Shown: piece after piece, positions 1-64,000 of the stretch
How the letters are laid out: each line of letters opens with the position of its first letter
How positions within the stretch are numbered: the first letter of the stretch is position 1
DNA from: Microcaldota archaeon
GTDB lineage: Archaea > Micrarchaeota > Micrarchaeia > Anstonellales > Anstonellaceae
Assembly (NCBI GenBank): GCA_026413765.1
Contig: JAOAKI010000001.1
Location: 70,325 to 134,324 of the forward strand
Direction: 5' to 3'
DNA length: 64,000 bases
Program-made: the position numbers and the translations under genes
The notes under the pieces: generated by a model
Told to the model about the DNA's origin: nothing
What the model saw: the letters and a program-made list of their open reading frames with translations, nothing else
The model's database searches: none

Positions 1-918
1 CGTGTCAACGCCACCCTTTATCCAGTGTCTTCTTTTGGGAACACGCTGACAATCAGGAAATTCTCACGCAATCCTTGGACTATCCCTTATCTTATCGAGC
101 TGAACTGCATTTCACCACAGGTTGCTGGGCTGATTTGGCTTTGCATCCAAAACGAGCTGTCGCTGCTTGTTTCAGGAGGCACAGGTTCAGGTAAAACTTC
201 ATTCCTGAATGCAATTGCCTGCCTGATACCCCCAAACCAGCGCATCATATCGATTGAGGACACGCGCGAGCTTACTTTGCCCAGCTTTCTTCAATGGGTC
301 CCGCTTGTCACCCGCGAGCCAAATGCAGAAGGTAAAGGCGAAATCACAATGCTCGACTTGCTTGTCAACTCATTGAGAATGAGGCCCGACCGGATAATTT
401 TGGGAGAAGTGCGCAAGCAAAGAGAAGCAGAGATTCTGTTTGAGGCGATGCATACTGGCCATTCAGTCTACGCTACTTTGCATGCCGATAATGCCGCCGA
501 GACCATCACTAGATTAACCACACCACCAATATCCATGCCAAAAGAAAGCCTCTCAGCTCTTTCAGCAATCGTTGTCCAGTTCCGCCACAGGAGGCTCAAC
601 ATAAGAAGGACTCTGGAATTTGCCGAAGTGCAGAAAGGCGGAGAGATAAACACTCTATATCGATGGGATGTCAAAAGCGACAAAACACTTGAAGTCGGGA
701 AAATGATCACTCTTTCGCAGACTCTCTCGCTTTACTCAGGAATGACGCAAAAAGAAATAGAGCAAGACGTAGCAGACAAAGCCAAGATCCTTAGCTGGAT
801 GGTAAAAAGAGGCCTCAAAAGCGTCGAGACAGTCGGTCACATTGTTTCTCAGTATTACATTGACCCAGACGAGATACTCTCGCTTGCAACTAAGAATGCC
901 GAATGGCAAGGGGAGTAA
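1..918 (+). CDS. Type IV pilus/archaellum-type secretion ATPase (GspE/FlaI/TadA family), 5'-truncated by window edge
   Basis: Walker A SGGTGSGKTSFLNA, LRMRPDRIILGEVR, HTGHSVYATLHAD. The frame is open upstream of the listed GTG at 25 (RVNATLYPVSSFGNTLTIRKF), so the real start is outside the window. Confidence 0.93.
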   Translation, partial: RVNATLYPVSSFGNTLTIRKFSRNPWTIPYLIELNCISPQVAGLIWLCIQNELSLLVSGGTGSGKTSFLNAIACLIPPNQRIISIEDTRELTLPSFLQWVPLVTREPNAEGKGEITMLDLLVNSLRMRPDRIILGEVRKQREAEILFEAMHTGHSVYATLHADNAAETITRLTTPPISMPKESLSALSAIVVQFRHRRLNIRRTLEFAEVQKGGEINTLYRWDVKSDKTLEVGKMITLSQTLSLYSGMTQKEIEQDVADKAKILSWMVKRGLKSVETVGHIVSQYYIDPDEILSLATKNAEWQGE

Positions 919-936
919 AAGATTCGGCTGAGGATT

Positions 937-2859
937 ATGGCAGAGGACATTTTCCCAACCTTTTCTGAGCTTTCCAAACAAGCCCGCGACGTAGAGCGCA
1001 GGCTTCTCCAGCTTCCACCAGCAACTATTTCCGAATCGATCGACCTTCAAGAGCCAACTATCTTCCCACCAGAATTCGAGCAATACACCATCTCTTATCT
1101 TCTTGCAGAAGCACAGAAAATAGAAAGAAGACTCAAGATAGGTGCAATCCAGCAATCGGTCTCACCTCCTGCACCATCAGAGAAAGAAAAAATCGTTCAA
1201 GAGCTTGCTTCTTTTGCAAAGCAAGAGTTCCCACAAGCTCAGCCTCCAGAGGCACTCTCCGCAAAGCAGCAAGAAGAGCCAGCCGAGACGGCCATCCAAG
1301 AGCCTCCATCCGAGGCTTTGCAGCCTCCAGCAGCAGAAAAGGCAGAAGAAGTGCAGGCAGAAGCACAACAGCCTACCTCTGCTTCCCAGCCAGCTACCCC
1401 GCCAAAGCCACAAAAACAATATTCGTTTGTCTCCTCTTCAAAAATCTCGCCTCGGCTTCGCGCAATCATCGAGGAGAAAATTAGAAAAGAAGAAGAAAAA
1501 GAGGCAGAAATCGAAAAACAAGCTGAACCTTCGCAAGCCGCTCCTCCAAAAGCTGAAAAACCACAAGAACCCCCTGAAGAAGGCTTGCAAGATGCAGAAG
1601 GCGCAATGGAAGAGCCATCCATCCAACCAATTCCCAAGCAGCCGCAGCAGCCTGAAAAATCAAACAAGCAGGAAGCCTTGCAAAAAGAAGAGGCGCCGCC
1701 ACAGGAGGCTGAACCGCCTCAGCCTCGCCCCTCTTATGCACCTCCGATTTCAAGCTCGCTTTTAATCAAACCAATCTTTCCTGACCAAAAAGCCCAAGCG
1801 GACTCCTCTGAACCACAAAATCGGATTGAAAAAATTTCTAAAATAATCGAAGAACTCTCTTCCGACAAATACAAGGCAAAAGCAATCCCGCAAGAAGGGC
1901 AAGCCCAAAAGCCATCCATCAGCAAGCCACCGTCCGCAAAACAAAAAGAGAAAAAATCAAAGCCGCCTGCTTTTGCCACACAAGAAGACAGCATTTCAGA
2001 ATTGATTCAAGACATCAAAAGAGCCTCTCTGAATATCGAAAAGCAGCCTGTAAAAGCTAAGCTCCAACCCAAGCAAAAAGCAGAAAAAGAGCCCGCAGCA
2101 GCCCCTCAACTTTCTCAATCAAAAGCAAAAGAAAGAAAGATTCCAAAGCAGTCCCCTGCTCCCTCTTCTTATCCTCCAAAAAAACAACTCAAGCAGCCTA
2201 TCGTCCCACCACAGCAGCAAGAAACCTTCAAGCCAACCTCTCCCTCTCCTGCTCCTTCAGCATTGCGCAAGCCACGCGTGCTTCCTGGGGGAATCGTCAC
2301 CGAGGCAACAAGAACTTACATTCCTCCAGCGCGCCCAGCGCAGCAGAAACGCGAGATCCAGCCTTCGGTTGCGCCGCTCAAAAGAGAGCTCATACGAAGA
2401 CCAGCTGCTCCAGCGTCCCAAAAGCAGGAGGAAGAATCAGAAACAAAGCAGCCTGCCCAGCAGACAAAATACCCACGGGAAATTTCAGCCGAAGCCCAAT
2501 TGCCTGCAGAAGAAGATGATTTGGAGATACCTCGTCCGCCGCCCGAAGACCAAGAGCCTTCAGCTGAAAGCTACCAAGCTGCAAAAGAGGATTTCAGGCA
2601 GCGGATGGAAAGCCAAGCCATAAAAGAAAAAACAAAAGAAGAATATGAGGCGATGCTTGAGTCTTACGCAAAAGAAAACATGATTTGGCTTTATGAGATT
2701 TACAAGATGGGGGGGATCCCCAGAGAGGACTTTTTGCAAAAAGTAAAAGAGAAGCTAGAGCAAGAGAAGGCAACTCAAAGTCAGGCAGAATCCGCCTCGC
2801 CTTTCAACCCGGCATTTGCAAATTTGAACAAAGAGATAGACAAGAGATATAAAAAGTAG
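937..2859 (+). CDS. Large Pro/Glu/Gln/Lys-rich, probably disordered protein encoded inside the pilus-like operon
   Basis: Single long ORF between the ATPase and TadC-like genes; low-complexity P/E/Q/K/A composition with more ordered N- and C-termini. Confidence 0.8.
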   Translation: MAEDIFPTFSELSKQARDVERRLLQLPPATISESIDLQEPTIFPPEFEQYTISYLLAEAQKIERRLKIGAIQQSVSPPAPSEKEKIVQELASFAKQEFPQAQPPEALSAKQQEEPAETAIQEPPSEALQPPAAEKAEEVQAEAQQPTSASQPATPPKPQKQYSFVSSSKISPRLRAIIEEKIRKEEEKEAEIEKQAEPSQAAPPKAEKPQEPPEEGLQDAEGAMEEPSIQPIPKQPQQPEKSNKQEALQKEEAPPQEAEPPQPRPSYAPPISSSLLIKPIFPDQKAQADSSEPQNRIEKISKIIEELSSDKYKAKAIPQEGQAQKPSISKPPSAKQKEKKSKPPAFATQEDSISELIQDIKRASLNIEKQPVKAKLQPKQKAEKEPAAAPQLSQSKAKERKIPKQSPAPSSYPPKKQLKQPIVPPQQQETFKPTSPSPAPSALRKPRVLPGGIVTEATRTYIPPARPAQQKREIQPSVAPLKRELIRRPAAPASQKQEEESETKQPAQQTKYPREISAEAQLPAEEDDLEIPRPPPEDQEPSAESYQAAKEDFRQRMESQAIKEKTKEEYEAMLESYAKENMIWLYEIYKMGGIPREDFLQKVKEKLEQEKATQSQAESASPFNPAFANLNKEIDKRYKK

Positions 2860-2885
2860 TGTTTTACAATATTGTGAGGTAGTGC

Positions 2886-3806
2886 ATGGCGCAGCCAAAA
2901 TATGACGCAAAGGCAAAAAAAGTACACCAGCCACTCATCTCGCAGCCGTTGCGTGAATCAGAAGGGCCTCAAGACCCAGTGCAGTTCCGGAACCTTTTCA
3001 TTTCAATTGCGTCGTATTTTCCTGACTTAAGAAAAGATCTGATTCGCGCAGATATGAACTATACTCCGGCAGGATTCGTTCGGACTGCTTTGCTGAATGC
3101 ATTTGGGATTACTGCAGTTCTTTTGCTGATTGTGTATTTGCTACTTCGCAATAGCGACTTTTTGCTTTTGGCGTTAATTTTGGCCTTTCCAATCTTATTT
3201 TTGTTGTCATTTTTTTATGTCATGTATTTTCCGAAAGCCAAAGCTTCTATCAGGGCAAAAAAAATAGAGCAGGAGCTTGTTTTTGCAGGCAGGCACATGC
3301 TCATTGAGCTGAAAAGCGGTGTTCCTCTTTTCGATGCTATGCTGGGCATTTCTCAAGACTACGGCGAAGTTTCTGTCGAATTCAACAAAATCGTTGAGAA
3401 AGTCACGCTTGGAGTGCCCATGGGGGTAGCACTCCACGAAGTTGCTGAAAATAATCCTTCCGCTTACTTTAAGCGAGTCGTCTTGCAAATAGCAAACTCG
3501 CTTTCTTCTGGAGCAGACGTGGCAGTTGCGCTTGAAGCAGTTTTGGACCAAATCTCAAAAGAGCAGATTATCGAGCTTAAGGCATATGGGCAGAAACTCA
3601 ACCCTCTTGTGATGTTTTACATGATTTTTGGAATCATTCTCCCTTCGCTTGGGATCGCATTTCTCATAATCCTGGTGTCGTTTTTGGGGTCAGCAATCTC
3701 TTTTGGCCCCTCTGCGCTGTTCAGCTTTCTTCTTGCTCTTGCGCTAATCCAGTTCATCTTCCTTACTATGGTGGAATCCTCAAGACCAAAATTTGATATG
3801 GGGTAG
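2886..3806 (+). CDS. T2SSF/TadC-like integral membrane protein of type IV pilus-like system
   Basis: ELKSGVPLFDAMLGIS...GVPMGVALHEVAE...LQIANSLSSGADVAVALEAVLDQI plus hydrophobic segments; position after the ATPase. Confidence 0.85.
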   Translation: MAQPKYDAKAKKVHQPLISQPLRESEGPQDPVQFRNLFISIASYFPDLRKDLIRADMNYTPAGFVRTALLNAFGITAVLLLIVYLLLRNSDFLLLALILAFPILFLLSFFYVMYFPKAKASIRAKKIEQELVFAGRHMLIELKSGVPLFDAMLGISQDYGEVSVEFNKIVEKVTLGVPMGVALHEVAENNPSAYFKRVVLQIANSLSSGADVAVALEAVLDQISKEQIIELKAYGQKLNPLVMFYMIFGIILPSLGIAFLIILVSFLGSAISFGPSALFSFLLALALIQFIFLTMVESSRPKFDMG

Positions 3807-3809
3807 TCT

Positions 3810-4877
3810 ATGTCCAGCATGCTTTACGAGATGATAGGAAGAATCTTTTCGAGGGCGCAGATGAAAAGATTAGGCGCGCTACTTGAATCAGCAGGCTTAA
3901 ACTTTATTCCTGAAGCCTTTGCAGGCTTTCTTGTGGTCCTTTCATTCATCCTTTCTTTGCTAAGCTACATCTTGCTCATCTCATTTCCCCCAACAAAAGG
4001 CTTCCTTTTCAAATTGTCGTTCTTTATCTCTTATGACCTTGCAGTGCAGTCGCAATTGTTCGTCAACATTGTGTCAGCGATTTTCTCAACCACTCTCTCA
4101 GTTGGTCTTTTGCTTTTGTTTGTCTATGTTTTTCTCTTGTTGCGCGCAGAAAAAAGGAAGAGGGAAGTGGAAAGCGTGTTGCCAGAGTTTCTTTCACTTG
4201 CCGCTTCTAACGTTCGTGCTGGGATGACAGTTGATCAAGCCCTATGGTATGCGGCAAAGCCAGAGTTCGGAATCCTCTCGCAGGAAGTTTCAATCCTTGC
4301 CAAAAAAACATTTGGCGGGATGCCATTCAACCAGTCGATTGACTATCTTTCGGAAAGGTTCAATTCAAAATCGATAAGGCGCGTTGTAGCTCTGATCAAG
4401 CAAGGCATAGCATCTGGCGGCCAGATGGCAGAGATTCTGGAAAGAACCGCGGAAGATTCCAGGCAAATGCAAGTCATTCAAAAAGAGATTGCCGCTTCAT
4501 TGCTCATGTACACTATTTTCATACTTTTTGCCGGTGCGCTGGGTGCCCCATTTCTTTTTGCGGTGGCAGGAAAGCTGATAGGCATCTTGGAAGGGGTGTT
4601 TGCTGTCTTGCCTTCTTCCTCTTCAGTTACCAATCTGGTGCGCACTCCATTCTTTGTCGTTTCGCCCTCATCAATCTCTTCCTCTGACTTTTTTGTTTTT
4701 GCTATTCTTTCCTGCGCAATAACTTCGGTTTTTTCCTCACTTATAATTGGCGTAATCTCCAAAGGAAGCAAGAAGGAGGGAATCTCATATATTCCATTTA
4801 TATTGTTTGTCTCGCTAACAGTCTTTTATATAGTCAGCGGGGCGCTTGATAGCGTCCTTTCAAACTTGTATCTATGA
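3810..4877 (+). CDS. Second T2SSF/TadC-like integral membrane protein
   Basis: LPEFLSLAASNVRAGMTVDQALWYAAKPEFGILSQEV...RRVVALIKQGIASGGQMAEILERTAED plus TM segments. Confidence 0.85.
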   Translation: MSSMLYEMIGRIFSRAQMKRLGALLESAGLNFIPEAFAGFLVVLSFILSLLSYILLISFPPTKGFLFKLSFFISYDLAVQSQLFVNIVSAIFSTTLSVGLLLLFVYVFLLLRAEKRKREVESVLPEFLSLAASNVRAGMTVDQALWYAAKPEFGILSQEVSILAKKTFGGMPFNQSIDYLSERFNSKSIRRVVALIKQGIASGGQMAEILERTAEDSRQMQVIQKEIAASLLMYTIFILFAGALGAPFLFAVAGKLIGILEGVFAVLPSSSSVTNLVRTPFFVVSPSSISSSDFFVFAILSCAITSVFSSLIIGVISKGSKKEGISYIPFILFVSLTVFYIVSGALDSVLSNLYL

Positions 4878-4886
4878 GGTGGTGCA

Positions 4887-5420
4887 ATGAAAAAGAGCAA
4901 AGGCCAAGCGGCGATGGAATATTTGATGACTTATGGATGGGCGCTGTTAGTGATTGTAGTTGTTATCGCAATCCTGCTCATTATAAATCCTCTTCAGCCT
5001 CCAACAGGCTGCAGGTTTGATAGCCTTGGGTTTCTTTGCAGCGAACCGCTTGTCACTTCAAGCGGCAAGCTTTACCTGAAAATCACAAACGCAAACCAAA
5101 ACAATATCTTGATTTATGGAATGAATTGCACCACTAACCGCGCGCCTTCTCCACCTTCATTTTCTCCACCTTCCAGCCCGATCAGGACTCTCCAAAGGCA
5201 AGAGCAGTATGAGTTCAACATCACATGCGTGGATGCAAACGGTGTTGCAGTCACTCCTTCTGCGGGCTCGGATTTTGCAGCAAAACTGTGGATATTCTAC
5301 AAAAACCAAGAGGACGGAGCGTCATACCCCGTGCGCTCAATCAGCGCAAACATAGTCTCAAAAGTTGTCTCAGCCCCTGGCAGCAGCACTTCCTCTCCCT
5401 CGCCAACGCAAACGTCCTGA
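4887..5420 (+). CDS. Class III signal peptide (type IV pilin-like) protein
   Basis: N-terminus MKKSKGQAAMEYLMTYGWALLVIVVVIAILLI; last gene of the pilus-like operon; RBS-like gaggtggtg. Confidence 0.85.
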   Translation: MKKSKGQAAMEYLMTYGWALLVIVVVIAILLIINPLQPPTGCRFDSLGFLCSEPLVTSSGKLYLKITNANQNNILIYGMNCTTNRAPSPPSFSPPSSPIRTLQRQEQYEFNITCVDANGVAVTPSAGSDFAAKLWIFYKNQEDGASYPVRSISANIVSKVVSAPGSSTSSPSPTQTS

Positions 5421-5453
5421 AAACAGTCCTGATCTGAATTTTTTGTGGTGCGC

Positions 5454-6863
5454 ATGCGGATAGAAGAGGACTTCATAGGCAAAGTCGAGGTTCCAGAAGA
5501 TGCCTATTTTGGGATTTTCACTGTCCGGGCAGCAGAGAATTTCAGGATTTCGCAATCAAAACCGCATCCAGACTTTATCAGAATGCTTGCGCTGGTCAAA
5601 AAAAGCTGTGCGCAGGCAAATGTCAAATTGGGGCAGCTGGATGCCAAAATTGGAAATGCAATCATCCAGGCTTCAGACGAAGTTGCGCAAGGAAAGCACG
5701 ACAACCAGTTCATCCTTGACTCATATACGGCAGGGGCAGGCACTCCCTTCAACATGAATATGAATGAGGTCATTGCAAATAGGGCAGAAGAGTTGCTTGG
5801 AGGCAAAAAGGGTCAATACAAATTAGTGCATCCGAACAACCACGTCAACATGTCGCAGTCTTCAAATGACGTCATCCCAACCGCTATCCGCCTTGTCCTT
5901 TTGCATCAGTCAGCCCAACTGCTTTCTGCGGCAACTCGCCTTGCGGATGCACTGGAATCAAAAGAAAAAGAATTCTCAAAAATCGTGAAAGTCGGAAGAA
6001 CCCATCTTATGGATGCGGTGCCGCTTACAGTGGCAGATGAGCTTTCTGCCTTTTCCTCTTCAGTCAAAAAAGACATTTTGCATATCGGCCGCGCCCGGTC
6101 GCTGCTTTCAGAGCTTCCTATAGGCGCAACCGCGCTTGGCTCGGGCATCAATACCCACCCTGCCTACAAAAGGACAGTGGTTGCTCAGATAAGGAAGAAT
6201 ACCGGCTTGAAAGTCAAAGAAGGGAGGAATCTTTTCAGGCTAGTTTCTTCTGCGTCTGATTTTTTTGCCTATTCTTGCGCTCTCTCAAGCCTTGCACTTT
6301 CCATCCACAAACTCTCATCCGACTTGAAACTTCTTTCTTCAGGCCCAAACACGATGGTAGGGGAGTATGTCTTGCCTGAAGTTGAGCCAGGCTCTTCAAT
6401 CATGCCAGGCAAAATCAATCCTTCTATACCAGAATGCGCAGAAATGATTGCCAACAGGGTTTTTGGCTTGCACCATTCAGTCCAGCTTGCTTGCGCTGGA
6501 GGGCAGCTGCAGCTGAACGTCCAGACTCCGCTGATTCTGCATTGCCTTTCAGAGGCAACTCTTATTCTTAGCACAGGCTGCAGCATGCTTTCTGAGAAAT
6601 GCATAATTGGCATGAAACTGAACACCGAAAGAATAAGGCAGCACCTTGATGCCTCGCTTATCACGATAACTGCCCTCTCACCTTATTTTGGTTACTCTCT
6701 GCTCAGCAACTTGGTCAAAAAAGCGCAAAACGAAGGCAAGAGCTTAAAAGAGATCGTCATTCAGGAAGGCTTGCTTTCTGAAGCAGAATTTGAGAAGCTT
6801 CTTGCGCCATCAAGGTTAGTGAGGCCTTCGCTTAAGCTCAGGCTCAAAAGAGACAAAAAATGA
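5454..6863 (+). CDS. Aspartate ammonia-lyase / class II fumarase superfamily enzyme (aspartase-like)
   Basis: RIEEDFIGKVEVPEDAYFG start, HPNNHVNMSQSSNDVIPTA, GSSIMPGKINPSIPE signature. ORF track starts at GTG 5445; ATG 5454 preferred. Confidence 0.88.
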   Translation: MRIEEDFIGKVEVPEDAYFGIFTVRAAENFRISQSKPHPDFIRMLALVKKSCAQANVKLGQLDAKIGNAIIQASDEVAQGKHDNQFILDSYTAGAGTPFNMNMNEVIANRAEELLGGKKGQYKLVHPNNHVNMSQSSNDVIPTAIRLVLLHQSAQLLSAATRLADALESKEKEFSKIVKVGRTHLMDAVPLTVADELSAFSSSVKKDILHIGRARSLLSELPIGATALGSGINTHPAYKRTVVAQIRKNTGLKVKEGRNLFRLVSSASDFFAYSCALSSLALSIHKLSSDLKLLSSGPNTMVGEYVLPEVEPGSSIMPGKINPSIPECAEMIANRVFGLHHSVQLACAGGQLQLNVQTPLILHCLSEATLILSTGCSMLSEKCIIGMKLNTERIRQHLDASLITITALSPYFGYSLLSNLVKKAQNEGKSLKEIVIQEGLLSEAEFEKLLAPSRLVRPSLKLRLKRDKK

Positions 6864-6899
6864 GCTGCCCATTGCATCACCCACTATTCTTTTAAAATC

Positions 6900-6935
6900 T
6901 CTCCTTTTCAATAGGTGCGTAAATTGAAAAGGAGA
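6900..6935. promoter_or_regulatory. Perfect 13-bp inverted repeat just downstream of TATA-like element, upstream of psmA
   Basis: TCTCCTTTTCAAT-aggtgcgtaa-ATTGAAAAGGAGA (arms 6900-6912 and 6923-6935), after ttttaaaat. Confidence 0.7.
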
Positions 6936-6965
6936 CTTCTTTGTCTTCTGATAAGAGGTGGATGA

Positions 6966-7673
6966 ATGTATCCTCCACAACAGCAGGCATATGACCGGGC
7001 AATTACAGTTTTTTCACCTGATGGGAGGCTCTTCCAGGTAGAATACGCAAAAGAAGCAGTCAAAAGGGGAGCTACTGCAATCGGCATGATTTTTGATGGC
7101 GGAGTTTTGCTTGTCGCATACAAGAACGCGCCCTCCAAGCTTTTAGTTCCAGAATCAATGAAAAAAATATTCGAGATTGACCGTCACATAGCAGCAACTG
7201 CCTCGGGCTTGATTGCGGACGCAAGGCGTCTGGTGGATATTGCCCGCCTTGAAGCGCAAAGGCATCGCCTGGCTTACTCTGAGCCCGCCTCAGTCGAAAC
7301 AATCGCAAAAGAGCTTTGCGACCTCATGCAGGTATATACGCAGTATGGCGGAATTCGCCCATTTGGCGTTTCGCTTCTGATAGCAGGAATTGACAGCGCG
7401 CCGCGGCTGTATGAAGCAGAGCCTTCAGGCGCGCTGACTGGGTATCTTGCAGACGCGGTCGGGGCAGGCAAGAAAGAAGTCGAGGAGTTTTTTGAGAAAG
7501 AATACAGGGAAAACCTCTCTCAGGATGAGGCAATCTCCCTTGCGATAAAAGCCCTCAAAAAGTCCGGAGACCTTTCGATAAAGCCTGAGACAGTCGAAAT
7601 AGCGCTGGCTACAGTCAAAAAGAAAGATTTCGTTCTCCTGTCGCAAAAGGAAGTCGAGAAATATCTCAAATGA
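6966..7673 (+). CDS. psmA: Proteasome subunit alpha
   Basis: YDRAITVFSPDGRLFQVEYAKEAVKRGATAIG. Confidence 0.97.
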   Translation: MYPPQQQAYDRAITVFSPDGRLFQVEYAKEAVKRGATAIGMIFDGGVLLVAYKNAPSKLLVPESMKKIFEIDRHIAATASGLIADARRLVDIARLEAQRHRLAYSEPASVETIAKELCDLMQVYTQYGGIRPFGVSLLIAGIDSAPRLYEAEPSGALTGYLADAVGAGKKEVEEFFEKEYRENLSQDEAISLAIKALKKSGDLSIKPETVEIALATVKKKDFVLLSQKEVEKYLK

Positions 7674-7682
7674 GGAAGGAAG

Positions 7683-8375
7683 ATGTCCAGCCTGGATAAA
7701 TCTGTTCTTGCCCATATCGATATAGGCGGCGAAAGGTACGAAATTGTCGTAGACCCTGATTTGGCTTACCTTTACAAGGTCGGGCAAAAAAAAGAGCTAG
7801 CCAATGTCTTGACGGTCGAGGAGGTGTTCAAAAATTTCAGGAAAGGCGAGCGGCACACTTCTTCAGCTTTGCAGAAAGCTTTTGGCACCACCGACCTTTA
7901 TCAGATTGCAGACAGGATACTAAAAAATGGCGAAATCCAGCTTACCGTGGAGCAGCGCCGCAAAATGCTTGAGGAAAAGAAAAAGCAAATCATAGCTATC
8001 ATCGCCCGCCAAGCGATTGACCCGCGAACAGGCGCTCCGCATACTCAACTTCGCATCCAGCAGGCGTTGGAGGAGGCGAAAGTCCATATTGACGCTTTCA
8101 AAGACGCAACCGAGCAGATAGATGAGGTAATAAAGGCATTGAGGCCAATTATCCCGCTTAAGTTTGAGCAAGTCAAAATCGCAGTCAAAGTCCCGCCCCA
8201 ATTTTCCCAAAAAATTTACGGAACACTTAAAAGCTATGGGATTCAAAAAGAAGAATGGGCAAATGATGGGAGCCTAATTGTCGTAATTGAGATGCCTGCA
8301 GGTATGCAAGGAGAGTTTTACGAACGCCTCAATAGACTGACTGCAGGCAGCGCGGAAACAAAACTGATAAAGTGA
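7683..8375 (+). CDS. Ribosome maturation protein SBDS/Sdo1 homolog
   Basis: [79 protein letters not shown]. Confidence 0.96.
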
Positions 8376-8983
8376 AATTTATGGTAGAAGGGAAAATTGT
8401 CATGCCCGGTGAGCTCATTTCTGAACGAGAGGAGCACATAAGCTATGCTTATGTTGAAAAAGGCAAAACCTATTCAACGGTGGTCGGGCTCTATTCAAAC
8501 GGAAAAATTGTCCCTCTTGAAGGGCCCTATGACCCTCTGGCCGAAGATACAGTCGTAGGGGTCATAACTGAAATCAAGTTCGCAGGCTACAGCGTGGATA
8601 TCAATTATGCCTTCCCTGCTTTTCTTTCTAACCGAGAATCGAAAGAAAAGCTTGCGCTGGGCGATGCGATCATTGCGAAAGTGCTTTCGGTCAATGAAGT
8701 CAAGGATGTCGAGCTGTTTGAGGCAAAAAGGCTTCCAGCTGGCAGCCTAGTGCGCGTCTCCCCAGTCAAGGTACCTCGCATCATAGGAAAAAGGAATTCG
8801 ATGATCGACATGCTCCAGTCATCAACTGGCTGCCAAATCTTCGTAGGTAGGAACGGCTATGTTTGGATAAGCGGGAAAGGCAATGACATTCTTGCAGAGA
8901 AGGCTCTGCGCATAATTGAAGTGCAAGCACACACACAAGGGCTTACCGATAGGGTGGCTGCATTTTTGAGAGAACACAGGTGA
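8372..8983 (+). CDS. rrp4: Exosome complex RNA-binding protein Rrp4
   Basis: [30 protein letters not shown] (S1), KH-type [32 protein letters not shown]. Confidence 0.95.
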
Positions 8984-8994
8984 GTGGTGGTATC

Positions 8995-9741
8995 ATGGCA
9001 GATTCTGCTCCGAAATTGCTTGTTGATGGAAAGCGTATTGACGGCAGGGCGTTGGACGAGCTGCGGCCTATTAAGATAGTTGCAAGAGTCTTAAATGATG
9101 CAGAAGGCTCTGCTTACATTGAATGGGGAAAGAACAAAATATTGGCAGGGGTTTATGGTCCTTCTGAGTGCATTCCAAAGCACGACCAATCGCTCTATCG
9201 CTCAATCATCAAATTCCGCTACAACATGGCGCCTTTCTCTGGGCTTGAAGAGCACGGCAAAAGCGGACCAAGCAGAAGAAGCAGGGAGCTTTCAAAAGTT
9301 CTCAAGGAAGCATTCGAAAACATCATCATCTCTGAAAGCTTCCCAAAGACGCAGATAGAAATTTACGTTGAAGTCCTGCAGTCTGATGGAGGGACAAGAT
9401 GCGCCGCATTGACTGCTGCGGCGGTGGCTCTTGCAGACGCAGGAATACCTATGAAAGATCTCCCTTGCGCGGTTGCAATATGCAAAATCGACGGCCATAT
9501 GGCAATAGACCCGGGGAAAGAAGAGGACAATTATGGGGAATCAGACATGCCAGTTGCCTTCGCAATGAGGAATGGCGACATACTGCTTTTCCAGATGGAC
9601 GGTATGCTCACTCACGAGGAGTTAGTACAAGGGCTGCAGATGGCCAAAAAGGCAGCTGAAAAAATACACAAAATCCAGATAGACGCAATCCGCAAAGTGT
9701 ATGATGAGCCCAAAGAAGAAAGATTATTGCTAATCAAGTGA
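8995..9741 (+). CDS. rrp41: Exosome complex exonuclease Rrp41
   Basis: RIDGRALDELRPIKI...GSAYIEWGKNKILAGVYGP...QSDGGTRCAALTAAAVALADAGIPM. ATG 8995 preferred over GTG 8980. Confidence 0.95.
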   Translation: MADSAPKLLVDGKRIDGRALDELRPIKIVARVLNDAEGSAYIEWGKNKILAGVYGPSECIPKHDQSLYRSIIKFRYNMAPFSGLEEHGKSGPSRRSRELSKVLKEAFENIIISESFPKTQIEIYVEVLQSDGGTRCAALTAAAVALADAGIPMKDLPCAVAICKIDGHMAIDPGKEEDNYGESDMPVAFAMRNGDILLFQMDGMLTHEELVQGLQMAKKAAEKIHKIQIDAIRKVYDEPKEERLLLIK

Positions 9742-9745
9742 TTTT

Positions 9746-10522
9746 ATGGAAATAATAGATGAAATAAAAAAAGACATGCTCTTTTCTTTCTTGAGCAAGG
9801 GCAGGAGAGCAGACGGCAGAGGAATGATGGACTTCCGCAAGATCGTTGTGCAGCCCTCTCCTTTGCAGAACGCAGAAGGGTCCTCGCTTGTTGCAATTGG
9901 CAAAACGCAAGTAATAGTCGGCATAAAATTTGACATTGCTGCGCCATTTCCAGACAAGCCAGATGAAGGGATACTTTCCACCTCTGCAGATCTTCTTCCG
10001 CTTGCATCTTCTATGTTTGAGGCAGGTCCGCCCTCTGACGAGTCCATAGAGCTTGCAAGGGTTGTGGACAGAGGAATCCGCAGCGCAAACACGATCGACC
10101 TGAAGTCATTCTTCATTGAGGAAGGAAAAGTGCTTGCGCTCTATATCGACATCTATGTTTTGGACCACGATGGGAACATGTTTGATGCCTCTGCCCTTGC
10201 TGCCATGCAGGCGCTTCTTTGCACTCGCCTACCAAAGATTGAGGACGGCAAAATCGTTCGAGGCGAGTATGCTGGCAAGCTGCCGACAAAGGACAAGGTC
10301 GTCAGCTGCACTTTCGGAAAGCTTGGCGATAAGGTTTTTATAGATCCTTCTTTAGATGAGGAGCGCGGAATGGACTGCAGAATAACTTTCGCAACCACTC
10401 CTACCCATATTTGCGCAGGGCAAAAAGGCGGGTGGGGGGCATTCTCTTATAAAGATATTGTTGAACTTTCAGAGCTTGCGATAAAAAAAGGAGACGAGCT
10501 TCGTTCGTTGCTTCGTGATTAG
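9746..10522 (+). CDS. rrp42: Exosome complex subunit Rrp42
   Basis: RADGRGMMDFRKIVV...GSSLVAIGKTQVIVGIKFDI; directly follows Rrp41. Confidence 0.94.
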   Translation: MEIIDEIKKDMLFSFLSKGRRADGRGMMDFRKIVVQPSPLQNAEGSSLVAIGKTQVIVGIKFDIAAPFPDKPDEGILSTSADLLPLASSMFEAGPPSDESIELARVVDRGIRSANTIDLKSFFIEEGKVLALYIDIYVLDHDGNMFDASALAAMQALLCTRLPKIEDGKIVRGEYAGKLPTKDKVVSCTFGKLGDKVFIDPSLDEERGMDCRITFATTPTHICAGQKGGWGAFSYKDIVELSELAIKKGDELRSLLRD

Positions 10523-10533
10523 TTGGTGGTTGA

Positions 10534-10773
10534 ATGGCAGACAAAAACGTCCGCTATGGGGCTGAGATAAGGAAGCAAGCAGCCAAAATCGATGCACTAA
10601 AATCGTCCTCTTTCATCTGCCCCAAATGCGGCAAAAAAAAGGTAAAACGCAAAGGCAATTCCTTATGGGCTTGCCGCTCTTGCAACGCAGTTTTTGCAGG
10701 AGGGACCTATTCGCTTTCAACTCCTGCTGGAGAAGTCGCGATGCGTCTGATAGAAGAATACAAAAAGAGGTAA
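10534..10773 (+). CDS. rpl37ae: 50S ribosomal protein L37Ae (eL43)
   Basis: RYGAEIRKQAAKIDALKSSSFICPKCGKKKVKRKGNSLWACRSCNAVFAGGTYSLSTPAG. Confidence 0.95.
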   Translation: MADKNVRYGAEIRKQAAKIDALKSSSFICPKCGKKKVKRKGNSLWACRSCNAVFAGGTYSLSTPAGEVAMRLIEEYKKR

Positions 10774-10778
10774 TTTGA

Positions 10779-10910
10779 ATGTACGTTTGTCCAAAATGCA
10801 ACAAAAAAATAGCCTCTCTTGACACCAAATTCACGAGGTGCCCATATTGCGGGCATCGCGTGCTCTATAAAGACCGGCAGCCAGTTGCAAGGGAAGTGTC
10901 CACTGATTAG
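10779..10910 (+). CDS. rpoP: DNA-directed RNA polymerase subunit P (Rpb12-like), 43 aa
   Basis: Manual translation MYVCPKCNKKIASLDTKFTRCPYCGHRVLYKDRQPVAREVSTD*; zinc ribbon; correct superoperon position; below the ORF track length cutoff. Confidence 0.93.
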   Translation: MYVCPKCNKKIASLDTKFTRCPYCGHRVLYKDRQPVAREVSTD

Positions 10911-10917
10911 TGGTGGG

Positions 10918-11370
10918 ATGCTTTTTACGACCTCCAAGGCCAAGTCATTGCTTGCAAGGCAGATTGCATTGGCTTTTGCATGCGCAACTCCGAATGCAAA
11001 ATTTTTTGGGAGAGGCAAAAGGTCGCTTGAGAGGCTTGCAAAGCATGCCTCCAAAAGAGGAATCGAAAGAATCTGTGTGGTTTCCCCAGCTGCGCTTATC
11101 TTCTTTGCGATAAAGGATAAATTGCCTGTTATGCTGCTTCCAAGAATCCTTATCAAAAAAATAACTGTCCGTCCACCGCATTTTCGCAAGCTTGCGCAAG
11201 CCTCAAGGCTTTCTTTCTCAGGAAAGAATGCCGCAATTTTTCGAAGACTTTTTGGGAAGGTTCTGCCTTCCGAGAGCGGCTGGCGTTATATTCTTTGCGC
11301 AAGCAATCGCCTCTGCCTGAAATTGAATGGCAAAAAAGTCATGGAGCTGGTGGTTGGGTATGAAAAGTAA
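10918..11370 (+). CDS. Brix domain ribosome-biogenesis protein (Imp4-like)
   Basis: MLFTTSKAKSLLARQIALAFACATPNAKFFGRGKRSLERLAKHASKRGIERICVVSP. ATG 10918 preferred because the upstream part of the ORF-track call overlaps rpoP. Confidence 0.8.
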   Translation: MLFTTSKAKSLLARQIALAFACATPNAKFFGRGKRSLERLAKHASKRGIERICVVSPAALIFFAIKDKLPVMLLPRILIKKITVRPPHFRKLAQASRLSFSGKNAAIFRRLFGKVLPSESGWRYILCASNRLCLKLNGKKVMELVVGYEK

Positions 11371-11611
11371 AAATTATAGCTGCACTGCCAGGCTTACATT
11401 CCTTTTCGGCACGCAGCGCTTGCTGAAGGCAGCATACGACAGCCTCAGCGCAGAAGCAAGCTATTCTCACCGTGGAAAGTCCAAAATTTCTGCCAAGGAC
11501 GGAAAGCTTGTCATAACTATATTTGCTGAAGACCCAACAAGCCTAAAAGCCTCGCTAAACTCTTATCTTCGCCTCATGCAAATGATTAAAACACTTCAGC
11601 AAGAAGTTTAG
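11360..11611 (+). CDS. KEOPS complex Pcc1-like protein
   Basis: Small protein in superoperon context, between Brix and prefoldin; CTARLTFLFGTQRLLKAAYDSLSAE. Confidence 0.6.
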   Translation: MKSKNYSCTARLTFLFGTQRLLKAAYDSLSAEASYSHRGKSKISAKDGKLVITIFAEDPTSLKASLNSYLRLMQMIKTLQQEV

Positions 11612-11631
11612 TTGTTAGGAGGGAGAGGTAT

Positions 11632-11991
11632 ATGGCACAACCGCTTAGAAACCCTGAAGAATTACAAAAAAACTTGGAAGAATTCCAAGAGCTTTCAAGG
11701 CAAGTCCAAGTGATGGCTGCCCAAAGGCAACAGCTTTCCTTCCAAGTCGAAGAGCTCAAAATAGCAGAAGAGATCATCTCAAAATCAACAAAAGAGACAA
11801 TCTACCGAGCCATTGGGCCTATTTTGATTGAGACCTCCAAGTCAGATGCGCTTGCGGATATCAATGAGAGAAAAGAGCTCTATGACCTTCGCATAGGGAT
11901 GCTGCTTAAGCAAGAAGAAAAGCTGCGCCCGCGCATCGAGGAGCTTCGCAGCGAGCTTGAGAAAGCCCTCAAGGAATCTCGCCAAAAGTGA
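11632..11991 (+). CDS. pfdB: Prefoldin subunit beta
   Basis: LEEFQELSRQVQVMAAQRQQLSFQVEELKIAEEII...IYRAIGPILIETSKSDALADINERKELYDLRIGML. Confidence 0.93.
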   Translation: MAQPLRNPEELQKNLEEFQELSRQVQVMAAQRQQLSFQVEELKIAEEIISKSTKETIYRAIGPILIETSKSDALADINERKELYDLRIGMLLKQEEKLRPRIEELRSELEKALKESRQK

Positions 11992-12968
11992 AAGCGATGC
12001 AGCCGCGCGCTTTTTCCAGACTGCTTGCACCATTCAAAAGAAGCAGAACGATCATTACTTTTCATTCTTTAGGCGATTTGGATGCGGTGGGGGCGGCAAT
12101 CGCGCTTTCAAGGTTTCTGGGAAAAAGCTCGATAATTGCGCCGCCTGATGCTCCTTCTTCTTCAGCCCGTCGCCTTATTGACTATCTGCAGCTGCAATAT
12201 GTCTTTTTCGACCAGCTTAGTCTGACCCCCAAAGACAAGATTATCGTGTTGGATAGTGCTTCTTTATCAATCGCCCCGCATCTTAAAGACAAAACAGTGG
12301 ATCTGTCAATCGACCATCATTCCTCTTCTGGCATTCGTGCCAAAAAAAGAATTAGCGACCCCTCAGCCTCTTCAACATGCGAGCTTCTCTACTTTCTTTT
12401 GAAACCAACAGACAAAGTTTCAGCTCTCGCATTGCTTTTGGGAATAATATCTGACAGCGCAGGATTCCAGAATGCCAGCAGCAAAACATTCGAAGCAGTC
12501 TCCTGCCTAGTGGCAAGCTGTGGACTTTCTTATTCAGTAGTCCAGCAGCTTGCGCATGCCCCACAATCATTCTCTGAAAGAATCGAAGCCCTTCGCTCTT
12601 GCCAGACAGTTTCGGCAGACAAAATAGGCCAGCATATAATTGCCACTGCAGTGGCAAAAAGCCATGAGGCGCACTTTGCAGACCTTTTGGTGAGTATGGG
12701 TGCAGATTTGGCGTTTGTTGGATGTATTGGACATGATGGCAGAATATGCGCAAGAATGCGCGACTCGCTCAAAGGCAAAATTCACCTCGGCCAGCTCATG
12801 GCGGAAGCTGCAAAAGTCCTGGAAGGCTCAAGTGGCGGGCATGAGTTTGCGGCAGCAGCTTCAGGAAAAAGGGAGAATGTGAAAGATGCCCTCAGCGTCT
12901 GCTTGAAGCTGGCAGAACAGCAGCTGCTTTCTTTTGAGGATGCAAAAATAAAGAAAATCGAGTGGTAG
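11988..12968 (+). CDS. DHH family phosphoesterase (NrnA/RecJ-like)
   Basis: ITFHSLGDLDAVGAAIALSRFLG, VDLSIDHHSSSGI, SGGHEFAAAASG. Confidence 0.88.
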   Translation: MKAMQPRAFSRLLAPFKRSRTIITFHSLGDLDAVGAAIALSRFLGKSSIIAPPDAPSSSARRLIDYLQLQYVFFDQLSLTPKDKIIVLDSASLSIAPHLKDKTVDLSIDHHSSSGIRAKKRISDPSASSTCELLYFLLKPTDKVSALALLLGIISDSAGFQNASSKTFEAVSCLVASCGLSYSVVQQLAHAPQSFSERIEALRSCQTVSADKIGQHIIATAVAKSHEAHFADLLVSMGADLAFVGCIGHDGRICARMRDSLKGKIHLGQLMAEAAKVLEGSSGGHEFAAAASGKRENVKDALSVCLKLAEQQLLSFEDAKIKKIEW

Positions 12969-13028
12969 GCTGCGGAATGCTGGAAAAGCAATTTTAAGCT
13001 TCGTTGGGATGAAGCTTGGGGGGTTTGA

Positions 13029-14339
<1,311 letters not shown>

Positions 14340-14346
14340 GTTATTT

Positions 14347-14418
14347 GCCCCTGTAGCTCAGTGGTAGAGCGCGTGCATGGTAAGCACGAGGTCGCGAGTT
14401 CAATCCTCGCCGGGGGCT
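14347..14418 (+). tRNA. tRNA-Thr(GGT), no intron
   Basis: GCCCCTG/CGGGGGC acceptor, GCTC/GAGC D-stem, CGTGC-ATGGTAA-GCACG anticodon arm, GCGAG-TTCAATC-CTCGC T-arm, U73. Confidence 0.93.
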
Positions 14419-14448
14419 TCATTCTTCCGAAAGACTTCTTTCATTGCC

Positions 14449-15885
14449 TTAAGCCCGTCTGCTTTCTGTGTAGTCAAGAATGTGCTCTATTGTTTGCGAA
14501 TCGAAAAAATAAAGCGCAAAGCCGCCCTTTATCGGCGCAGCCATGAAACCGATGTGGTTCTTGAGCCGCGCATATTCAATATCCATATTCATGTGCACTC
14601 TTGCCTCTCTGAGGCTTCTTGGGGCAAGGGGATGCGTATGGATCAAAATAGAGCTTTGGTTTATCTTTTCTGCCAACGGCTGTAAGCATTCTGCTTCAGC
14701 CATCATAAAAGCCAAGTTCGTCAGCCTATAATCTTTTTGCACGGATGTTCCGCGTATCTTATTGACTAACTCTACAATTGATCTGCTGAATACTCTCCTT
14801 CTGCTTTCTTCTAGAGGGACTCGCATTTTTTCTACCATCTCCTCCATTATCTTTTTTCTTTCTTTTGCAGTGGCTCTTTTGAGTCTCTCTTCTGTTTCGT
14901 TCAATAAATTTTCGATGTTTTCCATGTTCGTGATGCCCAGCGAAATTGAGATTTCACGCCACATTTCTCTGATGGTATGCATTGCGCCAACAAAATTTTC
15001 TTTTTCTATCTGCTCAAGCAACAGCATTCGCATCTCGTCTAAAAACTCTGCTGCAACATTTCGCAGCGGTATGAATTCGCTTCCTTTTTGGCTAAAGAAT
15101 ATTACTGCCCCCTGCTCTGTGCCTTCTGTGCTCTGCTTTCTGATGAGGTCCATGATTTCTTGGGAATACATCTTGCCTATCTCTTTTAGGAATCTGCGCC
15201 TTTTTTGCGGCGTGCTTGAAAGCATCGTAGATCGGATTTCTGAGGAATAGCTTTTTATCTCTCCCAGCGCATTTTTGACTTCTTGTCTCATTTTTTCGTT
15301 TGCAGCTTCGGCTTCCTCTTCCTTCTTTCTTTCAAGGAAAGCGATTTTCCTCATCACTCTCCTGTGCATGAAATAGCGGTATCCTGCATATCCAATCGCT
15401 GCGACGCCTGCAGCTTGGATAGGCGGCACGAACAGCATCAGAGTGCATGCAGCAATCAAGGTAGCAGTCATTGCTTTGGTGTTGTTGCTGTTGCTGGCAT
15501 TTTTCTGCTGGCTTATTTCCAAGTCAATTTCTTCCAGTCTCTTTTGCTCATTTTGGATTATTTCTCTCAACTTTGCATGCAGTTTTGCAAGAGTAGAGGT
15601 GAGAAAGAGCCCAGCATAAATCTTTTGGCTTTTTTCCAATTTCTGGTAAAACGAGCGAAGATGTATGCGCATTTTTTCTGCGCCGCGGTGCTCTACTTTT
15701 GTACTGCTGCTTGGCTGATGGTCTGCTGAGATTGCTTTGCTTACCGCGCTGATTATCAACTGCTGTGCTATTTGATCGTTTTCAGCAAAAAACGGGCTGT
15801 TGCATGGCAATTCGTGTGGTGGAAGGATGGGGTCTTGAAAAGCCGGCATTTCGATGGCTAGTTGGCTTGCTTTCCACTCATCCAT
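14449..15885 (-). CDS. Membrane-anchored coiled-coil protein with possible divergent JAMM/JAB-like metallopeptidase segment
   Basis: Central hydrophobic segment AMTATLIAACTLMLFVPPIQAAGVAAIGYAGY; helical K/E-rich regions; C-terminal SSILIHTHPLAPRSLREARVHMNMD. Confidence 0.55.
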   Translation of the reverse strand: MDEWKASQLAIEMPAFQDPILPPHELPCNSPFFAENDQIAQQLIISAVSKAISADHQPSSSTKVEHRGAEKMRIHLRSFYQKLEKSQKIYAGLFLTSTLAKLHAKLREIIQNEQKRLEEIDLEISQQKNASNSNNTKAMTATLIAACTLMLFVPPIQAAGVAAIGYAGYRYFMHRRVMRKIAFLERKKEEEAEAANEKMRQEVKNALGEIKSYSSEIRSTMLSSTPQKRRRFLKEIGKMYSQEIMDLIRKQSTEGTEQGAVIFFSQKGSEFIPLRNVAAEFLDEMRMLLLEQIEKENFVGAMHTIREMWREISISLGITNMENIENLLNETEERLKRATAKERKKIMEEMVEKMRVPLEESRRRVFSRSIVELVNKIRGTSVQKDYRLTNLAFMMAEAECLQPLAEKINQSSILIHTHPLAPRSLREARVHMNMDIEYARLKNHIGFMAAPIKGGFALYFFDSQTIEHILDYTESRRA

Positions 15886-15942
15886 TTTTCTATCACCGTA
15901 TTGGCAGAGTGTTCCTTATTTTTTTAAGGGCTTTTGCGCCTC

Positions 15943-17184
15943 TCATTCCACCTCTACCGTCTCGCCCAAAACCGGTGCATATGCATCAAACCCCTCAAGC
16001 TTCAGCTCTTCCGCAAATTCCTGGCATTTGTCGCCATGGACACAGAATATCCTTTGCGGGCGGAGTTTTTCGCACATTTCAAAAAGCTCCCTTCTTCCGG
16101 CATGCGCAGAAAAATCAAGATAAGCGTATTGGGCTTTTGGCTTCAGCTTCACGCCATCATACTCAACAAAGCCAAAATTGAGCAGGTTGTGTCCGTTTGT
16201 CCCTTCGACGCAATATCCAGTAAATATTGCCATTGATTGCGGGCTGAGCTGCAAAAGATAAGAAAGCGCGGGCCCGCCCTGCAGCATTCCAGCAGTTGCG
16301 ATGATTATGCAAGGCTTGCGAAGCACCTTCCTTCGCTCCCTTTTGTGCATAATTGGTATGCAAGTCTGCAGGTCTTCTCTAAATTTTTTGAAGTCTTTCA
16401 CATAGGCAGAATACCGCGAAAGCTCCTGTGAGACTCTCCAACCCATGCCATCCACATATACTTCGACATCTTTGTTTATGCTCCTTATTATCCTCACAAG
16501 CTCCTGCGTCCTTCCAATCGCAAACGCAGGGAATAGGATATTCCCGCCGTTTTCAAGGACCGACTCTATATTTTCTGCAAGCTGCTTTTCGAGTTCTTTT
16601 CTTGGCGGATGATCTCGATCCGAATAGGTGCTTTCTATTATCAGCACATCTGGCTCTTTTGGCGGCAGCTCGCACGGATAGGTTGTCCTTGTTGCTTCCC
16701 CCTTGAAGTCGCCAGTATAAACAATCCTCTTTCCATCGATTTCCACATCGATAATCGCAGCCCCGGGGATATGGCCCGCATCGTAAAATATCACTGTAGC
16801 GTCATTGCAGCTGTATCTTTTTTTGTAGGAAAGCTTGGTGGCGTTTTGCTCCATCTTTTTCAGGTGGCTTGGCTTGAACGGGAATTCCCCTCTTTTTGCC
16901 ATTATGTTGATTGAATCCTCAATTATTATCTTGCCCAGTGCAAGTGTCGGCGGGGTGCAGAGAAACTCTGGTGCCCCTCTTTTGTAGAGCGCAGGCAAAA
17001 AGCCAGTATGGTCAAGATGGGCATGCGAGGCGATGACAAAATCTGGCTCTTCTGCAGCGGCAAGAGGATAGGCTTCTTCTGAATGTATCTTCAAGCCGCA
17101 GTCAAGCATGATGTTTTGGCTGCCTCTAAGCAAGATGCTGCTCCTTCCTACTTCCTGAGCTGAACCAAGAAAATCAATTTGCAT
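15943..17184 (-). CDS. Beta-CASP metallo-beta-lactamase ribonuclease (CPSF/aCPSF2-like)
   Basis: SHAHLDHTGFLPAL, DAGHIPGAAII, YTGDFKGEATRTTYP, FPAFAIGRTQELVRII, ATAGMLQGGPALSYL, FSAHAGRRELFEM. Confidence 0.93.
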   Translation of the reverse strand: MQIDFLGSAQEVGRSSILLRGSQNIMLDCGLKIHSEEAYPLAAAEEPDFVIASHAHLDHTGFLPALYKRGAPEFLCTPPTLALGKIIIEDSINIMAKRGEFPFKPSHLKKMEQNATKLSYKKRYSCNDATVIFYDAGHIPGAAIIDVEIDGKRIVYTGDFKGEATRTTYPCELPPKEPDVLIIESTYSDRDHPPRKELEKQLAENIESVLENGGNILFPAFAIGRTQELVRIIRSINKDVEVYVDGMGWRVSQELSRYSAYVKDFKKFREDLQTCIPIMHKRERRKVLRKPCIIIATAGMLQGGPALSYLLQLSPQSMAIFTGYCVEGTNGHNLLNFGFVEYDGVKLKPKAQYAYLDFSAHAGRRELFEMCEKLRPQRIFCVHGDKCQEFAEELKLEGFDAYAPVLGETVEVE

Positions 17185-17273
17185 GCCAAAACCAATACAA
17201 GCAATCCTATAAAGATTGACTCTCTCTGATGGTTTATGAGTTAAGCTATTAAAATTTAGCGTATAATTTTGTT

Positions 17274-18065
17274 GTGATGTCTGATTTGAATTTCTTGGAT
17301 CTTGTTGTGCTGAAAAAAATCGATGCTGATTCGACAGTTGAGAAATTTGGAAGCCTTATTAACACTTCTTTCTTTGAAACCGCCAACCTCTTAGGGACAA
17401 TCAAGCTCAAAGGCTATATCAATATCGAGTCTTCAATCGGCGGGGCGTCTGCCGTCTCTTTGACTGATGAAGGCAAGAAGGTTTTGGAGCTTGCTTCCCA
17501 GAAGTCAAAAGAGCCAATCGGCCCTCTTGATAATGCCATTTTGCTTACTCTTGCTTCTGGAGCAAGAGATTTGGATGCCATCCAGGACACTCTCAACATC
17601 AGAAGCAGCGACCTTGCCTACCATATCAACAAGCTCGTTGAGCAAGGCTTCATGGATTTTGAAGTCCGCTCCGCCAAAGTGCACTTTCTTCTTACCGAGG
17701 CGGGGTTCAATGCCACTGGCGGCATTAGAGCAGCAACACCTCATTTGGCGCAAAAGCAAGCATTGCAAAAAGAGGAACCAATAGCGCCACCATGGGTCAA
17801 CCCAGAAGATGTCAAGGCAAAAGAAGAAAAGCCAAAGCAAGACGTTGCCCATATCCTTGGACATGAGCCTGCCGCGCCAACCAATGAAACGCAGGAAAAG
17901 CCGCCTGCCAAGCAAGAAGACCAAATGAAAAACATCAAGATGCAAAGGATGCTTTCGAAGCTCCAATATTACTTAGTTGAGTATGCGCCCTATCTTCTGC
18001 TAATAGTTGCCCTGCTTTCGATTTTTGGAGGGGCAATCCTCCTTTCTCTTACAAAATTCTCATGA
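17274..18065 (+). CDS. Winged-helix DNA-binding protein with C-terminal transmembrane segment
   Basis: LDNAILLTLASGARDLDAIQDTLNIRSSDLAYHINKLVEQGFMDFEV...KVHFLLTEAG; C-terminal YLLLIVALLSIFGGAILL. Confidence 0.7.
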   Translation: MMSDLNFLDLVVLKKIDADSTVEKFGSLINTSFFETANLLGTIKLKGYINIESSIGGASAVSLTDEGKKVLELASQKSKEPIGPLDNAILLTLASGARDLDAIQDTLNIRSSDLAYHINKLVEQGFMDFEVRSAKVHFLLTEAGFNATGGIRAATPHLAQKQALQKEEPIAPPWVNPEDVKAKEEKPKQDVAHILGHEPAAPTNETQEKPPAKQEDQMKNIKMQRMLSKLQYYLVEYAPYLLLIVALLSIFGGAILLSLTKFS

Positions 18066-18691
18066 GGGATAGTTTGGATTTCTCTTTGCTTTCTAAATAT
18101 AAGATTCCGCACCCAAAATATGCAATCTGCAATTCTGCAGAGGATGCGGCAAAATCCGCGGCGAAGATAGGCTTTCCGGTCGTCTTAAAAGTCAATTCAA
18201 AAACAATAGTGCACAAATCTGACAAGGGAGGCGTGCTACTCAATATCGCAAATCAACAGCAGCTCAAGGCAGGCTACTCATTGCTACTGCAAAGGTTTCC
18301 AGAAATCCAGCAGGAAGGGGTGCTGGTTCAGAAAATGGTGAAAAGCCAAGATGCCGTCGAGCTGATTGTAGGAGGAAAAAAAGACAAGCAGTTTGGCCAG
18401 CTGATTATGGTCGGCCTTGGAGGAATATTTGTAGAGACCTTCCACGACGTGAGTTTCAGAATCTGCCCAATTTCGCGCTCGGATGCTGAAGAGATGCTCA
18501 AGGAGCTGAAAGCTTATCCATTGCTTTTAGGTGCGCGCGGAAGAAAGCCTGCAAATATCTCAGCAGTGATCTCAACAATGCTGAGGGTATCAGATTTGCT
18601 TCTGGCAGAGGACCCCCTGGAGTTTGACCTCAATCCAGTGATTGCAGACGATAAAGGCTGTGTTGCAGTCGATGTAAGGCTGTTGAAGTGA
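18062..18691 (+). CDS. acdB: ADP-forming acyl/acetyl-CoA synthetase beta subunit (ATP-grasp)
   Basis: IGFPVVLKVNSKTIVHKSDKGGVLLNI...VQKMVKSQDAVELIVGGKKDKQFGQLIMVGLGGIFVE. Confidence 0.92.
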   Translation: MRDSLDFSLLSKYKIPHPKYAICNSAEDAAKSAAKIGFPVVLKVNSKTIVHKSDKGGVLLNIANQQQLKAGYSLLLQRFPEIQQEGVLVQKMVKSQDAVELIVGGKKDKQFGQLIMVGLGGIFVETFHDVSFRICPISRSDAEEMLKELKAYPLLLGARGRKPANISAVISTMLRVSDLLLAEDPLEFDLNPVIADDKGCVAVDVRLLK

Positions 18692-20121
18692 TTGAGATGG
18701 TTTCTGCAAAAGTAAAGAGGCTTGATGCTGTTTTCAACCCAAGCAGCATCGCAGTCATCGGAGCAAGCAGGGAGCCAAACAAGATAGGGCATGTGATATT
18801 GAAAAATTTTGTAGATGGCGGATTTGCAGGAAAGATATATCCAATCAACCCAAACGCAGAAGAAATCATCGGCCTGAAGACTTACCGCTCAGTTCTGGAC
18901 GTAAAAGAGAATATAGATTCAGCAGTAATTGCCGTCCCAGCAGCGGCAGTCCCCCAAGTGCTTGAGGAATGCGGCAAGAAAGGAATCAAGGGAGTCGTGC
19001 TTATCACTGGCGGCTTTTCTGAAGTCGGGAATGTCGAGGGGGAAGCGCAGATTGTGCAGGTCGCAAACAAGTACGGAATTGCGCTCATAGGGCCAAATTG
19101 CATGGGCGTCATTACCCCCGCAAGCAGGGTAGATAGCGTTTTTCTCCCCATCTACAAGCTTGGCAGGCCTCGCGTAGGCGGCATTTCTTTCATCTCCCAG
19201 TCAGGCGCGGTTGGCGGCTGCATTGTCGATCTTGCCGCCCGAGCAGGAATAGGGATGAGCAAGTTCGTTTCATATGGAAATGCGGCAGTGATTGACGAAT
19301 GCGACTTGCTTGAATATCTTGCGTCAGATAAGCAAACCGAAATCATTGTTGCATATCTTGAAGGAGTCAAAGACGGCCGCAAGTTCCTGAGGACTGCAAA
19401 GAAAATAACTTGCAAAAAGCCAATTGTCGTACTCAAGGCAGGAAAAAGCCGGGCAGGCGCAGAAGCAGCGCAATCGCATACTGGCTCGCTTGCAGGCTCG
19501 GCAGAGGCATACAAGGCGGCTTTCAAGCAGGCAGGCATCATCGAGGCAGACACACTAGAGCAGCTGTTTGACTTTGCCAAAATCTTCGACCAAGTTTTGC
19601 CATGCGGCAACCGAGTTGGGATAATCACAAACGGCGGAGGGATGGGTGTCCTTGCGACAGATTCGCTTGAAGAAGAAGGCCTTGCTCTTGCAGAATTTTC
19701 GGAAGACACAAAAAAGCTTTTGCGCAACTCTCTTCCTCCTTACGCAAACGTGCGCAATCCGCTCGACTTGGTCGGTGACGCGGATTCGCACCGCTATGAG
19801 ATAGCCTTGAACGCCTTGCTGAAAGATGAGAATGTGGACATTATCTTGCTAATCATTCTCTTCCAGACGGTAGGAATAGACAGCTCGGTGGTCAACATAG
19901 CGATTCGCGCTTCTGACCAAAAGAAAAAGCCGATAATCGCAGTATGCACCGGCGGAGAATACACTGAGATGCACAAGAGGATATTGGAAAGCTATGGGGT
20001 ACCTACCTATTCTTCCCCCTCTTCTGCCATGAAAGCGATAGCGCGCTTTCTCTCCTATGCAAACCACTATTCAAAGTACAACGAGATGGTCTGCCCGCAC
20101 TTGATCAAAAAATCAAAATGA
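18688..20121 (+). CDS. acdA: ADP-forming acyl/acetyl-CoA synthetase alpha subunit
   Basis: FNPSSIAVIGASREPNKIGHVILKN, GPNCMGVITP, SQSGAVGG, SHTGSLAGSAEAYKAAFKQAGII. Confidence 0.93.
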   Translation: MIEMVSAKVKRLDAVFNPSSIAVIGASREPNKIGHVILKNFVDGGFAGKIYPINPNAEEIIGLKTYRSVLDVKENIDSAVIAVPAAAVPQVLEECGKKGIKGVVLITGGFSEVGNVEGEAQIVQVANKYGIALIGPNCMGVITPASRVDSVFLPIYKLGRPRVGGISFISQSGAVGGCIVDLAARAGIGMSKFVSYGNAAVIDECDLLEYLASDKQTEIIVAYLEGVKDGRKFLRTAKKITCKKPIVVLKAGKSRAGAEAAQSHTGSLAGSAEAYKAAFKQAGIIEADTLEQLFDFAKIFDQVLPCGNRVGIITNGGGMGVLATDSLEEEGLALAEFSEDTKKLLRNSLPPYANVRNPLDLVGDADSHRYEIALNALLKDENVDIILLIILFQTVGIDSSVVNIAIRASDQKKKPIIAVCTGGEYTEMHKRILESYGVPTYSSPSSAMKAIARFLSYANHYSKYNEMVCPHLIKKSK

Positions 20122-20854
20122 CTTTCCTTTTTCTTCTTTTTTCGTATTGCCTTTTTGTTTTGAGATACTCATAAAGGGAATAGAGCCCTGCGATTATCGC
20201 GCTGACTATCGCAGGAATTATGAGCAGCCAAAGCCTCAAGTCTCCTTGCACAACCAACCCAACTAAGGCAAACACTCCGCATATCCAAAATAGCTTTGCT
20301 GCAAGCCGATTAGTCTTTTCCCATATTTTTTCATCAGCAAGCGTCCAAGGAGTCCTGACTCCTATAAAGTAGTTCCTTTTTGTGAAATTCAGCATGTAGC
20401 CGACATAAAAGAACAAAATCGCCACCGAGAAAATTATTATCAGGCTGGTGTCTACATGCCTCCAATAGCCAAGGTTGGGCAAAAGCATTGATATGTAAAT
20501 GACGCACATTATGAATACAAACAAGATTTTGAATCCCAAAAACTGCTCATAGAAATTCTCCAGATTTTTCTGGTAGATCTCTATCTTAGGAATGATCGAA
20601 AATCCGACATAAAGAACAAGAGTCATGAAAGGCACAAGGTACAGTATCACGCTTTTGTGCGCAAATATCGTGTTTCGCCCATCAAATCCGAATGTTACTG
20701 TCACCTCCTCTTTCTCGTTTGTGTGGACAAGAGGGTCTGCATAAACCGCAATCGCAAACATCAGCACTAGCATCAAAACAGGAAGAATCTCCTTGTGCAT
20801 CCTCCCACCCGAAGCCTCTTTGGAAGAGAAAAAATATAAACAGAAAGTAGGCAT
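20105..20854 (-). CDS. SdpI-like multi-pass membrane protein
   Basis: FTKRNYFIGVRTPWTLADEKIWEKTNRLAAKLFWICG signature plus several TM segments. Confidence 0.75.
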   Translation of the reverse strand: MPTFCLYFFSSKEASGGRMHKEILPVLMLVLMFAIAVYADPLVHTNEKEEVTVTFGFDGRNTIFAHKSVILYLVPFMTLVLYVGFSIIPKIEIYQKNLENFYEQFLGFKILFVFIMCVIYISMLLPNLGYWRHVDTSLIIIFSVAILFFYVGYMLNFTKRNYFIGVRTPWTLADEKIWEKTNRLAAKLFWICGVFALVGLVVQGDLRLWLLIIPAIVSAIIAGLYSLYEYLKTKRQYEKRRKRKVILIF

Positions 20855-20863
20855 TCCTAAGCT

Positions 20864-21391
20864 ATGCTGGTCAGGTTTGGCAAGAGCGAGATTGTTGCAT
20901 TCCTAGCCGCGGTTGTGATTGCAGTTTCTGCAATGCTTGCTTTCCGCCATATTTCTTTTTTGAGGCAGCTGGGATATTTGGAGATATTGGCAGTCTCTTT
21001 TGTTTCTTCTGCTACAGTATTGCTGCCTTTGCCTGGATTTGCAGTTGTCTTTGCGGCAGCCCAGTACCTCAATCCGTTCTTGCTTGGGCTTTCGGCAGGC
21101 ATCGGCTCAGGACTTGGAGAAATTTCTGGATATCTTGCAGGTACTGTCGGACACCGTACTCTCACAACCACTACTTTTTTTGAAAAGCACAAATTGCAGC
21201 TTCAAAAATACGGATGGCCTGTCGTTTTTCTCCTTGCTGTGATTCCAAATCCTGCTTTTGATGTCGTCGGCCTTGCAGCAGGCGCAATAAAAATGGAATG
21301 GTGGAAATTCCTGTCTGCGGCCATCTTGGGCAAATCAACACGCTATATTGCTCTGGCATTGCTGGGCGAATTTTCTGCCGGCTGGATCTAA
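20864..21391 (+). CDS. VTT/DedA-like (SNARE-associated) membrane protein
   Basis: LPLPGFAVVFAAAQYLNPFLLGLSAGIGSGLGEISGYLAGTVG...FLLAVIPNPAFDVVGLAAGAIKM. Confidence 0.8.
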   Translation: MLVRFGKSEIVAFLAAVVIAVSAMLAFRHISFLRQLGYLEILAVSFVSSATVLLPLPGFAVVFAAAQYLNPFLLGLSAGIGSGLGEISGYLAGTVGHRTLTTTTFFEKHKLQLQKYGWPVVFLLAVIPNPAFDVVGLAAGAIKMEWWKFLSAAILGKSTRYIALALLGEFSAGWI

Positions 21392-21399
21392 GCAGTCAG

Positions 21400-21490
21400 T
21401 GGGCCGGAAGAGATTTGAACTCTTGACCTTTCGATTTCAAAGCATATTGCATATCAGTCGAACGCTCCAACCAGGCTAAGCTACCGGCCC
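21400..21490 (-). tRNA. tRNA-Ile(GAT) with about 16-nt anticodon-loop intron (about 21436-21451)
   Basis: GGGCCGG/CCGGCCC acceptor, A73, TTCGA/TCGAA anticodon stem with 23-nt loop CTGATA-TGCAATATGCTTTGAA-A, AAGAG-TTCAAAT-CTCTT T-arm. Confidence 0.85.
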
Positions 21491-21555
21491 ACTTGCTAAG
21501 TTAATCGATGATAGATTTTAAAAAGAGCAGTTTGGTCAGCCCTGCTTGCAGCCTG

Positions 21556-22446
21556 TCATTGTGGTTTTTGCTTCGTGTAGACTTTTGCAGTCTTTTCAGC
21601 GTCAAAATCAGGCACAAGCTGGCTCCTTTTTTTCAGCGCTTCCAAATAGTCTTTCTGTATCTTTTCGAAGTAGACGCTTTCCTCCTCACTTAATTCCCGC
21701 GCCTGCTTTTCTGCAGCCTTTGCCTGTATTTTTGCAAGAAGCTCTCCAATCAATTTTTCGTTCGCGTCAAATTCTCCTGCCTTTGATGCTTCAACCCACA
21801 CTATCTTGCCGCCTATATTCCTTTGCACTTCATCTGTCGGCCTCAATTCTGCAAAATCAGCTTTTTTTTTATCCAAGCTGAAGCTGCCCGAGACGATCAT
21901 GCAATTTCTGCCCAGCCTTGCCGCAAGATTGACAAGCTCCTGCTGCTTTTCTTTCGGCAGAAACGACACGTCTACATCCGGGCCTTCGTTTTCCTCTATT
22001 ATCTGCCTGAGTGCCTCTGCTTCTTTGCGCGGGATTGTGTTCAAAAAAATTGTAAGCCTTGCTATCTCTTCTCTTTTTTCATAGTTTCTCTTGACTATCT
22101 CTGCCCTTTTTTTCATCAACTCGTAAAGCGAGCCGCTCTTTGTCCGCACTGCCTGCTCAAGCTCTGCCCTCGAATGGCTATTTATCTGCCTGGTATATTC
22201 TTCTATCTCCTTTCTATTTGGGACGAGTGTGACCATATCGGCAATCTCAAGTTTCTCTGCTATTGGAGCAAGCTTCTCTTCGACTGACTTGAGCTCTTCT
22301 TGGATTGTTTTGAGGTGCAAGTCCCCTTCCTTTGCACCCGAGCGCATAAGCAAATCTTTTTTGAAAAGCAGCTCGTTTTTTTTCCTACTCAACACTGTAT
22401 AGTCTACCAATTCTCTGCTTGAGATTATTATTGTCCTTTCCTGCAT
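21556..22446 (-). CDS. Coiled-coil hypothetical protein
   Basis: Long ORF with heptad-like K/E/L composition; intergenic spacing supports expression. Confidence 0.6.
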   Translation of the reverse strand: MQERTIIISSRELVDYTVLSRKKNELLFKKDLLMRSGAKEGDLHLKTIQEELKSVEEKLAPIAEKLEIADMVTLVPNRKEIEEYTRQINSHSRAELEQAVRTKSGSLYELMKKRAEIVKRNYEKREEIARLTIFLNTIPRKEAEALRQIIEENEGPDVDVSFLPKEKQQELVNLAARLGRNCMIVSGSFSLDKKKADFAELRPTDEVQRNIGGKIVWVEASKAGEFDANEKLIGELLAKIQAKAAEKQARELSEEESVYFEKIQKDYLEALKKRSQLVPDFDAEKTAKVYTKQKPQ

Positions 22447-22496
22447 ATGCTAAACTTTGGCGGCAACATTTATATTATTCTTTTTTTGCTGCCTGC

Positions 22497-22569
22497 TTTT
22501 TGGGGAGGGGGGCGCAACAAAAGTAGGGGTGTGGGAGGTGAATAACAGGCGCCCCCGTTTCCCCAAAAA
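22497..22569. repeat. Long imperfect inverted repeat with G-rich loop
   Basis: TTTTTGGGG-ag-GGGGGCGC ... GCGCCCCC-gttt-CCCCAAAAA. Confidence 0.65.
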
Positions 22570-22602
22570 TATCTTGGTCGCCTTGCAATTTAGTTGCAAG
22601 CA

Positions 22603-23073
22603 TCATCTTGCGCTGTACAGCACCGCCCTCCCAACTTGCTTTTTTGAAAGCAAGCCCATCTCATACATGCGGTTGAGGCGTGAGCTGGCAGCGTTTTTCC
22701 CTTTGTATCCAAACCTCCTGCGGACATCTTCCGCAGATACATAACCTTTCTCTTTGACGAACTTGAATATCTCCTCATCCACTTGCGGCAAAAGCACTTC
22801 TTCTGGCTCTTTTTTGATGGATGCTTCCAGTGCATCAAGCCTTGCTTCTATTTTTGCGAATTTCTCTTCAATTTGCGCAACAAGCGTCTTGAGGATTCGA
22901 TTGGTGTTCTCTTTTTCTGTTGCCGCGGTATGCATAATTGCGGCAATCACAAGCGGGTCTCTCAGCTTTTGTATCTCATTTTCCAATGGGGAAATAATTT
23001 CGTTTTTCAGCTCTTCGATTGCTTCTTTTCCTGAGCCTTCGCCAATAGGTTTATAATTTTCATTTTTCTTCAT
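22603..23073 (-). CDS. Coiled-coil plus C-terminal winged-helix DNA-binding regulator
   Basis: VDEEIFKFVKEKGYVSAEDVRRRFGYKGKNAASSRLNRMYEMGLLSKKQVGRAVLYSAR; ATG 23073 preferred over GTG 23082. Confidence 0.7.
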   Translation of the reverse strand: MKKNENYKPIGEGSGKEAIEELKNEIISPLENEIQKLRDPLVIAAIMHTAATEKENTNRILKTLVAQIEEKFAKIEARLDALEASIKKEPEEVLLPQVDEEIFKFVKEKGYVSAEDVRRRFGYKGKNAASSRLNRMYEMGLLSKKQVGRAVLYSAR

Positions 23074-23120
23074 TCCTATCACGCTGGCAGCTTGTTGGCG
23101 TCATGTGGTGATTGTGATTT

Positions 23121-23141
23121 TGTCACGATTTAGTCATGACA
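23121..23141. promoter_or_regulatory. Operator-like inverted repeat next to TATA of the winged-helix gene
   Basis: TGTCACGA-tttag-TCATGACA adjacent to aatatatataaatattta. Confidence 0.55.
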
Positions 23142-23324
23142 ATATATATAAATATTTAGGTTTGTCATTCGTAAAAAGCATAAAAAATTTTTACATTTCT
23201 TGCCTTTTTTAATAACAAAAATGTAGGCCCTCTTGCAATGCCGGCTGACCTTCTTGTTCCAAAAATCTTGCGCAGGCACAGCAAAACCAATTTATTTTCT
23301 TCTTCCTTTTAAAATCGTGGAAAA

Positions 23325-23972
23325 ATGGTAAATGAAGCCCCAAAGATTCTTGTTGACAGCCGCGAACCAGCTGAAATATCTGACTGGCTTGAGGCAGCTG
23401 GGGCAGAAATAGAGATCACTAATCTGCCAATAGGCGACTATCAGCTTTCTTCACGCCTGATTGTCGAAAGAAAGACGAGGCAAGATTTCGAGTCCTCAAT
23501 AATTGATGGCAGGCTATTTTCGCAGGCAGAATTGCTTGCTAGCGCAATCCCAAGGACAGTCATAATCGTGGAAGGGCAAGCCGAGCAGCAGAGAGTCTCA
23601 AGAAATGCGCTTTTGGGGGCATACGCTTCGCTTATTTCAGATTTCGGATTTTCTCTGTTTTTTACGTCTTCACTCTCCTCAACCGCCGAGCTGATCTTTG
23701 CATTAGCCTGCCATGAGCAACTGTCGAAAAATCATCCGCGCCCAATTCTTCCAAAAAGAAAAGCCCGCACGCTTGCTGAGCAGCAGCTTGCAGTTGTCGA
23801 GTCTCTGCCCGGAGTCGGTCCAAAGCTTGCCAGGCAGCTTCTTTTGTACTTTGACAATATTGAAAACATTGTGACTGCTCCAGAGGCAGAACTTGTTCAG
23901 GCAGGAAAAATTGGGCAAAAAAAGGCAAAAAGGTTGCGCCAGCTTTTTTCCTTGAGATTCAAAGAAGAGTAA
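23325..23972 (+). CDS. Stand-alone XPF/ERCC4-family nuclease with HhH domain
   Basis: ILVDSREPAEISDWL...GDYQLSSRLIVERKTRQDFESSIIDGRLFSQ; HhH VESLPGVGPKLARQLLLYF. Confidence 0.9.
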   Translation: MVNEAPKILVDSREPAEISDWLEAAGAEIEITNLPIGDYQLSSRLIVERKTRQDFESSIIDGRLFSQAELLASAIPRTVIIVEGQAEQQRVSRNALLGAYASLISDFGFSLFFTSSLSSTAELIFALACHEQLSKNHPRPILPKRKARTLAEQQLAVVESLPGVGPKLARQLLLYFDNIENIVTAPEAELVQAGKIGQKKAKRLRQLFSLRFKEE

Positions 23973-24120
23973 AAACCAGCCAACTCTGCCTTACATCTCT
24001 TGTCGAATATACATTCGTCATGCATTTAATTTGGGCATGAGATTGTTGAACTGCTTAGTGCAATTTTATAACTATTTATGCTTACATATATAGGCTTTGC
24101 ATTCGCATCAAGGTGGTCCT

Positions 24121-24603
24121 ATGGATGAAAAAATACTCAAAATTGTTGCAAGAAAGCTCAAACAATACGAAGGACAGCCGATTACGCAAGAAAAGCTGAC
24201 AGAGATTCGGCAAGCAGTCTATTCTGCGACCAAGACAAACAAATTTGCTTCTTTTGCGAATGTGAAAAAGTGGGTCAAGGCGGCACGGTCTATGCTAAAA
24301 TCGCAGCAAAAGAAAGAGGCAAGTCCTCCTCAAAAGGCAAAAGAGCCCGAAAAATCAGGCAGCAGCGAGTTTGCAGATTTTGAGGTTCCGCGCAAAGTCG
24401 AAGAGACCGTCAATATGATAAAAGACGAGCTTGCGTCGCCTCCTAAAGAAGTTGCGCTTCCAAAGCCGCAAATCGTTTTTGACAAAGTCTATCTGCAAAG
24501 CATCAAGTTTGAGATAGCCAGCATCCGCCAGACAATGGAGCGCGTAAGCAGGCAGCTTGACAAGCTTGAAAAAGAGCTCTCTAGCCACGCAAGCGAAGAA
24601 TAA
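24121..24603 (+). CDS. Conserved-looking hypothetical, helical
   Basis: ORF with gtggtcct-ATG start context; C-terminal coiled coil. Confidence 0.55.
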   Translation: MDEKILKIVARKLKQYEGQPITQEKLTEIRQAVYSATKTNKFASFANVKKWVKAARSMLKSQQKKEASPPQKAKEPEKSGSSEFADFEVPRKVEETVNMIKDELASPPKEVALPKPQIVFDKVYLQSIKFEIASIRQTMERVSRQLDKLEKELSSHASEE

Positions 24604-24636
24604 TCGCGCTTTTATTTTTTTCACTCGTTTTTTAGT

Positions 24637-25599
24637 TTGATGGGCGTCCTGGACAGCTTCGGATTGCAGATAGCTCTTGATGACTATGACGCAGAAGTCT
24701 GTTTTGTTTCGCATGCACACACCGATCATACGAAAGCATTCTCCAAAAACCGCAAAATCATTGCTTCGGATGAGACGTTCTTGCTTTTGGGCAAGTCCCC
24801 CTCTTGCCATCCTCTTCCTCAAGGGACATCACTGCACCAAGCAGGGCACATGCTTGGCGCAGTCCAGCTGAGGGCAGAGCTTGATGGGCAAGTTTTCGTC
24901 TACACTGGCGACTTTTCATTGCACCAGGGGTACACCACCTTGCCTGCCAAGATTTTGGAATGCGACACTTTGATGATAGATTCTACCTATGCCCTTCCTC
25001 ACTTGCGGCTGCCAAGCCGCGCAGATACAATCCGCAAAATAGCAAAGTTTGTCAGGCAAAATGAAAATAAGATCGTCTTGCTTGGCGCATACCTTCGCGG
25101 CAAGACCCAAGAGCTCATTCGCCTCCTCAATGAGGAATGCGGCATTGCACCGATCGTATCCAGCAAAGCGGACTATTTTTGCAAAGTCTACAGACAATCA
25201 GGTATAAAGCTTGACTGGATTGCCGCTGGCACTCCTGAAGCGCAAGAAGCGATGAAGTCTGCATTTGTTGCAATCGTTCCGCTTAGCCAGGCCAATTTTT
25301 CTTTCGGCGCCAAGCTTTCAGAGGCTTTTGGGCTTGAGGTCAAGACTGCGGTCGTCACCGGCTGGGCAGCCTTTCATCGTTTTCCAGCAGACGAAGGTTT
25401 CCCGCTTTCCGACCATGCAGATTTTCGAGACACAATGCGCTATATCCACGAATCAAACGCAAAGAAAGTCATATGCGCAAATGCGTCCGACAGAGAGGCG
25501 GCAGCTCATCTGCGAAGAATCGGGATAGATGCCGTCGCAAAATCATCGCTTTCTGGCAGCCACCAATGCAGCCTTCTGGAATGCATGCACAACAAATAA
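24637..25599 (+). CDS. Metallo-beta-lactamase fold nuclease (exonuclease-like)
   Basis: CFVSHAHTDHTKAF, QAGHMLGAVQLRAELDGQVFVYTGDFS, DSTYALPHLRLPSR, LSDHADFRDTMRYI. Confidence 0.85.
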   Translation: MMGVLDSFGLQIALDDYDAEVCFVSHAHTDHTKAFSKNRKIIASDETFLLLGKSPSCHPLPQGTSLHQAGHMLGAVQLRAELDGQVFVYTGDFSLHQGYTTLPAKILECDTLMIDSTYALPHLRLPSRADTIRKIAKFVRQNENKIVLLGAYLRGKTQELIRLLNEECGIAPIVSSKADYFCKVYRQSGIKLDWIAAGTPEAQEAMKSAFVAIVPLSQANFSFGAKLSEAFGLEVKTAVVTGWAAFHRFPADEGFPLSDHADFRDTMRYIHESNAKKVICANASDREAAAHLRRIGIDAVAKSSLSGSHQCSLLECMHNK

Positions 25600-25645
25600 G
25601 CAGCCATTTAAATCTTATTTCAAAAATTTCAAATGGGCTGGTTTT

Positions 25646-25951
25646 ATGCCATCTGCAAAAAAAGACGATATGCTTGGCGAAATCAAAGGAAGAATACCTC
25701 TCTACTCCAATGGGATAGACAATGCTGGCCAAATTATCCTGTGCGAAAGCGGCATCATACTGGAAGCGGAAGGCAACACTCTGAAGGTGCCGTTCCGATA
25801 TATTACTATGCTTGAAAAAAGCGGGGAGCTGCCACTTGGCAAAGTCAGCGTAGAAATCGAGGTTTTCGATCCTGCTGGCAACAAATACTATTACCAGTTT
25901 GGAATGGCTGACACACATTTCCTCATGCTCAAGCGTGCATGCTCCAAATAA
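25646..25951 (+). CDS. Small protein, possibly PH-like/CheF-like fold
   Basis: KGRIPLYSNGIDNAGQIILCESGIILEAEGNTLKVPFRYITMLEK; ATG 25646 preferred over 25529, which lies in the upstream gene. Confidence 0.5.
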   Translation: MPSAKKDDMLGEIKGRIPLYSNGIDNAGQIILCESGIILEAEGNTLKVPFRYITMLEKSGELPLGKVSVEIEVFDPAGNKYYYQFGMADTHFLMLKRACSK

Positions 25952-25990
25952 AGCTTTTAAGCACTGCAGCCTAAAGGCCTGTTGGTTTAT

Positions 25991-26500
25991 ATGGGCTCGC
26001 AAAAAGGCCAAGCCATGATGGAATATCTGGTTAGTTATGGCTGGGCGCTTCTTGCGCTTTTGCTTGTTCTGGCGGTTCTTGTTTCTTCCGGCATTTTTTC
26101 TCCCTCCAGCTTTACTTCCCAAGAATGCGTCTTCCAGCCGGGCTTGCCTTGCAACTCATTCATTCTCTACAAGGACAGCTCTTCAGGCCAGACTTACTTG
26201 AAATTCAGTCTCTCTAACGGCCTTGGCTTCCCCATCAATATAACCGAGGTCAACTACACTGTGATAGATATTGGAGTCCAAGGCAGAAGAGAAGTTGTTG
26301 GCAACATTCCTGTCCCAAGCGCAATCCAGCCAGGCGCATCTACGAATTTTTCCCAGAACTTTTCTGGGCCTTTTCAGCCTCAGCCAAAATCGTTCCGCAC
26401 TGTTTTTGTCCACCTGTCTTATTTGAATTGCAAAAATGCGGCTTGCAGCGGCCCATATGAAGTGTCAGGAAAGATAAGCTCGCTTGTGGAAGGCGGCTGA
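25991..26500 (+). CDS. Class III signal peptide (type IV pilin-like) protein, isolated
   Basis: MGSQKGQAMMEYLVSYGWALLALLLVLAVLVSSG; ATG 25991. Confidence 0.82.
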   Translation: MGSQKGQAMMEYLVSYGWALLALLLVLAVLVSSGIFSPSSFTSQECVFQPGLPCNSFILYKDSSSGQTYLKFSLSNGLGFPINITEVNYTVIDIGVQGRREVVGNIPVPSAIQPGASTNFSQNFSGPFQPQPKSFRTVFVHLSYLNCKNAACSGPYEVSGKISSLVEGG

Positions 26501-26587
26501 TCAGCATACTTTTAAATCCTAATGCTGTATTTTTTTTACGGCATAAACCTCAAAGGCGACCAAATTTGCCGCCGGAAAGGCAAGTCT

Positions 26588-29500
26588 ATGGTTTACATAA
26601 AGGCTTTGAAGTTCAGAGGGTTCAAGTCTTTCCGCCGCGCCGAGGCTTCTTTTCCAAAAGGGTTTGTCTGCCTTGCAGGTCCGAACGGAAGCGGCAAGAG
26701 CAACATTACTGATGGCATAAGGTTTGCGTTGGGGGAAAGCAGCCTGAAAGCCTTGAGGGCAAAGAGAGTTTCCGACTTGATCAATTCCTCTTGCAGTTTT
26801 GGAGAGGTTGTTCTCTATATAGATGGCGAAAAACAGTATGAAGTCAAAAGAGCAATCAAAGTGGACGGGAAAGACGTCAAGACGCTATACAAAATAAATG
26901 GTCGGCGCTCCACAAGGACGCTTGTGCTGGAAGAGCTTCGCCAATACGGTCTTGAAAGCGGCTCTCACAATATCATTGCGCAAGGGCAAGTTGAGCGCAT
27001 AGTTGAGATGTCCTCTAAGGAGAGGAGGCAAATCATTGACAACATCGCAGGCATTTCTGAATACGATGCAAAAAAAGAAGAAGCGCTTTCAGAGCTTGCG
27101 CGCGTTGACGCAAAAATAAATGAGGCGAACCTGGTCTTGGGTGAGCGGCAGATTGCGCTTTCTGAGCTGGAGCGCCAAAAAGCAGAAGCGCTTGCTTTCC
27201 TTGAGGCTCAGGAAAATTTCAAGAAAGCCAAAGCATCTCTCATTTCTTCAGAATATTCCAAGCTTAATCGCCAGCATTCCGAGATAGTCCAAAGATATTC
27301 CGAGCTTTCAAGCCAAGCAAGCGAGCTTGGGCACCAGGTTTCAGTCCTCTCCTCCAGGCTAGAAGAGCTGAATGGTCAAAAAAAGGCAATCGCAGAAAAG
27401 ATTGCTGCCTCCGCCTCGCGCGAAGCAACTATTCAAGACATCTCCCTTCTGAAAGAAAAAATAGGCTCACTTTCCGCAACTCATTCTGCACAGCAAAAAG
27501 ACCTCCAACGGCTGCAAGCTGAGCTGAAAGAAATCTCTGCTGAGATTAGCCAGGCAAGAAAGACGCAAGATGAAATAGCTGCTTCGATAAAAAAGCTGAA
27601 CGAAAGCTTATTGGGCATCAAGTCTATGCTAAGCCAAGCTGAATCGAAAGATTCCGGCAGCGAAAACAATGCCAAAAGAATCGCACAGCAAATTGAATCC
27701 TTGTCTTTGCAAATCATATCGCTTAAGGAGCAAAAAGCGGCTGCAGAGGCGGCAAAAGCAAGCGCAGAAAAAATATTGCGCATAAAGAGGCAGGAAAAAG
27801 AACGCATATCTGCCGCGCTAGGCTCATTTTCGGAGCACAAGCTCTCCGGAGAAGCTGAGCTTTACAAAAAAGAGATTTTGGCACTGCAGCAGAAGTTGGA
27901 CAGCCTTTTTGAGTCTGAAAGAGAGATCAACAGAAAGCTCCCCGAAGTTGAAAAGCAGCTTTTTGCGGCAAAAGACAAGGCTGCAAATTTGCGCGCTTCG
28001 ATTTCGCCTGCGCAAAGCGGGCTTGCCCTCAAAACGGTTGAGGAGCTGAAGCCGAAAATCAAAGGTATTTTTGGCCAAGTCTCCTCTCTCATTTCATGCG
28101 ACCAGAAGTTCATGCTTGCGCTTGAAGCAGCTGCTGGGCAGAGGTTGTCCTATGTAGTTGTGGACAATTCTTCCACTGCAATAAAGGTGATCGAAAAGCT
28201 CAAAGAGACTAAGGCAGGCAGGTGCACATTCATTCCTCTTGACATTCCGGTGCGCCAGCAGGATGATGCACCAAAAATGGCAGGCTTCCTTGGCAGACTC
28301 ATTGATTTTGTGAAGTACGACAGGCTATTTGAGCCTGCGATGAACTATGTTTTTGGGGACACGCTGCTTTTTGACAATGCGGAGAACGCAAAAAAAGGCG
28401 GCTATGGGAAATACAGAATGGTCACTTTGGATGGAGAGCTGTTTGAGAAGTCTGGGGCTATTACTGGCGGATTCTTGCGGACTTCGCTTCTCTCCAAAGC
28501 GGCGCTTGATAAGGCAGAAGCAGAAGCAGAGGAGCTCAAAAAGCAAAAGGATGACCTTTTTGCGCAGCTTTACAGCATAAGAGAAGAGATGAGCCTGCTA
28601 AGAAAGCAAAAGGCAGAGGCGGAAGTCAAGCTGAAAGGAATAGAACTCGAGCTTAAATCTGCGCAAGAAAAGCAAGCAAGCAAAAAAGCTCTGTCTGATG
28701 CGCTTGCGCAAATCGATGCCGAAATTCAGTCTGCAGAAAAAGAGATAGCTAATGCATCCTCTTTAGTGCAGTCGTTAGAACAAAAGCTTACGCAAGCAAT
28801 CAGCCAGTTTGAGCTGCTCAAAAGGCAGCTGGACGAAGAAAACGAGAAGATCAAGAAATCAAATCTGGACGCAAACGTGCGGCTCCAGCAGCTGCATGCA
28901 GAGCGGTCAAGGCTCGAGGCGCAGCTCCAAGCCAAAAACGAAGAGCTGGAAAAGACGACATCTTCGCTTTCTCTTCTTGTTTCCAAGAAAGAAACAATCC
29001 AAGCCCAGCTTTCCGAATGCAAAAAGACCATCTCAGATCTGCAGGCCCAAATTGACGAAAACAGCAAACTCCTGAAAGAAAAAGAAGCAAAACTTTCTGA
29101 GCTGAGCGCAACCAACAGCAAGCTCATGTCAAAGCTTAAAGAAATTGAAGACCAAGCAGCGGAAGTTGCTCAGCAGGCAGGCAAGCTGAAGGCGGAGCTT
29201 GACCGGTGCTCAAAAGAAATGATGGAGACGGAAATCCGCAGGCAAACAATAGAGACTCGCCTTGCTGACCTAAAAGCTTCGCTTGAAGAATTTTCTGGAA
29301 TTCAGATAATCGATGCGTCGAAGCAAGAGCTTGAGGAGCTGATGAAAAAAAGCGAGGCAATAATGAATTCTCTTTCTTCAGTGAACCTCAAAGCGCCACA
29401 GCAGTATGAGCAAAAGAAAGCAGAGATAGACGAGATCAAGTCGAGAGTCGAGTCGTTAGACGCAGAAAAAAAGGCTGTCTTTCATATGATCGACGAGATA

Positions 29501-29989
29501 GAGGCAAAGAAGCGGTCGATATTTCTCTCTACTTTTTCTTCAATCAACAGCAACTTCAAAAAACTGTTTTCCTACATTTTCAAAGGCGAAGGGACTCTTC
29601 TTCTGGAAAACACCTCAAACCCATTCGAGTCAGGCCTATTCATCAAGGTCAAGGAAGGCGGGCACGAAAAATACCTCGATTCAATGTCTGGAGGTGAAAA
29701 ATCGCTGCTTGCGCTTCTTTTCATATTCTCCATCCAGATGTATAAGGCGGCCCCATTCTACATTCTTGATGAGGCGGATGCTGCTTTGGATAAAGAAAAT
29801 TCAAGGAAACTTGCCGAATTGTTGCGCCAGCTTTCCTCAACTACCCAATTTATCGTTGTTACGCACAATGACACGCTCCTTTCCTATGCCGATGTGGTGC
29901 TCGGAGTTACGCGAACCGATGAGGGCTCAAAAATCGTTGGCGTTCAGCTCACCTCTTCTGCATCAGTTGCTCACGCCAAAAAAGCCTAA
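26588..29989 (+). CDS. smc: Chromosome segregation ATPase SMC
   Basis: FRGFKSF, GPNGSGKSNITDGIRFALGE, hinge, LDSMSGGEKSLLALLFIFSIQMYKAAPFYILDEADAALD; ATG 26588. Confidence 0.96.
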   Translation: MVYIKALKFRGFKSFRRAEASFPKGFVCLAGPNGSGKSNITDGIRFALGESSLKALRAKRVSDLINSSCSFGEVVLYIDGEKQYEVKRAIKVDGKDVKTLYKINGRRSTRTLVLEELRQYGLESGSHNIIAQGQVERIVEMSSKERRQIIDNIAGISEYDAKKEEALSELARVDAKINEANLVLGERQIALSELERQKAEALAFLEAQENFKKAKASLISSEYSKLNRQHSEIVQRYSELSSQASELGHQVSVLSSRLEELNGQKKAIAEKIAASASREATIQDISLLKEKIGSLSATHSAQQKDLQRLQAELKEISAEISQARKTQDEIAASIKKLNESLLGIKSMLSQAESKDSGSENNAKRIAQQIESLSLQIISLKEQKAAAEAAKASAEKILRIKRQEKERISAALGSFSEHKLSGEAELYKKEILALQQKLDSLFESEREINRKLPEVEKQLFAAKDKAANLRASISPAQSGLALKTVEELKPKIKGIFGQVSSLISCDQKFMLALEAAAGQRLSYVVVDNSSTAIKVIEKLKETKAGRCTFIPLDIPVRQQDDAPKMAGFLGRLIDFVKYDRLFEPAMNYVFGDTLLFDNAENAKKGGYGKYRMVTLDGELFEKSGAITGGFLRTSLLSKAALDKAEAEAEELKKQKDDLFAQLYSIREEMSLLRKQKAEAEVKLKGIELELKSAQEKQASKKALSDALAQIDAEIQSAEKEIANASSLVQSLEQKLTQAISQFELLKRQLDEENEKIKKSNLDANVRLQQLHAERSRLEAQLQAKNEELEKTTSSLSLLVSKKETIQAQLSECKKTISDLQAQIDENSKLLKEKEAKLSELSATNSKLMSKLKEIEDQAAEVAQQAGKLKAELDRCSKEMMETEIRRQTIETRLADLKASLEEFSGIQIIDASKQELEELMKKSEAIMNSLSSVNLKAPQQYEQKKAEIDEIKSRVESLDAEKKAVFHMIDEIEAKKRSIFLSTFSSINSNFKKLFSYIFKGEGTLLLENTSNPFESGLFIKVKEGGHEKYLDSMSGGEKSLLALLFIFSIQMYKAAPFYILDEADAALDKENSRKLAELLRQLSSTTQFIVVTHNDTLLSYADVVLGVTRTDEGSKIVGVQLTSSASVAHAKKA

Positions 29990-31080
29990 TTTGAAGTGCG
30001 ATTTCCGAATTGCATTATTTCATACGGCATGTAGCCGTCGCTGTAAATCCTGATCGTCCCATCAACATCGGTCCGCCACACCTTTATTTTTTTCATCAAA
30101 AGCCTTTCTATGGTGGTTGGGGAGGGCAATCCGCTCATTTCTTTCCCAACCGAAATTATCGCATGCTCAGGCGGATACCTCTCAACCAGCAGCGAAGGCA
30201 ACGGCCGCCCTTCGCCATGCTTGAAATATGTGATGACAGGGCACCCAAGCTCACTGTCTGCTCCCATCAGGATGCTTTCGATATCCTGCACAGTTGGGTG
30301 CAACAAAAGCATGCAGAAGTTGTTGAATGACAGCTTGAGCACGATCGCATCAACATCTGGGTTGCCTTTGAATCTTGTTGCTTGTGGATTGAGGACTTTG
30401 ATCTCCATGCCACTAACCACGATGCTGTCCCCTGCCTGCGGGCGCTTGATTGCAATGCCCATGTCCTTTGCTTTCTCAATAATTTCTGCATATCTGTCTT
30501 CTTCTGCTGTCAATGAGACCAAGTTTCTGCCTGGAGTAGCGTTATTTTCCCAAATCTCACCTACTTCTATTCTTTCCAATACTTCTGCAGCACCATTTAT
30601 CGCTTCTGGCGCATTCCTCGTTATGACCAAGACATTCAGGTTCTTAATTTGCATTTTCTCAAGAAAGCTCAATATTTTTTCAGCATTTCCCGCATCCACA
30701 AGCATGTAGAAGTTGCCTTTTATGACCAAAACAGCATCGCCTTCACCTGCGTCTATCACATAGATATTCAAAGGCGCGCCAGGCATGTCATAGATTCGGA
30801 ATTGGCCATCTGCTATTCTGTCTGAGATATTTCTTGGGATAAACGAAGCAAAAGGATCTGGCGGCAATTCGACAGGTCTGCTAGCAGCGGAAGTCTTATT
30901 CTTTTTCACAACTGTTTCGGCAACCGTCTGGTTTTCCTGTGAAGCATTTTCCTGCCTTGGTGGGGCTTGCTTTTCTACTTCTGCAGCAGGAGCCTCCTGG
31001 ACCGCTTTTTTTTGTTCCCAGGGCATGCTACATCCTAAAAGGATAATTAAGATTGCCAAAAGCACTAAAGCTGAGCGCAT
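29986..31080 (-). CDS. Lipoprotein with ComEC-like metallo-beta-lactamase fold lacking canonical metal motif
   Basis: Lipobox LLGCSMPW; IYVIDAGEGDAVLVIKGNFYMLVDAG; VLVITRNAPEAIN where HxHxDH is expected. Confidence 0.75.
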   Translation of the reverse strand: MRSALVLLAILIILLGCSMPWEQKKAVQEAPAAEVEKQAPPRQENASQENQTVAETVVKKNKTSAASRPVELPPDPFASFIPRNISDRIADGQFRIYDMPGAPLNIYVIDAGEGDAVLVIKGNFYMLVDAGNAEKILSFLEKMQIKNLNVLVITRNAPEAINGAAEVLERIEVGEIWENNATPGRNLVSLTAEEDRYAEIIEKAKDMGIAIKRPQAGDSIVVSGMEIKVLNPQATRFKGNPDVDAIVLKLSFNNFCMLLLHPTVQDIESILMGADSELGCPVITYFKHGEGRPLPSLLVERYPPEHAIISVGKEMSGLPSPTTIERLLMKKIKVWRTDVDGTIRIYSDGYMPYEIMQFGNRTSN

Positions 31081-31115
31081 GTATAACTTTCTTCATGTTT
31101 CTTTTAATAACTTTT

Positions 31116-32468
31116 TCACAGAACCCCGAAATACCTTTTCTTTTCCCATTCGGTCACTTGCGCCTTATATTCATCCCAGTCTTTCTTTTGTATTTTCATC
31201 AAGTATTGCGTCACGTGCGGCCCCATTGCATCAACTAGAACGCTGTCGGCTGCGAACTCCTCGCTTGCCTGCGCAAGCGAGCCTGGCAAGGTGCCTATCC
31301 CAAGACTTTTCCTTTTTTCATCCTCGTAGCCGTATACTTTTTCTTCGACCGGAGCGGGCGGCTGCAATCTGCGTTTGATTCCGTCAAGCCCAGCCGCAAG
31401 CATTGCTGCAAATGCAAGATATGGGTTGCATGAAGGGTCTGGGAATCTGCATTCAATCCTTGCCCCCTTCTCCTTTCCTTTCAAATTCCTTGGTATTCGG
31501 ATAAGAGCAGATCGGTTTATCCTGCCCCAACAGATATAGACTGGCGCTTCATAGCCAGGGACAAGTCTTTTGTAAGAATTAATCGTTGGGTTGGTTATCG
31601 CAGTCAGTGCCCTTGCATGCTCGATTATTCCGCCTATGAAGTTCATTGCTATTTTTGAAAGGCCATATTCGTTTGTCCCATCGAAGAATGCGTTTTCACC
31701 GCCCTTCCATAAAGACTGATGCACATGCATGCCCGAGCCATTTATCCCATAGACAGGCTTTGGCATGAATGATGCAAAGAGGCCATATTTTTTTGCCAAA
31801 CTCTTTACTGCGGTTTTGTATGTCATCACCGAGTCGGCAATTTCAAGTGCGCCGCCGTATTTGAATCCTATTTCATGCTGGCCCTGCGCTACTTCATGGT
31901 GGGACCTTTCAATTATCATCCCCATTTTTTCCAACGCAGGCACAATCTCTTGCTTCAATGCGAATGCCTCGTCTCTTGTGGCCAAATCAAAATAGCCCGC
32001 ATTGTCATGCACTTGCATCATTTGAGGGTCATTCTGTCCGTTTGAGCTTTTGAAAAGGAAGAATTCCAGCTCTGGCCCAACTTTGTATTCAAACCCCATC
32101 TGGGCAGCAATGCCAAGCTGCCTTTTGAGGACTCTCCTTGGATCCCCTTCGAAAGGGGTTTTTTCGTCAAGATAAACATCGCAGATCATCCGCGCAGTTT
32201 TGTTTGGGCCCCAAGGGATTATTGCCCATGTTTTAGCGTCTGGGACAAGAAACATGTCGGATTCAGCAATCCTTGCGAACCCTTCGATTGACGAGCCATC
32301 GAACCATATCCCCTCTTTAAGCACATCTTCAAGCCGATTTACAGTTATCTCGCACATCTTTGGTGTCCCCAAGATGTCCACAAACTCCAAATCCACGAAT
32401 TTGACCTCATTTTTTTTCGCATCAGAAAGGATTCGGTCTATCTCTTCTTTTTTTATGTCTGATAACAT
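31116..32468 (-). CDS. glnA: Glutamine synthetase type I
   Basis: VEFVDILG-like start, WFDGSSIEGF, GSGMHVHQSLW, NPTINSYKRLVPGYEAPVYICW; ATG 32468. Confidence 0.97.
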   Translation of the reverse strand: MLSDIKKEEIDRILSDAKKNEVKFVDLEFVDILGTPKMCEITVNRLEDVLKEGIWFDGSSIEGFARIAESDMFLVPDAKTWAIIPWGPNKTARMICDVYLDEKTPFEGDPRRVLKRQLGIAAQMGFEYKVGPELEFFLFKSSNGQNDPQMMQVHDNAGYFDLATRDEAFALKQEIVPALEKMGMIIERSHHEVAQGQHEIGFKYGGALEIADSVMTYKTAVKSLAKKYGLFASFMPKPVYGINGSGMHVHQSLWKGGENAFFDGTNEYGLSKIAMNFIGGIIEHARALTAITNPTINSYKRLVPGYEAPVYICWGRINRSALIRIPRNLKGKEKGARIECRFPDPSCNPYLAFAAMLAAGLDGIKRRLQPPAPVEEKVYGYEDEKRKSLGIGTLPGSLAQASEEFAADSVLVDAMGPHVTQYLMKIQKKDWDEYKAQVTEWEKKRYFGVL

Positions 32469-32609
32469 GTTTTCACCCTTGGCGCAAATAGCAGTATATG
32501 TCATATATATATTTTTTCAGAATTTTAATAGACAAAAATATGATATATTTTTTAAACTATTTATTCAAATATCTATTAATTTGTTCTCTCATATATAAAA
32601 GGTGTACAA

Positions 32610-33056
32610 ATGTTGGACAAAATCGACATGGAAATCCTTTCCATCCTCAAGAAAAACTCTCGGCTTTCTTACCGCCAAATAGCAAAGCAATTGCACCTTC
32701 ATCCGACAACAGTCATAATGCGGGTGTCCAAACTGGAGCGCTTGGGCATCATCAGAGGATATGGGGCATATCTTGACCTATCCAAGCTTGGCTATGAGTT
32801 TATGGGGGTGGTCCAGGTCAAAATTGCAAAAGGCAAGCTTGTGGAAACCCAGGAGAAAATAGCCAAGATGCAAGGGGTTGTCGCAGTCTACGACGTGACA
32901 GGCGAATACGACAGCGTAGTTTTAATTGCTGCAAAGACGAGGGAGTCGTTCTCGCGTCTGATCAAGTCATTCTTGCACCTGCCTTTTGTTGAGCATACAA
33001 ATACGCAGGTAATCCTTACAGTGGTAAAGCCAAGCTGGGCTTTTGAGCCAGTCTAA
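32610..33056 (+). CDS. Lrp/AsnC family transcriptional regulator
   Basis: DKIDMEILSILKKNSRLSYRQIAKQLHLHPTTVIMRVSKLERLGIIRGYGA plus RAM-like C-domain. Confidence 0.94.
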   Translation: MLDKIDMEILSILKKNSRLSYRQIAKQLHLHPTTVIMRVSKLERLGIIRGYGAYLDLSKLGYEFMGVVQVKIAKGKLVETQEKIAKMQGVVAVYDVTGEYDSVVLIAAKTRESFSRLIKSFLHLPFVEHTNTQVILTVVKPSWAFEPV

Positions 33057-33658
33057 TCAGGTGAGCTTCTTTTTCTCAGCTGCATTTTAGCCATAACAAG
33101 CTCGCTTCTTGCCTGCTCTGTCTGCAGCCGCACGACGTCCTGCTTCTTTTTGAAATTTGGCAAAAGCGAATTGGAGAAGCGGACAGTCTGCAGCTGCTCG
33201 TGTATCTCGCTCATCAGAGAAAAATAGCGTTCAGCTTCTGGCAGATTTCCTGCTTTGAGCATCTCAAGCATTTGCCGCCGCAGCTCCCCCACTAAGTCGC
33301 AAAGGCCAAGCAGATAAGGCTCAAACGGCATGTCAAGCTCGCGCCAGCCAGGCAAAGGGTTGTTTTCCACTGCGGCAAGCAATAGTTTTGCCTCGGCTAT
33401 CTCCTGGTAAGGCTGCAAAAGCAGGTATTCGAATTTTTTTGTGTGGGAGAATTTTTTTACCATCTCCTCTGCCTTCTTTATCTCTGCCTTGGCCTTTTTT
33501 GCATCCAAAGCATGGAGAAGCCTTATTGCATTTGCGCAATGCCTGACAATCTGCCTCACAGATGCCAATATTTTGTCTTGCTCTTTTTCTTGCTTGCTTA
33601 GCTCCTCTACAATCAGGCGTATGCTTTCTGAAGGTTCCTTTCTTGCCACTATTTTCAC
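33053..33658 (-). CDS. Translin family protein
   Basis: FEPYLLGLCDLVGELRRQMLEMLKAGNLPEAERYFSLMSEIHEQL. Confidence 0.8.
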   Translation of the reverse strand: MKIVARKEPSESIRLIVEELSKQEKEQDKILASVRQIVRHCANAIRLLHALDAKKAKAEIKKAEEMVKKFSHTKKFEYLLLQPYQEIAEAKLLLAAVENNPLPGWRELDMPFEPYLLGLCDLVGELRRQMLEMLKAGNLPEAERYFSLMSEIHEQLQTVRFSNSLLPNFKKKQDVVRLQTEQARSELVMAKMQLRKRSSPD

Positions 33659-33713
33659 CTCTAATATTGCAGATGAATAGAGGCTTTAAAAATATGGGCG
33701 CCGAACCAAATCT

Positions 33714-34397
33714 ATGGCCCAGACAGTTGTCCTTTCGCTTGGCGGCTCCCTTGTCAATCCAGGAAAGCCCGACAGAAAATATGTTCGCCGGCTTGTAGAG
33801 CTTTTGAAAGCCACCGATTACAAATTCGGAATCGTTGTTGGCGGTGGGAAACTTGCAAGGACGCTGGCAGAAGCAGTTCGCAAAAAGGGCGCAGGAGAGT
33901 TTGAGGCAGATGAGGCAGCAATATGGGCAACCAAAAAGAATGCAAAATTCGTAATCAGCGCGCTTGGACGCAGCCAGACGCACGCATCGCCCTGCGAGAG
34001 TTTCGCGCAAGCAAGGCAATATGCAAAAAAATACCGCTTTGTGGTGATGGGCGGAACAATCCCAGGAATTACCACCGATTCTGATGCTGCTCTTCTTGCA
34101 GAATGCCTGCATGCAAAAAGGCTGGTCAATCTTTCAAATGTTGATGGCATTTATTCTTCCAATCCTTATTTGGAGCCAAATGCAAAAAAATTCAAAAGAA
34201 TCTCTTACCAGAAGCTCATCAATCTTGCAGGCAGATATGATTTAAGAAAAGCAGGAACACATTTCATTTTCGACTTTCTTGCATGCAAGCTTATCGCAAG
34301 AAGCAAAATAGAAACGCACTTTGTGCATGGCAAAAACTTTTCAGACGTGCGGAATGCGATTGAAGGAAAGCCGCATGGCGGCACTGTTGTAAAGTAG
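33714..34397 (+). CDS. pyrH: Uridylate kinase (archaeal type)
   Basis: VVLSLGGSLVNPGKPD, VVGGGKLARTLAEA, VVMGGTIPGITTDSDAALLAE, LVNLSNVDGIYSSNP. Confidence 0.94.
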   Translation: MAQTVVLSLGGSLVNPGKPDRKYVRRLVELLKATDYKFGIVVGGGKLARTLAEAVRKKGAGEFEADEAAIWATKKNAKFVISALGRSQTHASPCESFAQARQYAKKYRFVVMGGTIPGITTDSDAALLAECLHAKRLVNLSNVDGIYSSNPYLEPNAKKFKRISYQKLINLAGRYDLRKAGTHFIFDFLACKLIARSKIETHFVHGKNFSDVRNAIEGKPHGGTVVK

Positions 34398-34417
34398 AAA
34401 ATCCGCAATCCAATCTC

Positions 34418-35434
34418 TTATTTTTCGAGGCTGATTTTCCTTACTGTTATCCCTGCCTCTTTGAGGAGCTTAAGTGGGGCTTCGCCGAGAGGATAGTCTG
34501 CATTATATATTACTTCGCTGATGCCAGCGTTTATTATCATCTTTGTGCAAATCAGGCACGGCGAGAATGTGCTGTAGAGGGTTGCGCCTTTTATTGAAAT
34601 CCCGTGATAGGCTGCCTGCACAATTGCATTCTCTTCTGCATGGGAGCAGACGCATTCCTCAAGCTTTGTTCCTGAGTCAGCAAATGAGCTGCACCTTGGG
34701 CAGCCTCCTTCGTTGCAATTCCTAATCCCTCTTGGCGTGCCATTATACCCTGTTGAAATTATTCGTTTGTCCTTCACAATCACCGCCGCAACGTGCCGCT
34801 TTAGGCAGTTGCTCCTGCTTGCCACAACTTTTGCTATATTCATGAAATAGACATCCCAGCTTGGCCTTTCAATCTTGAATTCGGCAGAAATTTCGCTCAG
34901 CATCGCGTCTATCGCATCATAAAGCTCCCGAAAACCAGAATCATTCGTTATTTTTTTTGTCGCAAGAGCAAATACTTCCGAGAGCCTTTGCCCAAACTCA
35001 TCTGAAGAATTCAGCTCAAGCTGGTCAATTATTTTGAAAGCCTCAAAGCTTTTTGGATCCCCTTCGCGCTTTCTTGCCTTCATTCTTTCGAAGCGATTTT
35101 CTGGCGAGGCAGTGACATAGACAAGCGTCATTCTACCTGTGGCAAGCAATGTTTTTGCTTCAGCAGGATTCCTTATCGAATCGATGACATAATTCCTGTC
35201 TGGCTGAAGCTTTGCAACAATCCTCTTGGCAAGCACATCTGCGCCAAACATCCTGCGCAGCTCGGTTCCTTTTGCGATCAGCGCCTCCCGAGTTATCTCT
35301 TTTCCTTCTTTTGCAAGTTCTTCCCTTATCACATCCGAAAGCGAATAATAGTAAAATCCTTTTTTCACAAGGTATTCTGCCACTGTGCCTTTGCCTGCGC
35401 AATTCTCACCAGTCAGTCCGATGATTATTGCCAT
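34418..35434 (-). CDS. P-loop (dephospho-CoA/dNMP kinase-like) domain fused to deoxycytidylate deaminase
   Basis: GLTGENCAGKGTVAEYL; HAEENAIVQAA and SPCLICTKMIINAGI zinc deaminase motifs; ATG 35434. Confidence 0.9.
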   Translation of the reverse strand: MAIIIGLTGENCAGKGTVAEYLVKKGFYYYSLSDVIREELAKEGKEITREALIAKGTELRRMFGADVLAKRIVAKLQPDRNYVIDSIRNPAEAKTLLATGRMTLVYVTASPENRFERMKARKREGDPKSFEAFKIIDQLELNSSDEFGQRLSEVFALATKKITNDSGFRELYDAIDAMLSEISAEFKIERPSWDVYFMNIAKVVASRSNCLKRHVAAVIVKDKRIISTGYNGTPRGIRNCNEGGCPRCSSFADSGTKLEECVCSHAEENAIVQAAYHGISIKGATLYSTFSPCLICTKMIINAGISEVIYNADYPLGEAPLKLLKEAGITVRKISLEK

Positions 35435-35496
35435 CTTGCACCCCCACTTTGAAGTGAAAAGGAACCAATAAAATACCAACGGGCTAACGCTTTGGC

Positions 35497-36405
35497 CTAT
35501 GACATCAATTCAAGCAGCTTTTTTAGGTCTGACACGTTCACAATCGGCTTGCCATAAGCTTCAGTGTCTTCATCTATCCTTGGGCATGCAGTGTTGATGT
35601 AAGCTTCGAAACTCATGAAATTGGCAAGCGATATCGGTGAAAATTCGTTTGCCACCAAAAGGACAGCGGTCCTGCCTTTTTTCTCAAGCATTCTTTTTGC
35701 CAGCACTGCTGCGGCCAAGTTCATCTGCCCGCTTTTTGTCGATATCAATACTCCAAATGTTTTTGCTTGCGAGGCTGCAATCAGAGCCGCCTTCTTCTTC
35801 CTCTCCAGCCTCTCTATTTCGCCTGTTATATCATATGCGTCATTCAGATGAGGATCTAGGCAAATCACTCTTTTGCCGACTATTCCGGTTGGGTGAAATT
35901 TTCCACCACCAAAATATATTACTGTGTCAACGCCTTCCACCATAGCCGCTTGTGTGTCGCATCCAAGAATTTGACCTGGCTGCTTTACATGCGGGCCACC
36001 TTTTTTCATGACCACCTGGATGCCCTCTACCTCTAGCTTCTTTTTGAGCACTTTTGCGTTGTTTAAGTGCTGTATAGGAAACACAAGTGCAACTTTCTTT
36101 GCGCCAACTTTTGCCAGCAACTCTAAAGCCTTTGCGATTGCCTTCTGAAACTTCACCCAATCAATGTCCAAAAAATAAGGGCGGTATTCGATTTGGATGC
36201 TTGTCTTGACTTTAGAAAATTCAGCATGCCCAAAATGGATTATTTTGTCTGCTTTTATGTGCCTGGCTTCATCTACGCAAACATCGCATCCTCCAAAACA
36301 GGCAGATGCAGAAACGAAAACCTCGTGCCCTTCCATCGAAAGCTTTTTTGCCTCCTCAATTGCTTTTGCCTTTAATCCTTCTGGAAATTGGAGGATGATT
36401 CGCAT
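35497..36405 (-). CDS. dph2: Diphthamide biosynthesis enzyme Dph2 (Dph1/Dph2 family)
   Basis: LQFPEGLK, SASACFGGCDVCVDEA, IHFGHAEF, QILGCDTQAA, YFGGGKFHPTGI. Confidence 0.93.
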   Translation of the reverse strand: MRIILQFPEGLKAKAIEEAKKLSMEGHEVFVSASACFGGCDVCVDEARHIKADKIIHFGHAEFSKVKTSIQIEYRPYFLDIDWVKFQKAIAKALELLAKVGAKKVALVFPIQHLNNAKVLKKKLEVEGIQVVMKKGGPHVKQPGQILGCDTQAAMVEGVDTVIYFGGGKFHPTGIVGKRVICLDPHLNDAYDITGEIERLERKKKAALIAASQAKTFGVLISTKSGQMNLAAAVLAKRMLEKKGRTAVLLVANEFSPISLANFMSFEAYINTACPRIDEDTEAYGKPIVNVSDLKKLLELMS

Positions 36406-36411
36406 AGCATT

Positions 36412-36969
36412 TCATCTCTTGTCAACCCTCACGAGCTTTATCGTGTAGACAAGTGTCTTGCCTGCAAGCTCGTGGTTGAAGTCTACTGTGACTTTCCCAT
36501 CCTGGATAGCTGTTACGATGCCGGGCGCCCCACTGGCGGAATAGACGAAGCCGCCAACTTTTATGTCTTCTGCGTTTTCAAAGTTGTCTATCGGCAGTGT
36601 GGCAACAAGGCGCGGGTCCCACTCCCCATAGGCATCCTTTGGCTCTATTTTTACTGTCTTCACCTCTCCCTCTCTCATCCCAACCACTGCGTCTTCAAAC
36701 CCCTTTATTATCTGTCCGTCGCCTATCCGGAAAACAAGCTGCTCATATCTTTTTTGGGGAAGGCCAGCCTTTTGCGCTTCTGATGCGATGCTTGTGTCAA
36801 ATACTGTCCCATTTTCGAACATGCCTATGTAATCGACATGCACAATGTCCCCTCTGAGGGCTGTTTGGGCACCACTCAACACATCGCTTCTCATTACCTC
36901 GGTAGTAACTGGCAAATTTTGGCTCGAAGGGAGGCTAATGCATCCAAAGCCAAGCAGCAAAGTTGCCAT
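36412..36969 (-). CDS. FKBP-type (SlyD-like) peptidyl-prolyl isomerase with N-terminal signal/lipobox
   Basis: GDIVHVDYIGMFENGTVFDTSI, FRIGDGQIIKGFEDAVVGMREGEVKTVKIEPKDAYGEWDPRLV; MATLLLGFGCISLP. Confidence 0.9.
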   Translation of the reverse strand: MATLLLGFGCISLPSSQNLPVTTEVMRSDVLSGAQTALRGDIVHVDYIGMFENGTVFDTSIASEAQKAGLPQKRYEQLVFRIGDGQIIKGFEDAVVGMREGEVKTVKIEPKDAYGEWDPRLVATLPIDNFENAEDIKVGGFVYSASGAPGIVTAIQDGKVTVDFNHELAGKTLVYTIKLVRVDKR

Positions 36970-36980
36970 CAGCCAAAGGC

Positions 36981-39326
36981 TTATCCTCGCTCTTTCATTT
37001 CGGCCAATCTGCGCAGCATGACTTTCATTTCTGCGGATGCAACCACCCTCCTCGTCCTCTCAACAGCATCTGGATTGACAGAAATGGATGTTATTCCATA
37101 TTCTACCAATTTTTCCGCGAATTCTGGATAAACCGACGGCGCTTGGCCGCACAAAGAAACAGTGACATTCTTCTGATTGCACACCTTTATGACCCTCTCA
37201 ATCGCTCTCAATACAGCATCGTTGCGCTCGTCAAATCCTTCTGCAAGGGTAGCGTTGTCTCTGTCTATTCCCAATATCAGCTGCGTCAAATCGTTTGTGC
37301 CGATTGACACGCCGTCTATACCTTCGTCGCAGAATTTATCTATCAAAAACACAGTAGAAGGAACTTCAACCATTATCCAAAGCTTAAAGTCTCTTGTGTG
37401 ATGTATGCCATGCGCTTTCAGCATCTCTTTTATCGCACGCAGCTCCCCTATCCTCCTTACGAAAGGAAGCATCAGCCAAAGATTCTTCATTCCGAATTCA
37501 TCCCTGACTTTCTTTATCGCCTTCAGCTCAAGCGAAAAAACCTCGGGCTCTGCGATATATCTTGCGCAGCCTCTATATCCCATCATCGGATTAGCCTCAA
37601 TCGGCTCGAAATCCTCTCCCCCTTTCAAGTTCCGGTATTCATTCGTCTTGAAATCAGTGGCGCGATAGACAACCGGGCGCGGATAAAAGGCGGCAGCAAA
37701 AATTCTCAGGCTTTCTGCAAGCTTATCGATGAATTCCTGCTCTCTTTTTTCTTTTATCATTTTCTTTGGATGCTCTCCTATCTGACTTATCATGAATTCT
37801 GCCCGCAGCAGTCCCACCCCATCGCAAGGCAGCTTTGAGACCTTTTCAGCCAGCTCAACTTCGGCTAGATTCACATAAATCTTTGTGCCAGTCACAGGGA
37901 CTGACAGGCTTGGTGGCGAAGCCTCAAATCTTTCTGGCGCCTCTTCAGCCCCTATCTTCCTTTCAATTTCAACTTCGCCCTCATAAATTATCCCTCTTGT
38001 CGCGTCCACTGTCACCAGCTGGCCTTCCTTCAGCACTGTCGTTGCGTTTTTTGTGCCCACAATGCAGGGTATCCCCATCTCGCGCGATACAATTGCCGCA
38101 TGGCACGTCATTCCGCCAGAGTTCGTCACAATCGCCGCAGCCTTTTTCATGGCAGGCACAAAATCAGGAGTAGTCATTTCGGTGACCAGCACATCTCCCT
38201 TTTGCACGCGGCCAATTTCTTTAGGGCTTGCAAGAATCACTACTCTTCCCTTGCCTACACCGGGAGAGGCGCCAAGCCCTTTTGCCAAAATTTTTTTCTC
38301 AGCAACGCTTCCTTCTTCTGCTTTTCTCTGCGCTGGCTTTTCTTCAGCCAAAGCTGGGGACTTCACTTTCAGAGTAGTGATCGGCCGAGACTGCACTATA
38401 TATGTCTTCCCTTCTGCAATTGCCCATTCTATGTCCTGTGGCTTTCCATAGTGCTGCTCAATCTTTTTTGCAAGCGAGGCAAGCTCAATTATCTGCATGT
38501 CCGTTATCTTTTGTTTTTCCTGCATCTCTTCGCGGACATCCACTTTCGTGTTTTGGTCATTTACTTTCGCAATCATCCATGTCTGCTTTGCAATTTCTTT
38601 TCTTTTTATCTCCAAATTCCTCTTATCGACAATGTACCTGTCGGGCGTGACCGAGCCGGAAACTACTATTTCTCCTAGGCCGTATGCCGCCTCAATCGCA
38701 ATCTCGTTCCAATCCTGGCTTACAGGGTCAACGCTGAACATCACTCCTGCCTTTTCAGATTGCACCATCAGCTGCACGACAGCAGCAAGCCCAACTTTCA
38801 AATGGTCGAATTTGTTTGTAGTTCTGTAATAGATTGAGCGTGGCTCAAACAAGCTTGCCCAGCATTCTTTTACCATTTGCACGCAATCTTCCGCTCCCTT
38901 TACGTTCAAGAATGAAGACTGCTGCCCTGCAAAAGACGCCTCTGGCAGATCCTCTGCTGTTGCAGAGCTTCTGACTGCCACAAAAGGCTCTTTGCCTGGC
39001 TGGAGGCTTCGGTATGCATTTATTATCTCGTTCCTTATGTTCTGCGGGATTTCTCCTCCCAATATGCTGCTTTTGATCATCTGTGAAGCCTTTGCAAGCT
39101 GCTCACTGTTTTCCACATCCAAATCGGTGGTAACCTCCTTTATCACCTGGTCAATCTTGTTGTGCCTAATGAATGAGAAGTATGCAGCCGAAGTCACTAC
39201 AAAGCCGTTTGGCACAGGGAACCCAGCAAAAGTCATCTCTCCGAGGTTTGCTCCCTTCCCTCCGACTTCTGCCAGATTCTCCTTCCTTATTTCCGAAAAC
39301 CACATTATGTTTTTCATTTTGCCCAC
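36981..39326 (-). CDS. ppsA: Phosphoenolpyruvate synthase
   Basis: GGKGANLGEM, VRSSATAEDLPEASFAGQQ, GGMTCHAAIVSREMGIPCIVGT, SIGTNDLTQLILGIDRDN, SLCGQAPSVYPE. Confidence 0.97.
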   Translation of the reverse strand: MGKMKNIMWFSEIRKENLAEVGGKGANLGEMTFAGFPVPNGFVVTSAAYFSFIRHNKIDQVIKEVTTDLDVENSEQLAKASQMIKSSILGGEIPQNIRNEIINAYRSLQPGKEPFVAVRSSATAEDLPEASFAGQQSSFLNVKGAEDCVQMVKECWASLFEPRSIYYRTTNKFDHLKVGLAAVVQLMVQSEKAGVMFSVDPVSQDWNEIAIEAAYGLGEIVVSGSVTPDRYIVDKRNLEIKRKEIAKQTWMIAKVNDQNTKVDVREEMQEKQKITDMQIIELASLAKKIEQHYGKPQDIEWAIAEGKTYIVQSRPITTLKVKSPALAEEKPAQRKAEEGSVAEKKILAKGLGASPGVGKGRVVILASPKEIGRVQKGDVLVTEMTTPDFVPAMKKAAAIVTNSGGMTCHAAIVSREMGIPCIVGTKNATTVLKEGQLVTVDATRGIIYEGEVEIERKIGAEEAPERFEASPPSLSVPVTGTKIYVNLAEVELAEKVSKLPCDGVGLLRAEFMISQIGEHPKKMIKEKREQEFIDKLAESLRIFAAAFYPRPVVYRATDFKTNEYRNLKGGEDFEPIEANPMMGYRGCARYIAEPEVFSLELKAIKKVRDEFGMKNLWLMLPFVRRIGELRAIKEMLKAHGIHHTRDFKLWIMVEVPSTVFLIDKFCDEGIDGVSIGTNDLTQLILGIDRDNATLAEGFDERNDAVLRAIERVIKVCNQKNVTVSLCGQAPSVYPEFAEKLVEYGITSISVNPDAVERTRRVVASAEMKVMLRRLAEMKERG

Positions 39327-39400
39327 CCCAATGCTTGGCAGCTACGCATTTACCACTCGCTATAAGTATTAAAAGGTTATGAAGTTGAAAATAAAGTGAA

Positions 39401-39532
39401 GGGCCCGTAACTCAGCTTGGCCTAGAGTGTCTGGCTTTTATGCCAAATCTTTCCAGGCGCAAAGGCACCAGAAAGTCGTGGGTTCTGAAAAATCAGTTTA
39501 AGGTTTTTCGCCCAAAAATCCCACCGGGCCCG
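39401..39532 (+). tRNA. tRNA-Lys(TTT) interrupted twice: anticodon-loop intron (39441-39466) and T-loop intron (about 39486-39515)
   Basis: GGGCCCG/CGGGCCC acceptor with G73; ACTC/GAGT; TCTGG-CTTTTA-[26 nt]-A-CCAGA; GTGGG-TTC-[about 30 nt]-AAAT-CCCAC. Confidence 0.88.
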
Positions 39533-39552
39533 TTTTTTGAAAGAGGGTGGCA

Positions 39553-40335
39553 ATGGTATCTCGGTTGGCGCAGCTTTTTGTTGAGGCAGTGAAAAACAAC
39601 TGTCAAGGCGAAATTGCTATCTTGTTTTCTGGCGGCCTTGACAGCACTTCAATCGCAACTGTTGCAAAGCAATTCACTACTCCGCTTTTGGTGACTGCTG
39701 GCCTGGAAGGCAGCCAAGATCTGGAGGCAGCCAAGGCTATCGCCAATGAGCTGGGCCTTCCGCACAAAGCGGTTGTGCTCTCTGAAGAAGAAATAATCAA
39801 GGTGTATAAAAAGTGCTACAAAATAAGGAAAGGGAACCTTCTGGAAGTGGAGCTGATGGTTCCTGTTTACTCTTGCTGTCGCGAGGCGGCTCGCGCCGGA
39901 AAATGGAAGATATTGTCAGGGTCTGGCGCAGAAGAGCTCTTTATAGGATACAACAGGTATTTCAAATATCGTCCATCAGAGTTGCAAAAAATTTTGGAAG
40001 AAGAGCTCAAAAACCTGCCTCTCAAAGATTGTGAATCACAAAATTTGATAGCCAAGCATTTTGGCATGTCTGCAGCTTTTCCTTTTCTTTATCCTCCATT
40101 TGTGGATGAGGTGCTCAAAACTCCAATATCTGAGAGGCTTGGGACGCTTGCCAACAAAAAGCCCCTTCTTCGCAAAATTGCAGCCGAGCTTGGTGTGCCG
40201 CAAGCGGCAATCGATCGCAAGAAGAAAGCAATGCAATATGGATCTGGAGTGCACAAAATCCTTCTCAAAAATATCGAAAAGATAGAAGAAGAGCTTAAGA
40301 TAGACGAAGAACTGAAAAAAAGGAGAAAAAGGTAA
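39553..40335 (+). CDS. Stand-alone asparagine-synthase-type PP-loop ATPase
   Basis: IAILFSGGLDSTSIATVAKQF; LSGSGAEELFIGYNRYF; no N-terminal glutaminase domain. Confidence 0.82.
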   Translation: MVSRLAQLFVEAVKNNCQGEIAILFSGGLDSTSIATVAKQFTTPLLVTAGLEGSQDLEAAKAIANELGLPHKAVVLSEEEIIKVYKKCYKIRKGNLLEVELMVPVYSCCREAARAGKWKILSGSGAEELFIGYNRYFKYRPSELQKILEEELKNLPLKDCESQNLIAKHFGMSAAFPFLYPPFVDEVLKTPISERLGTLANKKPLLRKIAAELGVPQAAIDRKKKAMQYGSGVHKILLKNIEKIEEELKIDEELKKRRKR

Positions 40336-40393
40336 GGCTGCCGCCTTTTTCAGCTCTCCACACAGCGCCTGCGGCTTTTCCGGATTTTTTTCT

Positions 40394-41114
40394 TCACAAA
40401 ACTACCTCTTTGCAGAACTCATTTATGAAAGGAAGGCAGCCCAAAAAGCCTCTTGAAGCATCCACCATTATGGTCCTGATACCTGCTTTATCTCCTGCCA
40501 TGCGGTCGGATTCTTTGTCGCCCACGAAGACCGCTTGATCGGGAAGGCACCTGCAGCTTTTGGATGGCAAACAGAAGCATCTGCGGAGAAGGCTTGGGCT
40601 CAGCGTCATCCAAGCTCATTATCACTGAGATGTGCTGCAAAGCGCCAATCGCCTCCAAGATGGCCATGGCTGCGGATTTTACGCGGCTGGTCGCCACTCC
40701 CAATCTGAACCTTTTCGCTAGAATTGGAATTGCCCCGGATATTACGGTTGGCTCCACTTGATGAAGGGTGGCATTTGTGGCACTTATAAAGCTGCTGTAA
40801 AGATCCAAAAGCAAGTCTGGCTTGTGGCTCAAATCTGGGCAAGCAGCAAGCAGGATGCTTCTTAGATCGTGCCCATTCAAAACTGCTATTCTTGCTTGGA
40901 TATCTGTTATCGCAATTCTCTTGCTCTCGAGCGTTTTTTTCAAGGCATTTGCAGTAAGCGCGCTAGTATTCACAAGCACTCCGTCAATGTCAAATATTAT
41001 CGCCTCGATGTTATTTTTTTGTGAGATGACGTTTATGCCATGGCTGTTTTGTAGGGTCACCTCTATGTTATGGCTGTTTTGTGGGGAGCGAAGCAGTACT
41101 ATCCCTTCTACCAT
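40394..41114 (-). pseudogene. HAD-superfamily hydrolase interrupted by an apparent frameshift near 40540-40560
   Basis: Upstream frame IEAIIFDIDGVLVNTSALTANAL...LGVATSRVKSAAMAILEAI...SLDDAEPKPSPQMLL; downstream frame DQAVFVGDKESDRMAGDKAGIRTIMV. Confidence 0.75.
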
Positions 41115-41184
41115 TGGTGGAAGAGTGTGTCTCCAAGCTTTTTTGAGATGTCTGTGGGGAGCTGCCTGGCGGATGAGGGCTGCA

Positions 41185-41385
41185 TCAGCCATTTGCATCT
41201 CCTCCCCTAATCTGCCTGCAAAGGGCTCGCCACACAGTCATATGGGAAACGCCGATTAAGCGGGCAACTTCCCTTATTGGAATTCCTTCTGTCAGATGCA
41301 GCCGGACTACTTCATCCAGCTGATTTTGAGAAAGCTTTAGCGGTCTTCCGCGCAAAGCCTTGCGTACACAACCTGATTTATCCAT
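41185..41385 (-). CDS. Small helix-turn-helix protein (recombinase/resolvase C-terminal-like HTH)
   Basis: GRPLKLSQNQLDEVVRLHLTEGIPIREVARLIGVSHMTVWRAL. Confidence 0.65.
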   Translation of the reverse strand: MDKSGCVRKALRGRPLKLSQNQLDEVVRLHLTEGIPIREVARLIGVSHMTVWRALCRQIRGGDANG

Positions 41386-41660
41386 ATTCTCACCTCTATG
41401 TTTGTTCACCCAAGCATTGCGGAAAAAAAGAGGCAAGCTAAGGGTATTGTCAGGGAGCATGCGCAACTTGCCAAATCACGCAGGCTCGGGCTTTAGCGCC
41501 AATAAAAAGCAAAAGAAGAAGCTAGGCTAGCATGCAGAAGACACTGTCTATTTTTGTTGCCAGCCAATATGCCAACACCTTTGATTGCGCAAATATGCCC
41601 AAAGCTGTATTTATTTGTATGTAACAATTTTCCAATTAAGCTGACTGCTGACGCTTTGCT

Positions 41661-41912
41661 TTACCCCCATCCCCGCAGGTAGTATTTATCCTCTGCAGTA
41701 AGCTCCCAGTCTTCCTTTTCCTTGGGGCTTTTCTTGGCATGCTTTTCATCCTGCTGGCTTTTCTTTTCCGCAAGCACCAAGCTGTCAAGCATCGGGGCTT
41801 TGGAAAGCAAGCCATTATTTTTGCATCCGGGCTGCTGGTTTTCATGCTGCCCGTTTTGCACAACATTCTTTTCCTGTACTCCGCATCTGACAACATTTTT
41901 TTGGACGCTCAT
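41661..41912 (-). CDS. Small polar hypothetical protein
   Basis: 83-aa ORF with strong RBS context (aaaagaggtgttttATG on minus strand). Confidence 0.5.
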   Translation of the reverse strand: MSVQKNVVRCGVQEKNVVQNGQHENQQPGCKNNGLLSKAPMLDSLVLAEKKSQQDEKHAKKSPKEKEDWELTAEDKYYLRGWG

Positions 41913-42167
41913 AAAACACCTCTTTTATCTCTTTTCATTTTGATTTCTCAAAGCGCAAAAAACAAAGGAAACTTCTGCTCCTTTGATTTTCAGGCCCCTC
42001 AAGCCACTTGCCAGGCAACCCAAGGGGGAAAATCAGCTAAAAGCAAAAAAGTCAAAAAAGTAGCCAAAATCGAAGGAAGAAAGCAACTGCAGATTTATCG
42101 AAGGTCTGTGCATATCAATTACTGTTTATTCATGAAATAGTTTTTAAACTCATAGCTTATTTTCGTT

Positions 42168-42830
42168 TCACTTTCTTTTTGCGCAGACAAACAAGTGCTC
42201 AAGATCATAGGGCGCCAAATCAATTTTCTCCTCGACCTCAAGCTCTTGTGATATCTTGCCTACAAATTCGTCAAAAATTCTTTTCGGGTCCTTGGAAATA
42301 TCTATGCTTTGGGACTTTATTGCAACCATCACCCAGCCTTCTTTTCTCAGAAATCGCCTGACATTTTTCAAAAGTATCTCGTCTTGGTCGGGTTGTGCGA
42401 CATCCTGATAAATCACATCTACTTGCTGCGCAATCTGCATCGCATACTCCCCTGGCTGCCTTGCATCACCCATGATTGGGAGCATATTTTCGCGCTGTTC
42501 GCAAACACCTATCAATTGGCGCATTGGGCGCTGGGCAAATTCAACGCAATACACTGTCCCTTCTTTTCCTACTATATCCGAGACATGCGACGCGGTCGTC
42601 CCAGTTGATGCTCCCAAATAAAGGACAGAAACGCCTGGCTTTATGGGCATGAACCTCAACCCCTTGTGTATAGCTGCCCCAAGCTTGCTCCTATAAATGT
42701 CCCACAGCCTATATTCCTGCCCCCCAAAGCTGACAAGCTTTTCATCATAGACCTTTGCGCCTGGCACGAGATTCTTAGTTGCAAGCCTGCCGTCTATTTT
42801 GTATACTCCAGGGAATTTTTCCTCTATCAT
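42168..42830 (-). CDS. flpA: Fibrillarin-like rRNA 2'-O-methyltransferase
   Basis: LVPGAKVYDEKLV, YRLWDIYRSKLGAAIHKGL, VLYLGASTGTTASHVSDIVG, GWVMVAIKSQSID. Confidence 0.95.
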   Translation of the reverse strand: MIEEKFPGVYKIDGRLATKNLVPGAKVYDEKLVSFGGQEYRLWDIYRSKLGAAIHKGLRFMPIKPGVSVLYLGASTGTTASHVSDIVGKEGTVYCVEFAQRPMRQLIGVCEQRENMLPIMGDARQPGEYAMQIAQQVDVIYQDVAQPDQDEILLKNVRRFLRKEGWVMVAIKSQSIDISKDPKRIFDEFVGKISQELEVEEKIDLAPYDLEHLFVCAKRK

Positions 42831-42848
42831 TTGTGACTCCTCTAAAAG

Positions 42849-42936
42849 CGGGACCGGTGAGATTTGAACTCACGACCTTCACCTTCCCCCTTTTCATTAG
42901 GAGAGTGCCGCTCTATCCAAACTGAGCTACGGTCCC
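42849..42936 (-). tRNA. tRNA-Arg(CCT) with candidate 13-nt anticodon-loop intron (about 42885-42897)
   Basis: GGGACCG/CGGTCCC acceptor, G73, GCTC/GAGC D-stem, GTGAG-TTCAAAT-CTCAC T-arm; expanded anticodon loop CTCCTA-ATGAAAAGGGGGA-A; anticodon stem has one mismatch. Confidence 0.72.
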
Positions 42937-42991
42937 CTCATTTCACCTTTTCATCCAAACCATCTTTAAATGTATTGCAAGATAGCTATTT

Positions 42992-43579
42992 ATGATGCCA
43001 AAGCTGCCATATTTTCTTTTGCTTTTTGCTCTGATAGGGCTTAATGCCCTGATTTTTCTTACTGCTTTTCTTGCAGCGCAAGGCAATGACCTTGCGCACC
43101 ATCTCTATTTTCTCTTTTCTCCCAGTTGCCATCAGCTTACAAGCCGCTCGCTTTGCCTTTTCAAGTACGATGCAAGCGAAAGATGGGAGCTTGCAGACTG
43201 CCTACCAGTCAGCAGATTCTCCCCATCAAAGGCAAATGTTGTTTTTTACCCAGAAAAAACCGGCTTCAAGCTTCCAGTTTGCAGCAGGGATGCCGCAATA
43301 TACCTTTTCATGCTTGTTGGGGCGCTGCTGCTTCCTTTTTTCCGAAGCATTGAAAGCAAAGCCTGGCCAAACAAATTGATATTGCTTGCCGCCGCCATCC
43401 CAATAGGAATAGATGGCACAGGCCAGTTTCTTGGGCTGTGGGAAAGCACAAATGCGGTCCGTATTGCCACAGGAGCGCTTATAGGATTCGTCTTGCCATT
43501 TTTTATACTGCCGATACTGAACGCTTTATTTTCGGACTTTCTTTTTTCTAGGAAAAAACACGAAAAGAAAAGGCACTAA
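42992..43579 (+). CDS. DUF2085-like membrane protein
   Basis: SPSCHQLTSRS, LPVCSRDAAIYLFMLVG, IDGTGQFLGLWESTNAVRIATGALIG. Confidence 0.72.
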   Translation: MMPKLPYFLLLFALIGLNALIFLTAFLAAQGNDLAHHLYFLFSPSCHQLTSRSLCLFKYDASERWELADCLPVSRFSPSKANVVFYPEKTGFKLPVCSRDAAIYLFMLVGALLLPFFRSIESKAWPNKLILLAAAIPIGIDGTGQFLGLWESTNAVRIATGALIGFVLPFFILPILNALFSDFLFSRKKHEKKRH

Positions 43580-43581
43580 CC

Positions 43582-45285
43582 TTATTCGAATATATGCTCT
43601 ATGATTGCTCCGTATGCTGGCCTTGATATGAACAGGCCAAGCAGCGGGCCAAGCACAGTCGCAGTAGCAAAGCCGATTATCTCAACCAACCCCGAAAACA
43701 GCAACAGAGGCAGCATCGCAACCACTGCAACAAGAACCGAAGTGCTGATAATTCCAAATGCTTTTTCAAGCTTCTTCCTTGCAATTTCTTCCTTTTTGAG
43801 CAACTCGTCAGTGACGATAATCTGCGCATCAACCGACACCCCTATTGCCGCAAGCATGCCTGCCATTGTCGATAGGTCTATGGTAAATGAACCCAATATT
43901 GCCATCATGATGATTATCTCTGCGCAGCTGATTGTTATCATTGGCGCTATGATTCTCAAATGGCGATATCTGAATGCGACCATCAAGGACACAACAAATA
44001 GGGCAACAACAACTCCAATTAAGCTCAGCCTCAGGAATTCCTCTCCGAGTGCAGCAGGAACCACTGTTTTGCTCCCCAGAGTTATTTGGACTGGCAACGC
44101 GCCACCTTTTAAGAGAGACTCCAGCTCCTTTTCCTTTTTGAGAGCGTCTTGCGCTCTTTCTTGCGGGCTATTTCCCTCCGCAAATCCTGTGATGCTGTAG
44201 GCAAAACTTGGTATGCCCTCAGTGACTCCCGGAACCAGCCTTGGCGCAGAAATAAGCCCTACCGCTTTCCAGCTGACCACCGCATCCGAGACAGAGCTTT
44301 CAGCTCCATAAGAAAATTGTGGCGTCATTTCCTCTCTTGTCTTTTGCAACAAAATAAAGCCGCTCTCCCTGAGTCTGTTTTCCAGTGCGCTTCCATTCTC
44401 GATTATTATTTTTGTTATGTTGTGCTTTGCCAGGATGCTCAGATTGCCTTCCACTTCGCTTTCAAGGTATAGCGGAATATCCTGACCTTCAAGTTTCAAG
44501 GCGTTTCTTGCAATCTGTAGTGCTCTCTCTTTTTTAAGCGGGAACTGCTTTCCTGTCGCTTCAAGAAGCCTGCTGTCATTGATTATTACTATCACGTCGC
44601 TTGGCCTGTCCAAAAACATGTAAAGGGGGTAGTTTGCCTTCCCTTTTGCTGCAGCCGCAAACCTCTGGGCGCCGCTTTGCGTAACGGTGAAACTTATCCC
44701 CCAATCTGCATTATGCAAATAAGCAGGCGGAATCCGGACAATATTGTCTGTATAAATGTCATCTCCGCTTATGGCAAGCTTTCCATCCACGATTCCCTGA
44801 TATACTCCTTGCTGCGAAAGCAGATTTTCTATCTGGCTCACCAATTGCGGGCTGCTTTGCGGCACTTCAACATAAATTTCAGAGTCGCCAATTGGCCTTA
44901 CTCTCACTTCAGTAAGCCCAAACGCCGCAGACCTCTTCTTTATCGTGGTTACCATCTCGTCCATTGTTGCGCTGTCCACCGCTTTTTCAAGAAGTATTGG
45001 GATGCGCACGCCCCCAGAAAAGTCGATTCCAAATTTTATGCCATTGAATGCGATCGAGCATATCGACAGGATTACGATTGCAAAAAGGCCTGCCACCCTC
45101 ACATTGTCTTTTTTTAGGAAGGTTATGATTGCGCCTATCAGAACAATAGAAAATATGTAGATCGGCACGCCGTGCTGCCTGTCTATCGCTATTCCAATGC
45201 ACGCAAGAATGGCGAACGCTAATACCAGCAGCACTTCCCGTGCTTGCGCACCTTTTACTATCTGCTCTCTTGAAATCATACTCAT
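43582..45285 (-). CDS. secD: Protein-export membrane protein SecD
   Basis: GIKFGIDFSGGVRIPILLE, AAIGVSVDAQIIVTDELL, TM-rich C-terminus. Confidence 0.93.
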   Translation of the reverse strand: MSMISREQIVKGAQAREVLLVLAFAILACIGIAIDRQHGVPIYIFSIVLIGAIITFLKKDNVRVAGLFAIVILSICSIAFNGIKFGIDFSGGVRIPILLEKAVDSATMDEMVTTIKKRSAAFGLTEVRVRPIGDSEIYVEVPQSSPQLVSQIENLLSQQGVYQGIVDGKLAISGDDIYTDNIVRIPPAYLHNADWGISFTVTQSGAQRFAAAAKGKANYPLYMFLDRPSDVIVIINDSRLLEATGKQFPLKKERALQIARNALKLEGQDIPLYLESEVEGNLSILAKHNITKIIIENGSALENRLRESGFILLQKTREEMTPQFSYGAESSVSDAVVSWKAVGLISAPRLVPGVTEGIPSFAYSITGFAEGNSPQERAQDALKKEKELESLLKGGALPVQITLGSKTVVPAALGEEFLRLSLIGVVVALFVVSLMVAFRYRHLRIIAPMITISCAEIIIMMAILGSFTIDLSTMAGMLAAIGVSVDAQIIVTDELLKKEEIARKKLEKAFGIISTSVLVAVVAMLPLLLFSGLVEIIGFATATVLGPLLGLFISRPAYGAIIEHIFE

Positions 45286-46436
45286 CCCTGGTCCGAAAAC
45301 AAAAGCGCGCTTAAAGGCTTCTTTTCTTCTCCTCTGCTTCCTCCGCCTTCCAAATAGGCTATCACAATCACCGCATTGAGCATCCAGGTGGCTATCAAAT
45401 CCCCAACCAAGCCTGCAAGCGCGACAGCAGAAATCTCAAAATAAGTGTTGATATGTGTGATTGATGCAAGAGCAAAAAGGCAAAGGAACGAAAGCATCAA
45501 AGCAGCACTCATGGTCGTGCCTGTTTTCATCGCCTCATATGCCCTCTCTCTTGGTGTGCCTTCGTGCCTCTTGATGACACGCATTGTCAGCAAAACGTCG
45601 GTGTCCAATGAGAAGCCAATCAGCATCAAAAGTGCGGCAAATGAAGCAAGAGTAAGCGGTATGCCGAAAAAGCCCATTGCGCCCATCGCAATAAGCACGT
45701 CGCACAATGCTCCGATCAACACAGCTGCCGACGGAATGGCAGTCCTAAAGATGAGGAAGACCACAATGCTTACAAAAATTGTAGAGTAAATCACTACATT
45801 TACTGCCTTTTCAAGAAATTTTGCAGAAAGCGATGCTGAAACTTCGTTAAATTGTGCGCTTTCGTATGCCACTAACTGCGACAGCGTTGCCGCCAATTTA
45901 CTGGAATAGCTGTCTAAAATCATCCTGTACGCCGCACTAACAGCTTTCTTCAATTCGTTTGCATTCGCATAGCCAGAGGCATTTTTCTCCAGCCCCGCTA
46001 TCTCAAAAAGCGCATCTGCTTTCTTGTCCAACTCTTTCCTTTCTTGCATGTATTTTTCCAACGCTTCTGCGCTTTGGTTGGTTATGCCAACATCTGCTTC
46101 AAGCTGCGCCACCCTTTCAATTTTTTCAAAAAAAGCGGATTTCAGCTCTTCTGCTTGAGTCAATTTTTCGTCCCTTTCAACTTCAACTTCGACTTTGTAT
46201 CCAGCCGGATTCTTAAGCGACTTTGCAGAAGAAATGGCATAGCCTTTCTGCTCCAGTGCCTCTTTGAGTTTTTCAATATCGACTCCTTCTTTTGTTTGCA
46301 TCGTCACCAATGTTCCGCCTTTGAAATCGACTCCCTTTTTTATTTGCGGGATATAAAAAAGCGAAATCAGAACCAGCACTATCGGCACTAGCGCAAGCAG
46401 CTTGTAATTCCCCCTGTAAATGTTTGGCAATTGCAT
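45282..46436 (-). CDS. secF: Protein-export membrane protein SecF
   Basis: KKGVDFKGGTLVTMQTKEGVD, MLIGFSLDTDVLLTMRVIKRHEG; overlaps secD start. Confidence 0.93.
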   Translation of the reverse strand: MQLPNIYRGNYKLLALVPIVLVLISLFYIPQIKKGVDFKGGTLVTMQTKEGVDIEKLKEALEQKGYAISSAKSLKNPAGYKVEVEVERDEKLTQAEELKSAFFEKIERVAQLEADVGITNQSAEALEKYMQERKELDKKADALFEIAGLEKNASGYANANELKKAVSAAYRMILDSYSSKLAATLSQLVAYESAQFNEVSASLSAKFLEKAVNVVIYSTIFVSIVVFLIFRTAIPSAAVLIGALCDVLIAMGAMGFFGIPLTLASFAALLMLIGFSLDTDVLLTMRVIKRHEGTPRERAYEAMKTGTTMSAALMLSFLCLFALASITHINTYFEISAVALAGLVGDLIATWMLNAVIVIAYLEGGGSRGEEKKPLSALLFSDQG

Positions 46437-46491
46437 AAAAATAACCTCTCTACTCTTTAAATGAATGGTTTTTAAATTGTGCCACTGCCGC

Positions 46492-47523
46492 TTAAATTAT
46501 CTTAATCAACCCTCTGCCTATCTCTGCCAAATCTGCGCCAAGCAGAGAGCTTGTCTGCCTTATGAATGTGAAAGTGATTATAAGAGACACAAGCGGGTAA
46601 AACATTGCCTGAAGAAATATTATCCCCACCGAGGCAATAATATAGTCGATCTGATCCGAAATCCACGTCACCAACCCTGCGCCTTCTGCGCTGCTTTGTG
46701 TGGCTTTGCTGTTCAATTTATAGTATATCTCAAATTGATTGCCAGCATCGGTAAAGCAGGGCTCCTCTGAGCTTAGTTGCTGGATTGTCTGGGATGCTTG
46801 TATGTTCTCAATCTCTCTGCACATGTCAGATGAGGAAGGCATTATTGAGATTATCATCACATAGCTTAGCGGAAAGACAAACGCAAATCCAAGCGCAAAA
46901 GCCGTTACGAATCCCCCAATTCCGCGTGTAAGTGGGAAAGAGCGAAGTACCAATCCGATTGGCAAGAATGGGTAAAGCATGGTGTAGTGGGCAAAATGCA
47001 AAAGGTAATATTGGATATAGTGAAATAAGATCAAATATATCATGTTATTTGCAATATAGTGAAATACTGCGACATATCCTGTCAGTGCGAATCCTCCTGA
47101 TATTGGCTCGAGCCCACGGATATCATAAGTAAGAGTGCTCCACGGTTCAACCCACGCATTTAGTGTGTATGCAAGAGTATACACATTGATTTGGCATCTA
47201 ATGACCACAAGAATATATGCTTTTCCTATCTCGCTTGGCGGAAGAAGCGTGTTTGGCGGGACAGTTGAAGCCAGATGAAGGTTCCCTGAAGCTGCCGCAA
47301 TACTTGTTGCAAGAGGCGCAAAAAGGTTAGTGTTCAGTAGCTGAATCGTGGCTGCAACCATGATTATAAGGAAAGTAACAAACACTTGGACATACTCTCC
47401 TTTAACCCACATTCTCAGGTTCTGCAGATTAAAGGCGTTCGCAACCATGTGCAAAATAATTGCTATGAAAAGGGAAATGAACCCAACAATCAAAGAAATT
47501 TCCACCCACATGTCCATCTTCAA
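46492..47523 (-). CDS. Polytopic membrane protein, paralog 6 of six-gene array
   Basis: Multiple TM segments; GLVLRSFPLTRGIGGFVTAFALGFAFVFPLSYV; C-terminal FIRQTSSLLGADLAEIGRGLIKII. Confidence 0.85.
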   Translation of the reverse strand: MKMDMWVEISLIVGFISLFIAIILHMVANAFNLQNLRMWVKGEYVQVFVTFLIIMVAATIQLLNTNLFAPLATSIAAASGNLHLASTVPPNTLLPPSEIGKAYILVVIRCQINVYTLAYTLNAWVEPWSTLTYDIRGLEPISGGFALTGYVAVFHYIANNMIYLILFHYIQYYLLHFAHYTMLYPFLPIGLVLRSFPLTRGIGGFVTAFALGFAFVFPLSYVMIISIMPSSSDMCREIENIQASQTIQQLSSEEPCFTDAGNQFEIYYKLNSKATQSSAEGAGLVTWISDQIDYIIASVGIIFLQAMFYPLVSLIITFTFIRQTSSLLGADLAEIGRGLIKII

Positions 47524-48593
47524 ATCAGCCTCGTAAGGTTTGTCACATCTATTTCTTCTCCTAAGAAATGCGTAATGCCTCTTGTCAATTCTACCAACAC
47601 TATGAAATTAATCACAGGCAGAGCCACTGCTGCAATCATATACACCAAAACTGGCTGCAGTAAAATAAATACCCCGCTGGTTGCATTCTCCACAAGTTTA
47701 TTGCGAGTCTGTAAAGTTGCCGGATCTGAAGGGTCCAGCTCCTTTATATTCCGCTGAAAATCGTTTGGAGTCGGAAGCTGGTAGTTGTTCGGATCGGCTT
47801 TGCTGTTCGCAGCGCCAACTTGCTGCGTTATTTCTTGCTCAGCTGCCTCAACTCTGTGCCATACTATATAGTCATTAAATACTATCATTAACGGATAAAA
47901 GAAAAACAAAGCAATAGTAAGTCCGATCAATGTTCCGCCAAGCGGCCTTGTCGGCTCAAATGCCCTAAGAAATATTCCGAAAGGATAAAGGAAAAACAGC
48001 CCAGCAATCGCCATGTATTCCACTATCCTCATTTGCAGCTGCAGCATAAGAAATGAGGTGACATAGCCGCCAAGCATCAAAAACATCAAACCTGTTATTT
48101 GGCTAAATGTCTGCAATGGAGTGCTAGTTGAGCCAACCGCAAGTGGATTGGATGCCCAAGTGGAATTTGCTATTAAATTGACGATTTTTACCACAAAATT
48201 CATATAATAGAATATCAAATAACCCAACTCCTCAATCTGCTTGAAATACCTGTCAACTATGGCCTCCATTTTCATTCCCTGCGGATATCTTGCAGAGTCA
48301 AGAAAACTCATGTCGAAATTGCAAAAGCCATAAATCCAGATTATGCTGAAGCCAATAATTATCGTCGTTCCAAAAATCTGAAAAAGTTCGAATTTTGTCC
48401 ATGCTTCAAGCATCTGGTTGCGCAACGCTTGGGAAACCATATACAAAAACACAAGAATAAACAAAGATGCAAACAATGCTGCGAAAGTAAGCTCTAGCCA
48501 TCCACTCCCAAGAATCCCAAACGAGACTGGTACAACGGGTGCGCTTCCACCCATGCCTAGTGCATTGCACACAGCTTCTCCAAATGTCATCAA
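47520..48593 (-). CDS. Polytopic membrane protein, paralog 5 of array
   Basis: FLRAFEPTRPLGGTLIGLTIALFFFYPLMIV; C-terminal LTRGITHFLGEEIDVTNLTRLI; 4-nt overlap with both neighbours. Confidence 0.85.
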   Translation of the reverse strand: MMTFGEAVCNALGMGGSAPVVPVSFGILGSGWLELTFAALFASLFILVFLYMVSQALRNQMLEAWTKFELFQIFGTTIIIGFSIIWIYGFCNFDMSFLDSARYPQGMKMEAIVDRYFKQIEELGYLIFYYMNFVVKIVNLIANSTWASNPLAVGSTSTPLQTFSQITGLMFLMLGGYVTSFLMLQLQMRIVEYMAIAGLFFLYPFGIFLRAFEPTRPLGGTLIGLTIALFFFYPLMIVFNDYIVWHRVEAAEQEITQQVGAANSKADPNNYQLPTPNDFQRNIKELDPSDPATLQTRNKLVENATSGVFILLQPVLVYMIAAVALPVINFIVLVELTRGITHFLGEEIDVTNLTRLI

Positions 48594-49930
48594 ATCAACT
48601 TCTCAAGCGAGCTTAAGTCTATTTCTGTTCCAAGCACTTTGGCAATCTCTTTCGCAAAAGTGATCGTTATGAAGACATTGAATATCGGAAGCAGAATGCT
48701 TACTATAAATACAAAATATATCGTCTGATATAAAGCGTGCATTGCAAACGAAGTGGCAGGGATTATGAATACGACTGCCAACAGGTTGAGGTTGAGGAAC
48801 TTGAGGATAAAGTATGTTGCAACAGTTATCCCGATTGTTTTTGCAACCGACCAAAACTCCCCAGTCGCAGGCCCTGTCAATGCATTGACAAATTGGGCAT
48901 ATACTTTTCCTAGCACAGTGTTGAATATGCAGCTTGCGCCAGTACTTATAGTGGGGTTTGAAAATATCCTGACAACCAGTGGCCCCTTGTTTATTTCCTC
49001 AACCAAAAGCCTCCCTTCTATTGTCGATGTATCGCCATTTGGAATGTATGGCCGAGGATCATCCAAACTTGCAGGGTATGCGTTTCCAAGGCAGCAAATC
49101 GGCCGGTCTAAGCAGTTGATCCAAAGCCCGGAAGAGCTTGTTCCGCTGACAGTCTTGATTTCTCCCTCTATATAGCGGGAAATGATTTCACCACCTTGCA
49201 CGATCAAAAACGGGTAGACAAAATAAAGAGAAAGCGAAACGCCTATCAGGGCGTTGCCTCCACCTTTTATCCCTAGCGCTCTAAGAAAGAGGCCAGCGTT
49301 GAGCAATATCGGCAAAGCACTATCTGCAATAAAGCAAAGCATATACTCATGGGCAAACCAGCTTATTATCGCAGTCGTAATCAATTGCATCAAGAGCCCC
49401 AAAGTGTCATATATCGGCTTGAATGCTGGCGCAACTTGGAAAGTGACATAGATTCCCAGTTGTTTTCCAAATAGCCTTGCATAGGGGGTTACGCTTGTGT
49501 GCAGAGAAAGCAAAGTTGTTGCCCCAAGCATCATTCCAAAATCAGCAATCATTGTGTTCCTGATTATCACCGCATATGCTCTTGCGGTTTCCAAGTTCGT
49601 CTGAGCAAATGGCTGGAAAATGGCAACAATTAAAACAAAGATCCCAACAAGAAGCGCGTTTTCGGCAAGCTCCCAAACTCCTGCCTTTGCAAAATCGCGT
49701 ACTTTCTGCCCTAAAAGGCCACCCAAAATATGCGTCAAGCTATTTATTGACACGCCAAGCGCGATTGCTGCAACCGAAAGCGCCGCCCATCCAAGGTCTT
49801 GCGCTGGACGTCTATTGCACATTACTACTTTCAGGTCAGAATCTACAAACAGTGGATTTTGCCATATCCAGGCAAATCCTTTTTCCATCAAAAACAACAA
49901 TATTAACGCAGCGATTATTTTTTTCATCAT
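48590..49930 (-). CDS. Polytopic membrane protein, paralog 4 of array, with signal-peptide-like N-terminus
   Basis: LFLRALGIKGGGNALIGVSLSLYFVYPFLIV; C-terminal FAKEIAKVLGTEIDLSSLEKLI; 4-nt overlaps. Confidence 0.85.
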   Translation of the reverse strand: MMKKIIAALILLFLMEKGFAWIWQNPLFVDSDLKVVMCNRRPAQDLGWAALSVAAIALGVSINSLTHILGGLLGQKVRDFAKAGVWELAENALLVGIFVLIVAIFQPFAQTNLETARAYAVIIRNTMIADFGMMLGATTLLSLHTSVTPYARLFGKQLGIYVTFQVAPAFKPIYDTLGLLMQLITTAIISWFAHEYMLCFIADSALPILLNAGLFLRALGIKGGGNALIGVSLSLYFVYPFLIVQGGEIISRYIEGEIKTVSGTSSSGLWINCLDRPICCLGNAYPASLDDPRPYIPNGDTSTIEGRLLVEEINKGPLVVRIFSNPTISTGASCIFNTVLGKVYAQFVNALTGPATGEFWSVAKTIGITVATYFILKFLNLNLLAVVFIIPATSFAMHALYQTIYFVFIVSILLPIFNVFITITFAKEIAKVLGTEIDLSSLEKLI

Positions 49931-51219
49931 ATCAACCTTGACAGAACAGAAATTTCAACATCTCCTCCTATTAGCGGAGAAAAATACTTCACACTTGCAA
50001 GCATCGTCATAAGACCCAAAAACGGAACCACAAGAGAAAATATTAGCAACGAAGCAAGCATACCTATTGGCCCTTTTGGTCCAAATCCGCTTGATGGTGC
50101 CCCACTGCTAATATAGCCCAAAAAGTCTTTGTACCATGAAGTCCCTTCATACTTTTTCCATATCGCAATGAATGCGCTTCCTAAATTCTCCATCTCATTA
50201 ATCTGGCTTTGAGAGCGCGTATCATTGCACACATCTATCTGAAGCTTTTTTGCAGGATTAAACACCTCTTTTGCATCGCTTGATGAGCCGTAGTCCACGC
50301 TTCCGCCGCTGAAAGGCAAGGTCGCACCCTTGCTTTCGTCATATTTGAACCCAAAGACTCTTCCTCCGGTGTTCCAATTTGCGCCATCCATAAACCCAAA
50401 AAGTATTGCATTGGCAGCGACATAAAACATTGGCATTACTATATAAGCCGAAAGCGCAAGGGCAATAAGCAGGCCGCCAAGTTTTCTCGTGAAATACAAT
50501 ATCCTTAATATCAATCCCATCGAAATCATAACCGGAAATAGCGCGTACCATAAGTAATCCAAAAATATTTGCTGAGCCCTCGCCAACATCATCAATTTCA
50601 CCGAAAGCTCAAAGACAATCGAGAAGAAATCAGCAGCCAGCGCCAAGAAGGCAAAAGGCGACAAATTCAGGTTCCCTTGCCTTTCATCAAACAGTGATGT
50701 CCCGCTAAAAGAAAGATTTGACAAAAATCCATAAAGCCAATAATGCTTCAGGGCAGTTATTGCATTCATTCTTGCTGTCTCGTATAAAGTTTGGAGATAG
50801 TCGGTTGCAAGCTCGATATGGCATGCTCTTCTTTTTGCAAACGGGCAGTTGGCGCCAGTGCAGCAAACAGTGTTTACATAAGTGTTCCACTGACCCGTCC
50901 TGTCATCGCTTAAGTAACTGAGGCTCATAAGCCAAGAGTCTAAAACCTCCACAAGCGCGACAGCAAAGATAAGTATCAGCACAGAAAGGAAAGCCTGCCC
51001 CACTTCCTTCTTTGTCCAGGCTTTCAGCTTCTCGTCGTTTGTCAGAGTAGCCACCATATAAGATATCGACAGCAGAAACACAACTGCCAAAAGCGCCACT
51101 CCAGCAAGCATTTCCCAACCCCATACCCACACGCTTCTTGAGGACGAGGTGCTAGTTGCTCCGCTGCAGCCAAATGCAAGAAAAAGCACGGTTAACAAAA
51201 TCGCACTAGCCGTTTTCAT
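49927..51219 (-). CDS. Polytopic membrane protein, paralog 3 of array, with lipobox-like signal
   Basis: LILRILYFTRKLGGLLIALALSAYIVMPMFYV; C-terminal VKYFSPLIGGDVEISVLSRLI; N-terminal LFLAFGCSGATS. Confidence 0.85.
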   Translation of the reverse strand: MKTASAILLTVLFLAFGCSGATSTSSSRSVWVWGWEMLAGVALLAVVFLLSISYMVATLTNDEKLKAWTKKEVGQAFLSVLILIFAVALVEVLDSWLMSLSYLSDDRTGQWNTYVNTVCCTGANCPFAKRRACHIELATDYLQTLYETARMNAITALKHYWLYGFLSNLSFSGTSLFDERQGNLNLSPFAFLALAADFFSIVFELSVKLMMLARAQQIFLDYLWYALFPVMISMGLILRILYFTRKLGGLLIALALSAYIVMPMFYVAANAILFGFMDGANWNTGGRVFGFKYDESKGATLPFSGGSVDYGSSSDAKEVFNPAKKLQIDVCNDTRSQSQINEMENLGSAFIAIWKKYEGTSWYKDFLGYISSGAPSSGFGPKGPIGMLASLLIFSLVVPFLGLMTMLASVKYFSPLIGGDVEISVLSRLI

Positions 51220-51221
51220 AC

Positions 51222-52139
51222 TTACCCCAGCTTTTGTCCAATGAACTTTGTAAAGCTTCTAATGAATGCTATTGTGAGTGTCATTGATAGCGCAGGCAAA
51301 AACAGAGCCTGCAATAGAAGGTAAGATAAAGTAAGCAGCGGGTCAAACAGGATGCTTTCTAGGCTGAAAAATTTCGAGTAGCTAACTTCTGCCATAAAGT
51401 TCGGATATTGTTGTGCGAGTCTTTCTTCGAACTGTTGACTGCTGGCTTGCTTGAATGTTTTTTCCATCATTTTTGGCACGATATAAGCATGCATTGCATA
51501 ACTGTACGGAAAAAGTATTCCAAATCCAATAGCAACTGATATCAGAAATGCGCTTGCATCTCGCAATGGCGGGAATATCCTTGTCAATACCGCAGCAGGC
51601 AGCAGAAACGGAATCAATACTGCCTGAATCGCCTCCAAAATTAGCTGCTGAACCATCAAGCTTGCAGTAAACGGGACAATTATTATCGATAAAAAGTCAA
51701 ATATTCTCTCAAACAATACAGCAGAAGGGAATGTTAGATTTATTGTCCCCCACGCTGCTGGCCCCCATCTCATTGACCAAGCCGCATGGTACTGAAAACG
51801 CAATACTGCTGCTTTCATCGATGCAGCAGTTATCAACATTTTCTGGTTGATAAATGTCAGGTACTCTTTGCCTATTTCGTATGGATCTCTTCCGGTCAAT
51901 AATTCGGTCATTTCAGCTGCAAAACACGTTGCGCCAAATATGCTGATAAACAGGAAAGCAGAAACCGCAAGCTGATAAAGTTCAATCGAGCTGAATGCCT
52001 CATACTCAGGTCTTCTAAAAAAGTTTGCAGCCATGTAAGATATTATCACTACACTTATCATTGTAGCAAGCGCCATGCCCGCGGTAGAATAAATCACATT
52101 GTATAAAAACGCATCATTTGCGCATAATGCCATCTTCAC
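51222..52139 (-). CDS. Polytopic membrane protein, paralog 2 of array
   Basis: VLTRIFPPLRDASAFLISVAIGFGILFPYSYAM; C-terminal FIRSFTKFIGQKLG. Confidence 0.82.
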   Translation of the reverse strand: MKMALCANDAFLYNVIYSTAGMALATMISVVIISYMAANFFRRPEYEAFSSIELYQLAVSAFLFISIFGATCFAAEMTELLTGRDPYEIGKEYLTFINQKMLITAASMKAAVLRFQYHAAWSMRWGPAAWGTINLTFPSAVLFERIFDFLSIIIVPFTASLMVQQLILEAIQAVLIPFLLPAAVLTRIFPPLRDASAFLISVAIGFGILFPYSYAMHAYIVPKMMEKTFKQASSQQFEERLAQQYPNFMAEVSYSKFFSLESILFDPLLTLSYLLLQALFLPALSMTLTIAFIRSFTKFIGQKLG

Positions 52140-53533
52140 ACCAGCTTGCTTATTCCAAATACCCTTGGTTCGCCTCCTATCAAAATCGCAAAATCTTTCA
52201 GGAGCGTCATTGTAATGATAATCTCGATTACTAAAAACAACATCGACATAATTGTAAATTGCATTGCATCCATAATTAATATCTCTATCTCCTTGAACAT
52301 TGCCACAGATGCTGCAGGTGGCAGCGGAAATGCAAAAAGCAAGATATTCCTTCCTATACTCTGCATCCTCCTTGCAAGCTCATTTTTTGCATCTTCCATC
52401 ATTTTCTCGGTTTTTGTCCATTTCTCATTGCTGGCGCTTCCACCGCCATAGACCTCCAAGAATACTCTATCATGGGTTTGGGCAGCCTGTTTTAGCGCTT
52501 CGTTGATTTCATCAGCACTCTTTCCATAGCACAAAGAGAAAATAGAAGAGTATTCTCTAAAGTCAGTCAGTGGCGTAGTGCAAACTTTGCTGCCTCCTTG
52601 CTCATACCTGCAATTTCTTGAACAGCACTCATCATCACTTGTGCAAGGCTGGCCATTTGTAAGACAGGCTGGGCCCCCAGGCTGCGGCATCGGATTAGCA
52701 ATCATTTCCCATATTTGTTGATTTATGAGTATGCTGATCGGGTAAATGAAATATCCTGCAAACGCCACCGCAAGTATTGTAGAGCCTGTTTTTCTTGTAA
52801 ATGGGAATGCTCGCAAAATAAGCCCGATCGGCATAAACACAGTAAGAGCGTTCTCCTCAATAAAGGTAAGCAATATTTTTTGTGCCATTATGCTGCCTAG
52901 TGCTGCGCCAACAACATCAACAAGCAGGGTGTGAATGTCGGATATTGGCACCATCGCAATCCAAGGGGCAATACCAAAAGACACATCAATAAAGGGATAA
53001 ATGATAGGCATTCTCAATCCGGTAGAAAGGCCAGAAAGAAGACCAATTACAACCTCAGTCATCATTAGTGACATATAGCCAAATGTCAATTTTCGCATTA
53101 TGACGCCATCAGCCCCAATAATCATGAATGGAGGGGTAGAGGAGGTTATGATGCCTGGTCTGCAGCCAAGAAAATAATCAGCATGGCCATATGCGATGTT
53201 TCCGTTTCTCCATCTTCCATTCTCAAATGGCCCATGCTTTATCTTCCACTCTTCGCAAACTTGAGTTGGCGGAACTCCGCTTAGCATGAAGCCTTCGGCA
53301 ACCTTGTCAAATACGCTTCCAGGAGTGGCCAAGACATAAACTATCAGCAATATGATTGCGCTTACAGCAAGCTCGCCAGTCTCTGCTTTTGCGAACGCCT
53401 TTATTGATGAATTAGACAATGCCTCCCCAACAATAAAAGATAAAGACACAATTGCCACGCCAATAGCAAACGCAATCCCTATCATCTGCCAAGGCCAGCC
53501 AGCAACTACTACTTGAAGCAAATATTCTATCAT
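52136..53533 (-). CDS. Polytopic membrane protein, paralog 1 of array, with cystine-knot-like insertion
   Basis: LILRAFPFTRKTGSTILAVAFAGYFIYPISIL; C-terminal LLKDFAILIGGEPRVFGISKLV; insertion CLTNGQPCTSDDECCSRNCRYEQGGSKVC. Confidence 0.85.
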   Translation of the reverse strand: MIEYLLQVVVAGWPWQMIGIAFAIGVAIVSLSFIVGEALSNSSIKAFAKAETGELAVSAIILLIVYVLATPGSVFDKVAEGFMLSGVPPTQVCEEWKIKHGPFENGRWRNGNIAYGHADYFLGCRPGIITSSTPPFMIIGADGVIMRKLTFGYMSLMMTEVVIGLLSGLSTGLRMPIIYPFIDVSFGIAPWIAMVPISDIHTLLVDVVGAALGSIMAQKILLTFIEENALTVFMPIGLILRAFPFTRKTGSTILAVAFAGYFIYPISILINQQIWEMIANPMPQPGGPACLTNGQPCTSDDECCSRNCRYEQGGSKVCTTPLTDFREYSSIFSLCYGKSADEINEALKQAAQTHDRVFLEVYGGGSASNEKWTKTEKMMEDAKNELARRMQSIGRNILLFAFPLPPAASVAMFKEIEILIMDAMQFTIMSMLFLVIEIIITMTLLKDFAILIGGEPRVFGISKLV

Positions 53534-53613
53534 TTTGCCTTCACCGTTTAAAGGCGCCCTATTTGTATTTTTATAGCATAATTTTATATATACATTAAAC
53601 CCAAAATTAAATC
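53534..53613. promoter_or_regulatory. Divergent promoter region between the two halves of the membrane-system locus
   Basis: 80-bp AT-rich spacer containing TATA-like tatttttatagc and attttatatatac between divergent starts. Confidence 0.5.
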
Positions 53614-56600
53614 ATGGCGACAAAGAGCACTCATGCATTTCTAATTATAATTTTTATATTGTCTGCCTTTGTTCAATGCTCTTTTTCGTTCGAAGTCGTC
53701 AGCGAAGGCAAAGACAAGACTTTCATTGAGCTTTCAGTTGAAAATAAAACAGTCATCGCAAAGATTTCTTACTACAATCTCAGCTATTACAGCAAGCAAA
53801 TGCCGCAAAACTACCCGAATATAGACCAACGACTTGGGACACTGCCACCCGAATTCTTCCAGCCCCCCTCTCGCCCTTATTCAGAAGAGTTTTTCAGGGT
53901 CAAGAGGGAAAACCTTTCTAATGCTTCCATTTATTTTGTTGTGCTCTACAATGGTCAGCAACTGAATATAACAGACGAAAATGGCAACGAAAAATGCTCC
54001 CCTGCTCCAAAAACAGACGAAGCAGGGAAGACAAACTGCACTGTCACTCACTTCCTTTTTGGTGGTCAGGTTAAGGAGGTTGATTCTGAAAAAAGCTGCA
54101 TACTAGTAAAAGCGTCATTCCTTGGCGAGCAGATAGACAAGAAAACCTATAAGCCAAGCTCTCAGACAGTAATTCTCTGCCCAAAGCCATCTGCCTCTGC
54201 TCTTTCACGATTTGGCAGCAGCTTGGCTCTAATACTTTCATCAAACAATCTCTTCATCAACAGCTTATGCTTCCCATTAGCCTTGCTTTTATCTTTACTG
54301 ATTGCTGCAATGTATTATGCTGGAAGAAACCCGCTTTCTCTTTTCGACTTGACTACTCCAAAACTCCCGCACTTGCGCTCATTCAAGATGAAGTCAAAGG
54401 CTTCTCCTCAGATGATGAGGTCAGTAGCAAGAAAATATGCCCAACTACAAGTGAGGGCAGCAAAAAGCGCATCTAAAGCCTTAGCCGAAGTCATAAGAGT
54501 GAGAGGAAAATATGAAGGCAAAAGAAAAGAAGAGATACTGCTTGAAGTCTTAAAAGCAAAAGCCAAAGTTCACCACCTCTTTCATGACTTGAAGCATTCA
54601 ATAGAGGCTTCAAAGGGCAAAGGCCTTACGGATGCCCAAATTCGCAACTTTGAGAGGCGACTTGCCGCTCTTTTTGGCACAGCTCCAGAAGGAAGAAGGG
54701 CATTCAAAATCTGGAAAAAAAATGTGGAGATGACACTGCCATTCATCCAGCTTTACAACGCTGCATACCAGACCTATTCGATGACTGCAAGCGGTCGTGG
54801 GCTTTCAAATTCACTGGTATCAAGGGCAATTGTTACACCACTTTTCAATAAGTTGACAAAGGTCAGCGTTTACTTGGAGGAATTGAAAGGAATAAGGGCA
54901 ATAGGTAAAATCCCAATAGTCAAGAACGTAATCAACACGCCAACGCGTATATTTGATGCAATTGCCCAGCACCGCTCCTCTCGTTTGGGCGCGCTTAATT
55001 TGAGGAGGGAATTAATAGGTGGCGCGGTTTACACCATCCTCAATAGGCTCAACATGGTGGACAAAGCAAAAAACTTCATGCAAAAGTCAGGAATAGAAGC
55101 GTTCTTCAAATGGACACATAAGTGGAGTTTTGACAGCTTTGTTGCCAAGCACGATTTGTATAACCGAAAATTCAGGGAACTTTACGACCCTGTGGAAAAT
55201 GTCCGAAAGCTCTCAATTGACGCATACAATATTGCATACCACGACCTTCTAAGAAAGCTCACCTTTTCGCTTCCGACTAAAATGACGATGGGCGAGATTC
55301 TTGTTTCCATGCAAAATTCTATAAAAGACAAAAAAAGAAACGATCAACTCAAAGATGATTTTAGAAAATTGATCGATGCTTTGGAGAACAATCGGAATAT
55401 CAACCTTGATACTGTTTTGAAGATCGCGCGTGAGCTTAAACTTTCAGAAAAAGACGTCTCTTTTATAAGGAGAGTAGTTGAGCTGCAAGATCAGTGGGGC
55501 AAGATCCAGCAGGCGCTTGAGGCGATAATGAATAAGCCATACGAAAGCCACTATTACAGATTGAAAGCACTCTATGATTTAGCAGTCAAGTACGGTATTG
55601 ATTTAAAATTGGGTGAGGATCTCAATAAATGGAAGGACTACGAGGAAAATGTGATTAGGAAAATAATGCTTGCCCGGATGGAAAACGGCACCTATAAGCC
55701 AATCACATGGGCTGATGTCCGAAATGAGTTTAGAAGTGGCGCATCGACTCGTGACATTCAAACCAAATTCGGTGGTATTGTCTCAAAAGCAGAATACGAA
55801 AGGAGGATGCTTGAGCTGCGCAACAGGGTTCTCTCCTCCACAGATGCAAAAACCTTAAAGGACAATACAATCGGCACAATCCTCACTATCAGAGACAGCA
55901 TCAATGCCAAAATAAATTCCACAGGTCCAACCACCCTTTTTTCCCATATCTATGCAGATGCGCTAGGCTCAAATCCCACGGCATTCTACTTGAACAGGCG
56001 CCTTGCTGAGTTAGGGCTTGGTGACATCAAAGTCAAGAACTTGGACGAATTTGAGATCTTTTTCTTCCGAGGGACGATGTCAGAGTCATTGCGCAGGCGC
56101 CTTGAGAGGATCGCTGCGGATAATAAGCGAACGGTGGATGACCTGCTTAAGGATATCATGGTTGAGGCCTTAAGGTTCCAAGTCTCTGCAAATATTGCAA
56201 ATATCAGGATTGCTGAGCTGATTTTTGGAGACACAGCTTCCCGCAAGAGCGTCTTTTCGGACATCTTCGGTAGCCGAGCAGAGAAACAGATGAAAGGGAT
56301 GATTAAACTTCACGAGCAACTCGAATATTCATTTCAGAGGATATCGTTCAATTATTCACCTTATGATTTGCAGAAAGAGGCACTGTTCAACCAATTGAGG
56401 GTTTCTGAGCGGTCGGCAGGTTTCTTCATCTGGGGCACCAAACGCGGCGGCAGCAATGCAGACAGCGTGATGTGGCTTTTGGATTCGACCTTCAAGCACA
56501 ATGCTGATGCAGTCGGCATGTTGAGAGCCTTCTACAACAATCTCATCAACCGCGAAAGCAGATTCTATGACGAAAAATTTGCGCAAAAGATAAAAGAAGG

Positions 56601-59217
56601 CGATTTTGTTTCAAACTATGATGCACTTCGCGCAAGGGGATATAACTTTTTGGATGTCCGGAACGGCCTTGGCATCCTGCTGAGAGGCGACAAGAAAGGT
56701 AATCTGCCTTTGTTGGAATATGACCCGACCATACTTTCTCAATATCGTTACAATTCCGAAATCGTAAAGAAAGGCGAAGTGCGAGACCTTGGGGCACTGT
56801 TTGCAAGGATAGCAGACTCTCCTTACGTTTATTTGCCTTCAGGTGTGGTGGTGCTTTCAAAATTCACAGATTCATCTGGCAGGATCAGCTGGTTATACGG
56901 TGCGCCTCTGAAATCCAAAGAAGTGGAAAGAGTGTACAGAGAGGCGCTGCAAGACCCCACTTTCAGCCGAACTTCTGAACTATCCAACAAGCTTGTAGGT
57001 TTTGATAAAGACGGCAACTACCGTCCGTCTACCCAACTTATCAAAGTGATCTACGCAAAAGACTTGCAGGAGATCAAAAACAATCCAGACAATTTCTTTG
57101 GATATGTTTCACCCTTTGAAAAATTCAGGAGCAGGATACGTACTGGGCTTCACAAACTTGGGGAGCTGTTTGGCGAGATGTATTATTCTGCGACCGACTA
57201 CCGTGCATCACAGCTTGAAAAATGGTATGCTGCCCAATATCAGATGCGCATGATTCTTGATTCTTATGAGCGCTCTTTTGCCCGTTACATGACGCCTGGC
57301 ACCAAAAGATATGATCCGTCATCTTATATTGAGGATTTGAAATCAGAGGGCCTCAAAACAAATGACCAGCTGCGCATTCGCGTAGCAAACACAATGGAGA
57401 AATTGAAAAGAGGGGAAGGGGGCTGGCTTGACACATTGCGCGCCACTTTTGATGGCTTTAGAAGAAATCTTGCTGCCAAAATAGTCAACGAAGTTGCCGA
57501 GGCGGAATCTGCCTGGTATGCCGCAAAGCTTGAGCTGAGGGCAATCGAGAAGCTGAAAAATGAAGGGGCAATTACAAAAGATGAATATAAGACTCTAAGA
57601 GAAGAAGCACTCTCTAAGATCAGCGGCCTTAAAGAGTCGTACAAAGAGCTAAAAGAAGAGTACAAGCAATACAACGAACTGGCGCGCTATTGGGCAAGCA
57701 GCCACGACAACACTTACGGAACCGCAAGAAACATTTTCAAGGTTCTGCCCGTCTTTACCTCAATTTTTGACAGCAAATTTGTTCAAGGTGCAAAAATAGA
57801 TTATTATTTCATTACCGAATCAAGCGCAATGAGGGATCCGCGCACAGCGACAGGCGCAGGCGTTGGACTTGACTATTCGTTTTATGTCGGTTACCAAACC
57901 GGTCAGACGGTCTATGAAAGGCCAAGATTCTGGACGACAAACGCATTGTGGGAAGAGCAGCTTCGCCTTCCACTTATGTTGTCTTATGCTGTCCACAAAT
58001 GGTTCTATCCTGCAGTAAGCCAGGCGACACGCGACAGAAGCCACTATCCTTCCTATCTTGAGATGGATGCTTTGTATCCAGGCAGGCCGCATAATGAAAG
58101 CCGACTCGGAAAGCATGATCTGTTCATGCCGATGGTCTTGGCTCCTCTAAGAAGGCATTACAGCTCAGATTATTGGAGAACGCGCTTCCAAGCTCTGCTT
58201 GATTTTTCAGGCGCATCCTCACTAATAGGGGCGTATTTTTCAACCTCTCCTTCTCAGACCGAGGCTTCTTTCTTTAGAAGAACAATGGAAAAAATGTTCT
58301 TGCCAAGTCCGCACTATTCAACTGAAGCGCGATTCTTGCTTTCTCAGAGGACATTAGACCAGTTCAAGATGCTTGATGAAGCAAGAGAAAAATATTCAGA
58401 AGTAAAAGAGGCAATCGATACATACATCAACTCAATTGATGGCTCTGAAGCACAAAGGAAAGCTTTAGAAACCATATCTAAATATGTAGAGATTTCGGAC
58501 CGAAGGCCAATTGGCGTCCAGCGTGGAGTTTCAGGTTCGGATATGGAGGAAGATGGCTCGCGGAATCGTTTCATGAACCTTTATGTTGGCTTCCACCAAA
58601 ACATCTGGAAGCCAACCGTTCCAGGGTTGATGGATACTGATCCGATCAGCGGCAAATGGAGGGCATTCCCGCAGACCGCTATGGAAGTCTACCGGGCTCC
58701 AGAAGAAAGCAAGCTTGACAATCTAAGGCAATTCAACCTGCCAACTTATGATGAAAAGACTGGCCGGTTTGTCTTGACTGAGCAGCTTCACAATTATGAT
58801 GACGCAATGCGGGAGGTATACAAGCGCGAAAGTACTCTTTTGATTCATTTGCTGAAGTACCAGCACGAGCTGCAAAGCTATACAATCCTCAACAGCCCAG
58901 CTGTTCTTGTCGCATCGCCTGGCATTGGTTCAGCTCTTGCATTCAACATTAGCAGATTTTTCCTAAGCAAGACTCGGCTCGGCTCTTCGATTACTGAAGA
59001 GGAAGCTTCATTCTCCGAGCGATTTTTCACCCAGAGTTGGTACAGTTCTATTGCAAAAAGATGGGCATTAGCTAAAAACTCTTGGAATGAATTATTAGAA
59101 AGCACGTTAATCTCTCGTTTATCTGGCGCTTCAAGGAAAAGCAGGCTAGAGGAAGATGCCTTAAAACTTGCTATTTACAGCTATAGCAATCTGTCTTCGA
59201 GAGGGTATCTATTATGA
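53614..59217 (+). CDS. Giant (1867 aa) membrane-anchored protein
   Basis: Signal peptide, about 190-aa Cys-containing extracytoplasmic region, TM LCFPLALLLSLLIAAMYYAG, then about 1600 aa of mostly helical, charged sequence. Confidence 0.88.
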   Translation: MATKSTHAFLIIIFILSAFVQCSFSFEVVSEGKDKTFIELSVENKTVIAKISYYNLSYYSKQMPQNYPNIDQRLGTLPPEFFQPPSRPYSEEFFRVKRENLSNASIYFVVLYNGQQLNITDENGNEKCSPAPKTDEAGKTNCTVTHFLFGGQVKEVDSEKSCILVKASFLGEQIDKKTYKPSSQTVILCPKPSASALSRFGSSLALILSSNNLFINSLCFPLALLLSLLIAAMYYAGRNPLSLFDLTTPKLPHLRSFKMKSKASPQMMRSVARKYAQLQVRAAKSASKALAEVIRVRGKYEGKRKEEILLEVLKAKAKVHHLFHDLKHSIEASKGKGLTDAQIRNFERRLAALFGTAPEGRRAFKIWKKNVEMTLPFIQLYNAAYQTYSMTASGRGLSNSLVSRAIVTPLFNKLTKVSVYLEELKGIRAIGKIPIVKNVINTPTRIFDAIAQHRSSRLGALNLRRELIGGAVYTILNRLNMVDKAKNFMQKSGIEAFFKWTHKWSFDSFVAKHDLYNRKFRELYDPVENVRKLSIDAYNIAYHDLLRKLTFSLPTKMTMGEILVSMQNSIKDKKRNDQLKDDFRKLIDALENNRNINLDTVLKIARELKLSEKDVSFIRRVVELQDQWGKIQQALEAIMNKPYESHYYRLKALYDLAVKYGIDLKLGEDLNKWKDYEENVIRKIMLARMENGTYKPITWADVRNEFRSGASTRDIQTKFGGIVSKAEYERRMLELRNRVLSSTDAKTLKDNTIGTILTIRDSINAKINSTGPTTLFSHIYADALGSNPTAFYLNRRLAELGLGDIKVKNLDEFEIFFFRGTMSESLRRRLERIAADNKRTVDDLLKDIMVEALRFQVSANIANIRIAELIFGDTASRKSVFSDIFGSRAEKQMKGMIKLHEQLEYSFQRISFNYSPYDLQKEALFNQLRVSERSAGFFIWGTKRGGSNADSVMWLLDSTFKHNADAVGMLRAFYNNLINRESRFYDEKFAQKIKEGDFVSNYDALRARGYNFLDVRNGLGILLRGDKKGNLPLLEYDPTILSQYRYNSEIVKKGEVRDLGALFARIADSPYVYLPSGVVVLSKFTDSSGRISWLYGAPLKSKEVERVYREALQDPTFSRTSELSNKLVGFDKDGNYRPSTQLIKVIYAKDLQEIKNNPDNFFGYVSPFEKFRSRIRTGLHKLGELFGEMYYSATDYRASQLEKWYAAQYQMRMILDSYERSFARYMTPGTKRYDPSSYIEDLKSEGLKTNDQLRIRVANTMEKLKRGEGGWLDTLRATFDGFRRNLAAKIVNEVAEAESAWYAAKLELRAIEKLKNEGAITKDEYKTLREEALSKISGLKESYKELKEEYKQYNELARYWASSHDNTYGTARNIFKVLPVFTSIFDSKFVQGAKIDYYFITESSAMRDPRTATGAGVGLDYSFYVGYQTGQTVYERPRFWTTNALWEEQLRLPLMLSYAVHKWFYPAVSQATRDRSHYPSYLEMDALYPGRPHNESRLGKHDLFMPMVLAPLRRHYSSDYWRTRFQALLDFSGASSLIGAYFSTSPSQTEASFFRRTMEKMFLPSPHYSTEARFLLSQRTLDQFKMLDEAREKYSEVKEAIDTYINSIDGSEAQRKALETISKYVEISDRRPIGVQRGVSGSDMEEDGSRNRFMNLYVGFHQNIWKPTVPGLMDTDPISGKWRAFPQTAMEVYRAPEESKLDNLRQFNLPTYDEKTGRFVLTEQLHNYDDAMREVYKRESTLLIHLLKYQHELQSYTILNSPAVLVASPGIGSALAFNISRFFLSKTRLGSSITEEEASFSERFFTQSWYSSIAKRWALAKNSWNELLESTLISRLSGASRKSRLEEDALKLAIYSYSNLSSRGYLL

Positions 59218-61421
59218 GGCTACTGCTTGCGATTGCTGTGCTTTTTTTCTTTTTTGGCTGCACTCTCAACGTTCCTGCTTCCGAAAAATTTGCAGCCTCC
59301 ACTCTTGCAGTCGGCAGGTTTTCGCCTGCAGATGAGATGGTCTGTCAGCCACTCAATGACTCAAGGCCTTGCTACTGCATGGTCTGCGAAAACAAGACAA
59401 CTTGGTCATCCATCTTCCCTGAAAAGATGCGCAAGCTTATGGCTTTTTTCGATTCGACTTTGCACAAGGGTAATTGCACCTTTATGCACTGCAATATGAC
59501 TGATTTTGTCAACATCATAAGCGAAAAAGAGCGCTATCAGATGCGCTCATTCATGCTCGGAATCGGTCCCTCCGCAAGCGCGGTTGATAACGCAAATCTT
59601 TTCTGCAATTATTCTCTCCAGCTTTCTTTCAAATGGCTGAAAGGCTCTGTGTTTAATAGCCCAGAGATCCCAAGCCCGCGATCAGCAAAATGCTGGCTCG
59701 AGCGAAATATCCTCCCAGTCTACCTATATTACACCGAAGGCAAAAACATCGACGTATGGAGGACTGCCCAGATTGCGCAAGCATTCAATGATGTTGGGCC
59801 GGTGCTTCTTTCCACCGAAGTCTGGTTCGATCCAAATGATCCTCAAGCAATCGAAGGCATCAAAGGACAAATTGACGCAATAAAAGCAAATTGCAACAGC
59901 TGTCTCGTCGTTCTCATGCTGAACGGATCAATCCAAGATCGAAAGCTTGTCTTAGAGAAAATATTCGGTAGAGGGGACATAAAGACTGGAGCAGGATTCA
60001 GCCCATATTACCAGAAAGTAGATGTTGTCGGATTTGGTTTTCTTGCAAACGATTATCCAACCTGCAATCCAGTTGACGTCATTGGGGAGAACTTTCTTTT
60101 TTCAAGATTTGTTTTGAAAAAATACTCGAAGCCGACTCTTTGGGCGTATGTAGGAGTAAGTAAAGGAAATAATAGTTTTGGCACATGCAGCTGGGATGAA
60201 GAGGCAGTGCATAACTTTTATCAGCAGCTTTTTGCAAGCATCCAAGCAATGTCAAGCTCAGGGATTATTGGCGTCGGCTTCTATGAGTTTTCAGACTATG
60301 CAGGCCCACTTCCTTGCGACAACAAAATTCAGGGATGCGAGTTTGGCCTTTTGGATTCTTTTGGAAACCAAAAGCACCCAGCAATCAACACATGGTCTTC
60401 CCTTTGCCAGTATTTTGGCACTGTGCAGTTCAGAAGCCCGCTTATCTTTTCAAGAAATGGCTACGGCTCGGTTTGCGACCCTATGCAACTGCAGAATAAC
60501 AAGATGTTTACAGCGATTTCTTTTGAACTAAATAGCGGAAAGCCTCTGCCAAATTCTATTGTTCCTACAGCCCCAAAAGAAAAATATCTTCGCTGTAGCG
60601 ACATTTGTGTTTCCGACGTGCCGCTGAATGATTGGCAGATTTTCGACAACACTGGAGACACATTCGATTCTGCCCATTGCGATCTCTACCCATTCATAGA
60701 GGAATTAGCAGAAGAAAAAGAAATCAGCGCCTTGTTTTTCAGAGCAATAGTTGAGCAGGAAAGCAACTTCAACCCATACGCAGTTTCTTGCATAGACCAA
60801 AATTCGCCAAATTGCAATCCTGCAAACCTTTCTATTGCAGAGATTTGCCGGCTGGCAAACCTTTCTGATGACTGCGGCCAAGTGGTAGGCGGAGGCAGCT
60901 CCTGTCCGGCAGGCATGAAGCCGTGTGCATTTGGCATTGCGCAATGCATTGCTTACCCCGGCAAATATTATGTCCAGCGCGGGATTGACCTTCCGCTTGA
61001 AATCCGAAATTGCGGAAAAAGCAAGAAAGGCATAGATTACAATCCATTTGATCCGCAGGATAGTGTTTGCTGCGGAACTTCTGTTTTGAAATATTATCTG
61101 GACATTTCACCATCAGCAGGCAGAAACTTTGTCCAAAACAACTGGAACACGCTTACTTCCTGCCCGCAAGGCATCAAAGATGACAAGGAGTGGGTAGCTT
61201 ATTTCTTGGCTGCTAACACCTATTATGGCTATCCTAATGATTTTTCAGGCTTCCTATCTCAGCTTAACAATTGTCAAGGCCAACAAAATTACATTTCCTA
61301 TCTGAGAAGCAAGGGATACTCCTATGCAGCACGTGTACTTTCCCGCTACCTTGACGCTATAGACAAGTGCGGCTCGGATTGCCCTGGAAAAGCCGTACAG
61401 ATAGCCTCCAATCCTCCTTAA
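59214..61421 (+). CDS. Lipoprotein with glycosidase-like central region and C-terminal SLT/lysozyme-like domain
   Basis: Lipobox FFFFGCTLN; GVGFYEFSDYAGPL...FGLLDSFGNQKHPAINTW; FFRAIVEQESNFNPYAVSC...CAFGIAQ...WVAYFLAANTYYGYP. Confidence 0.8.
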   Translation: MRLLLAIAVLFFFFGCTLNVPASEKFAASTLAVGRFSPADEMVCQPLNDSRPCYCMVCENKTTWSSIFPEKMRKLMAFFDSTLHKGNCTFMHCNMTDFVNIISEKERYQMRSFMLGIGPSASAVDNANLFCNYSLQLSFKWLKGSVFNSPEIPSPRSAKCWLERNILPVYLYYTEGKNIDVWRTAQIAQAFNDVGPVLLSTEVWFDPNDPQAIEGIKGQIDAIKANCNSCLVVLMLNGSIQDRKLVLEKIFGRGDIKTGAGFSPYYQKVDVVGFGFLANDYPTCNPVDVIGENFLFSRFVLKKYSKPTLWAYVGVSKGNNSFGTCSWDEEAVHNFYQQLFASIQAMSSSGIIGVGFYEFSDYAGPLPCDNKIQGCEFGLLDSFGNQKHPAINTWSSLCQYFGTVQFRSPLIFSRNGYGSVCDPMQLQNNKMFTAISFELNSGKPLPNSIVPTAPKEKYLRCSDICVSDVPLNDWQIFDNTGDTFDSAHCDLYPFIEELAEEKEISALFFRAIVEQESNFNPYAVSCIDQNSPNCNPANLSIAEICRLANLSDDCGQVVGGGSSCPAGMKPCAFGIAQCIAYPGKYYVQRGIDLPLEIRNCGKSKKGIDYNPFDPQDSVCCGTSVLKYYLDISPSAGRNFVQNNWNTLTSCPQGIKDDKEWVAYFLAANTYYGYPNDFSGFLSQLNNCQGQQNYISYLRSKGYSYAARVLSRYLDAIDKCGSDCPGKAVQIASNPP

Positions 61422-61426
61422 AAAAA

Positions 61427-61858
61427 TCAGTGCTTTATTTTTGTGTTTTCTCTTGCCCTTTCAAGCTCAAGCGTCTGCCTTGTTCTCAGTATGTCTTTCG
61501 GGAAGTGCCTGCCACGCATCATGAAGTTGCGTTCATACGTTTTGGCTTCAAACTTAGAGGCGATTATTTCTGCCCCTGACTCTACATCGAATTCCTTGCA
61601 AGAAAAGATGTCCACGCTTGCAAAGTTTTTTTCAGGAAAAGTATGGATGCTGATGTGCGATTCTGCTATCAAGACTATGCCAGACACCCCCCAATCTTCT
61701 GGCTTGAGGCCGCTGTATGTGAATGTATACGGCGGCATTATTTTGGTCATCCCGATCATTTCGGGCAGCTCGTTCAAAAAATTGTATATAAAATTTACAT
61801 CTTTCAGCTTTTTTTTGTTGCATCCATACATGTCCAAAGTCAGATGCGGTCCAAACAT
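61427..61858 (-). CDS. speH: S-adenosylmethionine decarboxylase proenzyme
   Basis: FGPHLTLDMYGC, AESHISIHTFPEKNFASVDIFSC. Confidence 0.93.
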   Translation of the reverse strand: MFGPHLTLDMYGCNKKKLKDVNFIYNFLNELPEMIGMTKIMPPYTFTYSGLKPEDWGVSGIVLIAESHISIHTFPEKNFASVDIFSCKEFDVESGAEIIASKFEAKTYERNFMMRGRHFPKDILRTRQTLELERARENTKIKH

Positions 61859-61885
61859 TTGCCTTGTCCTCCCTTCCCCCCGTCA

Positions 61886-61934
61886 GAAGGTTAAACCTTC
61901 AATAGAGGAAATGCGTTTTTTATCTAATTAGATA
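61886..61934. promoter_or_regulatory. Two palindromes in the speH upstream region
   Basis: GAAGGTTaAACCTTC (61886-61900) and TATCTAATTAGATA (61921-61934), the latter abutting TATA-like gtatatataaat. Confidence 0.55.
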
Positions 61935-62034
61935 GTATATATAAATCTTTCTATTTTTCATAAAAAAAGGAACTCTTTAATCTTATTTTGCTAAAAAATA
62001 AGCTCTTATAGCACTCTTTTTAAAAAAAATAAAT

Positions 62035-62093
62035 CTAATAACGCTTTTAATTTATTTAAATTTGCTAATAACATTTTTAATTAATTTAAACAT
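62035..62093. repeat. Imperfect 30-bp-period tandem duplication in AT-rich spacer
   Basis: ctaataacgcttttaatttatttaaattt / ctaataacatttttaattaatttaaacat. Confidence 0.6.
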
Positions 62094-62224
62094 ATTTTTC
62101 CTCGTTTTTTTCAAAAACAGCAGTCTATTGTCTATTTTAAAAGGATTCTGCCATCTTATATCTTTGTTTCGCTTTGCTTCGTCGTATTTTGATTTTGTTC
62201 CATTTGAAACATTCTGGCTATTGT

Positions 62225-62563
62225 TCAACTTTTGCCCCGCTCCTCCTCTGCCTTCTGCCCGGCTTTAAAGATCGTGCCTGAAGAAACAATCGGTTCCATT
62301 CTTGCTTTTTTGCTGCTCCATTCGGTCAAGCAGGCCATGCAAAAAATCGCTTCAGCATGTCTGTCTTTATGGCAGCGGATGATGCCTCTACCATTTTGGT
62401 AATTTATAATTTTGAAACCCAACCCAGAAAATCCAAGCTCTCCAAAAAAAGAAAGGAAATGCCGATATATCAAATTTTTTGCCGCCTCTTCGGTAGGCGG
62501 CTGACCGTCCACTGACAGCCTGAAAGCAATATACCTTTTCTTGAACGCACCAATCACCTTCAT
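62225..62563 (-). CDS. rnp2: RNase P protein component 2 (Pop5/Rpp14 family)
   Basis: KKRYIAFRLSVDGQPPTEEAAKNLIYRHFLSFFGELGFSGLGFKIINYQNGRGIIRC; ATG 62563. Confidence 0.85.
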   Translation of the reverse strand: MKVIGAFKKRYIAFRLSVDGQPPTEEAAKNLIYRHFLSFFGELGFSGLGFKIINYQNGRGIIRCHKDRHAEAIFCMACLTEWSSKKARMEPIVSSGTIFKAGQKAEEERGKS

Positions 62564-63015
62564 TTTCTTGCACCGCAAAGCTCCTCTATCGATTTTTTTG
62601 AGGCTTCGATTTCGTTGGGTCTCAACCCAACCACCTTCATGAAAGACTCGATCTCTTTTGCATTTCTGAGCATGTTGGGCTCTTGTGCAAGAGTAGCAAA
62701 CACCATCCTGCAGCCAGTCCTTCTGCACATCTCAACCAAAATCTTCATTTTTGAAAGGACAATCCCGCGCCTTATTCCTTTCTGATATGCTACGTCTGAA
62801 AACGAAAGCAACACCGCACTGCCTAAACTTGCAAGCTTTTTGAGCTCGCCTTCCTTAAATTCGTAGCTCTCCCTATAAAAAATCGCCTTTCTTTTTTTTT
62901 CGATCGCTTGGTTTTTGTCGCAGAAGTTTTTCAAGCGGCTTGATGATATTAGCTGTTTTATGCCTAAAGGCGGCTCTAGCCCATCTGCACAAACAATGTC
63001 AAGCATCCAGTTCAC
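62560..63015 (-). CDS. rnp3: RNase P protein component 3 (Rpp30 family), short
   Basis: SSRLKNFCDKNQAIEKKRKAIFYRESYEFKEGELKKLASLGSAVLLSFSDVAYQKGIRRGIVLSKMKILVEMCRRTGCRMVFATLAQEPNMLRNAKE; context next to Pop5 and L15e. Confidence 0.75.
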   Translation of the reverse strand: MNWMLDIVCADGLEPPLGIKQLISSSRLKNFCDKNQAIEKKRKAIFYRESYEFKEGELKKLASLGSAVLLSFSDVAYQKGIRRGIVLSKMKILVEMCRRTGCRMVFATLAQEPNMLRNAKEIESFMKVVGLRPNEIEASKKSIEELCGARK

Positions 63016-63512
63016 TTCTGCCTCAGTTTCATTCTGCCTTTCTTGCCTGCAGAGGTCAGTCCTCTGAATGCTCTGCCTTTTTGAGAATTTTGCAAAAGCT
63101 TCCTGTCAACCAAAATCACTTCAAAGTATTTTTTGGTGCCGTCCTGCCCTACCCAATAGGAGTTCAGTACCTCTAAGTTGGAAAATGCTCGCGCAGCTTT
63201 TTCTTCTGCTATTCTCTGGAGCGATTTGCCTGGCGAAAGATAGGCTATATTTTTGGCAGGTTTTCTGCCTCCTCTTGGGTGCCTTCTCTTTCTTGACCCC
63301 CTCCCTACTGCAACACGCGCCATCACATAGCCTTCTTTTGCTTTATAGCCTAGCGTCCTTGCTCTCGCAAGATTTGTAGGCTTGTCGATTCTTACAACTG
63401 TCCCAAGCTTTCTCCATTCTTGGAGCCTCTTTCGGTATATCAAAGACCGATTCTTGTACTCCTCCTGAAACGCCTTTTGTATGTATTTGTATATGCCCAC
63501 ACGAACCACCAT
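63012..63512 (-). CDS. rpl15e: 50S ribosomal protein L15e
   Basis: YKYIQKAFQEEYKNRSLIYRKRLQEWRKLGTVVRIDKPTNLARARTLGYKAKEGYVMARVAVGRGSRKR. Confidence 0.96.
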   Translation of the reverse strand: MVVRVGIYKYIQKAFQEEYKNRSLIYRKRLQEWRKLGTVVRIDKPTNLARARTLGYKAKEGYVMARVAVGRGSRKRRHPRGGRKPAKNIAYLSPGKSLQRIAEEKAARAFSNLEVLNSYWVGQDGTKKYFEVILVDRKLLQNSQKGRAFRGLTSAGKKGRMKLRQK

Positions 63513-63597
63513 CTCTCTTGATCTGCTTTTAGGCGCTTTAATGTAGGCTTAAAGCAAGCCAAGCGCAAGAAGGGTTGTGCCACAAAACTTATATTAA

Positions 63598-63963
63598 TCA
63601 TTGCCCTGGTGGCAACACAAACTGCTGCTGACGATAGACTATCGCATCGCCAGCTGCTGTTCGCTCGCCTAACATTAGTATTATCCTGTTTGAAGCGCCG
63701 TCCGCCCTGTATCTTCCAATTATGATTGCCTCTCCTTTTGCGGCTTTCTCCACAAGCTTTTCTATCCCAGGCGCAAGCTCGCAGAATGCAAATGCGGCGG
63801 CGTCAGTCAGAGGTAAACGCAGGTTGGTACCATCTGCAGTTATTGTCAAATTCTTGAAATCAAGAACTACTTTTCCACCCTTCGTCTGCAACATCGTCTC
63901 CATGATTTTCTGGTGCATATATGCTATTTGCTTTGAAAGCCTCTTTTTTGCGATTTGCCGCAC
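63598..63963 (-). CDS. Hypothetical protein, possibly 5'-truncated at window edge
   Basis: ORF starts with GTG; the frame remains open (RLYSLKSNIGKI) to the window end. Confidence 0.55.
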   Translation of the reverse strand: MRQIAKKRLSKQIAYMHQKIMETMLQTKGGKVVLDFKNLTITADGTNLRLPLTDAAAFAFCELAPGIEKLVEKAAKGEAIIIGRYRADGASNRIILMLGERTAAGDAIVYRQQQFVLPPGQ

Positions 63964-64000
63964 TATCTTGCCGATGTTGGATTTGAGGCTATAAAGCCGA

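Follow-up and report, generated by a model that had tools for sequence, protein, structure and literature searches.

The 64,000-nucleotide stretch of archaeal DNA analysed here, which we call the window, carries between positions 46492 and 53533 a row of six open reading frames, all on the minus strand. Neighbouring frames overlap by 4 bases at four of the five junctions and stand 2 bases apart at the remaining one, so the row looks, from its layout, like a single operon. Position 1, transcribed first (52136..53533), encodes a 465 aa polytopic membrane protein that is VirB6/CedA-like by context, and it is followed by position 2 (51222..52139, 305 aa), position 3 (49927..51219, 430 aa), position 4 (48590..49930, 446 aa), position 5 (47520..48593, 357 aa) and, at the end of the row, position 6 (46492..47523, 343 aa). 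Each of the six was assigned as an open reading frame with profile homology to the other five; position 5 carries a canonical central motif (LRAFEPTRPLGG) and C-terminal tail (LGEEIDVTNLTRLI). Omega-toxin-like Pfam matches in position 1 were below the cutoff and lay on a Cys-rich extracellular loop, and we put them down to composition.

The initial annotation had read the six as paralogs of very low identity with a common three-part architecture. In MAFFT alignments their identity to the first sequence is ~19-24%, and almost the only invariant columns are one R, one P, one I and one G. With pairwise identity of just ~20%, the row might be put down to recent or chance repeats, in which ordinary hydrophobic proteins align because of their composition. 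However, when profiles made from the orthologs of each position (21 sequences each) were compared using hhalign, all 15 pairs gave probabilities of 99.7-100% (E 4e-25 to 3e-40), whereas membrane-protein controls (SecD/SecF) stayed at ≤0.6% with the window row and ≤1.1% with a second row described below. This HMM-HMM comparison had been named as the check that might overturn the paralogy, and with significant similarity in 15 of 15 pairs the claim stands. Together with the conserved order and the position-specific clades presented next, it refutes the reading as chance or recent repeats, to which we give practically no credence. The N-terminal strings quoted in the annotation are present in the open reading frames. 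The central motif was borne out in part: its full TRxxGG form occurs in 46492-47523, 47520-48593 and 49927-51219, but it is degenerate in 48590-49930 (LRALGIKGGGNA), 51222-52139 (TRIFPPLRDASA) and 52136-53533 (LRAFPFTRKTGS). The quoted C-terminal tails were also found, but position 2 has none and ends in IGQKLG.

The same six distinct positions follow one another in identical order at 39 loci of the window's taxonomic order, and the row recurs in further families of the class. Phylogenetic analysis recovered position-specific clades for positions 1, 2, 3, 5 and 6 (SH-aLRT 96, 99, 97, 96 and 98, respectively), which places the divergence of the six before the split of the sampled lineages; position 4 was not recovered as one clade (2 changes), and the single-copy versions of the protein fell nearest to position 5 with a weak support of 85. 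The window's genome contains a second complete six-gene row, making two whole rows in total, in which the counterpart of position 3 reaches 1143 aa through a very large Cys-rich insert and a 733 aa protein likewise carries a large Cys-rich extracellular insert. With the ordered loci, the clades and the second row all in agreement, sequence comparison strongly supports the ancient tandem duplication with retention of copies that had been proposed. A secreted 1366 aa protein adjoins 16 of the 18 second-row loci. No relative was returned by an initial scan of the genome contigs for related loci, nor by searches of IMG/VR viral contigs and of plasmids, and the PDB, searched by single sequence and by profile, gave no match for the six.

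Hydropathy, charge and the distribution of cysteines, which are enriched outside, predict for the six an N-terminus outside, about five helices and a C-terminus inside. VirB6 is itself polytopic, with about five membrane helices, a periplasmic N-terminus and a cytoplasmic C-terminus; topology models with 5 and with 4 helices have been described for it (PMC2653234). For the six-gene family, the prediction places the conserved C-terminal tail in the cytoplasm, where a docking role would fit. AlphaFold2 models using the six window paralogs as the alignment were unusable (pLDDT 47.6 for position 5 and 42.5 for position 2).

Genes of this family are linked to those for a VirB4-like ATPase and a VirB2-type pilin, in operons at loci L146, L147, L148, L161, L185, L196 and others, with the pilin linked in this way in several families. 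Specifically, in family f17 (L146, L147, L148, L161, L196) the operon runs from the pilin through the six genes and two TM proteins to VirB4 and proteins of 253 aa and 861 aa, and in f12/f13 (L153-L155, L158) it consists of the six, two TM proteins and VirB4. Minimal operons (L150, L151, L152, L185, L186) hold one such protein with VirB4, and in some genomes pilin, one such protein and VirB4, the same set as in the Ced system for DNA import. Among 146 genomes the row and the VirB4 ortholog were both present in 129 and both absent in 11, with the row alone in 5 and VirB4 alone in 1, so that the two are concordant in 140 (Fisher p 5e-12, uncorrected for relatedness).

The ATPase is over the Pfam cutoffs for AAA_10 (49 bits) and P-loop_TraG (37.6 bits), also matches DUF87/HerA, and in the PDB matches HerA and the VirB4-like ATPase 4ag5. 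The pilin, homologs of which are present in the window's genome, matches T4SS_pilin (PF18895, 2.8e-5) and TrbC/VirB2 (PF04956, 5e-5) over its full length, below the curated cutoffs. It also resembles the N-terminal hairpin of the six-gene family: hhalign gave up to 93% (E 2.9e-7, one position) and, for three further positions, 76%, 51% and 48%, with 51% (E 1.6e-4) for the position-2 family; the rest were weak, and reversed controls gave ≤3.2%. The merged 12-family alignment, at 10.6%, was weaker than single families. Membrane-anchored proteins of ~275 aa always precede VirB4 and did not match R388 VirB3 or VirB4 when profiles were compared, and the Pfam scans, as far as they went, showed no VirB7-VirB10 in the operons. 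Since the row co-occurs with the motor and the pilin-like protein across nearly the whole phylum, the six probably form a six-subunit version of the channel of a conjugation-like type IV secretion system (T4SS).

Membership of the VirB6/TrbL family by sequence (PF04610, COG3704) found no support, the profile tests being negative. Comparison using hhalign with 10 bacterial VirB6 sequences gave ≤3.8%, within the control range set by reversed sequences, in a test of low power (VirB6 against Sulfolobus-plasmid proteins reached just 8.8%); the Sulfolobus-plasmid polytopic proteins gave <4%, again in that range; and TrbL (PF04610) had no match in the Pfam scan of the row and none anywhere in the genome with the threshold relaxed to E 10. 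With no detectable homology to VirB6/TrbL, our claim is limited to one of working like these proteins. The same negative result, the sub-cutoff matches of the pilin and the HerA-like side of the ATPase would suit an unrelated archaeal membrane complex, serving transport, export or the assembly of the envelope, that has simply taken on an ATPase of the HerA/VirB4 type. Such a complex seems improbable to us, since one operon combines a polytopic protein with a pilin-like one and with a VirB4 that has a TraG-type domain, and since the six-gene family has pilin-like N-termini.

We consider it likely that the six are specialised descendants of one polytopic protein occupying the VirB6/CedA (channel) place of a reduced, chromosomal T4SS-like machine. 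Against this reading stand the profile comparisons with bacterial VirB6, TrbL and Sulfolobus-plasmid proteins, the location of VirB4 and pilin genes on contigs other than that of the row in the window's own order, and the missing conjugation partners: a VirD4-like ATPase (TrwB_AAD_bind over cutoff in the window's genome) is present in just 27 of the 146 genomes, for which we rejected it as a core component, and a relaxase (PF03432) was not found in the window's genome, so that there is no classical conjugation set. The core of the machine would comprise a VirB2-like two-helix pilin, the VirB4-like ATPase and VirB6-like channel subunits, of which the minimal operons encode one and the common form six. 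It would also include one or two membrane-anchored partners of ~275 aa, which may represent VirB3 and a split-off N-terminal domain of VirB4. In the membrane, the six subunits would assemble into a hetero-oligomeric base that forms a pore. Their N-termini and Cys-rich loops would face outwards and their R-rich central loops and C-terminal tails inwards, and the tails could serve there as docking sites for the partners or the ATPase. The ATPase, in turn, may drive pilin assembly and/or substrate transfer between the small archaeon and another cell. The hetero-oligomeric channel suggested at the outset is thus plausible when framed as the VirB6-like channel of a VirB4-driven machine; pore formation, the hetero-oligomer itself, the substrate (DNA or protein) and the direction of transfer are what we infer from this arrangement.

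Several known systems bear comparison. In the conjugative T4SS of R388, VirB6 is an oligomeric base and the proposed site of VirB2 pilin assembly, which VirB4 powers (PMC9259494), but it is encoded by one gene, forms a homopentamer and has no profile similarity to the six. Rickettsiales also have more than one VirB6-type protein, five RvhB6 in Rickettsia and several in Anaplasma/Ehrlichia, and these have diverged and are flanked by large, variable regions (PMC2653234); there, however, the proteins are recognisable as VirB6/TrbL and belong to a bacterial system with VirB8-VirB10, whereas here we see six positions, no TrbL signal and no VirB7-10 in Pfam scans. Patescibacteria (CPR), which are ultrasmall and probably symbiotic, have a near-ubiquitous chromosomal VirB4-based system with VirB2 and VirB6-type genes near virB4 (PMC12102498). 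That system differs in being bacterial, of a monoderm conjugation lineage, and in having a coupling protein as well as VirB8-like parts, and a six-copy VirB6 row is absent from the text of PMC12102498.

A fuller proposal, which we hold tentatively and with somewhat less than even confidence, is that nearly all members of this small-genome archaeal phylum have a chromosomal T4SS-like machine with a fixed hetero-oligomer of six different VirB6-like subunits as its channel, tandem-expanded from a one-subunit form that survives in relatives and duplicated in the window's order as two complete channels sharing one VirB4. We found no description of a six-subunit version of the channel in the literature searched. 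If true, most of an archaeal phylum would have a machine dedicated to transfer or contact between cells, absent from that literature and parallel to the T4SS that ultrasmall epibiotic bacteria rely on. Channel subunits would form a natural series, from a single one up to six, bearing on the open question of how the channel or pilus base (five-fold in R388) is matched with a six-fold ATPase ring, and the gene set would allow direct tests of hypotheses on how small-genome archaea interact with hosts.

As to what such a machine moves, a close comparison is Ced/Ted of crenarchaea (CedA/TedA, CedA1/TedC, CedB/TedB), also a reduced chromosomal T4SS-like set, made up of a single polytopic channel protein with 6-7 helices, a two-helix pilin and a VirB4/HerA-like ATPase. 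There the N-terminus of the channel protein (CedA) is reported to resemble the pilin (CedA1) (PMC9905601), as it does in the six-gene family. Uptake of neighbours' DNA, to serve repair or to supply nucleotides, would accord with the Ced composition of the minimal operons and with the missing relaxase and general coupling protein. We regard it as rather unlikely, as the described Ced set has one channel protein in place of six specialised subunits, and neither a glycan-hydrolase neighbour nor huge extracellular inserts rich in Cys; further differences are the extra membrane-anchored partners and the other archaeal group, and the profile comparison with Sulfolobus-plasmid relatives was negative.

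Slightly better placed, though still short of probable, is a protein-delivery or host-contact organelle of an epibiont, with a role comparable to that of the Patescibacteria T4SS, of which a virB6 gene was essential for epibiotic growth (PMC12102498). The large inserts of the second row, its secreted neighbour and an SLT domain in the window point this way. The last belongs to a 735 aa, putatively VirB1-like accessory protein (59214..61421, plus strand) with a lipobox-like signal and a lytic transglycosylase domain (PF01464, 24.5 bits, cutoff 21.3) bearing an ESNFNP catalytic-type motif. Against this role, no effector was identified, and a full homolog of the SLT protein at the same place is confined to close relatives (L077). 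SecD/SecF, which adjoin the first row only and in close relatives only, were excluded from the system. Divergent to the row lies a gene for an 1867 aa putative accessory protein (53614..59217, plus strand), for which the Pfam scan gave no family at its cutoff. Its sequence suggests an N-terminal hydrophobic segment, ~190 aa, one membrane helix and a long charged, predicted-helical part, and homologs of it adjoin 10 loci of the first row and 9 of the second.

The six consecutive open reading frames of the row (46492-53533, minus strand) overlap by 4 bases at four junctions and are 2 bases apart at the fifth; their proteins share about 20% pairwise identity, and Pfam and NCBIfam scans gave a family match for none of the six. 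When hhalign profiles made from orthologs (21 sequences per row position) were compared, every pairing within the six reached a probability of 99.7-100% versus at most 0.6% for SecD and SecF control profiles, and on this similarity it is certain that the six are paralogs, as the initial annotation had claimed; the refuting check that it had suggested thus went in its favour. Its shared motifs held in part: the central TRxxGG motif occurs in full form in three of the six proteins and not in the remaining three, and the C-terminal tail is kept by all but one. The SecD and SecF genes themselves lie directly downstream of the row (43582-46436), an arrangement conserved in close relatives only.

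The genome containing the window has 840 kb in 17 contigs and is estimated to be 100% complete; its small size and genes identified by eye as archaeal, such as those for eL15 and Orc1/Cdc6-like proteins, suggest a DPANN archaeon, perhaps one of the Micrarchaeota. Its contig C14 holds another full row of six genes at 14504-24749 (loci L009/L010), in which the proteins at positions 3 and 4 bear very large Cys-rich inserts and reach 1143 and 733 aa. After this second row come a 1366 aa secreted-type, lipoprotein-like protein, common to 16 of the 18 second-row loci, and a 1612 aa homolog of the 1867 aa protein that adjoins the row in the window. Away from both rows lies a lone, seventh-type member (C10:58359-59378, or 10360-11379 of locus L011), with no VirB4 gene beside it in the examined stretch of L011.

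Matches to the family were found in 58 of 59 relatives from the same order or closer, and in 134 of the 146 genomes of the phylum sample. With the window's genome counted, 21 loci of the first row and 18 of the second keep the six genes in an identical order, and in profile comparisons the best second-row partner of each first-row position was the same-numbered position. On a 102-row tree, positions 1, 2, 3, 5 and 6 form one branch each (SH-aLRT 96-99) and position 4 takes two changes; none of the label shuffles approached the observed grouping. Since the tree was built with a quick method without bootstrap and has long branches, we make no claim on the branching order among positions. Six single-copy proteins cluster together on it, and the lone C10 member clusters with these single-copy operon versions.

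In two genomes, G116 and G118, one family member sits beside VirB4 in a minimal operon, adjoined in G116 by a pilin-like gene; in two genomes of the window's order (G038 and G058), single members are followed by the membrane-anchored partner and then VirB4. Because the single-copy and six-copy forms hold the same operon slot, the comparison argues that the six jointly perform the task of one protein in the minimal machine. A shared slot is by itself no proof of one mixed complex, as they may instead form six separate homo-oligomers.

In the window's genome the ATPase is a 533 aa protein with AAA_10 and TraG-type P-loop domains, both over cutoff, encoded immediately after a 289 aa membrane-anchored protein. 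In genome family f17, genes for two relatives of the 289 aa protein come immediately after the row, with VirB4 next, and families f12 and f13 have six polytopic genes, two 289 aa-type proteins and VirB4, with less clear position assignments. With VirB4 orthologs called at E < 1e-100, both row and VirB4 occurred in 129 of the 146 genomes, neither in 11, the row only in 5 and VirB4 only in 1 (Fisher p = 5e-12, treating related genomes as independent). Because the genomes are related and absences are confined to four families (f16, f18, f20 and f21, the last containing both states), the co-absence amounts to a handful of independent events and not to 146. All five genomes with the row alone are incomplete assemblies (84-89%), in which VirB4 may have fallen into an assembly gap.

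Several VirB2-like pilin genes are present in the window's genome (C13:9697-10708, C10:76368 and C7:61646-62135), three in tandem at the end of C13 and two at the end of C7; as contigs break at these repeats, they suggest an array that failed to assemble. In f17, the stretch before the row encodes one or two small proteins (104-120 aa) that have a signal-type N-terminus and two membrane helices. Small proteins of this type matched T4SS_pilin at best at 2.8e-5 and TrbC/VirB2 at 5e-5, the latter from the window genome's own copy, both under the curated cutoffs. When the N-terminal hairpin of the row family was compared with the pilin by hhalign, second-row position 3 reached a probability of 93%, position 2 one of 76% and two more about 50%, with reversed-pilin controls at 3.2% or less. 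In the Ced system, the CedA N-terminus and the CedA1 pilin are reported to be homologous (PMC9905601).

A simple hydropathy heuristic over 189 proteins, with 45 set aside, suggests an N-out, C-in topology with about five helices and a cytoplasmic conserved tail. Segments placed on the outside carry negative charge and are rich in Cys (3.5 Cys per 100 residues in the N-terminal part, 3.6 in the third loop), and those placed on the inside have neutral to positive charge and little Cys (0.35 in the first loop, 0.08 in the C-tail).

Most likely, a type IV secretion-like machine driven by VirB4 has the six subunits as its membrane base and channel and would also assemble the small pilin; that six distinct subunits match a six-fold ATPase is a guess. 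In R388, VirB6 is a pentamer and the proposed pilus base, and the central VirB4 is accompanied by six VirB3 subunits (PMC9259494). As regards the type IV secretion superfamily, the 533 aa ATPase provides the VirB4 and the evidence for a VirB2-type pilin is suggestive. Profile comparison and whole-genome search did not place the six in the VirB6/TrbL family, the profile method having weak power here, with just 8.8% for bacterial VirB6 against Sulfolobus plasmid polytopic proteins; we therefore propose that the six work like a VirB6/CedA channel and do not call them VirB6.

Classical conjugation is disfavoured because no relaxase was detected in the window's genome and a VirD4/TrwB-like ATPase is patchy, present in 27 of 146 genomes, mostly of the window's order; the window's genome has one 5 kb before the window (C1:63140-65480, or L110:7141-9480; TrwB_AAD_bind 36.9 bits, over cutoff). 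By analogy, the machine may import DNA, like Ced, or serve protein delivery or host contact, like those of Patescibacteria. The gene at 59214-61421, found in close relatives only, encodes a secreted protein whose lytic transglycosylase domain is that of a peptidoglycan-type enzyme and has an ESNFNP motif; archaea are without peptidoglycan, and this protein could act on the wall of a bacterial partner.

No description of the six-gene system was found in the open-access literature: the archaeal section of a 2025 type IV secretion review treats Sulfolobus and Thermococcus plasmids (PMC12857230), and the word 'secretion' is absent from the main text of a 2025 Micrarchaeota study (PMC12892359). Positions 25-4877 of the window encode a separate machine that resembles type IV pilus and type II secretion systems, with a T2SSE ATPase part (PF00437, 4.8e-38), an unassigned protein of 640 aa and a pair of T2SSF membrane proteins.
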